From a virus, in IMG/VR virus record IMGVR_UViG_3300043446_001004, positions 1 to 42,677 of that record: 42,677 bases of DNA. One strand, given 5' to 3'. Shown here piece by piece: positions 1-42,677 of the stretch. Under the pieces are notes generated by a model. The model made no database searches and was not told the DNA's origin. It saw only the letters and a program-made list of their open reading frames with translations. How positions within the stretch are numbered: the first letter of the stretch is position 1; each line of letters opens with the position of its first letter. The position numbers were made by a program, and so were the translations under genes.

Positions 1-850
1 CAAAACGTTCAAAGTTGCCAGGGTTGCGAATGATGTGATAGCGGTCGCCCACTTCATCAATACTCACACACAAGTCAACTCTGCGAAAATGTTTCCACTT
101 GTCGATAACTCGACGGTTCAGTGCGCTAAGATTGGTATCATAACGCAGGATGATGTCTTTGGCATGTCCACCCGCAATCAATCGTGTCAGACATTCTTCC
201 ATTGCTGGCACCAGCAGTGGCTCGCCACCAGTAAAGTAGATGTATCTCAACTCAGGACTGACAGCATCAAACTTGTTCCACCACACTTCAGTTTCCCACC
301 ACTTGGGCGGGTCTTTGAGTAGGAATCTGTCTGCGCTCTTGATTCGGTGTGGTTCCTCCTTCATGTCTTCCCAGTCCTTCTTCCACAAACTGCTGAATTC
401 AGGACTGCACATGATGCACTGATAGTTACATAGATTGCCAAAACGCAAATCCAAGTTGATCACTCGAGCAGTGCTAGTACCATCTTCAGCAGTGAACTCA
501 TCTGCTGTGCGTACATTCACATACTCGGGAATCTCTCTTACAGTCTGGCCAATCACTCGTTGCCGTTTGCTCATGGCACCCGGCCCTGCTGCCTCACTTA
601 GGTAACAGGTGTTGCATCGCTCGGGCTTCTCGTTGTTTCGAAGCATAATGCGATGGCTTTTGTGTGTTTCGCTATTGACGCCTTCTTGGAAAGAGTGCGT
701 CATCACATTCATTACACGACCGTCAGCGTCCAGGCTCATGCCATAGTCCTTGCCCATGTTGGCAAGGCAGCACATTTTAAAGTTGCCAATGGTGTCAATT
801 TCCAATTGACTCCAGGGCTCTGAGCAAAAACTCTGATAGTTGAAAGGCAT
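1..850 (-). CDS. Radical SAM protein with N-terminal SPASM-like Cys domain (3' end beyond window)
   Basis: The reading frame is open from an ATG at 850 to the window edge, giving 283 codons; the C-terminus is missing. Residues C141, C145 and C148 form the CxxxCxxC motif (CNYQCIMC) that binds the radical SAM [4Fe-4S] cluster. A GGE motif follows near residue 210 (FTGGEPLL). Upstream, FCxEPW near residue 9, a CC pair at 27-28 and CxxC at 79-82 resemble a SPASM/twitch-type auxiliary cluster region placed N-terminally. The start is supported by an AGGAGA Shine-Dalgarno and a TATAAGTA late promoter. It is related in layout to the gene at 13320-14558. The substrate is unknown; peptide or nucleotide modification are both possible. 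Confidence 0.85.
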   Translation of the reverse strand, partial: MPFNYQSFCSEPWSQLEIDTIGNFKMCCLANMGKDYGMSLDADGRVMNVMTHSFQEGVNSETHKSHRIMLRNNEKPERCNTCYLSEAAGPGAMSKRQRVIGQTVREIPEYVNVRTADEFTAEDGTSTARVINLDLRFGNLCNYQCIMCSPEFSSLWKKDWEDMKEEPHRIKSADRFLLKDPPKWWETEVWWNKFDAVSPELRYIYFTGGEPLLVPAMEECLTRLIAGGHAKDIILRYDTNLSALNRRVIDKWKHFRRVDLCVSIDEVGDRYHIIRNPGNFERF

Positions 851-866
851 AAGTATCTCCTACGTT

Positions 867-874
867 TACTTATA
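867..874 (-). promoter_or_regulatory. T4-type late promoter (TATAAGTA)
   Basis: On the minus strand the octamer TATAAGTA lies 16 nt upstream of the ATG at 850, with an AGGAGA ribosome site in between. It is a one-base variant of the T4 late consensus TATAAATA and is not accompanied by a -35 hexamer. Confidence 0.55.
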
Positions 875-877
875 CTG

Positions 878-982
878 ATGATGGTGGGTGATGATGGTAA
901 CGCTCCACGTGCCTTGACTTCCATACCTTCAGGAACGGTTTTACAGACCGCCGTATGGGGCAACACCCTTGATAAATATTAA
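878..982 (+). CDS. Possible 34-residue ORF, doubtful
   Basis: An ATG at 878 (or the ATG at 881) opens a frame of 34 codons ending in TAA at 980-982, immediately before the next gene's ATG at 984. The product has a plausible amino-acid mix and ends NTLDKY. There is no Shine-Dalgarno, and the frame runs through the late promoter octamer at 971-978, so that promoter could not transcribe it whole. It may be a remnant of a larger gene or chance. Confidence 0.2.
   Translation: MMVGDDGNAPRALTSIPSGTVLQTAVWGNTLDKY
971..978 (+). promoter_or_regulatory. T4-type late promoter (GATAAATA)
   Basis: The octamer ends 5 nt before the ATG at 984. By T4 late promoter geometry, transcription should start at or next to that ATG, giving a leaderless mRNA. 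Confidence 0.6.
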
Positions 983-983
983 C

Positions 984-1766
984 ATGACAAAAATCAAAAA
1001 CCTCTGCGTGAACGGTTGCAGTTACATGAAAGCCTACGATGCTGGTCCAGGATTTGGACACCAAGCCCTAGCTGAACAGTTGGGCATTGCGACAGCCGAA
1101 ACACTGTCCATTGGTGGCAGTTGCAATTCACGAATTCTCCGCACCACTTTAAAACACAGTTACCTTGTTGCAAAAGAACCCACACTGTATGTGTTGGGCA
1201 TGACTTTTATTGGACGAGGCGAACTACCGATATCACGAGTATGTGATGACCGACCCAGTGGGCCAGGTTCAGTATTTGAAGGGCCCTGGCTCAATCCACA
1301 AAATCAGGGTTATAGTGATGATTGGGACGTTCACTGGGACGCCCAACTGAGCAACAAATGGAACAAACTGCGTGTGGTCAGCGAACAATTCACGCTTTCC
1401 TGGCGCATGGAAGACCTGATGTATCAGATGTTGGGCGCGATAGCTGATCTTAAATCTCGAGGACATCAGGTCATCATGTATCAGCAGGCCGATTTTACAG
1501 TTCTGGATCACATTGACGAGCCCATGCTTGCACCATTTGCCAGTACCCCCAACATTGTTGACGGATTCAGATGGTTGGCAGTGCCTTACCAACTGACTAA
1601 TGATGTACCACCCATGGGCTACACTGTGGCACCCAATATTATTGGACTAAAGGACTCACACAAAGTGCCTGCACACATAGCACACCCTGCCAACGGTCAC
1701 CATCAGGTGCTGAATGATTTCCTAGTCGAGTATATCACTCGACATAATCTTCTCGACACTCTTTAG
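984..1766 (+). CDS. SGNH/GDSL-like hydrolase, GCS variant
   Basis: This 260-residue protein has the block I motif NGCSY near residues 10-14, where the usual GDS is GCS, followed by IGGSCNSR near residue 44, which resembles the Gly/Asn oxyanion-hole blocks. A His-rich segment close to the C-terminus (HIAHPANGHH) could supply the catalytic His. SGNH hydrolases cleave or transfer esters, often acetyl groups on glycans. I chose ATG 984 over an in-frame upstream ATG at 969 because that one precedes the late promoter octamer at 971-978. No Shine-Dalgarno is visible. Two further SGNH proteins lie at 5941 and 9879. The substrate is not predictable. Confidence 0.7.
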   Translation: MTKIKNLCVNGCSYMKAYDAGPGFGHQALAEQLGIATAETLSIGGSCNSRILRTTLKHSYLVAKEPTLYVLGMTFIGRGELPISRVCDDRPSGPGSVFEGPWLNPQNQGYSDDWDVHWDAQLSNKWNKLRVVSEQFTLSWRMEDLMYQMLGAIADLKSRGHQVIMYQQADFTVLDHIDEPMLAPFASTPNIVDGFRWLAVPYQLTNDVPPMGYTVAPNIIGLKDSHKVPAHIAHPANGHHQVLNDFLVEYITRHNLLDTL

Positions 1767-1775
1767 AATGTCGGT

Positions 1776-1833
1776 AATAAAACACACTGCTCATCTGCTC
1801 GCGCAATTTGACTGTTCGGCAGTGTGCTTTATT
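1776..1833. terminator. Bidirectional terminator hairpin between convergent genes
   Basis: A 15-bp stem joins 1776-1790 and 1819-1833, with a 28-nt loop. One position is A/C on the plus-strand RNA and a G-U wobble on the minus-strand RNA. AT-rich stem bases give a U-rich tail in both directions. It sits between the stop at 1766 (+) and the stop at 1837 (-). Confidence 0.7.
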
Positions 1834-1836
1834 ACG

Positions 1837-1998
1837 CTACCATTTTACCACTAGTGTTTCCACCACTAGCTTCTCATCCGGTAGGCCGCCCTCATTAATA
1901 GCCCGTGTTTTAAGTGCGGGCAGGGTCGCGTTCCCTATACACACTTTTCTAGATCCGAGTAAGAGCCCTTGACGGGTCCTTACTTCTAATCGCCACAT
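1837..1998 (-). CDS. Small ORF of 53 residues, in +1 frame of the upstream ORF
   Basis: The frame runs from ATG 1998 to TAG 1837-1839. The C-terminal part (about 38 residues, ending LVVETLVVKW) has the composition of a real protein, and the stop sits directly before the terminator hairpin. The N-terminal 17 codons overlap the ORF at 1949-2113 in another frame and look non-coding. There is no Shine-Dalgarno at ATG 1998. Likely explanations are translation by a +1 frameshift from the 54-residue ORF, reinitiation, or a base lost from the assembly. No family is recognised. Confidence 0.45.
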   Translation of the reverse strand: MWRLEVRTRQGLLLGSRKVCIGNATLPALKTRAINEGGLPDEKLVVETLVVKW

Positions 1999-2113
1999 AG
2001 AACTTGGCTCGTTTCAACTTTTCTGCAATTAGCGATTCACGCTCTTTGCTGTCCAGTGTTACTAACTTCATCCATGTAGCAGATCGTTCTTTAACTTGTT
2101 CTGCTTTCTGCAT
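1949..2113 (-). CDS. Small charged protein, 54 residues
   Basis: ATG at 2113 follows a GGAG ribosome site 4 nt upstream. The product is Lys/Arg/Glu-rich and likely helical, starting MQKAEQVKER and ending DPSRALTRI at a TAG. The final Ile codon and stop read ATC TAG A; skipping one base continues into the frame of the 1837-1998 ORF as RIRKVCIGNA, giving a fused protein of about 91 residues. It lies downstream of the terminator at 2136-2172, so expression would need read-through or an unseen promoter. The function is unknown. Confidence 0.5.
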   Translation of the reverse strand: MQKAEQVKERSATWMKLVTLDSKERESLIAEKLKRAKFYVAIRSKDPSRALTRI

Positions 2114-2135
2114 CTAACTCCAATTCTTTCTATCT

Positions 2136-2172
2136 ATAAAAACGAAACCCTGGAACCTTTCGGTGTCCAGGG
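2136..2172 (-). terminator. Rho-independent terminator with GAAA tetraloop
   Basis: On the minus strand CCCTGGA pairs with TCCAGGG, extended by ACC/GGT closing a GAAA tetraloop with one bulged C. It is followed by TTTCGTTTTTAT. This is a textbook intrinsic terminator for the transcript starting near 2332. Confidence 0.85.
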
Positions 2173-2199
2173 TGTTGGGAAAAATTGTTGCTAATCAAC

Positions 2200-2331
2200 T
2201 TACCTTTCCGAACACCCCCGACAATCCCACTCTGTATTAATGCGACTGGGGGTACCAGTATAACCACAGGCAGACATCTGCACTGGGTTATGTGCATTAA
2301 ATTTCAACAGTGACGATATAAGTGTTTTCAT
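2200..2331 (-). CDS. Possible 43-residue Cys-containing peptide, leaderless
   Basis: ATG 2331 to TAA 2200-2202 gives a 43-residue peptide beginning MKTLISSLLK. Cysteines at 22, 37 and 40, with the last two as DCRGC, suggest possible metal binding. The ATG falls 7 nt after the -10 hexamer, so the transcript would begin at or just before it and carry no ribosome site. Competing view: the same DNA encodes a strong RNA hairpin, and the ORF may be incidental. Family unknown. Confidence 0.35.
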   Translation of the reverse strand: MKTLISSLLKFNAHNPVQMSACGYTGTPSRINTEWDCRGCSER

Positions 2332-2338
2332 GTTTTGT

Positions 2339-2367
2339 ATTGTAAACGGTTTCTCAGTTGTTGTCAA
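2339..2367 (-). promoter_or_regulatory. Early sigma70-type promoter
   Basis: Minus strand TTGACA (2362-2367), 17-bp spacer, TACAAT (2339-2344). The -35 hexamer is a perfect consensus match. It drives the unit ending at the terminator at 2136. Confidence 0.8.
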
Positions 2368-2420
2368 CTACTCTTTCAATTTATTTAGTCTTTCTGGAAA
2401 AAAACTTTCTTCTTCTTTCT

Positions 2421-2505
2421 TGGTGCGGATGAAGGGACTCGAACCCCCACGTATTGCTACGCCAGAACCTAAATCTGGTGCGTCTACCAATTTCGCCACA
2501 TCCGC
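2421..2505 (-). tRNA. tRNA-Leu (anticodon UAG)
   Basis: This 85-nt cloverleaf has acceptor GCGGATG/CATCCGC, a long variable arm typical of Leu, and anticodon stem CCAGA/TCTGG around loop TTTAGGT (anticodon TAG at 2469-2471). T-arm GGGGGTTCGAGTCCC is intact. The discriminator A and CCA tail are encoded. Confidence 0.95.
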
Positions 2506-2518
2506 ATTCTGAACTTGT

Positions 2519-2547
2519 ATTGTATGTTATTTAGTACCCGGTGTCAA
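2519..2547 (-). promoter_or_regulatory. Early promoter for tRNA-Leu(UAG)
   Basis: TTGACA (2542-2547), 17-bp spacer, TACAAT (2519-2524) on the minus strand. The expected start is near 2512, 7 nt before the mature tRNA end. The -35 contains the TGA stop of the preceding gene. Confidence 0.8.
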
Positions 2548-2789
2548 GAATTTATTTTAAGTGCGTACACCAGAATTTCTGGGCAATCCAAGATCACCAC
2601 ATCTGTAGGGTACTTGTTGGCTTTAGTGCGCCAGCGTGGCTTGCCCATCGCTTCCACACCCACCATCTTGGGATTCAGTTTGACCACCTTGCCTATTGTC
2701 AGCATGTTGGACTCGGGATATGCCACTGGATCACCCACCTTGAGTGGGCGTCCCAGCTTGTCTACGTGTTGAATTTCTGTCTTGGACAT
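2544..2789 (-). CDS. Hypothetical small early protein, SH3-like
   Basis: An 81-residue protein. I chose the start at ATG 2789, which overlaps the preceding stop as TAATG and has GGTGAAG upstream; an in-frame ATG at 2819 would overlap the previous gene. The segment GRPLKVGDPVAYPE followed by TIGKVVKLNPKMVGVE resembles small beta-barrel (SH3/KOW-like) proteins that are common in phages, similar in style to the gene at 3588. It is the last gene of an early operon read from 3516-3544. The function is unknown. Confidence 0.75.
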   Translation of the reverse strand: MSKTEIQHVDKLGRPLKVGDPVAYPESNMLTIGKVVKLNPKMVGVEAMGKPRWRTKANKYPTDVVILDCPEILVYALKINS

Positions 2790-3214
2790 TACTTCACCAA
2801 TGCGTAGGGTTTGTTCCACTTGCCGATGTTTACATCAACATACCAGCCCACATCAAAGTAGTCAGTTTGGATATCCGAGTTGTCGTGATTGCCAGTGTTC
2901 ATTGCAGGGATCAGTTCACACAAGAACTCTTTGGCTTTGCCTGAGAAGTGTTCTTTGTACCAGTAGGGATTCACATCCAGTGAACGATTTTTGCGGATGT
3001 AGTCGATCTGGTCCTGCGATATTTTGCGACCGTGCATCACATTGCTGTCAGTCTCGATGAAGTTCTCGATAAAATCAATGGCACCCTGCTTGATGTTGAC
3101 CACCAGGGTGGAGTGATTATGCACTGCCAGGCTGGCTTTGATGCCGTACTTCTTGCAGATGGCCTTGACCACGGGTGCGATCTGCGCTTTGCGTTCTTGA
3201 CTCATGTATGCCAT
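2789..3214 (-). CDS. Conserved-looking phage protein of unknown function
   Basis: A 141-residue soluble protein starting MAYMSQERKA with an AGGAG ribosome site 9 nt upstream. It has an alpha/beta mix with an aromatic C-terminal half (NPYWYKEHF, YFDVGWYVDVNIGKWNKPY). No catalytic motif is visible. It is the middle gene of a three-gene early operon, 15 bp after the gene at 3230 and overlapping the next start by TAATG. Its architecture recalls small accessory proteins of T4-like phages and mobile elements, but I cannot assign a family. Confidence 0.75.
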   Translation of the reverse strand: MAYMSQERKAQIAPVVKAICKKYGIKASLAVHNHSTLVVNIKQGAIDFIENFIETDSNVMHGRKISQDQIDYIRKNRSLDVNPYWYKEHFSGKAKEFLCELIPAMNTGNHDNSDIQTDYFDVGWYVDVNIGKWNKPYALVK

Positions 3215-3229
3215 GTCAGTTGCTCCTGA

Positions 3230-3484
3230 TTAGATGTAAAAGTTGGTGGTGTAACCCATGCGGTCGTAAACCATTTCACGAACCATGGTGTCCGTCATTT
3301 CTGACAGGGTCTCGTCGTTATGTGCCATACGCGACATTTCTGCGTACAATTCAGGCCAGCTCAGGCTGTACTGCTTGGCATGTTTCACCAGGGCGGCGAC
3401 CACATTGTTGCCGTGTTCAGTATACATGCCAAAATAGGGTTTGTTACCAACAATTTCTTGAACATCTTGTGTAAACTGGTCCAT
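3230..3484 (-). CDS. Hypothetical early protein, 84 residues
   Basis: The start at ATG 3484 follows AACAGGAGTTTCAA, a strong ribosome site. The product begins MDQFTQDVQE and is mostly helical with several Met and Tyr residues; there are no Cys, no membrane segment and no known motif. It is the first gene of an early operon from the promoter at 3516-3544, with an operator-like inverted repeat. The leader is nearly identical to that of the gene at 3588, suggesting the promoter-leader cassette was duplicated. The function is unknown. Confidence 0.75.
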   Translation of the reverse strand: MDQFTQDVQEIVGNKPYFGMYTEHGNNVVAALVKHAKQYSLSWPELYAEMSRMAHNDETLSEMTDTMVREMVYDRMGYTTNFYI

Positions 3485-3515
3485 TTGAAACTCCTGTTTT
3501 GCTGTCTATGTCTGA

Positions 3516-3552
3516 ATTATACTGCAATTCTGGCTCTGGGTCAACCAGAATT
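3516..3552 (-). promoter_or_regulatory. Early promoter with AATTCTGG/CCAGAATT inverted repeat
   Basis: TTGACC (3539-3544), 17-bp spacer, TATAAT (3516-3521) on the minus strand. An 8-bp inverted repeat, AATTCTGG (3526-3533) and CCAGAATT (3545-3552), flanks the -35 hexamer and looks like a repressor operator. Confidence 0.75.
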
Positions 3553-3587
3553 TGCAACTTTTTTCTGTAACAGAAAGTACTACTTTC

Positions 3588-3890
3588 TTATGCGGCTTCC
3601 AGCATGTTGGCGGGCACTTTCCACAAGCCAGTGGCCAGGCGACCTGAGTTGGCTTCTTGCACTGTCACATACTTGATCGCCACTTTCTTCACAGTGCCAG
3701 TCACCGTGATGCCGCGTTTTGTGCTGTTAAACTTGACAGCGTCACCCACTTTGAACGAGCGAATCTTGTCCTTGCGAAGCTGAGCACGGGCCCAGGCCAC
3801 TGCATCGTTGATGCTGGTCAGCTGGTCGTTTGTAAAAGTGCCAAACATGATAGCCTGGTTGATCTGCTGGATTGTGGTCAGTTGTTGCAT
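3588..3890 (-). CDS. Hypothetical early protein with SH3/KOW-like C-terminus
   Basis: A 100-residue protein with ATG at 3890 after a CAGGAG ribosome site. The N-terminal half is helical (DQLTSINDAVAWARAQLRKD). The C-terminal half carries FKVGDAVKFN, KRGITVTGTVKKV and LWKVPANMLEAA, a small beta-barrel signature seen in KOW/SH3-type nucleic acid binding domains. This could be a DNA- or ribosome-associated early protein (inference). It is monocistronic, with its own consensus promoter at 3923-3950. Confidence 0.75.
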   Translation of the reverse strand: MQQLTTIQQINQAIMFGTFTNDQLTSINDAVAWARAQLRKDKIRSFKVGDAVKFNSTKRGITVTGTVKKVAIKYVTVQEANSGRLATGLWKVPANMLEAA

Positions 3891-3922
3891 CTGGAACTCC
3901 TGTTCTGTTTAACGATGCCTAA

Positions 3923-3958
3923 ATTATAGCATTCTGGGCCAGAATGTCAACCAGAATT
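3923..3958 (-). promoter_or_regulatory. Early promoter with ATTCTGG palindrome in the spacer
   Basis: TTGACA (3945-3950), 16-bp spacer, TATAAT (3923-3928): both hexamers are perfect consensus. A 15-bp palindrome ATTCTGG-G-CCAGAAT (3931-3945) fills the spacer, and a further CCAGAATT half-site follows at 3951-3958. Confidence 0.85.
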
Positions 3959-3981
3959 CCGTTGTATTTTCGCTACAACGG
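3959..3981 (-). terminator. Hairpin downstream of the lipoprotein gene
   Basis: CCGTTGTA (3959-3966) and TACAACGG (3974-3981) form an 8-bp perfect stem with a 7-nt loop. It sits between the stop at 3997 and the promoter at 3923-3950. There is no U-run after it on the minus strand, so termination may be weak. Confidence 0.45.
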
Positions 3982-3996
3982 AAGTAGTACTTTTTG

Positions 3997-5865
3997 TTAC
4001 TGCAAAGTCACAGTCTGATCAGTGAATCGCAAGTACTTGATGTTCTTCAGCTGATCAGTGCCGTCAACGCCCGAGTGTGAGACTGTAGCAGAACTGGCGT
4101 TGCCTGAGATGGAGTACTGTGACTTGGGTCCCGAGTACACCACGGTGTTGGTGCCCAGCCCACCATCCACTTTGCAAGTGCTGGCACAACCGCTGGCGAT
4201 GGTGTCGTTGCCTGCAAAAGTTCGGATGTTCTTGCTACCGTTGCGATTGCTGATGGTGATGTCCTTCTTGAACTGTGTGCGGAGATCAATTGCCACGGGC
4301 ACGTTGACCAACATGGTCACTGGCCCACCCAGGTTGTCGGGCACTGTGGCTTTAGCTAAGAAGTTCAGTTTACCACTGCTGTTGCGATAGGCAATAAACT
4401 TAGGGCTTTCCTGATTCTCCACACGCCAGGTGATTGGTGCCACTGGTGTACTCAGCATCTGCGAACGCATGTATGTGAGCACTTGTGTGCCCATGTTCTG
4501 GAACTCGTCGTGCATGGCCAAATGAAACTGGCCAGTACCGTCATTCACCATGATGTAATTGCCATGTAGACTACGATTGCGACAACCAGCAGTTTTACAG
4601 TAGGCGTCAGTCTGAGCCATCAGGTAGGTTTTGATGCCACTATTGTCTAGATCCACTAGACGCATGTCATAGTCATATCCAGTATTTTCGTTGAACGGCA
4701 TATTGCCTGCGGTTTTGTCTACAAACGATCCAGAGCCATTGTTGATCAGGATCTGCAACATGGCCTTCCAACCTGGCCAGATCTCACTGCCTATAATCAT
4801 GTCATCCTTGCCGTCCTGATTGACGTCATCTGTCCAGACACGGCTCTGGTGTGTTTTGTTGTTACTGCTGTCCCAAAAGCTGGTAAACGAATTGTATTCA
4901 GGCTTGTTGTTAAAGAACGGTGCAGGTAGCTCAGTTGCTGGTGCAGAAAATGCACTGGTGTTGTTGCCACTGTAGATCAGTCCACGCATGGCTGTCATGC
5001 TAGCGTCCCATTGTTTGCCCAAGTCCCAGCCAGCGTCAGCCACAACAATATCAGACTTGCCATTGCCAAGAAAATCTCCCAGAGCGGCTGATGATCCTTC
5101 CAGATCTATACCATTTACTGTCAATCGTGTAAAGTCAAAATTCAATCCGTTGTATGTGTACACACCCACAAATCCACGACCCGCAGTGTTGTAACTACTG
5201 ATCATGATGGCATTTTTGCCCTGGTACTTGACCAGTTTACCATCGTGTGCCAGCACTGCATCAGTACCAGACGCCAACATGGGCACACCCCATTGTGCTA
5301 CTAGACCCACTTTATCAAAAGCACCATTGCGGTTGCTGATGTATGCCACACTACTCTTGGCTTTCATAGGGCTTTCGTTGTAAGCGGCTAGGAAGATATC
5401 GTCTTTGCCGTCACCATTAAAGTCACCAATTACCACACTGCCAGCGCCGTTGGTCAAAGGGCTGGGTACCATTTCACTGGTAGCCACACGCAAAGTACCA
5501 TCAGACTTCTGAGCCAGGATGGCCATATTGACCTGGTAAACGTCAGGGTTATTAGCGGCATCTTTATTCCATGCCCAGCCAGTTAGTACTATACCTTCTG
5601 CTTGATCTGTTCCAAAACGACCCACACCATACATGTCAATCAGTGCAGTGTTATTGCCGTTCATTGACTGATAAATGTTAGGATCATAGGTACCAATAGT
5701 GGTCAACTTGGAAGTGATATCAACACTAGAGTAATCACTAATGCTGGTGGCATCTGCCGCTTGGACCATGGTGGATCCAGTGCCAGCGGCACCACCGCCT
5801 CCTCCGCCCCCACAGGCAGTGAGTAGCACTAGGCTCAACAGGCTCAAACTAGTTTTTAGTTGCAT
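3997..5865 (-). CDS. Secreted FG-GAP repeat lipoprotein with RTX-like C-terminus
   Basis: A 622-residue protein. Residues 1-18 form a lipoprotein signal peptide with lipobox LLTAC (Cys18), followed by seven Gly. FG-GAP/VCBS-type calcium repeats are visible: DFNGDGKDDI (about 148-157), DFLGNGKSDI (about 264-273) and DDVNQDGKDDM (about 346-356). The C-terminus (about 560-622) has NDTIASG, DGGLGTNTVVYSG and LKNIKYLRFTD, typical of RTX/haemolysin-type ends. It should be lipid-anchored in the host envelope. A consensus early promoter at 5898-5926 implies expression soon after infection, which would suit altering the cell surface or excluding other phages (inference). The poly-Gly lipobox style suggests host origin. 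Confidence 0.85.
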   Translation of the reverse strand: MQLKTSLSLLSLVLLTACGGGGGGGAAGTGSTMVQAADATSISDYSSVDITSKLTTIGTYDPNIYQSMNGNNTALIDMYGVGRFGTDQAEGIVLTGWAWNKDAANNPDVYQVNMAILAQKSDGTLRVATSEMVPSPLTNGAGSVVIGDFNGDGKDDIFLAAYNESPMKAKSSVAYISNRNGAFDKVGLVAQWGVPMLASGTDAVLAHDGKLVKYQGKNAIMISSYNTAGRGFVGVYTYNGLNFDFTRLTVNGIDLEGSSAALGDFLGNGKSDIVVADAGWDLGKQWDASMTAMRGLIYSGNNTSAFSAPATELPAPFFNNKPEYNSFTSFWDSSNNKTHQSRVWTDDVNQDGKDDMIIGSEIWPGWKAMLQILINNGSGSFVDKTAGNMPFNENTGYDYDMRLVDLDNSGIKTYLMAQTDAYCKTAGCRNRSLHGNYIMVNDGTGQFHLAMHDEFQNMGTQVLTYMRSQMLSTPVAPITWRVENQESPKFIAYRNSSGKLNFLAKATVPDNLGGPVTMLVNVPVAIDLRTQFKKDITISNRNGSKNIRTFAGNDTIASGCASTCKVDGGLGTNTVVYSGPKSQYSISGNASSATVSHSGVDGTDQLKNIKYLRFTDQTVTLQ

Positions 5866-5897
5866 ACATTTCCTTGATGTTGCTAAGGTGATGCTGT

Positions 5898-5926
5898 ATT
5901 GTATTTGAATGTCAACCTTGTGTCAA
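5898..5926 (-). promoter_or_regulatory. Early promoter for the lipoprotein gene
   Basis: TTGACA (5921-5926), 17-bp spacer, TACAAT (5898-5903) on the minus strand. A second TTGACA lies inside the spacer at 5910-5915. One base separates this promoter from a late promoter facing the other way. Confidence 0.85.
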
Positions 5927-5927
5927 C

Positions 5928-5935
5928 CATAAATA
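5928..5935 (+). promoter_or_regulatory. T4-type late promoter (CATAAATA)
   Basis: The octamer ends 5 nt before ATG 5941, the same spacing as at 971-978. Transcription is expected to begin at the start codon. Confidence 0.65.
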
Positions 5936-5940
5936 TTTTC

Positions 5941-6690
5941 ATGAATTTTATCAAAGATGAGGCCACTGGGCTGATTGGGCACAGAGAAGTAGCGAGACAC
6001 GAGTCGTTCAGCGGGTCTGACGATGAAGAGACTTACAAAGAGTCGTTAAAAACCCAGCCAGCTGACTGGATCTATCGTAATACTAAAGTAACATACAAGC
6101 GCAACGAGTACGGGCATCGCACCATTCCCATGTCCAACATCAAGCAGGACGGATACTTACTGACCACTGGTTGTAGTTTTACTGAAGGTATTGGATTGCC
6201 AGTAGAGGATGTCTGGCCGCATGTGTTAAGTCAACGCATGGGCAATATTCCCTACTACAATCTGGGGCTGGCCAGTTCAGGTCCTGATTTGGCCATGTAT
6301 AATCTGTGTCGCTTCCTCACTGCGTGTCCATACGCTCCTGGGTACATTGTGCTGTTTGTGCCCCCGCAAGATCGAATGTTTTCACTTGGTTATGGATTTG
6401 GTGACCGTAGAGTAAGGGCATCAGGCCCGTGGGACGAGAACGAGGGCGGACTAGGTAAGTTGTTCCAATTCAACGTCAAGTATTATACATTTGACACCAA
6501 CTTGTTAAAAGTTGATGCCACTTGGAAAGTCCTAAAACACGTGATGCCCAAAACCAAATTTGTCGCATTCACATTCCACGATGTACCAGAAACGCATAAC
6601 GATCTGGATCGCGCTCGTGATCTCATGCATCGTGGGCCACGAACCAATCAGGTGTATGCCGACTTTGCGTTGGGATTGATTAACAGTTAA
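5941..6690 (+). CDS. SGNH hydrolase-like protein, GCS variant
   Basis: A 249-residue protein with TTGCSFTEG (GCS at 77-79) as block I, LGLASSGPD near residue 118 as the Gly/Asn block, and a C-terminal DLMH matching the DxxH catalytic dyad of SGNH enzymes. The N-terminal 70 residues are an extension without recognised motif. ATG 5941 was chosen because the late promoter octamer lies just upstream; an in-frame ATG at 5899 would be inside the opposite early promoter. The stop overlaps the ClpS gene stop on the other strand, sharing TTAA. A late-expressed esterase or acyl transferase acting on glycan or lipid is possible. Confidence 0.7.
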   Translation: MNFIKDEATGLIGHREVARHESFSGSDDEETYKESLKTQPADWIYRNTKVTYKRNEYGHRTIPMSNIKQDGYLLTTGCSFTEGIGLPVEDVWPHVLSQRMGNIPYYNLGLASSGPDLAMYNLCRFLTACPYAPGYIVLFVPPQDRMFSLGYGFGDRRVRASGPWDENEGGLGKLFQFNVKYYTFDTNLLKVDATWKVLKHVMPKTKFVAFTFHDVPETHNDLDRARDLMHRGPRTNQVYADFALGLINS

Positions 6691-6992
6691 GCCACTTCCA
6701 CTTGAGCTTGCAATGGATGCTCGTATGCAGATGCGTACTGCATGATAGTGGTCTGTTTTGTTTCGGCAATGTCTTTAGTATATGTACCAGCTATGCCCTT
6801 GCCTTGCTCGTGAACCTGCAGAGTCACATGTGTTGCTTGTTCTATTGTGAGATTGCATACTTTGAGTAGAACTGCAATCACAAACTCCATGGGAGTGAAG
6901 TCGTCGTTCATCAACACCAGTTTGTACATGTCTGGTGGTTTGACTGTGTCCCGTTGTTCACCCAGTACTCGATCAATTACGTTATCTTCCAT
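6687..6992 (-). CDS. clpS: ClpS-family Clp protease adaptor
   Basis: A 101-residue protein matching ClpS along its core: KPPDMYKLVLMNDDFTPMEF, VHEQGKGIAGTYT and DIAETK. The N-degron pocket residues N29, D30, D31 and H61 are present. ClpS delivers proteins with destabilising N-termini to ClpAP and inhibits other ClpA substrates. A phage copy could redirect host proteolysis (inference). I start at ATG 6992 because the core begins soon after; a GTG at 7022 would overlap the upstream radical SAM gene. It follows that gene (stop 6994) by one base and is presumably co-transcribed with it. Confidence 0.9.
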   Translation of the reverse strand: MEDNVIDRVLGEQRDTVKPPDMYKLVLMNDDFTPMEFVIAVLLKVCNLTIEQATHVTLQVHEQGKGIAGTYTKDIAETKQTTIMQYASAYEHPLQAQVEVA

Positions 6993-6993
6993 G

Positions 6994-8232
6994 TCAGTTG
7001 CACTTTTTACAAAATTTTCCACATATGGCCAACTTGTTGTCGGTCTCTAGATCCTGATACACCAGTTGATTTAACACACCGCTGTCCAGGATTTCACCAA
7101 GACTATAACGCCTTAGACTGAATTTGTCAACACCAATCTCGTGGATTTTGTTCAGCATTTCGGCATCCACAGTGTCCAACAACTGGCGCGGTTCACCATT
7201 TATGATCTGTTGCTGTGTTACTAGGCCTTTGGTCATTCTGTTACCAGTAAAACGACCACTGATGAAACAACAGGGCATCACATACAAGTCATAGGTGATA
7301 AAGATAAACAGAACTTTTTTATTTCGTCGTTCAATGTCGTCCCAACTGATACAATGTACGTCTTGTGTCTTGGCATTACGCCACATGTCAGTTTGATATA
7401 TTTCGTAAGGTGCCCCTTCAGGAAAACGAAACTGTTCTCGTCCCGGGCGATTGAATGCAAGTGGTTGTGATTTGGGAACTTCTGGTATCACAGGTTCAGC
7501 CAAGTTCAACTTGGTCCAATTGTCAAGTAACTGATCCCAGTTGTGTGCTGGATATATCTGATTTATCAGTGGACGATATTGTTCTGTATTCAGTTTGGTA
7601 AGAGTGTGAGTGTGCTGATCATTTCGATCTTGTACCGCAATACGGGCTGGTCCATAACTTTCTTTTACGTGCAGAGTGTTCACCCCCACGTCACGAGCCC
7701 AGGCAATCACATTGGGCAAATCATGAATATTCTGATCAAACGCCAGGAATTGTAGCGTCAGTTGCCACAACCCGCTGACATTTTTTCGAAATGCACGAAT
7801 ATTTCGATCCACTGCTTCCCATTTGACACCTGCTCTGTACCAGTTGTTGACATCACGATAGCCGTCAATACCAAACGTCATTGTGACACCAGCGGCTGCC
7901 AGACGTTCATAACTTTCCACACTGCCAATGCCACCATTGGTACTCACTCGCACCTGACATCCCGGTTGTGTACGCACAATGTATTCGGCAATGTCTGCTA
8001 TCTCGGGATTGGTCATGGGATCACCAATATTGCCGCAGAAGTTGATGGCCTTGATACCAGTAGTGTACTTGAGAGCTCTTTTAAATTCTCTTAATGTAGT
8101 ATATCCCTGATCCACATCAGCCATTTGTAATGCAGTGGGATCGCGGCGCAGACACACAGGACAAGTGGCCTGGCAGGCACTGCTAATTTCCCAATCAATA
8201 CTGTGGAGGTCGTCTTTGGTTACTAGGGGCAT
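6994..8232 (-). CDS. Radical SAM protein with SPASM-like C-terminus
   Basis: A 412-residue protein. CQATCPVC (C20, C24, C27) binds the radical SAM cluster, followed by the strand FCGNIGDPM in place of GGE. The C-terminal part has VMPCCFISGR near residue 318 and CGKFCKKC at the very end, consistent with one or more auxiliary clusters of SPASM/twitch type. Such enzymes often modify peptides or carry out dehydrogenation. It stands downstream of three tRNA genes and upstream of clpS. A host-type promoter at 8541-8569 may read through the tRNAs into it. The substrate is unknown. Confidence 0.85.
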   Translation of the reverse strand: MPLVTKDDLHSIDWEISSACQATCPVCLRRDPTALQMADVDQGYTTLREFKRALKYTTGIKAINFCGNIGDPMTNPEIADIAEYIVRTQPGCQVRVSTNGGIGSVESYERLAAAGVTMTFGIDGYRDVNNWYRAGVKWEAVDRNIRAFRKNVSGLWQLTLQFLAFDQNIHDLPNVIAWARDVGVNTLHVKESYGPARIAVQDRNDQHTHTLTKLNTEQYRPLINQIYPAHNWDQLLDNWTKLNLAEPVIPEVPKSQPLAFNRPGREQFRFPEGAPYEIYQTDMWRNAKTQDVHCISWDDIERRNKKVLFIFITYDLYVMPCCFISGRFTGNRMTKGLVTQQQIINGEPRQLLDTVDAEMLNKIHEIGVDKFSLRRYSLGEILDSGVLNQLVYQDLETDNKLAICGKFCKKCN

Positions 8233-8239
8233 AAAAGAA

Positions 8240-8315
<76 letters not shown>

Positions 8316-8338
8316 AATCTTTTATTTACCCAAACTGA

Positions 8339-8422
8339 TGGTACGGGTGGCCGGACTCGAACCGGCATGCCTTTCGACGGGAGATTTTAAGTCTCCTGAG
8401 TATACCATTTCTCCACACCCGC
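8339..8422 (-). tRNA. tRNA-Leu (anticodon UAA)
   Basis: 84 nt with a long variable arm. Anticodon stem GGAGA/TCTCC encloses CTTAAAA. T-arm GCCGGTTCGAGTCCGGC is intact, CCA is encoded, and the first acceptor pair is G-U. Confidence 0.93.
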
Positions 8423-8428
8423 ATTTGT

Positions 8429-8503
8429 TGGTGGGCTGGGAGGGACTTGAACCCCCACTCGGTCGATTATGAGTCGACTGTTTCACCTTTAAACTACCAG
8501 CCC
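8429..8503 (-). tRNA. tRNA with CAU anticodon (Met or Ile2)
   Basis: 75 nt, acceptor GGGCTGG/CCAGCCC, anticodon stem GTCGA/TCGAC around CTCATAA, T-arm with GTTCAAGTC, CCA encoded. The loop fits elongator Met or lysidine-modified Ile(CAU); sequence alone does not settle it. The paired first acceptor position makes initiator Met unlikely. Confidence 0.9.
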
Positions 8504-8540
8504 GGATACTTATTTAATAGAAATCAGATAAGTGACACCT

Positions 8541-8569
8541 ATTGTAGCAGGGAATCAGCTGGGTGTCAA
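8541..8569 (-). promoter_or_regulatory. Early promoter for the tRNA cluster
   Basis: TTGACA (8564-8569), 17-bp spacer, TACAAT (8541-8546) on the minus strand, about 30 nt before the first tRNA. Confidence 0.85.
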
Positions 8570-8577
8570 GCACTTTG

Positions 8578-8585
8578 TATAAATA
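8578..8585 (+). promoter_or_regulatory. T4-type late promoter (TATAAATA)
   Basis: Exact T4 late consensus, 8 bp from the divergent tRNA promoter. It leads to the genes at 8629 and 8787 with a leader of about 35-40 nt. Confidence 0.8.
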
Positions 8586-8628
8586 TCAGTGAAAACCATT
8601 AATGGTAAACCACTATAGGAGAACTAAT

Positions 8629-8790
8629 ATGATGCAAAACATCTTAGAACGACTTGCAGAAATGTTTCCAAAACAAAACTATCAAAGCAGGTTAGACGCA
8701 TACGTTACAAGTAAGAACCCACAAAACGCCGCCGAGGTGGACATGTGGATTCGTGAATACGAAATACACAAACAAGGATGGTCACAATGA
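8629..8790 (+). CDS. Small late protein, 53 residues
   Basis: Two adjacent ATGs (8629, 8632) follow AGGAGA. The product starts MMQNILERLAEMF and is helical and charged, ending HKQGWSQ, with no Cys or membrane segment. It is the first gene of a two-gene late unit from the TATAAATA at 8578; its stop overlaps the next start as ATGA. The function is unknown; small helical late proteins are often virion- or assembly-associated. Confidence 0.7.
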   Translation: MMQNILERLAEMFPKQNYQSRLDAYVTSKNPQNAAEVDMWIREYEIHKQGWSQ

Positions 8791-8891
8791 AATTTTTAAA
8801 ACAACTTCGAGAAATATTTGAGCAAACACTGACAGCGGCACATCTGGCACGCCTGGGCGAATACAAAGCCAGCGCCCGCGTGTTCAAATAA
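8787..8891 (+). CDS. Very small late protein, 34 residues
   Basis: The start ATG 8787 overlaps the previous stop (ATGA) and the frame ends at TAA 8889-8891, directly abutting the convergent stop of the DUF2061 gene. The product begins MKFLKQLREIFEQ and ends ASARVFK; it is a basic amphipathic helix. Translational coupling and the exact abutment with the neighbouring gene argue that it is real. The function is unknown. Confidence 0.6.
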   Translation: MKFLKQLREIFEQTLTAAHLARLGEYKASARVFK

Positions 8892-9098
8892 TCACTCTTT
8901 ACGACCCCAACCAATCCTGTTCCACACACGCTCGTGAGCCCAGAATAAAAATATCTTGGTCATGATTTCCGTCAGTGCAATGCCACTGGCCAATAATGCT
9001 TGGCCAGTGATTAGCCAGCTGATCAAAAACGTGTCCACTGTTCCTGTCACACGCCAGCTGACTGCTTTGGCTAGACTACGTACAGGAGTGTCACTCAA
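8892..9098 (-). CDS. DUF2061 family small membrane protein
   Basis: A 68-residue protein with RSLAKAVSWRVTGTVDTF at its start and KIFLFWAHERVWNRIGWG at its end, the pattern of DUF2061. Two hydrophobic segments (about 20-40 and 44-57) suggest two membrane passes. I chose the TTG at 9098, which overlaps the stop of the kinase-nucleotidyltransferase gene; an ATG far upstream would lie wholly within that gene. It is the last gene of the 11-gene operon. Its close coupling to a kinase suggests a membrane partner for that pathway, but the family has no established function. Confidence 0.75.
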   Translation of the reverse strand: MSDTPVRSLAKAVSWRVTGTVDTFLISWLITGQALLASGIALTEIMTKIFLFWAHERVWNRIGWGRKE

Positions 9099-9882
9099 GG
9101 CCCATAGCCTTTCTAATCTTGGTAGCTGAAATATCAGTAATAGTGGGATCAAACTCTTCTTTTTCAATCTTGTAGCCCACGTCACGTCCGTAAGTGATAT
9201 GTACGATATTGGGAACAACTTGAATCTCGTAACGGCCCTGATACATGGGGTCTAGGTCACGACGAATATAGTATTCCACTTCACTGATGGCAAAAGGATT
9301 GCTACCGTTCCAGCCCTGACAATCGCGGATCTGTATTACCACTTGCCCAGTCTTTTCTAGAGCACGTTCAAACAACGCACGATGGCCCTGATGCCAAGGT
9401 TGCCAACGACCCAACATCTGTACAGTTTCCTTCTTCCAGTCAAAAACTGGTCGACGAATTCCTTTCTGAATACAGTCGGAGATGATAGCAGACCATTTCT
9501 CAGCTTCTTTTTCGTTGATACGGAAATCGTACTGTACAGGTTTTACAAACATCTTGTTGGTGTCATCATAACGACCCTGCTCAATTGTATCCAACCAGAT
9601 AGTCCAGTCAGCTTCAAAGTTGTCGCGCATGACTTCCAGTGGAGCAACAAAGTCGCAAATGGCGTAGTCAGTACCGCAACTGTCTGATAGTTCGCGCATA
9701 CGATTGCTCTGGCGCACACGGCCAGCTTCACTAAAATCCCAGTCGTCCCATTTTTTGCGAATCTCATCCGCATTGAACCAGGACACTGAACGTCCAGAGT
9801 TCTGAAGTTGATCTAGTAGATACTTGGCCAGTGTGGTTTTGCCAGCGCCTGGCAGGCCCATAATTAAAATACGTGTTGTCAT
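9091..9882 (-). CDS. Fusion of APS-kinase-like P-loop kinase and HxGH nucleotidyltransferase
   Basis: A 263-residue fusion. Residues 1-145 are a P-loop kinase with GLPGAGKTT (9-17) and WFNADEIRK (35-43), resembling CysC adenylylsulfate kinase. Residues 155-263 are a nucleotidyltransferase with GRWQPWHQGH (HQGH at 164-167), NPFAISE and the ISATKIR signature (251-257), closest in layout to NMN adenylyltransferases. Possible roles are activation of a small alcohol or sulfate, or NAD-type salvage in NadR-like fashion with the domains in reversed order. It overlaps the SGNH gene upstream by 4 bp (ATGA). Confidence 0.85.
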   Translation of the reverse strand: MTTRILIMGLPGAGKTTLAKYLLDQLQNSGRSVSWFNADEIRKKWDDWDFSEAGRVRQSNRMRELSDSCGTDYAICDFVAPLEVMRDNFEADWTIWLDTIEQGRYDDTNKMFVKPVQYDFRINEKEAEKWSAIISDCIQKGIRRPVFDWKKETVQMLGRWQPWHQGHRALFERALEKTGQVVIQIRDCQGWNGSNPFAISEVEYYIRRDLDPMYQGRYEIQVVPNIVHITYGRDVGYKIEKEEFDPTITDISATKIRKAMGLE

Positions 9883-10559
9883 GTCAAATCCCTTTTAATG
9901 TGTTCGTAAATTGTTTCAGCAACCAACTGATGCCCTTGTTCTAAAAAATGACCCCCAGGGCCGCTGGGCAAATCCTTGCACCATTGCAACATGGTGCTTC
10001 CCAGTTGGATATAATTATTTGTATCTATATACCGACGATCTGCACCTTCGAAACTTAGACTAAATGTATTTACAAATCTGTACGCCTGTTTAGTAAATTT
10101 AAAGTGATTCTGCAGGGCAATTATCTGAGCTCGTGTGGCCTGAAGTGCCAGTGCATCGTCATAATGTGTCTTATAGAATTCTCGGACGCCAGAGAATTTG
10201 GAGGCAGAGGCCATTACTGCCGATACTGGTAGCTCTTTGCCATTGTATGCCCAGTCCTGTCTATTATGACCAGTCCAGGCACAAATGATCATATTGTACT
10301 TTTTAGTCAGCGATTCCGAAACAGCTAATCTGAATATGCGTCCGTTACTGCCACCTGTTAAACTCATGTTGACCACTTCATGTCCAGTCATCTGTCCAAT
10401 AAGACTGGGCCAGGAGTACGCACTGGGCGTCAATGGTTGAACTTTGGTGGTTTGTGGTACTTTCCAAAACAATCCATGATCATCAATTTGTTCTGCTGAT
10501 GGCTGATCTGCCAACTCAGCGCCAAACGAAAAACTGTCACCAAGTACCAGAATTGTCAT
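9879..10559 (-). CDS. SGNH/GDSL hydrolase
   Basis: A 226-residue protein with the canonical LGDSFSFG block I (Ser9), MSLTGGSNGRI near 64-75 supplying the Gly/Asn oxyanion blocks, and GGHFLEQGHQL near the C-terminus for the catalytic His. There is no signal peptide. Start ATG 10559 overlaps the upstream stop as ATGA. It sits between a 2OG-Fe oxygenase and a kinase-nucleotidyltransferase, so it probably acts on the same modified small molecule or polymer (inference). Unlike the two plus-strand relatives in this window it keeps GDS. Confidence 0.8.
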   Translation of the reverse strand: MTILVLGDSFSFGAELADQPSAEQIDDHGLFWKVPQTTKVQPLTPSAYSWPSLIGQMTGHEVVNMSLTGGSNGRIFRLAVSESLTKKYNMIICAWTGHNRQDWAYNGKELPVSAVMASASKFSGVREFYKTHYDDALALQATRAQIIALQNHFKFTKQAYRFVNTFSLSFEGADRRYIDTNNYIQLGSTMLQWCKDLPSGPGGHFLEQGHQLVAETIYEHIKRDLT

Positions 10560-11116
10560 ACACGCTTGAATCGGAGATAGACGCTGTGGCGATGTACGCC
10601 TGGTGGTACTGGGGTAATCAGCCCGTGCATTACACCACCAGGATTGGGTAACATGTAACCAAAATTGTTTCTATAGGGCAACTGGTACGTGATATGCTCG
10701 TCTGCGCTGTAGAATGTGGTGCCCAGATGGTTGATGTCTTCTTTAGTAATGTAGATCTGTATTGCGTGATCATACGCATCCACGATGTCTTTATGTGGGG
10801 TAATAGAGTAGCCAGGGAGGTCTTCCCACAACTGTAAGTCGTCGAACTCAACCCGATTGCCCACGTGATCTGCCACATAGTTCAACATGTTGTCACTGCT
10901 GACGTATGCTCGCACTAGATCCAGTGTAGCATCTGAACCCACATACACCTCACGTCCGCCGCGGTGTGCAAACTCGGACGGTGCGGCCCATTCGGGAGAC
11001 CGTGCTACATAAGAGTCAAACAGAACCTGAAGATTGGTTACCAGTTCAGGCGTAAAATAATCTTCCACCAGGTATACTGTTTCACCATCAGGGTTTGTTA
11101 TTTTGGTCGTGTTCAT
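10556..11116 (-). CDS. 2OG-Fe(II) oxygenase
   Basis: A 186-residue protein with a double-stranded beta-helix signature: HKD (H108, D110) and H164 as iron ligands, and R176 before HSVYLRF for 2-oxoglutarate. I start at ATG 11116, which overlaps the carbamoyltransferase stop (ATGA), rather than the GTG at 11122. The family hydroxylates or oxidises amino acids, nucleobases or small molecules. Its position directly after a carbamoyltransferase suggests it makes a hydroxyl group that could then be carbamoylated, but this is inference. Confidence 0.8.
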   Translation of the reverse strand: MNTTKITNPDGETVYLVEDYFTPELVTNLQVLFDSYVARSPEWAAPSEFAHRGGREVYVGSDATLDLVRAYVSSDNMLNYVADHVGNRVEFDDLQLWEDLPGYSITPHKDIVDAYDHAIQIYITKEDINHLGTTFYSADEHITYQLPYRNNFGYMLPNPGGVMHGLITPVPPGVHRHSVYLRFKRV

Positions 11117-12600
11117 GAGCACACCTTGACACCATACAGTGCTTCGAAACGATCTGCGTCAGCACGATCATTCACCATGGGTTCGCCTCTGATGTTTAAG
11201 CTGGTGTTGAGTAACATGGGACACCCACTCACTTCGTACCATTTTTCAAGCAACTGTCGTATTCCTGATCCATCTTTTGGCACTGTCTGTACACGACTAG
11301 TCCCGTCGTGATGAATGATAGCAGGAAATAGGTCAGGATGCCTACAGCGAGCGACTGACTGCATATACCTGCTGTCACTCCAGCCACGAGGCATATCAAA
11401 GTAAGTGTCAGCCAGTTCCTCCAGAATAACGGGCGCAAAAGGTCTGAATTGTTGTCTACGTTTGATTGCATTTACTTTTCCTTTAATCTCTTCTCCTCTT
11501 GGATCCGCCAAGAGCGAACGGTTACCCAGGGCACGAGGGCCAAATTCGGAATATCCGGAAGCCACTCCCACAATAGACTGAATAAGTAGCTCATTAATAA
11601 TGTCAGCAACAGGATAAGGGCCAGGAATATTATACCCGAGATAAGCACTACGCCAGTTAATTCTACGTCCATGAACCAGAGCGGCAGCGCCAAGGCTGCT
11701 ACCAGCATCACCAGGATTAGGCATAATCCAGATATTTTCAAAGTACTCTCCTAAGAATCGGTTGGCTAGGCAGTTGAGTGCCACACCACCCTGATACACC
11801 AGGTTGCCCGTTGTGTCTAGATCACGAGCTATTGTCATGACCTCTCGTATCAGTTTCTCAGCAATCACTTGTGCGTCATAAGCCACGTTGTACTTATCTT
11901 CACTCAGCGTGGAGATTTCAGGTAATCCGATATGCAGATTCTCTTTAAACTTCAAGTCGCCTGCCAACAGATTGCTTTCAATGTCAGCAGTGCGATATTC
12001 GTTGGGTGTACCATATGCGGCCATGCCCATGAGAATGTATTCTTCGTCCATGGGCATCAGTCCCACATGGTCAGTGAATGCACTGTACATGAGACCAATA
12101 CTATGTGGGTAACGACGATTCCAGATCTTCTTGTAGTGTGCTTGACCGTCCACATAATGTGCTGACCAAATACTAATAGTATCCCATTCGCCAATGGCAT
12201 CAATTACCACAACTGTAGCTGAATCGAACGGACTTGTTTGGAATCCTGCGGCAGCATGACTCATGTGGTGGTTCTGATACACCACTGGTATCTTGGACCA
12301 GCTGGCATCACCCAACATGCTGGCCAGGCGTTTGTTTAGATTGCTGGCTTCAAAATTGAACAACTGACGCCATTGCCCAGTATACAGTTGGCGTGTTTTC
12401 TTGACCCAGGGAGTTTCATAATAACTGATGACGTCAGGTTTGCCGTGCTGGGCGATTTCCTTGATCAAGTTGGGATGCAGGTCAGCATCATGTTTGTTTT
12501 TGCTAAATCGTTCGCTATGTGATGCAAATAAAATATCACTACCATCTAGTAGTGTTGCTGCCGCATCATGGAATCCTGAGCTTATGCCTAATATTTTCAT
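11113..12600 (-). CDS. NodU/CmcH-type O-carbamoyltransferase
   Basis: A 495-residue protein matching the carbamoyltransferase family: MKILGISSGFHDAAATLL at the N-terminus, QNHHMSHAAAGF near residue 109 with the metal/ATP-binding His residues, GGVALNC near 270, and the YrdC-like C-terminal signature EFGPRALGNRSLLADPR followed by KRRQQFRPFAP. The family transfers carbamoyl from carbamoyl phosphate through a carbamoyl-adenylate to a hydroxyl. Known acceptors are Nod factors, antibiotics and, in some phages, hydroxymethylated pyrimidines. Full length; both ends overlap neighbours by 4 bp. The acceptor could be a nucleobase, a glycan or a tRNA. Confidence 0.9.
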   Translation of the reverse strand: MKILGISSGFHDAAATLLDGSDILFASHSERFSKNKHDADLHPNLIKEIAQHGKPDVISYYETPWVKKTRQLYTGQWRQLFNFEASNLNKRLASMLGDASWSKIPVVYQNHHMSHAAAGFQTSPFDSATVVVIDAIGEWDTISIWSAHYVDGQAHYKKIWNRRYPHSIGLMYSAFTDHVGLMPMDEEYILMGMAAYGTPNEYRTADIESNLLAGDLKFKENLHIGLPEISTLSEDKYNVAYDAQVIAEKLIREVMTIARDLDTTGNLVYQGGVALNCLANRFLGEYFENIWIMPNPGDAGSSLGAAALVHGRRINWRSAYLGYNIPGPYPVADIINELLIQSIVGVASGYSEFGPRALGNRSLLADPRGEEIKGKVNAIKRRQQFRPFAPVILEELADTYFDMPRGWSDSRYMQSVARCRHPDLFPAIIHHDGTSRVQTVPKDGSGIRQLLEKWYEVSGCPMLLNTSLNIRGEPMVNDRADADRFEALYGVKVCS

Positions 12601-12881
12601 TTCAATCCGTTTTTCAATACATCAATAGTTATGCGATCACGAAAGATGTTGAAACGCATTTCAAAATTGTATGTGGCTTTGGCAACGTCGATATCATTGC
12701 CCCAACGCAACTGCTTGAGTAAATGATCAGCCCAACGTGCCATGTCATCCTTCATGATAGTCAGCTCAACTGGTTCAGGAAAGTGCTGATTGGCAGGGCT
12801 TAATTTCTGATACTGGCTCCATTGATCCAGGAGACTTTCTGCTAATTGTTTAACTAGGTCTGGATCATGGTCAGTGGTCAC
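12597..12881 (-). CDS. Hypothetical protein, 94 residues
   Basis: The start is a GTG at 12881 overlapping the preceding TGA (GTGA) with GGAGG about 11 nt upstream; an upstream ATG at 12974 would overlap the UvsY-like gene by nearly 100 bp. The product begins MTTDHDPDLVKQ, is helical and mildly charged, and contains the helix DDMARWADHLLKQL. No motif is recognised. Both junctions overlap by 4 bp, so it is translated as part of the operon between the UvsY-like protein and the carbamoyltransferase. Confidence 0.7.
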   Translation of the reverse strand: MTTDHDPDLVKQLAESLLDQWSQYQKLSPANQHFPEPVELTIMKDDMARWADHLLKQLRWGNDIDVAKATYNFEMRFNIFRDRITIDVLKNGLK

Positions 12882-13330
12882 AATGTCACATCCTCCATGC
12901 CCGCTGTGCGTAGACGAACTATGTGTCCCATTTGCCACTGTTTGGCTTCCAGTCCCTTCATCACACCCAACCACTTGTTGCGTAGTAGAGCCACTTCGTT
13001 AATCAGTGTTTCATAATCGATAACTTCTGCCTCACCGTCCACATACTTTTCAGCATCACGGCTAGTTAATGCACGAGCATATCCTTCCAGATACTTTTGA
13101 AAGTGTTTGCGTCTTATCTTGCGTAACTGAATGTTCATGTAGTTCAGCACTGCTTCTATTTCCTGTAGCTGATTAAAGCGATGTTCAGTAATACCAGGAA
13201 TATTACTGATAGCCTTCTCCACGTTACCAGTGATGCGGCACTCTGTTTTTGCCGCACCCAGTTCTGCTTCATAGTAAGCAATAAAGTCTGGGAGTAAGCC
13301 CAGGTCTGCGACAACTTTGTTATACCACAT
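12878..13330 (-). CDS. uvsY: UvsY-like recombination mediator
   Basis: A 150-residue protein, close to T4 UvsY in length (137). The C-terminal half matches UvsY in pattern: a Lys/Arg-rich helix leading to YLEGYARALTSRDA, then DGEAEVIDY, an aromatic/Leu helix NKWLGVMKGLEAKQW and GHIVRLRTAG, parallel to UvsY's final helices ending IQDMRA. UvsY loads UvsX onto gp32-coated ssDNA; both partners are encoded at 15749 and 16870. It overlaps the radical SAM gene upstream by 11 bp. The assignment rests on pattern memory and the presence of partners. Confidence 0.6.
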   Translation of the reverse strand: MWYNKVVADLGLLPDFIAYYEAELGAAKTECRITGNVEKAISNIPGITEHRFNQLQEIEAVLNYMNIQLRKIRRKHFQKYLEGYARALTSRDAEKYVDGEAEVIDYETLINEVALLRNKWLGVMKGLEAKQWQMGHIVRLRTAGMEDVTL

Positions 13331-14558
13331 ATTCAGTTAACCATGTAAATGTTTTACGCCAGTCGAGATTGCGACGACGATCTAGTTCGTCCAAGTATAC
13401 TATTAATTTATGTATTTCGCGATCATTACGAACAGATTGCTGGATCTGTTTCATAATGCCCATCATATATCGTTTGGCTTCCACCTGCTGATGTGTGAGT
13501 CCTGGCATGGCTTTTAGGATACGCACAAAGTCATCGCGCCAGAAGTCCCCACCAAAAGCATCAGGATTTAGATGTGGGCGGTCATACACTGTCATAAAAT
13601 GATGCCCGATCTCGCGTTTGGTGCGAAATTGATTGACGTACTCAATCATTTCAGGCATGGTTTTGATAGTAAGACTGGTTATGGTCTGATTGATGTTCAA
13701 TCTGATCCAACCCTGCTCGACCAGATATTCAAAGTTTTTGCGCCACAATTCCAGATCCAGGCCGTGTCTGACATATTCCTGTTCTGGTCCCCAACAGTCG
13801 ATGCTGGCTGTAAGATCAAATCGGGCAATACGACCCGTGTCCACCAGCTGTTTAATTCTGGCTATGTGACTGCGTAGACGATCATGACTGATCATGAGAT
13901 TGCTGACCACATTAAACTCTAGATCGGGATTGGATCGTGTTTCTAGGAATTCCAGACAAATGTCAAACTGTGCCTGATAGAAAGGTTCTCCACCCAGCAC
14001 ATGCAGGCGGCGCACGGTCATGTAATTGATGTCCATCCATTCCCAGAACTGTTCGGTCAGCTGGGCATGATCGGGGTGTTTAACTGATCTGTTGTCAATT
14101 ATCATTCCGTCACGCTCAAAGCGACCGTGGCGCAAATTTTCCTGTTGTATCTTGCTACTGTATCCGTCCCAGCAATAGACACAACTGAGATTGCAAACGT
14201 TGTCGAAGTACACCTCCACAATACGTGGTGTCACATTCGTGGCAGTGGGATCAGTGTCCAGCTCAGGCGGCGCTAGATCGGGCACCTGCATCTGCAACAT
14301 GCGATCACTAAACCCACCTGCTTCTTCAATATTGCGACAATACTCACAGCCACCTGATGGCCATTCGCCAGCCAGCATCAGTTCACGATCATTTATTTTC
14401 CTGGGTGTATTGTGGAAATCCATGAACGTGTCTGGCTGCAACAGCGATGAGAACACTCTATGACACGAGTTGGTCCTTCCGTTGTATAACAGTATTGTGC
14501 TCCAGGTCCACTTTAACTGACAGGCAGTAGCAGACTTGATAGGAAAGACTTTAGGCAT
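13320..14558 (-). CDS. Radical SAM protein with N-terminal Cys-rich domain
   Basis: A 412-residue protein. C122, C126 and C129 (CNLSCVYC) form the radical SAM motif, with VLGGEPFY following (GGE). Ahead of it, C13, C32 and the pair C71/C74 resemble an auxiliary cluster placed N-terminally, the same order as in the gene at 1-850. The two are probably paralogues. The start codon abuts the stop of the 78-residue gene. It lies in the operon with another radical SAM locus and the carbamoyltransferase. The substrate is unknown. Confidence 0.85.
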   Translation of the reverse strand: MPKVFPIKSATACQLKWTWSTILLYNGRTNSCHRVFSSLLQPDTFMDFHNTPRKINDRELMLAGEWPSGGCEYCRNIEEAGGFSDRMLQMQVPDLAPPELDTDPTATNVTPRIVEVYFDNVCNLSCVYCWDGYSSKIQQENLRHGRFERDGMIIDNRSVKHPDHAQLTEQFWEWMDINYMTVRRLHVLGGEPFYQAQFDICLEFLETRSNPDLEFNVVSNLMISHDRLRSHIARIKQLVDTGRIARFDLTASIDCWGPEQEYVRHGLDLELWRKNFEYLVEQGWIRLNINQTITSLTIKTMPEMIEYVNQFRTKREIGHHFMTVYDRPHLNPDAFGGDFWRDDFVRILKAMPGLTHQQVEAKRYMMGIMKQIQQSVRNDREIHKLIVYLDELDRRRNLDWRKTFTWLTEYVV

Positions 14559-14794
14559 CAGTCCTCATAGCCGTAATCTTCTTCAGGGTCGTCGTCCTCT
14601 ACACCAGACGCATACTCTTTGTATGCTCTACCCAGTGCTGAATCAGTACCGCAAAATTCCTTCAGTTCCAGGTCGCCCACTAGATCGACTAGAATGCTGA
14701 CAATGTTGTCGGCAGCTTCCTGTCGGTCTTTAGCTGGAATATATTGCTTTAGGATAGTGTATGTTTCGCTTAAAACGTCAATATCAATACTCAT
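14558..14794 (-). CDS. Hypothetical acidic protein, 78 residues
   Basis: Begins MSIDIDVLSETYTILKQY and ends in the strongly acidic tail DDDPEEDYGYED. The core is helical. The start overlaps the upstream stop by 4 bp and its stop overlaps the next start, so it is tightly coupled between two radical SAM loci. Acidic C-termini are common in phage proteins that contact DNA-binding partners, but there is no motif to support a function. Confidence 0.75.
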   Translation of the reverse strand: MSIDIDVLSETYTILKQYIPAKDRQEAADNIVSILVDLVGDLELKEFCGTDSALGRAYKEYASGVEDDDPEEDYGYED

Positions 14795-15105
14795 GTCGAT
14801 TCTTTCAAATGTTTTGCTGCCATCAGATCATCAGTGCATCCAGTACACCGAGTCTTCGTACAGACTGTTTGTGTGGGCAACAGTTCCCACCCAGTTTCCA
14901 GATTACCCAACTGATCATTGCAACACTCACCACCGTATATATCAAAGTCTGGACCAATGTATAGACGATTGTGACCAGCATCACAAAGCCAACCTTGCCA
15001 ACGGTCCAGTTCCTGATTGTGTAGCCAATTGGCTTCCATACGAAACTTTCGATTGTCGTCAGTTGTCACTAGACAATTATAGTACTGGTGATTGTCAAAT
15101 TGCAA
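14791..15105 (-). CDS. SPASM-like C-terminal half of a split radical SAM protein
   Basis: A 104-codon frame starting at TTG 15105, with no convincing ribosome site. Its second half has LYIGPDFDIYGGECC, then CTKTRCTGCTDD, the Cys pattern of an auxiliary-cluster (SPASM/twitch) region. On its own it lacks the radical SAM barrel. It overlaps the 3' end of the 15095-15709 gene by 11 bp in the +1 frame, and joining the two would give one enzyme of about 300 residues. Either the halves are separate subunits, a +1 frameshift joins them, or one base is missing from the sequence. Confidence 0.7.
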   Translation of the reverse strand: MQFDNHQYYNCLVTTDDNRKFRMEANWLHNQELDRWQGWLCDAGHNRLYIGPDFDIYGGECCNDQLGNLETGWELLPTQTVCTKTRCTGCTDDLMAAKHLKEST

Positions 15106-15709
15106 GATTTAGTTTGCCTTTTAAGATTGGAACAGTCCTGGTCTGTTTGCTGTAATCTATGCTATTTACCATATTGCTGATGCCATGACCATTTAAAATT
15201 TCCACGTAATGTGGAATACGATGCCTGTTCCAGTGCTCGTCCATGATGTTCACGTGCATGTGGCGGCCTGCTGGCAGATTTTGTTTCAGCTGGATCATGG
15301 TGTCAAAGAATCGCTGTTCGTCCATGTGTTCCGAATGTGTACTGAACGATATGTTGTCTACCACCTGAAACATCCTCAAGTAGTAGTCATAGGTGGCACT
15401 GCCGTTGGTAGTGGCCAGTATCTGGTTAATGTCCGAGTAGTTGTCACGAAGCCATTCCACAAATGGTAGGAAATGTTTGTTGGCTGTAACTTCCCCACCA
15501 GTAAAACTGATTTTGTATAGTCCACGCCCTTGTGTTTTGTCGTGTATATCAATCCAGTTGGCTTGTAACGTTTCCAGATCCTTGTGCGGGCTGGAGTTGT
15601 CATGTACATCAGCGCCACAGTACATACAGTCATAGTTACACCGACGTCCCAGATTCCATGTGATGGAAAAGTGTTTGGGTATTGGATCTATTCTGATTAC
15701 TTTCGACAT
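15095..15709 (-). CDS. Radical SAM protein (N-terminal half of split gene)
   Basis: 204 residues with CNYDCMYC (C24, C28, C31) and FTGGEVTANK (GGE), a clear radical SAM core. It stops at ATT TGA C after LKGKLNLAI, where a full-length family member would continue into the Cys-rich C-terminal region found in the next ORF. Reading past the stop in the +1 frame gives DNHQYYNCLV. It is the first gene of the 11-gene operon and follows a terminator-like hairpin at 15721-15743. Confidence 0.85.
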   Translation of the reverse strand: MSKVIRIDPIPKHFSITWNLGRRCNYDCMYCGADVHDNSSPHKDLETLQANWIDIHDKTQGRGLYKISFTGGEVTANKHFLPFVEWLRDNYSDINQILATTNGSATYDYYLRMFQVVDNISFSTHSEHMDEQRFFDTMIQLKQNLPAGRHMHVNIMDEHWNRHRIPHYVEILNGHGISNMVNSIDYSKQTRTVPILKGKLNLAI

Positions 15710-15720
15710 ACAGGTAGAAA

Positions 15721-15743
15721 GGCCCTGACATTACATCAGGGCC
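15721..15743 (-). terminator. Terminator-like hairpin after uvsX
   Basis: GGCCCTGA (15736-15743 on the minus strand) pairs perfectly with TCAGGGCC (15721-15728) around a 7-nt loop and is followed by TTTCT. It separates uvsX from the radical SAM operon; the short U-run suggests partial termination. Confidence 0.65.
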
Positions 15744-15748
15744 AGTCT

Positions 15749-16822
15749 TTACTCCTCAACAGTTGCTGGTGCTTCGACTGCTGGTGTGGGTGAGCCCAGA
15801 TGCGGATTGGCTGTCATATCGGCCATGATTGTATCTAAACAACCATCGTCGTTGCGTTCCCAACCCTTACGGAACTTCTTGATAACTTCACCATCAGCAG
15901 TTGTATAGGTAAGACTGTTGCCTTCCTTTTTCAACATGCCTTTGGCTTCCACTAGATCCACAAGCCCTGAATAAGGGTTCATGCCGGTCTCATATGGAAT
16001 CTTGACCTGAACACTTTCAAAAGGTTTGGCATATCGTGTCTTCATGATTTTACATGCGGCACGGATACCGTTCACTTCTGTAGTTTTGTTGCCGTCTTCG
16101 TCTTCCTTGAGTTTCAATTTACGCATTGCTACTACAATTGAACTGGCATAGATAAAGCCCTGACCACCTGAGATTTTGTCATCAGGATCGAACATGTCCT
16201 GACTTGCATAGGTGTGGTTGGTAGCAACCAGGCCCAAGTTCAAATCACCAAACATGTTTACACAGTTACGAACCAGTGCTGTCAGTGCTTTGGGTTTACG
16301 GCCCATGTCACCTTTCATGTCACCAGCTTCAAACTGATTTACGTCAGTGGGCGTCAACAACATACCCAGCGAATCCAATACAAACAACACCTTGGGACGA
16401 TCGTTCTCTGGCAATGTTTTGTATTCTTTCACAAACTCACTGATCATTTTAGCCACGTCATCGATCATGGCCATGTTCAGCTTGAGCAGTTTGTCTTCAC
16501 TAGTGTCCACGTTTAGAGCGTGTAACCACTTTTCATCTAGAGCGTTTTCTGTGTCGATTAGGATCACATAGATGCCCTGTGCTTGTGCGTTCTTGACCAA
16601 GTTGCCTGAACAGATAAAACTTTTACCTGCACCAGACTCACCAGCAAACACAGTCACTTTGCCCAGCGGAATACCGCGATTGAAGTCACCACTGATCAGG
16701 TAGTTCAAGGCATAATTGCTTGTACTAACCCAATCAGTAGGATCGTTGAAACCAAAACTCAAGCCGTCAATGCTTTTCGTCAAGGTCTTTCTAAATTTAC
16801 TTACGTCGAATGGTTTTCCCAT
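15749..16822 (-). CDS. uvsX: UvsX RecA-like recombinase
   Basis: A 357-residue protein with Walker A GESGAGKS (61-68), the ILIDTENALDEKW strand containing the catalytic Glu region, Walker B LFVLDSLGML and the DNA-binding loop region around DDKISGGQGFIYASS. It fits T4 UvsX (about 390 residues) more closely than bacterial RecA. It forms presynaptic filaments for recombination-dependent replication and repair with UvsY and gp32. It is separated from gp32 by a 7-bp GC stem and followed by a hairpin. The Shine-Dalgarno CAGGAGC precedes ATG 16822. Confidence 0.93.
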   Translation of the reverse strand: MGKPFDVSKFRKTLTKSIDGLSFGFNDPTDWVSTSNYALNYLISGDFNRGIPLGKVTVFAGESGAGKSFICSGNLVKNAQAQGIYVILIDTENALDEKWLHALNVDTSEDKLLKLNMAMIDDVAKMISEFVKEYKTLPENDRPKVLFVLDSLGMLLTPTDVNQFEAGDMKGDMGRKPKALTALVRNCVNMFGDLNLGLVATNHTYASQDMFDPDDKISGGQGFIYASSIVVAMRKLKLKEDEDGNKTTEVNGIRAACKIMKTRYAKPFESVQVKIPYETGMNPYSGLVDLVEAKGMLKKEGNSLTYTTADGEVIKKFRKGWERNDDGCLDTIMADMTANPHLGSPTPAVEAPATVEE

Positions 16823-16843
16823 ACTAATGCTCCTGATAGATTA

Positions 16844-16862
16844 CCCGGGCACTGGGCCCGGG
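16844..16862 (-). other. Intercistronic GC hairpin between gene 32 and uvsX
   Basis: CCCGGGC (16844-16850) and GCCCGGG (16856-16862) form a perfect 7-bp GC stem with a 5-nt loop and no U-run. It may stabilise the gene 32 transcript or pause polymerase. Confidence 0.6.
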
Positions 16863-16869
16863 CGTATTT

Positions 16870-17874
16870 TTACTTCTGACGATTACGGATCATAGCCAGA
16901 ATGTCTTCAGCACGTTGGCTGGAAGGCTTGGCCTGAACTGGTGCTGTAGGCGCTGGTGTATCACCATCGTCGTCACCCATGTCATCGTCATGGTGAGCAG
17001 GAGCAGATGCTACTGGAGCAGGGGCTGGAGCGGCCGCACGTGGTGCAGGTGCGCTTTCGTTTGAACCACCAGAGTTGCCGATGTTAACACCACTGGGTTT
17101 GTAGTATTGACCCCAGGCTTCTGGATCATAAGGTTCGCCAGCAACTGATGCTTCGAACATTTCTTTGATAACACGTAGCTCAACATCACCAGGCTTCTTG
17201 GGCAAGAAGTCTGACAACTTGTACAAGCCATATGTGTCGATTGCCGCACGTTCTTCAGCAGTCAATGCAGTCTCTTTGCGAGCCCACTTGCTGGTGCTGT
17301 AGTCAGCATAGCCACCTTTAGAAGTCTTGACAATCTGGAAATCCAGACCAGCTTCGTAATCAGTTGGCAATTCTTCCATGTCAGGATCCATCAGCGCACC
17401 TTTAACAATGTTAAAGATTTGTGGACTGATGATAAAACGACGGATGGGATTTTCTGGAAGTGCCGTTTCGTTCATTGGGTCTTCGTGTACAAAGCCCTGG
17501 AACAAATATGAACGCTTCTTCCAATATTTGCGACCCATTTCTTCTAGAGTCTTGTCCTTGAACCAAGGGCGGACTTCTGAAAGGATAGGACAGGTTTCAT
17601 TCCACATTTCCATACAAGGAACTTGTACGTACACTGTTTTGCTTTCGGCTTGACCTTTTACTCCAGCAAATGGGAGTTTGATCATTGCACGTTCGATCCA
17701 GAAGAATGTGTTCTTAGAATCGCCATCAGGTAGGAACCTGACTCGTGATGTTGTGCCTTCGGGAATGTTCCAGTGTGAATAAATTGCTTTATCGCCACCT
17801 TGCGTAGCGCCACCGGTATTGCGGTTTTCTTGATTTTGCAGTTTTGCGCGGATTTCAGCCAATGTTGTTGCCAT
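16870..17874 (-). CDS. 32: Gp32 single-stranded DNA-binding protein
   Basis: A 334-residue protein. The N-terminal basic segment (AEIRAKLQNQENRN) precedes the OB-fold core with FLPDGDSKNTFFW, C87 and C95 (CMEMWNETC) in the zinc-region, and YWKKRSYLFQGFV. A Pro/Ala-rich stretch with the acidic run HDDDMGDDDGD follows and the end is AEDILAMIRNRQK. T4 gp32 likewise has a basic N-terminus, a core and an acidic C-terminal partner-binding tail. I chose ATG 17874 with its AAGGAGA site; an upstream ATG at 17919 lies in the hairpin-rich leader. It coats ssDNA in replication and recombination. Confidence 0.9.
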   Translation of the reverse strand: MATTLAEIRAKLQNQENRNTGGATQGGDKAIYSHWNIPEGTTSRVRFLPDGDSKNTFFWIERAMIKLPFAGVKGQAESKTVYVQVPCMEMWNETCPILSEVRPWFKDKTLEEMGRKYWKKRSYLFQGFVHEDPMNETALPENPIRRFIISPQIFNIVKGALMDPDMEELPTDYEAGLDFQIVKTSKGGYADYSTSKWARKETALTAEERAAIDTYGLYKLSDFLPKKPGDVELRVIKEMFEASVAGEPYDPEAWGQYYKPSGVNIGNSGGSNESAPAPRAAAPAPAPVASAPAHHDDDMGDDDGDTPAPTAPVQAKPSSQRAEDILAMIRNRQK

Positions 17875-17880
17875 AATGTT

Positions 17881-17934
17881 TCTCCTTAATGTTATGTGCC
17901 ATAATGTGCCTAAACGCACACTACATGATGTAGT
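17881..17934 (-). promoter_or_regulatory. Structured gene 32 leader, possible translational operator
   Basis: The leader RNA holds ACUACAU-C-AUGUAGU (plus-strand 17920-17934), then UGUGC-GUUUAG-GCACA (17905-17920). GGCACAU occurs twice, 10 nt apart (17894-17900, 17904-17910), so the UGUGC arm can pair with either copy. AAGGAGA (17881-17887) follows. T4 gene 32 is autoregulated by gp32 binding to a structured leader; this could be the equivalent. Confidence 0.5.
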
Positions 17935-17946
17935 CTACGTTATATG

Positions 17947-17954
17947 TATTTATG
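17947..17954 (-). promoter_or_regulatory. T4-type late promoter (CATAAATA), gene 32
   Basis: CATAAATA on the minus strand, about 70 nt before ATG 17874. TTGACG lies 2 nt upstream with a weak TAGACT 18 nt further, so a host-type promoter may overlap it. Confidence 0.55.
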
Positions 17955-18002
17955 CCGTCAAGAAAAAAACTATTATTTTTGTGGCAATTTCGCCAGACTG
18001 TT

Positions 18003-19562
18003 TTATCTGTTCACTCGTTTAACGAAATCCATGAATTCTAGAACATCGTCTTCGGTCACTGAATCATCAGTCTTATTGTCACCATACTTGTGCTCAGGAT
18101 CGTTCAGTTCATCGTCCTCCACATCAGTCATCAGATCTGCTGGAGCATCATAACGGTCGATGGACTCTTGTGGTGCGGCTGGAGCCGTGGCTGGTGGTGT
18201 TGTTGGGGTCACCGCAGGCTGACTGGCTGGCGCTGGTGCCGCCGCAGGCTGTGGTGGAGTGAGCTTGCTATAAAGTTCAGGATGGCGGTCTTCTATCCAA
18301 TTGAATATTAGATCATTTGCAGGCTGTTCATGGCCTTGTGGCTCGGATGCTCGCTGCGCTAGAAGATCATCCAGGTCTGAATCAGACAAGAATGGTTCTA
18401 GTGCGTTAATAGCGTCAGTGCCGTCTACTCCCAGTTCTAAAGGCTTCTGTAGTAGATCATTTAGTTGTTTTATATCTTCGTCTGTGCGAGGGATCGCATA
18501 GGTGCCTTCGGATATCCCATCCATAAAACTCTCAAACTCTAGAGACTCAGGTGTGGCAATACTGTTCTGACGTTCGTTATAGACTCTGGCCACAATAGGC
18601 AGGGCCGCATCTAGACGATCGTCATAAATCTTACGCACAAACTTTTCTTTGAAACTTTCTAAATCGACTTCATCAGTCAGCACTGTTGCGCTGGGCTGGA
18701 ATGTTTCTGCAAATTTTTTGTAACCGCGGCCACCTGCTAGTGAGCTCAAGTTACTGTGAATTTGACCATAGTAATCAATGGCTGCTTCCACCATCTGTGT
18801 GGTAGCACCATCTTCAAATGTTCTGCCGCGCATGTTACGAACAAAGCCGCGCAGGCTGCCCATCTCGTTAACCATTCTGACAATGTGTTCGCCTAGGGCA
18901 TCGCCACGATCACCGCCGTGTTGCAAGTGTTGTGCCATGGCACGAGCACCCACTAGACTCTTGAATGGCATTAGCAATCGCTCGCCCAGTTCAGTTTCCA
19001 CAAAGATGCTTTCGATGTTGCGACTGCGAGCACCACGTACTTCAGGATTGATTGCACTTTCGTGGCGCACGATGATGCGAGCCTTCTTCATCTCCTGATA
19101 ACTGCGGCGGCGTGTGCCGTGCATGCCTTCCATCACTGCTGACTCTTTAACATCGCTCATTTTAACTTCAGCACTGTCATACGCTGTGTCAGACTTGCTT
19201 AGGTGACGCACGTCTTGTAAGTCTAGACCCGACTTGTTGATGTCACGAACATCAAAGCTCATCATGCGGCTACGTGCAAATTTACGCAAGTCTCTTAGGA
19301 AATTGTACCAGCCCTTCTTTTGTTCATCATGCAACTCATCACTCATGTCACGACTGAAGTACACTTTAAGCGAGTTCTGGTCTGCTAGACTGATAGTAAC
19401 TGCGCCCAGCTTCTGATCTTCGTGTGCGTAGGTAAAGTTAAAGAAACGAGCTTGCTCAGGATCTTGTGTTGCTTTGGCTTTTTCGTCGCCCAAGCTGAGA
19501 TCATCAAAGCCTGTGCGAATCTTGTCAAAAAGTGCCTGTGCGATATTGTCAACGTTAGTCAT
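18003..19562 (-). CDS. Large phage protein of unknown function downstream of terminase
   Basis: A 519-residue soluble protein without signal or membrane segment. Residues 1-330 are mixed alpha/beta with many charged residues; about 390-450 is a flexible Pro/Ala-rich linker (TPPQPAAAPAPAS); the C-terminus is acidic (DVEDDELNDPE, DDSVTEDDVLEFMDF). It has its own AATAAATA late promoter overlapping the terminase stop. Location and timing fit a virion, packaging or late accessory role. No family is recognised and I do not assign one. Confidence 0.8.
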   Translation of the reverse strand: MTNVDNIAQALFDKIRTGFDDLSLGDEKAKATQDPEQARFFNFTYAHEDQKLGAVTISLADQNSLKVYFSRDMSDELHDEQKKGWYNFLRDLRKFARSRMMSFDVRDINKSGLDLQDVRHLSKSDTAYDSAEVKMSDVKESAVMEGMHGTRRRSYQEMKKARIIVRHESAINPEVRGARSRNIESIFVETELGERLLMPFKSLVGARAMAQHLQHGGDRGDALGEHIVRMVNEMGSLRGFVRNMRGRTFEDGATTQMVEAAIDYYGQIHSNLSSLAGGRGYKKFAETFQPSATVLTDEVDLESFKEKFVRKIYDDRLDAALPIVARVYNERQNSIATPESLEFESFMDGISEGTYAIPRTDEDIKQLNDLLQKPLELGVDGTDAINALEPFLSDSDLDDLLAQRASEPQGHEQPANDLIFNWIEDRHPELYSKLTPPQPAAAPAPASQPAVTPTTPPATAPAAPQESIDRYDAPADLMTDVEDDELNDPEHKYGDNKTDDSVTEDDVLEFMDFVKRVNR

Positions 19563-19581
19563 GGGTTAAACCTCTATGTTA

Positions 19582-19589
19582 TATTTATT
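19582..19589 (-). promoter_or_regulatory. T4-type late promoter (AATAAATA)
   Basis: Minus strand octamer about 20 nt before ATG 19562, overlapping the end of the terminase gene. AGAGGTTTAACCC lies between it and the start. Confidence 0.6.
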
Positions 19590-21159
19590 AAAAAACGATA
19601 ACCGGTAGCGGTTCAATAAAGTTGTCCAAGTTGTCTCGCATGGTGGAATCGATGTCTGCGTCCCAGTTCTGTAGTGTTTGCGCCATTCGAACTGCCACCA
19701 GCATACTGGTAACCAGGTCATCAGTCTCGCCAGGCTTGGCAGCAAATCCAGCAGCCTGCGCCACGAAGCCTTTCAGCTCAGTGATCAGGTTTTTACTAGC
19801 AATCTTCATCTTCTTGGTTTCAATCAGACTCTTGAGCTTGGCGCAAGCAGCCAGTTTGGTTTTGTTGCTGGTGTTGAAACCCTTTCTGTAGGTTCTACCA
19901 CCACCCATGCCCACCTTTTTAGGTTCGCTTAGGAAGATGCCCTTGATGTTTTCTTCACCAATCTCACGGATGCTGACTAGTGCGGCTTCACCCAATGTGT
20001 TGTTTTCCACGCTGTAGTATACACACGTCTGATCATGTATGATATCTGTGATATATTTGGTGATTTCGCTCATGATTCGCACTTGGCCTTGCACATCCGT
20101 CTTGTTATGTTGCCATTCTGCCACCTGCATCATGGTAGGCAGCTCTAGCACCTGAATGGCTGCGGGATCACCACCAGTACCCAGACTGGGGTCTAGTGCG
20201 ACCACATACTTGCGACCCATCTCAGGTCGTTTGTACCAGCGTATCTGTCCCTGACGGAATGTGGGATCAATGCCAGCCATTTCACTTAATAAGATAGGAT
20301 TGATCAGGGTCTCGTCGAAAATAATGAACTCACAGTCCATTTCTCGACGGAAACGTTCCTCACCAATCTGTGCTCGCTGTGCATCAGCCCACTTGTCGTC
20401 TCTGTCAGGGTGCTCACGCCAGTAGCTTCTGAAGCCTTTGAATCCGTTTACACCCAGTTCGGTCTCGTTGCCAAACTCGTCGATACATTTTTGTGACCCT
20501 TTCCAGATCTGAGCAAACTGGTCTTCGTCACTGTTGGGGGTGCTTGTGATAATACACTTACCACCAGTACTTAGTGTGGGCTGGATAGCAGTCCAGAATT
20601 CGGTAGCGATTGTGGGGCGGACGAAGGCAAATTCGTCCAAGTATAACAGTGAAATAGACATACCGCGACCGGTATTTTCTGTAGTAGTTTGTGCTACAAT
20701 ACGACTGCCATTTTCAAAACTAATGCTGCCTTTGTTGTAGTCCACAACACCGGCACGAATGTGGTTGGGACACGCTTCGTAAGCATATCGTATACGTTGC
20801 ATGATCTCCTGTGCGCCCAGATATTTGTGTGCGGCAATCAGAATGGTGGAATCTGGTACGAACATGGCCTGCCACAATAAATACCCAGCAGCCGAAGTAC
20901 TTTTACCGGTCTGTCTTGGCATGAGGCTGATACTGAACCTGTAATTGTGGTAGGTGTGAATAAGCCTTGACTGATATTCAAAAGGATTGTATAATAACTG
21001 ACCCTTCATAGGATGCTGAATGTAGAAATAATTCGACATGAAGTATTCGGGGCCAGTTTTTGGATCCGCACACTTAGCTATTTCTAATATCTCTTGTGTT
21101 GACCAATTCTGCGACTTGTGGGCAGGCTTGATTAGAACACCATCTAAACTTTTGCTCAT
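19588..21159 (-). CDS. 17: Terminase large subunit gp17
   Basis: A 523-residue protein with the T4 gp17 layout. The ATPase half has Walker A PRQTGKST (81-88), Walker B with catalytic Glu LLYLDE (171-176) and coupling motif ITSTPNS (about 204-210). The nuclease half has the three acidic positions: D323 (ALDPS), E385 (SVENN) and D480/D481 (ETDDL). It drives headful packaging and cuts DNA at the portal. T4 gp17 is 610 residues, so this is a shorter form with all catalytic residues. TATAAGTA lies upstream and AAGGATG serves as ribosome site. Confidence 0.95.
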   Translation of the reverse strand: MSKSLDGVLIKPAHKSQNWSTQEILEIAKCADPKTGPEYFMSNYFYIQHPMKGQLLYNPFEYQSRLIHTYHNYRFSISLMPRQTGKSTSAAGYLLWQAMFVPDSTILIAAHKYLGAQEIMQRIRYAYEACPNHIRAGVVDYNKGSISFENGSRIVAQTTTENTGRGMSISLLYLDEFAFVRPTIATEFWTAIQPTLSTGGKCIITSTPNSDEDQFAQIWKGSQKCIDEFGNETELGVNGFKGFRSYWREHPDRDDKWADAQRAQIGEERFRREMDCEFIIFDETLINPILLSEMAGIDPTFRQGQIRWYKRPEMGRKYVVALDPSLGTGGDPAAIQVLELPTMMQVAEWQHNKTDVQGQVRIMSEITKYITDIIHDQTCVYYSVENNTLGEAALVSIREIGEENIKGIFLSEPKKVGMGGGRTYRKGFNTSNKTKLAACAKLKSLIETKKMKIASKNLITELKGFVAQAAGFAAKPGETDDLVTSMLVAVRMAQTLQNWDADIDSTMRDNLDNFIEPLPVIVF

Positions 21160-21185
21160 TTTTTTAAAACATCCTTGTATGTAAT

Positions 21186-21193
21186 TACTTATA
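21186..21193 (-). promoter_or_regulatory. T4-type late promoter variant (TATAAGTA), gene 17
   Basis: Minus strand TATAAGTA about 27 nt before ATG 21159. It abuts the HNH start codon on the other strand. Confidence 0.5.
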
Positions 21194-21726
21194 TGTCTGA
21201 TACACTATTGCTCAATATAGACCACACGCCCATCAGCCTGTTGCCTCTGAGCGTTATCGACTGGCAACATGCTATTAAGCTGATGTGGTTGGACAAAATT
21301 GTCGTTCTGGAAACTTACGACAACTGGACCGTGCGTTCCGAAAAGCTGGCGATTGAAGTGCCCGCTGTTTGTATCACGAAAGAGTATTTTCACTATAACA
21401 AGGTTATCAAGCTGAGTCGTCACAACCTCTACCTTCGTGACCTTTACCAGTGTCAATACTGTGCTGATACATTCGACACCGCTGACCTTACTGTGGACCA
21501 TGTGGTTCCCCGCGCCAGCGGTGGAAAGACCACTTGGGAAAACGTGGTCACGGCCTGTCGCCCATGTAACAGTAAAAAGGCTGACAAGTTTGGTAAGCCG
21601 TTGCGTAAGCCTGTTCGTCCAGAGTATTACAGCCTGGCGAAGAAGTTGCAGACAACTCATTTCAAACCACGTCATCCCAGCTGGGAAAAGTACTTGAGTT
21701 TCTATCAGGCTAAACAAGCCAGATAG
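21193..21726 (+). CDS. HNH endonuclease
   Basis: A 177-residue protein with CQYC and CRPCNSKK zinc-binding pairs and the HNH core LTVDHVVPRASGG...TWENVVTAC. The N-terminal part (LLLNIDHTPISLLPLSVIDW) is typical of the bacterial/phage HNH family of this size. ATG 21193 is preferred because conserved-looking sequence begins there; ATG 21175 is an alternative, and neither has a Shine-Dalgarno. It is divergent from terminase, only 33 bp away. Such proteins can be homing nucleases or, next to terminases, packaging-associated nickases. It stops 1 bp before the convergent gene at 21728. Confidence 0.88.
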   Translation: MSDTLLLNIDHTPISLLPLSVIDWQHAIKLMWLDKIVVLETYDNWTVRSEKLAIEVPAVCITKEYFHYNKVIKLSRHNLYLRDLYQCQYCADTFDTADLTVDHVVPRASGGKTTWENVVTACRPCNSKKADKFGKPLRKPVRPEYYSLAKKLQTTHFKPRHPSWEKYLSFYQAKQAR

Positions 21727-21727
21727 A

Positions 21728-22054
21728 TCACTGACCCTTGACTGGCTTTTCGCCAGTGAGATACGGTTTGCTAAACCACAGTTGGAACCAGGCATCCGTG
21801 CCTGGTTTAATGTTGTGTTCTTTTTCCATCGCTCGTTTCTCTTGGGCTGTGTAACTGGGGTTACTGCCCAAGGGACTCATCACGCCTGTGCCAGTATCAC
21901 TGTTGGGCACATTGCCTTCGGTTAATCCAGGCAATGTGGGTATGCCTGCGAGCTTTTTAATTTCTGCTAGATCCGATGGATCCATGTGTGCATCTGGGTC
22001 GCCAGATTCGCCTTGAGGTACAAAATGTTCACTGGTAATACGGTACTGCTTCAT
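21728..22054 (-). CDS. Hypothetical structural-region protein, 108 residues
   Basis: Begins MKQYRITSEHFVPQG and contains NVPNSDTGTGVMSP, then KPGTDAWFQLWFSKPYLTGEKPVKG at the C-terminus. The phrase PNSDTG is echoed by PNTDTGPN in the next gene upstream (22054-22422), suggesting shared ancestry or binding partner. The start overlaps the upstream stop as TAATG. It is the last gene of the head/tail operon on this strand, presumably late. The function is unknown. Confidence 0.75.
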   Translation of the reverse strand: MKQYRITSEHFVPQGESGDPDAHMDPSDLAEIKKLAGIPTLPGLTEGNVPNSDTGTGVMSPLGSNPSYTAQEKRAMEKEHNIKPGTDAWFQLWFSKPYLTGEKPVKGQ

Positions 22055-22422
22055 TAAACACCGTATTGATTTTTCTTACGACCAGGTACTGGGCTGGTCT
22101 TGTTAACTGAGTCATGCTCTTTACTGCCACGACTGGTCAGTTGTTTGCTGGTATATCCCAGCTTTTTGTGTGCCGCATTGATGATAGCTTCATCATGATC
22201 AGTGTAACAGATTGTGACCATGTCATCATGCGCTGGACCATCCCTAGTCATACCGTCCAGGTTGTCCGTGGCACCAGCCATGGCAACACCCAAACGATAT
22301 TTGTGATAGGGATTGTTTGGACCAGTATCAGTGTTGGGCACGCCTGAACGTCTAGCACCAGGGATCGCATCTTTGTGATCCTGTTTTAGGTCCATCTGTT
22401 CCATAATTTCACGGAATCTCAT
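22054..22422 (-). CDS. Hypothetical protein, paralogue of its neighbour
   Basis: A 122-residue protein sharing three segments with the gene at 22423-22788: start MRFREIMEQ versus MRAREFVTE, KYRLGVAMAGA versus NYRFGIALAGA, and end SPVPGRKKNQYGV versus SPTPARKKNKYGV. The basic tail GRKKNQYG could bind nucleic acid or a partner protein. The upstream stop (GGAGTTTAA) provides the ribosome site. The location among packaging genes suggests a late or virion role; the family is not recognised. Confidence 0.75.
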   Translation of the reverse strand: MRFREIMEQMDLKQDHKDAIPGARRSGVPNTDTGPNNPYHKYRLGVAMAGATDNLDGMTRDGPAHDDMVTICYTDHDEAIINAAHKKLGYTSKQLTSRGSKEHDSVNKTSPVPGRKKNQYGV

Positions 22423-22788
22423 TTAAACTCCGTACTTGTTTTTCTTACGTGCAGGCGTTGGGCTGGCTTTATTAGTGCCTGGTGCTTCCAGACTCTTTTT
22501 ACCTGACCACTTGTTGGGTGATCCGGCACCCACTTGCTTGGCAGCATAATTGATCATGTCCATTTCTTCTGGAGTGTAGGTGGTCAACAAAGGATCACCA
22601 CCAATCCAGGGCTCAGCGGCCATGGGGAAATTTGGTGCGCCAGCTAGAGCGATACCGAATCGATAGTTCATGTATGCACTACCAGTACTGCTGTTCATTG
22701 TGGGGAATGTACTGGCATTCTGCAATGCAGCCTGGTGGGTAGGGTCAATTTTCTGAACGTCTTCAGTAACGAATTCTCTAGCTCGCAT
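22423..22788 (-). CDS. Hypothetical protein, paralogue of its neighbour
   Basis: A 121-residue protein. I start at ATG 22788 (MRAREFVTED) because similarity to the paralogue begins exactly there; the longer frame from 22872 would overlap the previous gene. It contains NYRFGIALAGAP, a helix with EEMDMINYAAKQVG, and the conserved basic end SPTPARKKNKYGV. It lies 4 bp after the gene at 22793. Tandem duplication is the simplest explanation for the pair. Confidence 0.75.
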   Translation of the reverse strand: MRAREFVTEDVQKIDPTHQAALQNASTFPTMNSSTGSAYMNYRFGIALAGAPNFPMAAEPWIGGDPLLTTYTPEEMDMINYAAKQVGAGSPNKWSGKKSLEAPGTNKASPTPARKKNKYGV

Positions 22789-22792
22789 GTTA

Positions 22793-23770
22793 TTATACCT
22801 TACGCTTGATGCCTTCGTACTGTTGCCACAGACGTGACTCAGCTTCAGACATGGCCATGGGATTGTCACCACCCTTGTAGTTGTGCTTGTACATCTGCTT
22901 GGGTTTGTTTAGATCTCCACCTTGGTTGTTAATAGTGTTGGTATCAGTGTATTCAGGTGCTGGAGAATTGGCCATAGGCTCTTGTGCTTCTTCCATGTCG
23001 CCTTCTTCCTGGTCCATTGGAACCACTGTCACGCTATGGTGTTCAGCTTCTTCGTGGCCAGGTTGACCTTCACCAGCTGGTCCGCCAATGCCTGCCATCT
23101 TTAGCATTTGCATTAGTTCTTCAGCCGCTTCACCGTCAGCAGTGATGGTAACACTCTTGGTACCGCGACGTGTGTCGTGGCTGGTGCTGATGTTCATACC
23201 ACCTTCTTGTTCTTCTTGGCCACCCATCATGCTACCGCCTAGTGGACTTTCATTACCACCCCAGCACTCATCAACTTTCTCTTTGTCTTTGATTGCTTTT
23301 TTCATGGGCTCTTTTTTGTCGCCATCTTTGTCCATGTCTAGGAAGTCAGGCTTGGCTTCATCTAGACCAGCAGCTTTGCGATGTGAACCGTGAACTTCAT
23401 CCTTTTCAGACTCAATCTCACCGTCACCATCATAATCTTTTTTAGCTTTCTTTTCAGATTCACGAACTGATTGTCCGCTTAGACGACGCATTTCTGCGAT
23501 CAGGTCTTCTTCAGCAACCACTTCGATGACTTCTTCACCTTCTTTAATTTCAGGTGCATCGTCAACTACACGAGCGCTAACAGCCTTAAATTTAGGATTG
23601 TTAGTAGCATTGCGCTTGGCTTGTTCTTCACTGCTAGCTTTAACACGGACATTCTTGGTCGTGCCGTCAGCACCTTCCAGTTTCACAGAATACAGTTGTT
23701 GTGCTTCAGTTACTACTGACTCTCTGCCTTCCAATGCGGCAAAAATGTCTAAAATTTTATACATACTCAT
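22793..23770 (-). CDS. Very acidic protein with EF-hand-like loops
   Basis: A 325-residue protein. After a short beta domain (LYSVKLEGADGTTKNVRV) it becomes highly acidic, Gly- and Met-rich and largely unstructured. DYDGDGEIESEKDE and DMDKDGDKKEP match calcium-binding EF-hand loops. A small alpha/beta segment (TSHDTRRGTKSVTITADGEAAEELMQMLKMAGI) sits in the middle. Acidic, low-complexity proteins in this genome region often serve as prohead scaffolds or DNA mimics, but I see no decisive signature. ATG 23770 overlaps the upstream stop as ATGA. Confidence 0.75.
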   Translation of the reverse strand: MSMYKILDIFAALEGRESVVTEAQQLYSVKLEGADGTTKNVRVKASSEEQAKRNATNNPKFKAVSARVVDDAPEIKEGEEVIEVVAEEDLIAEMRRLSGQSVRESEKKAKKDYDGDGEIESEKDEVHGSHRKAAGLDEAKPDFLDMDKDGDKKEPMKKAIKDKEKVDECWGGNESPLGGSMMGGQEEQEGGMNISTSHDTRRGTKSVTITADGEAAEELMQMLKMAGIGGPAGEGQPGHEEAEHHSVTVVPMDQEEGDMEEAQEPMANSPAPEYTDTNTINNQGGDLNKPKQMYKHNYKGGDNPMAMSEAESRLWQQYEGIKRKV

Positions 23771-24342
23771 TTGGCTTTTCCTTTAGGGGGTAATTTGGTT
23801 TTGTTTGTACCTAGGGTACTGGTATTGCCTTGAGGTAAGTCGTTGGTCGTTTTGCCTGTTGCATCACTCTTGGCTGCGAATTCGTATTTGATTGATTCTA
23901 GATCTTTAAGCATTTCCAACTGGCTATCTGTACGAGCAGACTTGGCGTCCACATCCTCCAGATCCTGTGTTAGTAAGCTCTTGCCAGTCTTTTCCAAGTT
24001 GACTGGGATCGAGTTGCTGTCCATAATTGCTGTGCGAACGATAAAGTTAGCACGGTCAATTCCAGCACGCTCGTGGATTAGGGTGGCCAGTTGCTCAGTG
24101 GTGCATGGGTATGACATCACAGCATCTAGCACATAAACTTCAATTGGGCCATGCTCTGGAAAATCCACTGGGTAGTCCTGCATGGGCAACTTGGTTGCTT
24201 TGGACAGTTTGTCTACACCGTAGGCTTCAATAGCATTCTGAATGCCTTCAAGCACTTCCTTGGTGGGTTCCATAGCCAAGCGAATTTTAAAAGGCCAGCT
24301 TTTTTCGCTTTCTAATAGATATTTGGTGAACGATTTCTTCAT
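23767..24342 (-). CDS. Phage structural-region protein, 191 residues
   Basis: Begins MKKSFTKYLLESEKSWPFKIR, then an alpha/beta domain (about 15-110) with KEVLEGIQNAIEAYGVDKLS, PIEVYVLDAVMSYPCT and GIDRANFIVRT, followed by a charged helical tail ending LPPKGKAK. This N-terminal pattern recurs in marine myophages and podophages near capsid or scaffold genes, from memory. It has its own GATAAATA late promoter at 24362-24369. A capsid-assembly role is plausible but unproven. Confidence 0.7.
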   Translation of the reverse strand: MKKSFTKYLLESEKSWPFKIRLAMEPTKEVLEGIQNAIEAYGVDKLSKATKLPMQDYPVDFPEHGPIEVYVLDAVMSYPCTTEQLATLIHERAGIDRANFIVRTAIMDSNSIPVNLEKTGKSLLTQDLEDVDAKSARTDSQLEMLKDLESIKYEFAAKSDATGKTTNDLPQGNTSTLGTNKTKLPPKGKAK

Positions 24343-24360
24343 GATAGGTACCTGTATGTT

Positions 24361-24861
24361 TTATTTATCAGAGTTTGTTTTATTTTGTTCCAGAATCTGC
24401 TTGAGCAGATCCTCACGTTTCAGCACGATTCCATCGCCATCAATGGGTGATTCACCAGATGCTTTGTTAGCGGCTGCTTCAGCCTGCTGATCCAGACGCA
24501 TCTTTTTCAGTTGCAAATCCACCATTCTCAGCTTCTTGTCCAGTTTGGCCTGCTTGGCAGTCACAGCATGTCCCAGTAACTGACTGGCAGTCTGGAAGAT
24601 CACGCCGCTGAATCTGGGCTCTACATTCATACCCAGATCCATGAGATCTTGAAACTTGTCTTTGGCTAGCGTGGCCAACTCGTCCAGCTCGTTATCAGCT
24701 TCCACATCCAGGTCAGTTATACCAGGCAGTGCTCGGTCAATTTTGTCTGCCGCATTGCTGGCAGCTTCAATTATCTCTCGGTTGTCAGCAATAATTGATA
24801 TCGTTTGTGCGTTTTCTTCCGTGTCAGGAAGTTGAAACAATTCCTCTAGCTTTTTTGTCAT
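24361..24861 (-). CDS. 16: Probable terminase small subunit gp16
   Basis: A 166-residue protein, close to T4 gp16 (164). Acidic N-terminus MTKKLEELFQLPDTEEN, a central long helical region (about 75-130: GVIFQTASQLLGHAVTAKQ, KLDKKLRMVDLQLKKMRLDQ) suited to ring oligomerisation, and a flexible tail ending LEQNKTNSDK. T4 gp16 has the same three-part layout and forms rings that regulate gp17. It lies beside gp4 and in the same late block as gp17. Confidence 0.7.
   Translation of the reverse strand: MTKKLEELFQLPDTEENAQTISIIADNREIIEAASNAADKIDRALPGITDLDVEADNELDELATLAKDKFQDLMDLGMNVEPRFSGVIFQTASQLLGHAVTAKQAKLDKKLRMVDLQLKKMRLDQQAEAAANKASGESPIDGDGIVLKREDLLKQILEQNKTNSDK
24362..24369 (-). promoter_or_regulatory. 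T4-type late promoter (GATAAATA)
   Basis: Minus strand octamer 19 nt before ATG 24342, overlapping the stop region of the small terminase gene. Confidence 0.55.
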
Positions 24862-24872
24862 TGATCATAATC

Positions 24873-25310
24873 CTATTTTTTGCGCCCAGTGTTTACAAAA
24901 ATGTCTTTTTCGGTAATCACTCTGAATTTCAGGCCCTGTGCTTTGCACCAGGCATTGGCCGCTTGCCACTTAGCCATATTTACGGCTACCATGGACTTGT
25001 CTCGAATACTTCGAGCTGACTCGAAACTGGTTTCTTTTGTGGGTTTGATTTCCACAACCTCAGCGTGTTGGCGGTTGTTCTTGTCGTTATAGACAATTAG
25101 GAAATCAGGCACGTAAATGGTCTTTTTACCAGTTAGTGGATTGACGTAGGGAATTCTGATGGCCTCGCTGGCCCATTGTGCTACTGCTGGATTGTTGTCG
25201 CAAAACTGGCAAAACACCAGTTCCCAACTGCTTCGATATGTAGGAAAGTTTGCCCCTATGTACTTGGCGAGGTTTTTGACTTGATATTGACCTCTTGCAT
25301 ATACACTCAT
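24873..25310 (-). CDS. 4: Head completion nuclease gp4
   Basis: A 145-residue protein matching T4 gp4 (about 150). It has YRSSWELVFCQFCD, the strand YVPDFLIVY, then EVVEIKPTKE, which together form the PD-(D/E)xK-like core seen in TnsA-type endonucleases, and a helix with MAKWQAANAWCKAQG. It stabilises packaged heads before tail joining. ATG 25310 overlaps the upstream stop (ATGA). Confidence 0.8.
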   Translation of the reverse strand: MSVYARGQYQVKNLAKYIGANFPTYRSSWELVFCQFCDNNPAVAQWASEAIRIPYVNPLTGKKTIYVPDFLIVYNDKNNRQHAEVVEIKPTKETSFESARSIRDKSMVAVNMAKWQAANAWCKAQGLKFRVITEKDIFVNTGRKK

Positions 25311-25672
25311 GGCTTCACAGTACGTGCTACAAATTTGTTAGTGGTTGGCTGATTGGTTACACCCAGCATACTGGTAGGCACACGGGTGGAATTCAATATA
25401 AGAGCTAGATAGGTGTCCACTTCAAAATCCTGATAGCGATTTAAACTGTCTAATATTTCGTTAATGTTTAGGTTTTGAATTTTGGCAGTGTTAATTAATG
25501 CCGTTGCCATCACTCGTGCAGTGCTGGCGTCACCGTTGTTGCGTTGTTCAAAGAAGCCCACCACCGCATCCCAGGTGCCCTGGTTAACAATGCCTTTGGG
25601 TATGGTGGCATTATCAAAATAATCTGACGTCTTGTTCTTGACGGTCATGGGTAAGTTTGTTGGTGCTACCAT
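25307..25672 (-). CDS. Hypothetical virion-region protein, 121 residues
   Basis: Begins MVAPTNLPMTVKNKTSDYFD and contains NQGTWDAVVGFFEQR, ARVMATALINTAKIQNLNI, DTYLALILNSTRVPTSMLG. It is helical and has the look of a conserved structural or baseplate-associated protein of marine T4-like phages. Overlaps both neighbours (TAATG with the 733-residue gene, ATGA with gp4), so expression is coupled. The exact role is not recognised. Confidence 0.75.
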   Translation of the reverse strand: MVAPTNLPMTVKNKTSDYFDNATIPKGIVNQGTWDAVVGFFEQRNNGDASTARVMATALINTAKIQNLNINEILDSLNRYQDFEVDTYLALILNSTRVPTSMLGVTNQPTTNKFVARTVKP

Positions 25673-27873
25673 TATATGTAATTAAAAATGTTACTGTAGT
25701 CATTATAACTGATAGAGAATCCAGGGGGCATCACATTAGGATTGCCACCGTTTCTGACTTTTTCCATCTGGCTGGCTGCTGATGCTGTCAGCTTATCTAT
25801 CTCTGACTTTTTACTATTTATTGCGTCAATCTGCCTTGTCCGTGAAGCAATACTTCTCTTGCTGGAATCAATATCGCTCTGTATGCCATCAATTTCTGAT
25901 TGTGGCAAGTTGTTTGCTTTTGCATCAGCCAACTCTTTTTCGTACTCAGCTAAATTACGTGTTGCACTTTCTTTAATTGCTGCCGCTTGTGATAAAATAT
26001 TGTTCAATTCATTGTTAGCATTGTTTAGAGATCCGATGCCAATCTCAAACTGTGCCAATGTGCCGTTTACTACTGACGAAGGGTAGGTGCCAGGTGGTGA
26101 TGGTTCTGGTGCAGATGTAGTTGGATTGACTGGTGCTTTGGTATTTGTGACCACTTGTGTAGATGTAACTTCCTGTTTGGCATCAATTGCACTTTGCTTG
26201 TCGGCAGCAGCCTGCAGGCTGGCTTGCGATGTAGTAAGTGCATCATCATGTATGGCTTTGACTTCAGTCTGTTGTAACACAGCGGCATTGTATGCTTGTT
26301 CGTTTTCAGGGCTTGGATCATTTGCAAAAGATTCGGCTGCTGATTCCACTGCCGCATCAGCTGACGCCAATTGAGCTTTGGCATTAGTTAATGAGCCCAA
26401 GTCTTTTTCTGACTGTGCTTGAAGGTCAGTTAATTCAGCAGTGTCTGCGGCGCTAACATCAGTTCTGCCAGATTCATTAATAAGGTCTTGTAAACGAGCC
26501 GATGCTTCTGAATGACGTGCTGTTATATCTAGCAATTCAGTTTGTGCGGCATCAAGAGAGTCTTTTGCCATTTGCAACGCATCAGCATTTTGATCTGATG
26601 GATCTTCATCTAATGCAGCCTGTGCATCATTAACTGCCGCTTGCGCTAGATCCACTTGAGCTTGAGCGGCCTGTAGCTGATTATCAAGATCGTCAACCTC
26701 TGCTTGCAATGTGGCAATGTCTTGAGTCTGTGTTTCTGTTGCTGATTCAGTACTTTGATCAGCATTCATAGTAGACGTGGCTTTACCAACTGGTGTGCCA
26801 TTAGTAGTCACGCCAGCCGCTGATCCGGCAAGAGTGGTAACTGAATCATCAACAGCAGACCCTTTAGTCAAGAAATCAGTAAGGCTGCTGCCTGTGGTAT
26901 TTGCAGTGCCAGGGAATATGAAACGGTTTACTGGACTGGATTTATTACGCAGTTGGTCTTTAAGCACTGAGTTCAGTTCGCCCTTGATCATGCCTTTGAT
27001 ATCAGCGCCCTTCATACTGGACACAGTACGTGCCAATTTGAACAATCCAGTACCAAAATTGTTTTTGCTAAAGTCGTTGGAAATTTCACTGGCAGACTCT
27101 AGTACACCGCCTGGGCCCAATATACTACGTGTACCACCACCAGCTGGTGTTAATGGGCTAGGACTCTTGTCATAATGTGCATTAGCGAATCCGCTGACTG
27201 TGTTTTCTGATACGTTGCCATTGAACAGTTTGAAGCTTTCATAACCAATACGCATGGTGATCTGAACTGTTTCACTACTGCTATACGATTGTTCACCACC
27301 CTGGAATGATTCAATAAACGGATTGATCAACAACCACTCGGTATATTTCTTTTGTTGTAACTGATAGATACTGATACCAAACAGATAGGGGTCTTGCCCT
27401 TTGGGACTGTAACCCCAACTGTTTTCAGTTCTCTCGCCATACTTGCTCTTGCGGTCAACAAATGCACCCAGTTGGGCATTATCACTGTCACGGTAGTAGT
27501 ATGAGTAATAGTCAAACCAGAACTTCTTGACCAGGTCAGCACTGTCGTCATGGAACGTCAGTGTGATAGGTTCGTATTTGATCTTGCTCTGGTAAATGTT
27601 GGGACGATTGTAGTTGTTCAGTGTCTTGGTATCGACAGTGAAATTGGGAAGACTTACACTTTTAACCAACAGACTCAACTCTGTGTTTAGAGTTGGGTCT
27701 GGATTATTTTGCAGTGCTTTGGGATTAACATAGAAATAAACATGGAACAAATGTCCATATTTGGGTGCTAGACGATAACTGTCTGCGACAAAAGTCGCGC
27801 TGGCATGTTGCCAATCGTGTATACTATCACCCGTGGCAATTTCTTTAAAAAAGGTTTCAACGAAGTTTGCCAC
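25672..27873 (-). CDS. Tail-tube-like protein with long coiled-coil extension
   Basis: A 733-residue protein. Residues 1-245 resemble tail tube/baseplate tube-initiator proteins (gp19, gp48, gp54): LLVKSVSLPNFTVDT, IKYEPITLTFHDDSADLVKKFWFDYY and QITMRIGYESFKLF. About 385-590 is an Ala/Gln/Asp-rich coiled coil (LQAEVDDLDNQLQAAQAQVD and similar), then a Pro-rich hinge and a second coiled coil near 615-710. T4 gp54 has about 320 residues and no such extension. It directly follows gp19. A baseplate-tube junction protein that also has a tape-measure-like role is possible (inference). Confidence 0.75.
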   Translation of the reverse strand: MANFVETFFKEIATGDSIHDWQHASATFVADSYRLAPKYGHLFHVYFYVNPKALQNNPDPTLNTELSLLVKSVSLPNFTVDTKTLNNYNRPNIYQSKIKYEPITLTFHDDSADLVKKFWFDYYSYYYRDSDNAQLGAFVDRKSKYGERTENSWGYSPKGQDPYLFGISIYQLQQKKYTEWLLINPFIESFQGGEQSYSSSETVQITMRIGYESFKLFNGNVSENTVSGFANAHYDKSPSPLTPAGGGTRSILGPGGVLESASEISNDFSKNNFGTGLFKLARTVSSMKGADIKGMIKGELNSVLKDQLRNKSSPVNRFIFPGTANTTGSSLTDFLTKGSAVDDSVTTLAGSAAGVTTNGTPVGKATSTMNADQSTESATETQTQDIATLQAEVDDLDNQLQAAQAQVDLAQAAVNDAQAALDEDPSDQNADALQMAKDSLDAAQTELLDITARHSEASARLQDLINESGRTDVSAADTAELTDLQAQSEKDLGSLTNAKAQLASADAAVESAAESFANDPSPENEQAYNAAVLQQTEVKAIHDDALTTSQASLQAAADKQSAIDAKQEVTSTQVVTNTKAPVNPTTSAPEPSPPGTYPSSVVNGTLAQFEIGIGSLNNANNELNNILSQAAAIKESATRNLAEYEKELADAKANNLPQSEIDGIQSDIDSSKRSIASRTRQIDAINSKKSEIDKLTASAASQMEKVRNGGNPNVMPPGFSISYNDYSNIFNYI

Positions 27874-27883
27874 GGTTTACCTA

Positions 27884-28501
27884 TTAACCAGTGATAGTAC
27901 TGCCGATTGTTCTTCCTACTAGTGTGCCCAAGCCAGTTCCGCTTGGAGTTTGTAGTGCATTGTCAAAGCGCAGTGTTAGAGCAATGGTAACTGGCTCGTT
28001 TGTGCCGTAGTTAACATCACCGTAGTCTGCTGCCTGAAGCATACAACCGTACATTTCCCATGTTTCTAGAACGTTGGGAGTATTTGCTCCGTTACCACCG
28101 TCCAGGATTTCCAAACGTGTGATAAATTTGTAATCAATACCTGAGCTAGCAGAACTTTGTTCCATGAAGTCGAATTGCTTCTGTAACTGTTCACCAACCA
28201 GCTTGCTTACGTTACCAACTGCGTCATCACGCAGAGTACATGTAACAGTTTCCCAGGTGTATTTGCCAGCTAGGTAAACTTTACTGTTGTAGATTGGGAT
28301 TTCAATTTCTTCAAAACTAACTGAAGGACGCTTGAAGTCCATAACTTGTTTTGTAAGTTCAGTCTTTGGCTGACTTACACCGAAACCCTCAAAGCTCACT
28401 CTAAAGCGATATTTGAGTTTTGGCATCAACAGACCCTGTGTGCTAGAACTCTGATCGCTAGCTAGGGGTACTGTGAATCTTGTTAAACTTGCAACTGCCA
28501 T
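27884..28501 (-). CDS. 19: Tail tube protein gp19
   Basis: A 205-residue protein. LKYRFRVSFEGFG, QVMDFKRPSVSFEEIEIPIYNS, VTCTLRDDAVGNVSKLV and WEMYGCMLQAADYGDVNYG follow the T4 gp19 pattern, including the beta-hairpin that stacks tube rings. T4 gp19 is 163 residues; this one has a longer, Gly-rich C-terminus. It has its own late promoter and lies between sheath and a second tube-like protein. Confidence 0.92.
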   Translation of the reverse strand: MAVASLTRFTVPLASDQSSSTQGLLMPKLKYRFRVSFEGFGVSQPKTELTKQVMDFKRPSVSFEEIEIPIYNSKVYLAGKYTWETVTCTLRDDAVGNVSKLVGEQLQKQFDFMEQSSASSGIDYKFITRLEILDGGNGANTPNVLETWEMYGCMLQAADYGDVNYGTNEPVTIALTLRFDNALQTPSGTGLGTLVGRTIGSTITG

Positions 28502-28522
28502 TTTGTATGCTCCTATATATGG

Positions 28523-28530
28523 TATTTATG
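28523..28530 (-). promoter_or_regulatory. T4-type late promoter (CATAAATA), tail tube
   Basis: Minus strand octamer 21 nt before ATG 28501, with AGGAGC as ribosome site. It immediately follows a long hairpin. Confidence 0.65.
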
Positions 28531-28532
28531 CC

Positions 28533-28560
28533 AACCTGGCCATGTTTCCATAGCCAGGTT
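28533..28560. terminator. 12-bp hairpin with GAAA loop between sheath and tube genes
   Basis: AACCTGGC (28533-28540) pairs with GCCAGGTT (28553-28560); in the minus-strand RNA four more pairs (UAUG/CAUG, one G-U) close a GAAA tetraloop. There is no U-run on the minus side, so it may protect the sheath mRNA 3' end as well as terminate. Confidence 0.7.
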
Positions 28561-28570
28561 TTTCACTACC

Positions 28571-31500
28571 TTAAATTGCCCCAGTGTTCATCACACGGAT
28601 TGGAATGTAGATAAATTCCACACTCTTAACTGGACTAATAGCAATATCAACATACAACTCGTTGCGGTCAATACGGCTTGGGGTGTTGTTGCTGGTGTCG
28701 CAAACAACAACATAGTCGTAAATCGCACGTTTTGCTACCAAGTCGTTCAACAAACCTTCTGTGGCTTGTTTGATCTGATCACGGATGATCTTGTCGTTGG
28801 GTTCGAAAATATAGCCTTTGGCCATAGTGTTCAAGCTCATACGCAAGTATGTAATCAAACGTGCTACGTTAATGCGATCCAATGCACTGGTTGTACCACT
28901 GCGTGTCTTGTTACCGTAGTTACACAAACCAACACCGTTCAAGAAGGTCAGTGGGTTCACTGCATTTTCATACAATGTATCACGTAGGCCTTCGCTAACA
29001 CCAATCTTAACCAACTCACCAGACTCGGAATCAATGTAACCAAGTGCTGTTGCGTTGTCGATTAGACCGCGGCGTACACCAGCTGGTGCAAACCATGGAT
29101 AGCTGTTGGCGTCACTCTTGATTAGAGTGCGTAGTGCCATGTGACTTGCTGGCACAACCACAGCGTTGCCACTTAGGTCGTTGCTCAATCCGCTTGGATA
29201 GAACACACCCAGGTATGCACTGGCTGTAGCTAGACCGTCAACACCAGCATACTTGCTGTCGTTGTTTACCCAGTTTAGAATGTCTGAGCTGGTTGGTGTC
29301 AAGCGCATTGGGCTATCACCAATAACGAAACCAGTTTCCTTACGATCAGTGTTCAATGCAACCATGTTGGCAATAGTTTCTGGGTAACCAGGTGTTGCAA
29401 ACAAGTTGATCACACGTTGTTCTTCACGGATCTCAGTGCTAGTATCCAGTGCTGCCTTTAGTGCTTCAACAACCATGTTGCGAACTGCCTGGCGACCACC
29501 GTACATGCTACCGTCATCTTTGTTGCCGCTGACAGTTACCCAGGCGCTATCAACATCTGGTTGTACTTCATCAGGGAATGTGGTGCTGTAGTAGTTAGAA
29601 CGGAATTCTTTAACGTTGTAACCTGAACGGCGTGTATTCCACAGCAACATACCACGTGGGTACAATGCAGGATTTGGAGCATCAATATCCAAATAATCGC
29701 TTTCTAACAAGTCAGTGATCAGTGGTTTAGCATCCATAATTGGATCTGTTGTACCATCTGTGTCCCAACGTGCATCAGCAAATGCAATACCGTTTGAGCT
29801 GGTTTGGTCTGTCTTGTCAATATAAACCCACTGGTTACGTGAGCTTACTGTCTGATAACGATACAAACGTGGGTAATCTTCTAGACCGGCTGCACTTGTA
29901 TCCAACCACAAGTCACCCAATACTAGTGCAGAACCATCGCTCTGTACTGTGGGCTCGCTAGCGGCAGCAATAACACCTGCTGGATCTGTGTTAGCTAGGG
30001 TATAACCACGGATATCTTTTACAATACCACTGCTGTGGTAGCCGCGCCAGTCAGTACCATCATGAATCATGATGTCCACTTCGCTTGGTGTACCGAAATA
30101 CCACTTGGTGCCATCAGCTGGATCAGCCACAGGTTGTGTATTACTTGCGGTGTATGTCAACCACTTGAATCCACTGTATTCATATACTGAATTGCCAGAA
30201 GGATTGATTGCTTCAACACCATCAACTGATGTAGGAATGTTCAAATTAGCAATCACGCTACCGCTGCCTACATCAGCAAACTTAATTATACCACCATATT
30301 GGTGGCTGATAGTAACTGTGCCATCAGTATTAACTTGAGCGCCGATACCCCATGGGCTAGCACTTAGTAAATCGCCTACAAAAGCCTCAGCATCAGTACC
30401 AGTTAGTGTAACACGAATAGGTAGTGTATAAGTTGCACTACCAGTACGAGAAGTGTACACATCAAACTGATGTCCAACAGTGAATGTTGGTGCTGTCAGA
30501 CTGGTGAACGACGTTGCACCAGCTTGGAAGCGCACACGCAGGCGCTGTGTAGCAGACTCGTAACCCAAAGCAGTATAACTGCTGTTGTCATGTGCATAAA
30601 CTGTACCAACAGGAATGTTAATACCGCCACCAGCCGCATCGTTTTCATAAATGAATTCAACGTCATCTGCATGATCTTGTGTGGCAATTCTGTTCCAGCT
30701 TGCTGAACCAGTTAGATACTGCTTGACCACCAGGTTAGTACCTTCGTTGACCGCAGTGCGCTTGCGCCATACGCTGCCAGTTGGGCGTGGTACTGAATCG
30801 TCAGCATACCAGTCAGGGATCACAGTGTGATCTGAACTGTGGAAGTCAGGGTTAATGTATGTGCCAGCAGTGATACCCAGTGTTGACAATGGTGTACCAG
30901 AGCTGTTGCTGATAGAAATTTTACCGTCTTCAGTTGCACCATTACTCATGGCATCTGGAGATGCATACAAATACAACTTGCTAGACACACTGCGAGCAGT
31001 AACACCAGCAATGTTGGCTGAGTTAATGTTGCTAACAATAGTTGTCAAAGCACCACCAGTAAATGTGACAGTTGCTGTGTTAATTGTTACTGCTGTATTG
31101 GCTGCAACGATGGGACTAGAAGCAGTACCAATAATTGCGGCGCGGCTGATTTCCCAACCAGGGCTGCCAACCAATTGCCATGTGTTGTCATAACGCTTGT
31201 AGTACAATGGGTTGTTTACGTTAGATGCAACCACTGCATAAGCACCAATTGCACCAATGCTGGCTTTGGGCACACCACCGTCTAAATCTGCTGTGTCAGT
31301 AATAACGATTGGGGTGATAGCACTGAAGTTCTGAGTGGTTTTATTCCACTCGAAGTAACCCCATGCTGTGCTGGAAGTATCTAGCCAGTATGTTTCGTCT
31401 GCTACAGCACCTGTAGGACGAGTTGTTGTTCCAACCAGTTCAGCTGTGTCAATGTCAGCACGTAACACATAAGCGCGGTTTGCCACGCCCAACATGCTGT

Positions 31501-31792
31501 ATGCTGCCAATAGACCATATTCGTTCAACTCATAGCCAGGAATTGGAGTACCTGCGCTGTCAGTGTAGAATTTGGGGTTGCCATATAGTGTAACTAGTTC
31601 ACGTTGACTTGTGACCAGTGACACTTTATTAGCATTTGCTTTGGTTGTACCAGCAGCGGTACCAGTACCTGCTGCATTGGTTTTATCTTGTTCAGTAGCG
31701 ATGACCACTAGAGCAGTTGTTCCGCCTAGACTTGGTGCATAATTGCTTTCGTCGCTAATTGTAATTTGTACGCCGGGGCTAACTAATGCCAT
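28571..31792 (-). CDS. 18: Tail sheath protein gp18, greatly enlarged
   Basis: A 1073-residue protein; T4 gp18 has 659. The N-terminus (MALVSPGVQITISDES, residues 1-125) and the last 350 residues (RVINLFATPGYPE, NPLTFLNGVGLCNYGNKTR, RINVARLITYLRMSL, SPVKSVEFIYIPIRV) are the conserved sheath core. Between about 125 and 720 lies variable material with Trp/Tyr-rich repeats such as YWLDTSSTAWGYFEW and DLWLDTSAAGLEDYPRLYRY, probably displayed on the tail surface. The late promoter AATAAATA is upstream with AAAGGAACC as ribosome site. Confidence 0.95.
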   Translation of the reverse strand: MALVSPGVQITISDESNYAPSLGGTTALVVIATEQDKTNAAGTGTAAGTTKANANKVSLVTSQRELVTLYGNPKFYTDSAGTPIPGYELNEYGLLAAYSMLGVANRAYVLRADIDTAELVGTTTRPTGAVADETYWLDTSSTAWGYFEWNKTTQNFSAITPIVITDTADLDGGVPKASIGAIGAYAVVASNVNNPLYYKRYDNTWQLVGSPGWEISRAAIIGTASSPIVAANTAVTINTATVTFTGGALTTIVSNINSANIAGVTARSVSSKLYLYASPDAMSNGATEDGKISISNSSGTPLSTLGITAGTYINPDFHSSDHTVIPDWYADDSVPRPTGSVWRKRTAVNEGTNLVVKQYLTGSASWNRIATQDHADDVEFIYENDAAGGGINIPVGTVYAHDNSSYTALGYESATQRLRVRFQAGATSFTSLTAPTFTVGHQFDVYTSRTGSATYTLPIRVTLTGTDAEAFVGDLLSASPWGIGAQVNTDGTVTISHQYGGIIKFADVGSGSVIANLNIPTSVDGVEAINPSGNSVYEYSGFKWLTYTASNTQPVADPADGTKWYFGTPSEVDIMIHDGTDWRGYHSSGIVKDIRGYTLANTDPAGVIAAASEPTVQSDGSALVLGDLWLDTSAAGLEDYPRLYRYQTVSSRNQWVYIDKTDQTSSNGIAFADARWDTDGTTDPIMDAKPLITDLLESDYLDIDAPNPALYPRGMLLWNTRRSGYNVKEFRSNYYSTTFPDEVQPDVDSAWVTVSGNKDDGSMYGGRQAVRNMVVEALKAALDTSTEIREEQRVINLFATPGYPETIANMVALNTDRKETGFVIGDSPMRLTPTSSDILNWVNNDSKYAGVDGLATASAYLGVFYPSGLSNDLSGNAVVVPASHMALRTLIKSDANSYPWFAPAGVRRGLIDNATALGYIDSESGELVKIGVSEGLRDTLYENAVNPLTFLNGVGLCNYGNKTRSGTTSALDRINVARLITYLRMSLNTMAKGYIFEPNDKIIRDQIKQATEGLLNDLVAKRAIYDYVVVCDTSNNTPSRIDRNELYVDIAISPVKSVEFIYIPIRVMNTGAI

Positions 31793-31825
31793 GGTTCGGG
31801 TTCCTTTAAAAAAAATAGTCTAATA

Positions 31826-31833
31826 TATTTATT
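31826..31833 (-). promoter_or_regulatory. T4-type late promoter (AATAAATA), sheath
   Basis: Minus strand octamer 33 nt before ATG 31792. An A/T-only run follows. Confidence 0.65.
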
Positions 31834-31856
31834 TGGTGATGCCAAAAAGGGCTCGT

Positions 31857-31864
31857 AATAAGTA
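31857..31864 (+). promoter_or_regulatory. Late promoter variant (AATAAGTA)
   Basis: Plus strand octamer 24 nt before ATG 31889, divergent from the sheath promoter 23 bp away. Confidence 0.45.
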
Positions 31865-31888
31865 CCTTTGGAAGGTTTAATACCAAAA

Positions 31889-32236
31889 ATGCTCAGACCA
31901 ATTTGCAAATCATGTAAGAAAAATGTGGCCGCTGTGAACTACATAGCAGAAGGGGTGCATCACTATCGCAGTGAGTGCGCTGCCTGTATCAGAAAAAGTA
32001 AAAAGCTAAAGAGACAGAAGCCAGCCTGGGTTCTGGCTGGCTATAAGATGAAACCCAAATGCGAAATGTGCGGGTTTACTGCCAAGTATCAGGATCAGTT
32101 GTCAGTGCATTATGTGGACAACAACCACAAAAACAACAACAAGACCAATCTAAGAACAGTGTGCCTAAATTGTCTTGTTGAACTGACTAAATCTGTTACT
32201 GGCTGGCGTCGTGGGGACTTAACACCTGACTTGTGA
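31889..32236 (+). CDS. HNH-like zinc finger protein
   Basis: A 115-residue basic protein. CKSC and CAAC pairs near the N-terminus are followed by CEMC, then SVHYVDNNHKNNNKTNLRTVCLNC, which fits an HNH nuclease core (H...N...H) with zinc-binding Cys pairs. The start MLRPICKSC at 31889 is taken rather than the TTG at 31868; GGAAGG lies about 13 nt upstream. Small HNH proteins of this type occur beside structural genes in T4-like phages. The end overlaps the dNMP kinase gene by 41 bp, tail to tail. Confidence 0.75.
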   Translation: MLRPICKSCKKNVAAVNYIAEGVHHYRSECAACIRKSKKLKRQKPAWVLAGYKMKPKCEMCGFTAKYQDQLSVHYVDNNHKNNNKTNLRTVCLNCLVELTKSVTGWRRGDLTPDL

Positions 32237-32849
32237 GCTGGTCGTACAGTTCCTGGATTGATCCATTGTTGTCAATCACGTGGTCAAACTTGGTGCCCAC
32301 CCAACTGGTCTCACTAGCATGGATTCCCAATTGGTTCAGCTTACGTTCGCTTAGAGCCCAGGTGGTATTGCCCTTGGGTCCACGATTGAAACTGATGGCA
32401 GCATCGTACCATTCGGGTTCTGGTCCACGCACCACTCGAATCACTTTACCACCAGCCCGTTTGATTGATGCAATCTCGTTGGGAAAGCGGCAATCGCTGA
32501 TAACCACATTGTCCTTGGTAGTACGCAGTTTGTTCTCCAGGCTGGCAATCCAGATATCATCATGGAATCCTCGGCGGCATACTTCTGTGCCCCAAAGTTG
32601 TAGCATTAGACGTGGAGTAAGATTGGGCATGTTGAGGCGTTCAGCCCACCAGGGGTCCACTTGCTCACGCCACTCACGGGCTTCTTTGGTTCTGCCCTCT
32701 AGCAGAGTACGATCCCAGCCAAACACAGAACTGACTGCATCTTTAAGTGTGTTGGCAAAACTTTCTCTACGAAATTCGTGGAAGTTTACTAGATAGTCGG
32801 CAATAGTGTCTTTGCCCGATGAAATAAAACCGCAAATACCAATAAGCAT
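32196..32849 (-). CDS. 1: Deoxynucleoside monophosphate kinase gp1
   Basis: A 217-residue protein with the P-loop GFISSGKDT (7-15), ESFANTLKDAVSSVFGWDR, LMLQLWGTEVCRRGFHDDIW and VISDCRFPNEIASIKRAGG, all hallmarks of T4 gene 1 dNMP kinase (241 residues). It phosphorylates dNMPs, including modified ones in T4, to feed phage DNA synthesis. It has no clear promoter; a weak TACAAT lies 20-30 nt upstream. Confidence 0.9.
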   Translation of the reverse strand: MLIGICGFISSGKDTIADYLVNFHEFRRESFANTLKDAVSSVFGWDRTLLEGRTKEAREWREQVDPWWAERLNMPNLTPRLMLQLWGTEVCRRGFHDDIWIASLENKLRTTKDNVVISDCRFPNEIASIKRAGGKVIRVVRGPEPEWYDAAISFNRGPKGNTTWALSERKLNQLGIHASETSWVGTKFDHVIDNNGSIQELYDQLTSQVLSPHDASQ

Positions 32850-32917
32850 TGTTGATGTCCCCTACAGTGTATATATTGTAGCGGAACGTCAACAAATAAT
32901 ATAGTGGTCTGGTTAAA

Positions 32918-33673
32918 TTACCCTATCACAAACCACATGGGGTCTGATCCGTCCACATACAGTTTTAGATCTTCTTCCAGTTTGTCCATGATAGCTTGTG
33001 CTTCCTGCTTGAGTGCGGCACCGTTTAGACTTGAGCCGCCCTGTGGACCAGCAATGGTGCTGAATTTTTCACGAGCTTCGCCCACACTGTACTTGACCAG
33101 CGCATACGCATACTCTTGCACCCAGGGATAGATCATGTGATCGCTCAGTAACGCAACATCAGGGCGATAGTTGTGTGTCCACAGCAGAACGTCTTCGCCG
33201 TTCTCAGGTATTTTACGTGCAATGGTCAGTTTCTTGCTGACTGGATCAAAGGTAAACAGAATATGTCCACCAAACATACGCATGGCCAGCTCTTGATACT
33301 GACTGAACAGTTCGTAGTTCAACAAACCGCCCACTCGTCCAGCTACCAACATGTAAGTGTTTAGATACCCACTTGCAAATGGCTCAAACTGGCTGGCAGT
33401 TGTGCCAGTAACGCTACCAATACCACGACGATATATCTGCTTGACAGTCATTATCTCGTCTGGCAGTGTGTATTCTTGTGTTTCTTTAGTTAGACTCAAG
33501 AATGCGTAGCTTTCTTCCTGACTCTTGGGTGCTCGTTGACGATACTTACGCAGGGCCTGGTCGATAGCAACCTCGTAGTGCTCTTTATCAGCCTCGATAT
33601 CAACCATACCATCGCCCATGCGTAGACGAATGTAATCAACTATGTCAGTGCGAAGTCGTTCAACTGTAGCCAT
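32918..33673 (-). CDS. 13: Neck protein gp13
   Basis: A 251-residue protein. The N-terminal VERLRTDIVDYIRLRMGDGMVDIEADKEHYEVAIDQALRKY (given here only as residues 4-44) has the head-to-tail connector pattern of T4 gp13: a short helix, an LG/MG-turn, a beta strand and a helix with conserved spacing. ETQEYTLPDEIMTVKQIYR continues the family pattern. T4 gp13 is 309 residues. It caps the filled head with gp14. The TATAAATA promoter lies in a 27-bp inverted repeat upstream. Confidence 0.75.
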   Translation of the reverse strand: MATVERLRTDIVDYIRLRMGDGMVDIEADKEHYEVAIDQALRKYRQRAPKSQEESYAFLSLTKETQEYTLPDEIMTVKQIYRRGIGSVTGTTASQFEPFASGYLNTYMLVAGRVGGLLNYELFSQYQELAMRMFGGHILFTFDPVSKKLTIARKIPENGEDVLLWTHNYRPDVALLSDHMIYPWVQEYAYALVKYSVGEAREKFSTIAGPQGGSSLNGAALKQEAQAIMDKLEEDLKLYVDGSDPMWFVIG

Positions 33674-33679
33674 TTAAAA

Positions 33680-33706
33680 AATCCTATAATTGGTATTTAT
33701 AGGATT
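33680..33706 (-). promoter_or_regulatory. Late promoter inside a 10-bp inverted repeat
   Basis: AATCCTATAA (33680-33689) and TTATAGGATT (33697-33706) are a perfect inverted repeat with a 7-nt loop. The minus strand late promoter TATAAATA (33694-33701) overlaps the right arm. It is 21 nt before ATG 33673. Confidence 0.65.
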
Positions 33707-33716
33707 AGGCACAGTG

Positions 33717-34865
33717 TTACAGTGTAAGCAACAGCACAACATCTTCGCTGATTCGCCCGTTCAGCTTAACTTCTGTAGCTTTGATAGTGCTCATGAACTT
33801 GCGTTTGTTGGGCTTGCTGGCTTTCATCAGCTCGGGAATCTGCGTTTCAGGCTTACGCAGTGTCTTGCATACACTTTGCACTTCATCGTAGCCCACAATG
33901 CTGGTACCTTTTACACTGAGACCACCGTGATGGCTGTCTGCTGTATAACGACCCAGCTTGCGTGTTTTAGTGTTAAACACCCAGAGCTCTTGTGCGCCCA
34001 GGATGTCAGCAGGGTTGATACTGACCAGCTTGAGCGGCTTGTGCTCTTTGGCATACTTCATCTTGCCAATCAGCTTCTCTTTGCTAGGCGCTTTCTTGAC
34101 TCGTGCTTTCTTAGTAGCCTTCTTGACACCACGATACTGCTCAATAGCGGCCATCAGCTGATCCATCCAGGCATAGATGCGTTTGTAGTCTGCTGCCTTC
34201 AGGTGTTTGTAGCCTTCAACCAGTTGTTCGTCCTCTTTAGCCTGTGCCGATTGCAGTTCAGCACGACGAGCATTGTACAGAGCTTCATACTTGCCCAGCT
34301 GACTCTGCACCACATTGTTGGCAGTAAGGAATTCGTAAGGTAAAAACTTGTCGCCAGTGTTTTCCAGCATGGCGTCGTACATACCTTCCAGCTCACCAAT
34401 AATTTCACTAGTGCGCTCTGCCAGTCGATCCTGAATTGTGGGGGTATACACTTTGGGCTTTTCCACTGGCTTGGCTTCTTCCAGTGCTTCTGGTGCAGTA
34501 TTCTTGATAGCATCCAGAACTTCACTATGCAAGTACTCAATATGACGTTCACGAAGCGGCATGCCCACAGAATGTGCTTTGGCAATGCCACACGCTGTCA
34601 TGGACACCAGTTTTTCGTGACCACGAATAAAGTGACCCAATTGTTCTTTAGTGTACTTGCCAGAATTCTTAGCCCAGTCCACCAGATACTTTTTCAGATC
34701 CTTCTGATTGTGGTAATAATTATAAAAATTCAGGCTGGATCTGAGGTGATGGTCAAATTCTGGCTGGTCAAAATTCATAGCCCGCTCAGTGTCCCAGGTG
34801 GGTTCTGGGCCTGTGTACTTGACGTCAGTATAAAGTGCAGTTCGAGCGGGTTTCTTAGTAGCCAT
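33717..34865 (-). CDS. Basic early protein of unknown function, 382 residues
   Basis: Begins MATKKPARTALYTDVKY. Residues 30-250 are largely helical (for example LRSSLNFYNYYHNQKDLKKYL and EIIGELEGMYDAMLEN). About 248-285 is a Lys-rich basic patch (KKATKKARVKKAPSKEK), and the C-terminal 100 residues form a beta-rich domain with WVFNTKTRKLGRY, VKGTSIVGYDEVQS and KTLRKPETQIPELMK. The basic patch suggests nucleic acid binding. It is expressed from a consensus early promoter (34897-34925) although surrounded by late neck genes. No family is recognised. Confidence 0.8.
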   Translation of the reverse strand: MATKKPARTALYTDVKYTGPEPTWDTERAMNFDQPEFDHHLRSSLNFYNYYHNQKDLKKYLVDWAKNSGKYTKEQLGHFIRGHEKLVSMTACGIAKAHSVGMPLRERHIEYLHSEVLDAIKNTAPEALEEAKPVEKPKVYTPTIQDRLAERTSEIIGELEGMYDAMLENTGDKFLPYEFLTANNVVQSQLGKYEALYNARRAELQSAQAKEDEQLVEGYKHLKAADYKRIYAWMDQLMAAIEQYRGVKKATKKARVKKAPSKEKLIGKMKYAKEHKPLKLVSINPADILGAQELWVFNTKTRKLGRYTADSHHGGLSVKGTSIVGYDEVQSVCKTLRKPETQIPELMKASKPNKRKFMSTIKATEVKLNGRISEDVVLLLTL

Positions 34866-34896
34866 TTTTGTGCCTCAGGGTGGGTAATAAACAGTA

Positions 34897-34925
34897 ATTA
34901 TAGCGCCTTTTGGGCCACATGTCAA
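34897..34925 (-). promoter_or_regulatory. Early promoter, perfect consensus
   Basis: TTGACA (34920-34925), 17-bp spacer, TATAAT (34897-34902) on the minus strand. Both hexamers and the spacing are ideal. Confidence 0.88.
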
Positions 34926-34960
34926 TACCCGACTCCTTTGCATGGTTACTGGCTTCGTGC

Positions 34961-34968
34961 AATAAATA
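34961..34968 (+). promoter_or_regulatory. T4-type late promoter (AATAAATA), gp14
   Basis: Plus strand octamer 20 nt before GTG 34989; ATAGGAACA serves as ribosome site. It is 35 bp from the divergent early promoter. Confidence 0.65.
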
Positions 34969-34988
34969 TCTGATAATAGGAACAAATT

Positions 34989-36362
34989 GTGCCCAGACTC
35001 TCACTTTGGAAAGAAGGTAAACATACCAACGATTATAAATTTTTTGATCGTCGAATATCAGAAATGTTCACGATCGGCGGTACAGGTGTGAATCTTCACA
35101 AGTACCTGGGTACACTGGAACAGAACACCAGAAAAACCACAACGGCTGCCTCATCTATTGGCGATCTAGAAATCACTGTAGCTGATGTCGCCAATATCAG
35201 CGTGGGTCAGTATGTAACTGGCACTGGCATCACCACTGGTACCAAAATTGGTGCCATTTCAAGCAATACCATAACACTTACCAAACCACTGACTGGTGCT
35301 GTGGGTGTGGGTAACATAGTGATGTTTGACTCTGTATTAGATTCCACACAGCCCAATTACACAAACCAGAGTGAAAAGAACATTCAGGACTTGTTTTTCC
35401 TAGAGAACCGTGACCGCAAGTATGATACCAGCGTGTACCCCATGCGTGGTATCTATCAGGTCACTGATCAGGATTTTAACTTGAGTCAGTTCGGCTTGTT
35501 CCTAAATGCCAACACTCTGTTTATCACTTTCCACATCAATGACATGCTGGACAAGATGGGTCGCCGCATCATGGCAGGTGACGTGTTAGAGTTGCCCCAC
35601 TTGAAAGATTATGATCCGCTGGGTGCTGAAGACATGCCAGCGGCTCTCAAGCGATACTATGTAGTACAAGAGGCCACTCGAGCTAGCGAAGGCTTCAGTG
35701 TAACCTGGTGGCCTCATCTATGGCGTTGCAAATGCACACCCCTGGTGGACAGTCAGGAATATCAGGACATTCTGCAGACACTCAAGGCCACCGACGATCC
35801 AGACAGCCAATCGCTAAAGGACCTGTTGAGCACTTACAATAAAAACATTCAGATCAGTGATGCACTAATAGCGCAAGCTGAAGCTGAACTACCACAAAGC
35901 GGTTACGATACCACCAGCTTGTACGTGGTGCCACTAAATGAAGACGGTAGCCTGGGTAATCCAGAAGGCCCAAGCATGGATCAATCAGTTAACTCCGGTT
36001 CTGGAGAAACTGTTAACCTAGATGCAACTACTCCTGACAAATCGCAGCCAGCTTACTTAGGTGGGGATGGTATTCCGCCCAACGGTTGGCCAGCCACTGC
36101 TGGTATAGTATTCCCTGAAGATCCAGTGGAAGGTGATTACTGCTTACGACTGGATTATGTGCCCAATCGCTTGTTCCGTTTTAACGGCGCACGTTGGAAC
36201 AAGGTGGAAGACAGTGTGAGAACAACAACAGGCATGGCAACTAACACCACACTACAAGGCAGCTTTGTAAATAACGCAGGCACCTTTACCGATTTCAACG
36301 GTCAAGAACGCAAAAAATCGCAATCGCTAAGTAAAGCATTGAGACCAGAGGCAGACAATTAA
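34989..36362 (+). CDS. 14: Neck protein gp14 with inserted domain
   Basis: A 457-residue protein starting at GTG. The first 45 residues (WKEGKHTNDYKFFDRRISEMFTIGG) and the part from about 120 (SEKNIQDLFFLENRDRKYD) correspond to gp14 of T4-like phages (256 residues), split by a beta-rich insert at about 48-115 (GTGITTGTKIGAISSNTITLTKPL). A Thr/Ser/Pro-rich C-terminal extension from about 310 ends with a Trp/Tyr-rich unit (YVPNRLFRFNGARW). It builds the neck with gp13. Its stop overlaps the gp15 start (TAATG). Confidence 0.8.
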   Translation: MPRLSLWKEGKHTNDYKFFDRRISEMFTIGGTGVNLHKYLGTLEQNTRKTTTAASSIGDLEITVADVANISVGQYVTGTGITTGTKIGAISSNTITLTKPLTGAVGVGNIVMFDSVLDSTQPNYTNQSEKNIQDLFFLENRDRKYDTSVYPMRGIYQVTDQDFNLSQFGLFLNANTLFITFHINDMLDKMGRRIMAGDVLELPHLKDYDPLGAEDMPAALKRYYVVQEATRASEGFSVTWWPHLWRCKCTPLVDSQEYQDILQTLKATDDPDSQSLKDLLSTYNKNIQISDALIAQAEAELPQSGYDTTSLYVVPLNEDGSLGNPEGPSMDQSVNSGSGETVNLDATTPDKSQPAYLGGDGIPPNGWPATAGIVFPEDPVEGDYCLRLDYVPNRLFRFNGARWNKVEDSVRTTTGMATNTTLQGSFVNNAGTFTDFNGQERKKSQSLSKALRPEADN

Positions 36363-37753
36363 TGTTACAAGATTTCTTTTACGATGAACAATTAAAACGT
36401 TACATACTACAATTTGTAAAATTGTTCAGCAGTTTCCAAGTACAGTATGGTCAGGATCGAACTGGCCAACGTACTTTGCTGAGGGTGCCAGTCAAATATG
36501 GTGACACCAGTCGCCAGGCTGCCACTATTATTGCTGGCAACTCTGAAAACGTGATGGCCAGTGTGCCCATGATCAGTTGCTATATCAGCAACCTGCGCTA
36601 CGACCGTGAACGTGTACAGGATCCTTCATTCGTCAGCAACATGAGTATTAGACAGCGAGTGTATGATCCAGTAACAGACACCTATGGCACAACACAGGGC
36701 AATGCGTTTACTGTGGAACGACTGATGCCAGTGCCACATACTATCGAAATGAAAGTGGACATCTGGACCAGCAACAGTATGCAAAAGCACCAGTTAATGG
36801 AACAGATCTTGTGCTGGTTTAATCCCAGTGTGGAATTGCAAAGCACTGACAACTATATCGACTGGACCAGTTTAACTGTTGTTGAACGTAAAGATATCAC
36901 CTGGAGCAGCCGTACGGTGCCCGTGGGCACTGATGACGCCATTGATATCGCCACTATCACATTTGAAATTCCCATCTGGTTAACTACCCCAGCTAAGGTT
37001 AAGAAGCTGGGCGTTATTCAGAAACTGGTTGCCAATGTGCGTGATGCACTGGGCAACTTTGACACAAACAGTGTTGAAGGTGGCCCACTGTTGGGACAGA
37101 AACAAGTGACAGTTTTAGATTACGGTGTGCTGTTAATTGGCAACCAGCTTCAATTGTTAAAACAGGAAGATCTAGTCACTGAAGATAACGATAGTGTCAA
37201 CGTGGGAACCAAAGTTGGAACTAGTGACGACTGGCACAAGCTGGTAAACCTATATGGTATTCTAACTGATGGTATCAGTCAGGTGCGTTTAATGCAGGAC
37301 GATGGATACACCGAGGTAGTGGGCACTGTGGCATACCATCCCACTGACAGAAACATCCTGCTGTTTAGTATAGATGCTGGAACTAAACCCGCCAATACCA
37401 TGCCGCCGATTGATGCAATTATCAATCCGTTACGATCTGGTCCAGGTATTGGATTACCATTACCTACAGAGGGCACACGTTATCTGTTAACAGACGATAT
37501 TGGTAACTTTGACAACCCAGAAGGTCCTGACGCCTGGGCTAGTGGTGATGGCAGTAGCATTGTTGCACATGCTAACGACATTATCCAGTGGAGCAACAAT
37601 CAATGGGACGTGATATTTGACAGTCAAAACAACGACACATTACACTATGTGAGTAACAAAACTACCGGTCTCCAATACAAATGGAAAGACGGGTTCTGGA
37701 GCAAGAGTTATGAAGGTCAATACGAGGGAGGACAGTGGTCTCTAGTTCTTTAA
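36362..37753 (+). CDS. 15: Tail completion/sheath stabiliser gp15, extended
   Basis: A 463-residue protein; T4 gp15 has 272. The N-terminal two-thirds matches: FFYDEQLKRYILQFVKLFSSFQV, TLLRVPVKYGD, VPMISCYISNLRYDRER, PVPHTIEMKVDIWTSN, MEQILCWFNPSVELQ and TITFEIPIWL. The C-terminal 200 residues are extra and Trp-rich (WSNNQWDVIFD, YKWKDGFWSKSYEG). It joins the tail to the head and caps the sheath. Translationally coupled to gp14 and to the Nudix gene. Confidence 0.85.
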   Translation: MLQDFFYDEQLKRYILQFVKLFSSFQVQYGQDRTGQRTLLRVPVKYGDTSRQAATIIAGNSENVMASVPMISCYISNLRYDRERVQDPSFVSNMSIRQRVYDPVTDTYGTTQGNAFTVERLMPVPHTIEMKVDIWTSNSMQKHQLMEQILCWFNPSVELQSTDNYIDWTSLTVVERKDITWSSRTVPVGTDDAIDIATITFEIPIWLTTPAKVKKLGVIQKLVANVRDALGNFDTNSVEGGPLLGQKQVTVLDYGVLLIGNQLQLLKQEDLVTEDNDSVNVGTKVGTSDDWHKLVNLYGILTDGISQVRLMQDDGYTEVVGTVAYHPTDRNILLFSIDAGTKPANTMPPIDAIINPLRSGPGIGLPLPTEGTRYLLTDDIGNFDNPEGPDAWASGDGSSIVAHANDIIQWSNNQWDVIFDSQNNDTLHYVSNKTTGLQYKWKDGFWSKSYEGQYEGGQWSLVL

Positions 37754-38181
37754 CAAGTGCCGGTGCATTGGTCTATTGCACCAGTACTCAACGATATCTG
37801 TTTTTACTACGCAACGGTTCCAAATATGCAGGCATGTGGGGACTAGTGGGTGGTAAACTTCAACGAAACGAATCAGTTATTGACGGTCTGCATCGAGAAA
37901 TCCAAGAAGAGCTAGGGCATGTTGAAATGTCTCGTGTTATTCCGTTGGAAAAATACGTCAGTGACAATGACAAATTTGTCTATCACACATTCCTGGCTAT
38001 AGTAGAGCAGGAGTTTGTGCCCACACTCAACGAAGAGCATCGTGGCTATTGCTGGTGTTCATTAAATGACATTCCCAAGCCACAGCATCCTGGGCTCTGG
38101 AAAACTTTCAATCTGGACAGCGTGGCTGAAAAATTAGCCACTGTGGAAAATACACTCAGCTCAGTTCAGGCCGTGCTGTAA
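37735..38181 (+). CDS. Nudix hydrolase
   Basis: A 148-residue protein with the Nudix box at residues 40-62: G(x5)E(x7)REIQEELG, all invariant positions present. It starts at GTG 37735 inside the end of gp15 with a strong GAGGGAGG site. Nudix enzymes hydrolyse nucleoside diphosphates linked to another group, such as modified dNTPs, nucleotide sugars or NAD. Given the nearby glycosyltransferase and the HxGH nucleotidyltransferase elsewhere, a nucleotide-sugar or NAD-type substrate is possible. Its end overlaps the convergent glycosyltransferase gene by 21 bp. Confidence 0.9.
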   Translation: MVSSSLTSAGALVYCTSTQRYLFLLRNGSKYAGMWGLVGGKLQRNESVIDGLHREIQEELGHVEMSRVIPLEKYVSDNDKFVYHTFLAIVEQEFVPTLNEEHRGYCWCSLNDIPKPQHPGLWKTFNLDSVAEKLATVENTLSSVQAVL

Positions 38182-38841
38182 ACAATATTCAGTAAGAATA
38201 CGTTCCTTGTGCCATTCGCCGCCTTGTGGCGTGTCGGCAAATTCCTGGAAACAGGGGGTGCCTAGCGTATAGTGTAACAGTTTAGCATCAGGATTGGCGC
38301 CGTATTCATCGGGCAACCAGTTCCATTCCTTAGGCAATTCGCCAATGCGTTCATCATCAATCCAAGTGAAACGATGTAACTCTGCACCAGTGGCTTTTTC
38401 GATAAATGCTGGCGTCAGTTTACGATTGGGGTAACTGTTACAGTTCCACAAAATCACACTGGACCAGTTTTTACGTGGGTAGTCTTCATTTTTAGCACCC
38501 AAGTATTTGACAGGCATACGAGTTTTGTAATCGTGTTTGACCACCATGACATCTTTATCCAGCTGTCTCATTTCCCACAATTTGGTAATATCATCACGCA
38601 CAATCATGTCACCATCCATAAAGATAGCCCAGCCTTCATACTTCATCAAATGCGGTACTAGGAAACGACTGTAGATAAAATGATTGCTGCCGTCAGTATG
38701 AGTCTCTGTGTAGTCTTTGAACAAGTTTAGTGCCAGCGGAATAATTTGCACTGGCTGACTTGCATGACGAATAATACTGTTGGCACACGTATGGAATGCG
38801 ATTGCTTCACGTGGATCGTAACCGATAAAGACTGGTATCAT
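38161..38841 (-). CDS. GT-A type glycosyltransferase
   Basis: A 226-residue protein. FIGYDPREAIAFHTCANSI is a nucleotide-sugar binding start, and IFMDGDMIV has the metal-binding DxD (D76, D78) after a conserved strand; KHDYKTRMP and HYTLGTPCF resemble GT8-like families. It transfers a sugar from a nucleotide donor. The start overlaps the upstream oxygenase stop (ATGA). In a block with an oxygenase and methyltransferases next to a tail fibre gene, it may decorate virion or host glycans (inference). Confidence 0.82.
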   Translation of the reverse strand: MIPVFIGYDPREAIAFHTCANSIIRHASQPVQIIPLALNLFKDYTETHTDGSNHFIYSRFLVPHLMKYEGWAIFMDGDMIVRDDITKLWEMRQLDKDVMVVKHDYKTRMPVKYLGAKNEDYPRKNWSSVILWNCNSYPNRKLTPAFIEKATGAELHRFTWIDDERIGELPKEWNWLPDEYGANPDAKLLHYTLGTPCFQEFADTPQGGEWHKERILTEYCLQHGLN

Positions 38842-39569
38842 TTTAACTCCGGCACATAAACATCAAATAACAACAAGTTGCGTTCAATACCTGGCTCTAC
38901 TGGTTCAACACCATGCCAGCTTTTGTCGTTCTTAAAGAATGCAAACATGCTATTGGGCAAGTAGGGCATGGTGGCAAAGCGAGTAAAGTCTTTGTATCTA
39001 TAGTGTGGACCACCTGGGCACGTCATACCCTCACGTTTGGGTGCATACATACTGGTACCCAGGTCAGGCCGACTGCTATCAGGTGCTAGATAAAACAACA
39101 CAGTGATCACTTTACTCTTGCTGTCGGTGTGTGGGCCCAGCTCGTAGCCAGTGTAATCACGCACATACAGACTTTCAAATTTAGTGTTAACACGAGTGCC
39201 CAGTCTGCGTTCTACAAAAGTGGAAAACTTGTTTAAGAACACATCTCTAAGCTCTGGTGTAATTAATTCAGTAGCAGCCTGCATCCAGGGTGTTCTAATC
39301 GCCTCAGGCAGTGGGTCAATAGTTTTTTCGTTTACTGGCAACACAATACGATTGTCTTCAGGATTGTCTTTGGGATTGCCTCCAGTAACAATCACCCGCC
39401 CCATGCTAGTCAACGTGGCTAGGCTTTCTTTCTGTGGCTGGTTTGCCACCAACTGATTGTAGAACTCCTGTGGCAGTGCATCTTTGATGTAGATGTAGGG
39501 ATAGGGTTCCTCAATCAGCTCAGTGTCTTGAACTTTTTTAGCTAGATAATTAACTACGGCGGAACACAT
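38838..39569 (-). CDS. 2OG-Fe(II) oxygenase (prolyl-hydroxylase-like)
   Basis: A 243-residue protein with HTD (H147, D149), distal H219 (SWHGVEPV) and R230 for 2-oxoglutarate, matching the prolyl 4-hydroxylase-type superfamily. YELGPHTDSKSKVITVLFYL and FFKNDKSWHG are the family signatures. The start at 39569 has GGAG nearby and overlaps the upstream gene by 20 bp. It could hydroxylate a virion protein, a glycan or a lipid. It is distinct from the smaller oxygenase at 10556. Confidence 0.85.
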   Translation of the reverse strand: MCSAVVNYLAKKVQDTELIEEPYPYIYIKDALPQEFYNQLVANQPQKESLATLTSMGRVIVTGGNPKDNPEDNRIVLPVNEKTIDPLPEAIRTPWMQAATELITPELRDVFLNKFSTFVERRLGTRVNTKFESLYVRDYTGYELGPHTDSKSKVITVLFYLAPDSSRPDLGTSMYAPKREGMTCPGGPHYRYKDFTRFATMPYLPNSMFAFFKNDKSWHGVEPVEPGIERNLLLFDVYVPELK

Positions 39570-41685
39570 ACTCTGCTACTCCTTTAAATGCGCCAGCCTT
39601 GCGTTCTGCTTCCTGGACTTGTTGTTTGTCATATGTGAACCCTAGACGTTCTAGAGTTGCCACCATGTTCATGTGCTCAGACAAGTTCTGATTGGTTTCA
39701 ATCAGCAGGCTCTGCACATTGGGCAATATTAGATCGCCGCCTTGTATAATCAGATGTTCAATACCGTCCACATCCAGTTTGATATGATGTGGTGCCGGTA
39801 CACCCAGTTCCAGAATATCATTTAATGTGATAGTGTATGCACCCTGCTTGTATGCAGTCTTGGCTGGATTTAGATTGTGGTCTGTTTCCTGTCCCACTGT
39901 ATGACAACTGCCGCCAGCGATAAACTGGCTCAGGTTTAATTTACTAAACCCACGAGTGTTGCTTATGGCCAGTGGATATGCTGTCACATATTTGTCCACG
40001 TTGTTCAGTTTGATGTTCTGATTGAGGATGGCATAGTTCTGACTTTCGGGCTCGAACGCAAACACACGCACACGCTTGGTCACTGCGGCAAAGATAGTAT
40101 ACATGCCCACGTTGGCACCAATGTCGATCATGATCTCACCTGGCTTCATGCTGTTCAACCATTCGATAGTAATGGGCTCTTTAGTAAAGATGGTTTTAAC
40201 ACGAGCCGATGTTACATCGTTGGGAGTGGCATACAGTATGTTAACACCGCGGTGTTTAACTGCTTGCACTTCCTGACGTTCAGGTTTTGGTGCAGCCGCT
40301 GGCGCTGGTGTCGCTGTTTCAGGAACAGGTGCTGGCTTGGCTTTCTTGACAGTGCGTGGTGATACCACAATGTGAAGTTCGGCACCGCTGACAATGGTTT
40401 TTGCCACGTTAAAGTATTTGCTGAGAAATTTAGTCCACCATTCTTCACCTTCCTGAATCAAGTGGGCGTTGCGACCGTCTGGTAAGAACTTTTGTGCTGG
40501 TCCTGTATGTACAACAAAGTAACCGATCTCTTTGGTAACTCGCGCCAGGTCAAACAACACGTTGGGCAACAGTTCAGGCTCAATGTGTTCCAGCACGTCT
40601 GTACATACAACCAGGTCTGCTGGACGAGCGGCTTCGTCTTTACCAGGTACTGCTGGGTCATATTCCCATATGGGATATGGCATCTTCTTGGCTAAAGTGC
40701 CCTTACCACAGCCATAATCCAGCACAGAAGTGGTGTTTATGCTCTTGGCTAATTTGACTACCATGTCCACACGCTTTTCACCGCTAGTGCCGTAAGAAAG
40801 GTTTTCTTCATGCAACTTGCGATTCATCTCAGCATACTCTTTGCTGATCACTGGATCTGACTTGTAGGCAATCTTCTTGACCTCACGATCCTTGTAAGCC
40901 TCAGCCAACTTAGTTTTGGCCATGTGCTGTACTAGGCCGTCACCGTATAATGTAACAGTCAGGTCGTGTATCTCATGCACTTCATGGAAAAACTGACGAG
41001 CATATTCAATCATAGCGTCAGTGGCACGGAATGTCCTGCCATTAAATGGTACCTGACGGAATGTTTTGGGTGTCTTGGGGTGCTTGGTGGCATGGGTAGT
41101 GCCGTCTTCTAGTACGCTACAGTCCATACCAAATATGTGTTGATTCTTGAAACCCAAGAAACGGGCCACTACCATGGCTCTCAGTCCCACGTTACTGCCA
41201 CCGGTAAGAATCCATTCACCACGTGGGTAATGATTAGGGATGTCGTTCTTGTTGGTGTTGCTGCCGTATACGTGCCACAGTTTGACGTTCTGACCTTCTA
41301 GTAGATCAAACACCTTGGGGTGGCAACAACTGGCCATCAGATATTCCACATCCTCGTGTGGGGTGCCAATCAGATCGGCTTTGTGTGCTTGTGGATCAGC
41401 ATCCACATGCCAGGTGGGGATGATTCCACGTTCGATTAAAAACTGATGGGCACCAGCACAGCTGATGATGTATTTGAACTTTTTAATCTCTTCCCAGGTG
41501 TCATTTAGACTGGGCCCAAAAGCCACAATGGCAATGGGTTCGTCAGTGTCCTCGCCAGGTTGAATACGCCCAGGGATACGTGCAATGGCTGCTCGCATCT
41601 GGGCGTCTCGTAGTTCAGGGCTAATGACGTAATGAACTTTGGGTTTTTCGTTCTCGATATCGAATACTTTGTCTGTTTTGGCCAT
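39550..41685 (-). CDS. Three-domain fusion: DUF115-like, SAM methyltransferase, FkbM methyltransferase
   Basis: A 711-residue protein. Residues about 50-240 resemble the DUF115/MptE-like glycosyltransferase-associated fold (IAIVAFGPSLND, THVDAD-like WHVDADPQ, GGSNVGLRA, IFGMDCS). About 318-445 is a class I SAM methyltransferase (VLDYGCGKGTLA, VCTDVLEHIEP). A Pro/Ala linker (447-470) leads to an FkbM methyltransferase (about 505-711: IDIGANVGMYTIFA, FAFEPESQNYAIL, IKLDVDGIEH). FkbM enzymes O-methylate sugars or polyketides. The likely job is making methylated glycans with the adjacent glycosyltransferase. Confidence 0.85.
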   Translation of the reverse strand: MAKTDKVFDIENEKPKVHYVISPELRDAQMRAAIARIPGRIQPGEDTDEPIAIVAFGPSLNDTWEEIKKFKYIISCAGAHQFLIERGIIPTWHVDADPQAHKADLIGTPHEDVEYLMASCCHPKVFDLLEGQNVKLWHVYGSNTNKNDIPNHYPRGEWILTGGSNVGLRAMVVARFLGFKNQHIFGMDCSVLEDGTTHATKHPKTPKTFRQVPFNGRTFRATDAMIEYARQFFHEVHEIHDLTVTLYGDGLVQHMAKTKLAEAYKDREVKKIAYKSDPVISKEYAEMNRKLHEENLSYGTSGEKRVDMVVKLAKSINTTSVLDYGCGKGTLAKKMPYPIWEYDPAVPGKDEAARPADLVVCTDVLEHIEPELLPNVLFDLARVTKEIGYFVVHTGPAQKFLPDGRNAHLIQEGEEWWTKFLSKYFNVAKTIVSGAELHIVVSPRTVKKAKPAPVPETATPAPAAAPKPERQEVQAVKHRGVNILYATPNDVTSARVKTIFTKEPITIEWLNSMKPGEIMIDIGANVGMYTIFAAVTKRVRVFAFEPESQNYAILNQNIKLNNVDKYVTAYPLAISNTRGFSKLNLSQFIAGGSCHTVGQETDHNLNPAKTAYKQGAYTITLNDILELGVPAPHHIKLDVDGIEHLIIQGGDLILPNVQSLLIETNQNLSEHMNMVATLERLGFTYDKQQVQEAERKAGAFKGVAEYVFRRS

Positions 41686-41686
41686 A

Positions 41687-41752
41687 TTAATTTATTGAAA
41701 GATATTGCATTGTACAGCGTATTTACCGCAAATGCAATACCTAATAAATTAA
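41687..41752 (-). promoter_or_regulatory. Nested inverted repeats around a late promoter variant
   Basis: TTAATTTATT (41687-41696) pairs with AATAAATTAA (41743-41752), and inside it TATTGCATT pairs with AATGCAATA. The loop holds GTAAATA on the minus strand (41720-41726), a weak late promoter variant. It could act as both terminator of the fibre gene and promoter of the next. Confidence 0.5.
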
Positions 41753-42677
41753 TTACATTCGGCCCACAACCACTTCGATAGTTCCCACAATATCGCTGTC
41801 ATAATTGCCCAGTGCTTTACCAATTACTGTACCAATTAGTGGCGCACCAGCATAAGTGGCAACACCAGGAATATGGCTAGTAACCAGCATGTCACCACGA
41901 CGGATCTTGCCAACCACATTACATGGTACTCGACCTGTCAGCGCAACTGCTACACCATTTTCCAATCCTGCGTTCATCAAATAAGCTGGTTCGGTTGACA
42001 CCACACCAACTACACGGCTGTCAGCTAGTGTGGTACTGATAGTGACTTCGCTAGTTGTACCAAACACCACCACAGTGCCAGGACTGTAAGGGGCGTCGCT
42101 GGTATACTTTTCTGCCAAGTCGGCGTATTGTGCAGTAGTTGCTTTGGCAAAAACAGTGTTAAAAGTCACTGTAGCAGTACCAATGTTACCAACACCGTTG
42201 GATCCTGAGTTAACAATAGCTGTTACGTTGTTTAGAGTGTTGAGCAACAAACTGCCAGTGGTAGTGATGTTACCACTAAAACTGGGACTAGCCTTGGGTG
42301 CGTATGTAACTGATACTGAGTTACTCAATGCACTGATCAGGTTACTCAATGCATTATCTGCACTTGTTCTATTGGCTATTTCCAATGACAGTGCATTGCT
42401 GACGATTGATACTGCATTGCTGACTGTATCAATGCGAACACTCAATGCGTTATCTGCGCTTACGCGATTAACTGTCTCAACTGACAGCGCCTGGCTGACG
42501 ATTGATACTGCATTGCTGATGGTATTATCTGCGGCTATACGAGCCGCAGTCTCAACACTCAATGCTTGACTAACAACTGACACTGCATTACTGATGGTAT
42601 TATCTGCGGCTATACGAGCCGCGGTTTCTACTGACAGTGCCTGACTAACCACAGACACTGCATTGCTGACAGTATTA
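41753..42677 (-). CDS. Repeat-containing tail fibre protein (5' end beyond window)
   Basis: The frame is open to the right edge; at least 307 residues are present. The N-terminal part consists of 25-residue repeats with the pattern VSQALSVETAARIAADNTIS, giving a trimeric coiled-coil-like stalk. From about residue 115 there is a beta-rich region (PSFSGNITTTGSLLLNTLNN), then a domain with YADLAEKYTSDAPYSPG and GRVPCNVVGKIRRGDM, common at the ends of marine phage fibres. It should contact the host surface. The missing N-terminus would attach to the baseplate. Confidence 0.85.
   Translation of the reverse strand, partial: NTVSNAVSVVSQALSVETAARIAADNTISNAVSVVSQALSVETAARIAADNTISNAVSIVSQALSVETVNRVSADNALSVRIDTVSNAVSIVSNALSLEIANRTSADNALSNLISALSNSVSVTYAPKASPSFSGNITTTGSLLLNTLNNVTAIVNSGSNGVGNIGTATVTFNTVFAKATTAQYADLAEKYTSDAPYSPGTVVVFGTTSEVTISTTLADSRVVGVVSTEPAYLMNAGLENGVAVALTGRVPCNVVGKIRRGDMLVTSHIPGVATYAGAPLIGTVIGKALGNYDSDIVGTIEVVVGRM
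42341..42677 (-). repeat. 75-bp coding tandem repeats in the fibre gene
   Basis: Copies at 42516 and 42591 share a run of identical bases at 75-bp spacing; copies nearer the 3' end are progressively diverged. The array continues past the window. It is coding repeat DNA, not CRISPR. Confidence 0.85.

Follow-up and report, generated by a model that had tools for sequence, protein, structure and literature searches.

A candidate ribosome-mediated transcription attenuator at the head of a phage RNA operon

The region of viral DNA described here is probably a phage-encoded, ribosome-mediated transcription attenuator which heads the gene for a small basic protein, p54, and a conserved structured RNA, element B, and which in related viruses also heads tRNA genes. 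The stretch analysed as a whole, referred to below as the window, is a 42.7-kb virus record; in a comparison with reference phages, its large terminase came closest to that of Pseudomonas jumbo phages of the PA5oct type (about 55% identity). About 20 related units were identified in uncultured myovirus contigs, and these have in common the promoter, a leader open reading frame (ORF), the position of the leader stop codon and a pair of competing hairpins. All members of this family are metagenomic contigs, and the evidence is computational throughout. The features of the locus in the window are as follows.

2367 to 2339, minus strand: sigma-70-type promoter, TTGACA-17-TACAAT, with 11/12 matches to consensus and a predicted start at about 2332
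2331 to 2200, minus strand: leader ORF of 43 codons, with its ATG at the predicted 5' end of the RNA and its stop codon at 2202-2200
2224 to 2138, minus strand: whole terminator/antiterminator module, as matched by covariance model R2
2223 to 2164, minus strand: antiterminator hairpin of about 23 pairs, about -30 kcal/mol, z -7.1 against mononucleotide shuffles
2173 to 2134, minus strand: intrinsic terminator, consisting of a hairpin (2172-2148) with a GAAA loop, followed by a U-rich tail
2121 to 2118, minus strand: Shine-Dalgarno sequence GGAG of p54, read from the sequence
2113 to 1949, minus strand: p54, small basic protein, with a codon score above the 99th percentile of chance frames
1948 to 1774, minus strand: element B, conserved structured RNA, with its core at 1940-1870, a long terminal hairpin at 1835-1774 and a fold z of -4.2

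The original prediction, which was made from the sequence alone, placed a compact RNA between a consensus promoter and a GAAA-capped terminator, and described within it a 13-pair bulged stem and a 43-codon leaderless ORF. The promoter, the terminator and the ORF are all present at the positions listed above. The ATG of the ORF follows the -10 box after seven bases, so that transcription is predicted to start at 2332/2331, with the ATG at the start itself. The strong internal hairpin is also present, but it is larger than was first described, since it comprises about 23 pairs. Promoters of the same class lie upstream of other minus-strand genes and tRNAs in the window (at 34925, 8569, 5926, 3950, 3544 and 2547), and an equivalent promoter is found at the matching place in nearly all of the relatives. 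The 197-nt RNA folds at -68.5 kcal/mol, compared to -49.2 +/- 4.7 kcal/mol for dinucleotide shuffles (z -4.1), and none of 200 shuffles folds as low.

The evidence that carries the attenuator reading is the relationship between the two hairpins and the leader ORF. The terminator, CCCTGGACACC-GAAA-GGTTCCAGGG-TTTCGTTTTT, has a hairpin of -18.1 kcal/mol when folded alone, and because it shares positions 2173-2164 with the antiterminator, the two structures cannot both form fully. The leader stop codon sits in the 5' arm of the antiterminator, and this combination of mutually exclusive hairpins with a stop codon in the antiterminator arm is typical of ribosome-mediated transcription attenuators. 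In the folding model the terminator has a probability of 0.28 in the window, against a mean of 0.985 when the upstream 160 nt are shuffled; four of 1000 such shuffled versions give a probability of 0.30 or less, and the best fold that contains the terminator lies only about 1.1 kcal/mol above the overall best fold. A native terminator probability below that of nearly all shuffles was likewise obtained in nine of the ten members tested, the tenth, L229, having been mis-indexed. The antiterminator hairpin was found in all 11 members that were folded, the window included, and in every one of them the 5' arm contains the leader stop codon; its z values range from -4.7 to -7.1 (mononucleotide shuffles) despite differences in the inner sequence.

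Both the structure and the ORF are kept in relatives, and the pairs of the structure covary. In a 15-member alignment, which was fitted to the structure and is therefore biased in its favour, two-sided changes occur in 8 of 11 pairs, a level reached by none of 500 shuffles, and the score of 0.355 falls to at most 0.128 when the partner is slid by one column. With the eight closest members taken alone, there is only one two-sided pair. The sequences and their computed folds show which parts the unit has, that the two hairpins exclude one another, that these features are conserved and that the stop codon keeps its place.

The family came to light by scanning retrieved relatives for a promoter followed, after about 190 nt, by a terminator, the records scanned being those retrieved with three genes of the window as queries. 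This architecture scan gave the first units, L180 and L181, a third, L182, was recognized by reading, and these led to about 20 members. Since some members are more closely related than others, they represent fewer than 20 independent lineages. A covariance model built from eight close members (R1) did not reach the window, and a model built from 15 relatives with the window left out (R2) matches it at a single place, the module at 2224-2138 on the minus strand, with 21.8 bits and an E of 0.0016, which is a modest value. Matches of R2 to L264-L267 and L272 were rejected as members, having no promoter, leader ORF or element B; they look like plain terminators.

Searches with the window's unit alone as query, by protein, DNA and pattern, gave no match in viral, reference-phage, plasmid or bacterial collections. 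The best protein match, in Shigella phage SGF2, lies inside a large coding sequence without the cysteines and was attributed to chance, TACAATACAAAACATGAAA has eight exact matches in viral contigs, which also looked like chance, and nine matches from a pattern scan of bacterial genomes, in unrelated bacterial contigs, were judged in the same way. Relatives retrieved through the neighbouring 141-aa gene have no synteny at this locus, and no reference phage matched the region. The only window matches at gathering scores in Rfam 15, which includes the T-box, riboswitches and GOLLD, are tRNAs, with nothing significant for the leader or element B, and neither Pfam nor PHROGs yielded a family for the 43-aa ORF up to an E of 1.

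The leader ORF of the window encodes MKTLISSLLKFNAHNPVQMSACGYTGTPSRINTEWDCRGCSER. In relatives the leader has 37-57 codons, and most leaders begin 6-10 nt past the -10 box, which makes them leaderless or nearly so; L231 and L232 are exceptions, with about 43-54 nt before the leader and a Shine-Dalgarno-like sequence. An ATG-started ORF which opens 90-140 nt ahead of the module and closes 9-36 nt inside it is found in 18 of 18 members, while the frequency expected from shuffles is 1.3-4.4% per member. Most members share the peptide motifs YWS and (N/S/C)DR, with a few synonymous differences, and the C-terminal half is freely variable; a comparison of synonymous and non-synonymous rates in seven members indicates constraint that is moderate (pN/pS 0.67). 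The peptide of the window is without the YWS..NDR motif and its codon usage is chance-like; it is a divergent member of the family. The leader has no run of a single codon of the kind that serves as an amino-acid signal (control codons). The C..CxxC pattern noted in the original prediction is not conserved in relatives, and for this reason a zinc- or metal-site reading of it was dropped. In L232, L256, L258 and L260 the leader start is overlapped, out of frame, by a mini-ORF of 6 codons (in L232, MRKQNV) that has a Shine-Dalgarno sequence of its own, an arrangement which suggests translational coupling in those members that are not leaderless.

Downstream of the terminator, p54 starts a few dozen bases past the hairpin, and a protein of about 53 aa encoded at the equivalent place in relatives resembles it, with an hhalign probability of 72 and an E of 3.4e-5. 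A p54 gene is found in most relatives and is missing in some, for example L229 and L231, and the constant partner of the attenuator is therefore not the protein but element B. This element, with the consensus GGAAACGAGGUCC..CACUNUAAA..AAACGGGCGGAC..GGAUGAA followed by a long hairpin with a variable loop, measures about 70 nt in its core, and it is 85.6% identical between the window and L231 over 132 nt (E 6e-38); a model built without either of these (R3) finds it in both, with an E of 1.2e-5 in the window. A 53-aa ORF at 1998-1837 which overlaps element B has a codon score near chance and is probably spurious. In the predicted read-through fold of the window (2118-2156, minus strand), the terminator 3' arm UUCCA pairs with the p54 Shine-Dalgarno sequence UGGAG, which may provide a second, translational layer of control or may perhaps be due to chance.

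The attenuator and element B occur together. Element B was seen in the window and in L222, L224-L226, L228-L232, L236, L254-L256, L258 and L260-L263; it follows the attenuator in 18 of 20 members by pattern, with L263 added by model search, and in a search of 50 records all 20 that contain element B have the attenuator just upstream. One further record, G126/L259, has the attenuator without element B, which places element B downstream of the attenuator in 20 of 21 records; in L259 a tRNA array starts 33 nt past the terminator. The rest of the 50 gave no convincing match for either. Same-strand tRNA genes lie within 1.5 kb downstream in 18 of 20 members, the exceptions being the window and L254. 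In 16 of 18 units, the window among them, the stretch from the terminator to element B contains no promoter-like site (L255 and L263 have such sites), and the attenuator and element B are presumably co-transcribed.

Two further observations concern other folded stretches. Past element B in L229 and L231, the tRNA region contains further repeats of roughly 200 nt, of which L229 has two similar copies; they look structured and are neither tRNAs nor obvious ORFs. In the window, 28518-28637 and 41658-41797, both on the minus strand, are among the most strongly folded stretches relative to G+C content; they adjoin the ends of structural genes and are probably ordinary terminators.

The mechanism that we propose begins with host RNA polymerase, which would start at about 2332, and with a ribosome that could load straight onto the leader ORF, which is presumably translated, at the AUG of the predicted 5' end. 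When translation proceeds through to the stop codon at 2202-2200, the antiterminator's 5' arm would be covered by the ribosome, the terminator at 2172-2148 would form, and an RNA of about 195 nt would be released. When the leader is untranslated, or when the ribosome pauses ahead of the antiterminator arm, the antiterminator would take 2173-2164 from the terminator, and the polymerase would read through into p54 and element B and, in relatives, on towards the tRNA genes. The occlusion step is deduced from the usual footprint of a ribosome: across members the leader stop codon lies 11-28 nt past the point at which the antiterminator's 5' arm begins. Seventeen members have the conserved NDR codons, at 10-21 nt ahead of this arm, and a ribosome held at these codons would leave the arm free and favour read-through. 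The direction of control assumed here, from translation to termination, is that of trp-type attenuators. Since the output is usually a structured RNA together with tRNA genes, the state of translation is a natural candidate for the signal. A more specific version, to which we give only a rather low probability, is that the unit serves as an alarm for translation failure, in which the peptide encoded by the leader is an arrest peptide or a slowly decoded one, and a loss of tRNAs or of ribosome activity causes a stall that allows the antiterminator to form and so turns on element B and the phage tRNAs.

The layout could also be produced by a riboswitch-like or protein-controlled attenuator, in which the switch would respond to the binding of a ligand, phage protein or trans RNA to the leader's 5' half and the ORF is incidental or secondary. 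That half is well folded on its own (z -2.6), in one fold of the window that is compatible with the terminator, ACCCCC and GGGGGU pair to give an anti-antiterminator, and a UGYGAU..AUCGYA stem can be drawn in several members. An incidental ORF is nonetheless difficult to reconcile with the fact that 18 of 18 members keep the leader ORF, with both its start codon and the position of its stop within the antiterminator; L254 and L255, moreover, have no 5' stem and yet retain the peptide motif, and no Rfam riboswitch, T-box or leader family is matched. We consider this explanation unlikely.

The conservation of the ORF might instead reflect a functional microprotein, the leader peptide acting in trans while the 3' hairpins merely end and protect its messenger. 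A trans-acting leader peptide has a precedent in peTrpL (PMC7298713), and conservation of the YWS..NDR motif, along with a few synonymous differences, speaks in its favour. The moderate pN/pS of 0.67 and the freely varying C-terminal half fit such a role poorly, however, the window peptide is without the motif, and the hairpin that overlaps the terminator covaries although it would have no role here, all of which makes the microprotein reading quite improbable. Still less probable, in our estimation, is a small regulatory RNA that stands by itself and works through base pairing. The transcript is compact, strongly folded and adjoins tRNA genes, and terminated attenuator RNAs can work in trans, as rnTrpL does (PMC7298713), but the conserved leader ORF, the overlap of antiterminator and terminator and the tight linkage to the downstream RNA argue for control in cis. 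As the antiterminator hairpin competes with the terminator and the unit heads an operon (p54, element B and, in most relatives, tRNA genes), the unit is not an isolated small RNA. What survives of the compact regulatory RNA originally predicted is a regulatory transcript with a leaderless or nearly leaderless ORF and a meaningful hairpin; its free-standing character does not, and it is better described as the 5' leader of an operon.

Attenuation by leader peptides is a mechanism known from bacterial operons. The closest comparison is with the trpL attenuator of Sinorhizobium meliloti, which is leaderless, with an RNA that begins with the ATG of a 14-codon leader, and whose peptide (peTrpL) and RNA (rnTrpL) have functions in trans (PMC7298713). 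The phage unit resembles it in its leader ORF, its mutually exclusive antiterminator and terminator, its leaderless start and the presumed use of translation as the switch; it differs in its longer leader (37-57 codons), in having no run of control codons, and in preceding a structured RNA and tRNA genes, whereas trpL precedes biosynthesis genes. The arrest-peptide attenuators of mef(E)/mel and erm(K) have leaders of 8 codons or similar with Shine-Dalgarno sequences and sense macrolides (PMC4335068). There, as putatively in the phage, a ribosome paused on a short leader peptide lifts an intrinsic terminator, but the phage leader is mostly leaderless, its arrest is putative, and the genes controlled are different.

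For element B, the T4 tRNA cluster offers a parallel, since it holds the stable RNAs C and D, which are of unknown function and for which we know of no described leader ORF or attenuator; the likeness, that of RNAs in phage tRNA clusters, is by description only. The ornate RNAs GOLLD and ROOL are structured and are often found alongside phage tRNA genes (PMC12286853), but element B differs from them in its core of about 70 nt and in having no Rfam match.

Phages commonly carry tRNA arrays, the regulation of which is poorly known. Ribosome-mediated attenuation is established in bacterial operons, and an attenuator of this type at the head of a phage RNA operon is apparently new; no leader-peptide attenuator heading a phage tRNA/RNA operon was found in the open-access literature, which is weak evidence of absence. 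Element B is itself a conserved phage RNA without an Rfam match, and the anatomy of the attenuator makes simple testable predictions. If the proposed mechanism is correct, the unit would directly tie the translation state of the infected cell to the expression of phage tRNAs and a phage RNA, and if the alarm reading is also correct, host defences that cut tRNAs would be an example of the trigger during infection.

Follow-up and report, generated by a model that had tools for sequence, protein, structure and literature searches.

A jumbo-phage recombination block with inserted radical SAM genes and a carbamoyltransferase cassette that may decorate surface glycans

By sequence comparison, the eleven-gene string on the minus strand at positions 8892–15709 of the window (the whole of virus record IMGVR_UViG_3300043446_001004, a fragment of 42,677 bp whose remaining genome lies outside our view) is a mosaic of a core UvsX-g78-UvsY-g125 block and accessory inserts. 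The explanation that we favor, and consider probable, is that an accessory metabolic cassette was inserted into and behind a core recombination block, in overlapping order, and that it serves a hydroxylated, O-carbamoylated decoration of sugar-like or small-molecule character, probably placed on a surface glycan. The original prediction had read all eleven genes as one pathway. This reading was not borne out: the core block exists without the inserts, the carbamoyltransferase (CT) cassette lies mostly elsewhere, and the KNT-DUF2061 pair is separate, so that synteny rejects a single obligatory eleven-gene system.

Gene order, junctions and phage lineage

All eleven open reading frames are present, and all ten junctions overlap (by 11, 4, 1, 11, 4, 4, 10, 4, 4, and 8 bp) once two starts are corrected. 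The start of g125 was moved to a GTG at 12881, which gives a GTGA junction and a 4-bp overlap with UvsY, and that of DUF2061 to a TTG at 9098 (TTGAGTGA), which gives an 8-bp overlap with KNT. The predicted overlaps of 1–11 bp thus extend to every junction, and from these overlaps the genes of the string are presumably coupled in translation. The dN/dS values are 0.00–0.07 for rSAM_A, g104, g78, rSAM_B, and UvsY, the cassette genes common to a diverged contig, while the remaining genes have conserved homologues elsewhere; the string therefore appears to be more than a run of chance reading frames. Family searches confirmed the gene identities proposed earlier for radical SAM, UvsY, CT, KNT, and DUF2061, and the oxygenase and the SGNH hydrolase, both weak by sequence, are backed by motif and fold and by a relationship to DUF6071, respectively. 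The eleven genes include no glycosyltransferase, flippase, or nucleotide-sugar gene, which counts against the favored explanation. At the DNA level, similarity to isolates consists of tRNA matches only. Three tRNAs lie just past DUF2061, and the 38–42 kb part of the window holds a GT8 gene, a 2OG oxygenase, and an FkbM/MptE-like protein.

The window TerL is ∼55% identical to those of Pseudomonas phages PA5oct and Paride, ∼51% identical to that of Phosso, and 67–73% identical to those of most recruited large IMG/VR contigs (177–374 kb). On the basis of these identities we assign the window to an uncultured lineage of jumbo myoviruses. Just upstream of the string lies a UvsX/RecA-like recombinase (15749–16822, minus strand; PF00154), in the same order as in relatives. 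The order gp32-UvsX-UvsY is found in Vibrio phage 2.275 and in CBB, and in Phosso and PA5oct g78 stands between UvsX and UvsY. The window thus shares the TerL-gp32-UvsX-(g78)-UvsY order with jumbo myoviruses of the PA5oct/Phosso/CBB type but differs from them in that they have no N_Twi radical SAM gene over the family cut-off and no CT in the block; Vibrio phage 2.275, CBB, Phosso, and PA5oct all lack any radical SAM gene or CT there. The small, acidic-tailed protein g78 (14558–14794) adjoins either UvsY or the radical SAM gene beside it in 19 of 19 related UvsY-bearing jumbo-phage records. The UvsY-like mediator (12878–13330; phrog_231, E 2.5e-15) is followed by g125 (12597–12881, 94 aa), homologues of which also stand after UvsY in relatives. 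UvsX-g78-UvsY is thus a core recombination block that exists without the other genes of the string.

Enzymes of the accessory cassette

CT (11113–12600) is assigned to the NodU/TobZ superfamily of O-carbamoyltransferases by scores above cut-off for both Carbam_trans_N (PF02543, 146 bits) and Carbam_trans_C (PF16861, 154 bits), and its HHxxH, EFGPRALG, and NTSxN motifs are all kept in the alignments. Its nearest solved structures in the PDB are the antibiotic O-carbamoyltransferases NovN, GdmN, and TobZ, which it resembles in two-domain architecture and motifs and from which it differs in its phage context and shorter length. In the window it is adjacent to OX (10556–11122) and the SGNH hydrolase (9879–10559). 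OX matched no Pfam family at E 0.01, and hence no Tet_JBP domain of the TET/JBP base oxygenases. However weak by sequence, its family alignment holds an invariant HxD..H and a near-invariant R, and its AlphaFold model (pLDDT 88), a double-stranded beta-helix, matched PolD (the top PDB entry) and prolyl-4-hydroxylases in Foldseek, predictions that confirm OX as a 2OG/Fe(II) oxygenase at the level of motif and modeled fold. The SGNH hydrolase scored 21 bits (E 2.9e-4) against PF19547, below the cut-off of 27; a profile of its family matches Streptomyces DUF6071 proteins with up to 114 bits.

Relatives of CT were found at 114 viral places, mostly remote from UvsY and downstream of tandem radical SAM genes, in company with SGNH, KNT, and DUF2061; a DegT aminotransferase, an NAD-epimerase, and a StrB1/SxtG-like amidinotransferase lie near these arrays. 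The mix of enzymes thus recurs in other jumbo phages, mostly apart from the UvsY block. The placement of CT beside UvsY has at least two independent origins. In the isolate phages HTVC008M and S-SCSM2R, CT adjoins nucleotide-sugar genes. In the tree, jumbo-phage and actinobacterial CTs form one clade, apart from the NodU-like bacterial, cyanophage, and 5-hydroxymethylcytosine (5hmC) enzymes, although the long branches call for caution. The cassette proteins A1 (379 aa) and A3 (361 aa) gave no usable PDB match; from its motifs, A1 is a suspected glycosyltransferase.

The string ends with KNT (9091–9882; phrog_10255, E 6e-49), in which an APS-kinase-like half precedes a nucleotidyltransferase half with HxGH and ISATKIR motifs, and with the 68-aa membrane protein DUF2061 (8892–9098; PF09834, 73 bits). 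KNT has at least 598 viral relatives, and in other phages DUF2061 directly follows it, often with the same 8-bp overlap. The kinase half is predicted to adopt an APS-kinase fold, while the C-terminal half, which is poorly modeled, is nearest by sequence to NMN adenylyltransferases; synthesis of PAPS was rejected as the function of KNT, since only the first half would fit it and the second is nearer to the NMN enzymes. KNT and DUF2061 thus look like a separate, widespread pair that mostly occurs without CT, which is present at 3 of 80 KNT loci. It is quite possible, though we lean against it, that the pair is unrelated to its neighbors, serves for example nucleotide or NAD metabolism, and stands downstream by chance. 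Its occurrence in many phages without CT and the resemblance of its C-terminal half to NMN adenylyltransferases speak for such an origin, which would be compatible with the favored explanation for the rest of the string, whereas the position of KNT directly after CT at 15 of 80 CT loci speaks against it. Two points also count against the favored explanation: KNT is mostly found without CT, and its role may lie in NAD metabolism or in some different pathway.

Streptomyces counterparts and the product

DUF6071 is rare in Streptomycetaceae, being present in 5 of 299 genomes. When DUF6071-positive genomes were examined by region, a CT (532–556 bits) lay within ∼5 kb in four of six (L279, L372, L373, and L376), a non-random figure in that two of the four loci had first come to notice through their CT. 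Three of these (L279, L372, and L373) also hold a radical SAM gene and a 2OG oxygenase, and in L279 and L372 CT is bordered by a reading frame with a P-loop motif and no Pfam match. These three loci resemble the window in uniting four enzyme classes and in encoding close cellular relatives of its CT; they differ in that their radical SAM genes are unmatched by the window radical SAM profiles and, in L373, in an extra aminotransferase and phosphatase. A further candidate counterpart, L275, was rejected, because its assembly has jumbo-phage terminase genes and its contig is rich in radical SAM genes like the phage arrays. A literature search of limited reach found no paper on DUF6071. We tentatively suggest that CT, a 2OG oxygenase, an SGNH (DUF6071) hydrolase, and radical SAM enzymes make up an undescribed pathway to a carbamoylated product, present in Streptomyces and in uncultured jumbo phages with 5–16 twitch radical SAM genes each, and that phages have placed this set next to the recombination genes on at least two occasions. 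Phage-borne genes for sugars and metabolites are known but seldom explained, and a small, defined set of enzymes shared by jumbo phages and Streptomyces offers a cultivable system in which to find the product. We regard this shared enzyme set as the part most worth following.

An earlier proposal that the genes hydroxylate a substrate and then carbamoylate it fits the adjacency of CT, OX, and SGNH and their recurrence together in Streptomyces. The steps, their order, and the glycan destination that we infer are as follows. CT, OX, and SGNH, perhaps helped by the radical SAM enzymes and the KNT-DUF2061 pair, would make a building block, either sugar-like or a small molecule, that is hydroxylated and O-carbamoylated. 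An acceptor would be modified by a radical SAM enzyme and the 2OG oxygenase; CT, with ATP, would use carbamoyl phosphate to carbamoylate a hydroxyl; SGNH would remove or move an acyl group; and KNT would phosphorylate the product and activate it with a nucleotidyl group. The decoration would probably end up on glycans at the surface of the infected cell or virion. A glycan, one of the substrates suggested originally, or a small molecule is the best candidate for the CT substrate, in view of the antibiotic enzymes among its nearest solved structures and the nucleotide-sugar genes beside the isolate CTs. There is precedent in cyanophages such as P-SSM2 and S-SSM7, large T4-like phages with LPS and auxiliary clusters of sugar genes near tRNAs; 2OG-Fe(II) oxygenases, several of them, and a carbamoyltransferase are also encoded by cyanophages (Sullivan et al. 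2010, PMC3037559). The cyanophage CT differs in being only ∼30% identical to the window CT and in not being joined to the UvsX-UvsY block, and a search of S-SSM5 for twitch radical SAM genes gave no match.

The same loci could be read as pointing to a peptide-derived or antibiotic-like metabolite that diffuses away rather than to a surface glycan. In cellular genomes, the nearest CT loci are those of actinobacteria, which resemble natural-product clusters, radical SAM enzymes are common in natural-product pathways, and the actinobacterial CT of L278 adjoins a lanthipeptide synthetase, by analogy with which a peptide substrate is possible. We nevertheless consider a diffusible metabolite unlikely, given that the window has no obvious precursor peptide or exporter and that DegT and epimerase genes lie near the phage arrays.

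Radical SAM genes, recombination and phage DNA

The proposal of two radical SAM loci, one of them split, proved correct. The split locus, between UvsX and g78, consists of rSAM_A (15095–15709, 204 aa; PF04055, E 2e-7; CNYDCMYC) and, in the +1 frame, the Cys-rich g104 (14791–15105, 104 aa), which overlap at TTGCAATTTGA and match two parts of single reading frames in two more distant relatives (L087 and L105). A sequencing error is disfavored, as the split recurs in a contig ∼93% identical over the region (L162) and purifying selection acts on each half (dN/dS against this contig of 0.058 for rSAM_A and 0.062 for g104). The split gene could be expressed through coupled restart at a TTG or through +1 frameshifting at ATT TGA C. 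The second locus, rSAM_B (13320–14558), lies between g78 and UvsY and encodes a twitch-domain enzyme that scores 220.8 bits against NF033640 (N_Twi), above the cut-off of 170 bits; rSAM_A and rSAM_C fall below it. A search of isolate phages with rSAM_B gave no match. Both loci are accessory inserts.

Among related records with UvsY, the g78-UvsY slot (hereafter the Y slot) holds a radical SAM gene in 9 of 19. The gene precedes UvsY in 69 of 69 contigs recruited with rSAM_B, a sample biased by that recruitment, and in only 1 of the 11 records found with CT or KNT queries. The slot thus appears to be old but optional. One might still suppose that the eleven genes are a functional unit, in which recombination proteins such as g78 or UvsY are modified by the radical SAM enzymes, or in which these enzymes tie recombination to the pathway. 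In keeping with this, the Y-slot sequences stay beside UvsY, share an 11-bp overlap with it in 40 of 69 cases, and form nearly one clade (2 changes versus 28.6 in shuffles), apart from the clades of the X slot and the arrays; all of them have CxxxCxxC, and Cys 13, 32, 71, 74, 122, 126, and 129 are kept in 97–100%. However, g78 and UvsY occur without a radical SAM gene between them in 10 of 19 related genomes, close paralogues of the Y-slot clade are also found in arrays distant from UvsY, and the four cultured relatives have no twitch radical SAM gene over the family cut-off, so that we think such a unit improbable. An accessory insertion into the block remains our preferred reading, and the nesting of a radical SAM gene between core recombination genes poses a testable question. 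The expansion of the family is itself unusual: 25 related contigs, a non-random set recruited partly by radical SAM and CT queries, contain 5–16 twitch radical SAM matches each, versus none over cut-off in the cultured relatives.

A phage DNA base had been named as another possible substrate, and hypermodification in which CT carbamoylates 5hmC, with OX perhaps making the hydroxyl, seems to us very improbable: a CT from a phage contig is known to have this activity (eLife 70021, PMC8670742) and 14 of 80 CT contigs have a dCMP-deaminase-like gene, identified by eye, close to the cassette, but the window, itself an incomplete genome, has no thymidylate synthase homologue, nine CT-bearing contigs (several of 317–345 kb) have no thymidylate synthase, and the enzymes in 10 of 25 large related contigs are ordinary-looking and all have Asn177 where the dCMP hydroxymethylase type has Asp177. 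The window CT and the 5hmC enzyme belong to the same superfamily and are both phage-borne; they are 27% identical and distant in the tree, no hydroxymethylase partner was found in the window or its relatives, and the specificity residues differ. At the positions of TobZ G421 and R423, by an inferred mapping, the window CT has Gly359 and Arg361 and the 5hmC enzyme has Cys and Thr.

The split radical SAM gene and radical SAM numbers in relatives

Two overlapping ORFs at 14791–15709 of the window represent one radical SAM gene that is split. Both ORFs are under purifying selection, and the sequence at their junction is ATT TGA C, which we take to resemble an RF2 frameshift site. Each of the 25 large viral contigs related to the window (G001–G025) carries 5–16 twitch radical SAM matches; cultured jumbo relatives lack any such match above the cut-off (NF033640, 170 bits). 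A gammaproteobacterial MAG (L275/G026) contains jumbo-phage terminase genes and a contig rich in radical SAM, phage-type content that is probably contamination.

Carbamoyltransferase neighborhoods elsewhere

The gene for the DUF6071 SGNH hydrolase, rare in Streptomyces, lies near an O-carbamoyltransferase (CT) gene at four loci of that genus (L279, L372, L373, and L376), with a radical SAM and a 2OG oxygenase also present at three of them. An actinobacterial CT is adjoined by a RamC/LanC-like lanthipeptide synthetase and an ABC transporter (L278:962–9464). A candidate dCMP-deaminase-like gene, so labeled by eye only, occurs close to the CT cassette at L060:9961–10407, in a viral contig, and in 13 further CT contigs, and in some genomes a canonical thymidylate synthase is found a few kb from this gene or the cassette.

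Other genes in the window

Directly downstream of the cassette are a ClpS adaptor and three tRNA genes (within 6687–8503), together with the window's third radical SAM (6994–8232). The genes within 38161–41685, which encode a GT8 glycosyltransferase, a protein resembling 2OG-FeII_Oxy_3, and a large one of the MptE-like/methyltransferase/FkbM type, form a further, putative glycan-type cluster. A 622-aa FG-GAP repeat protein is encoded at 3997–5865.
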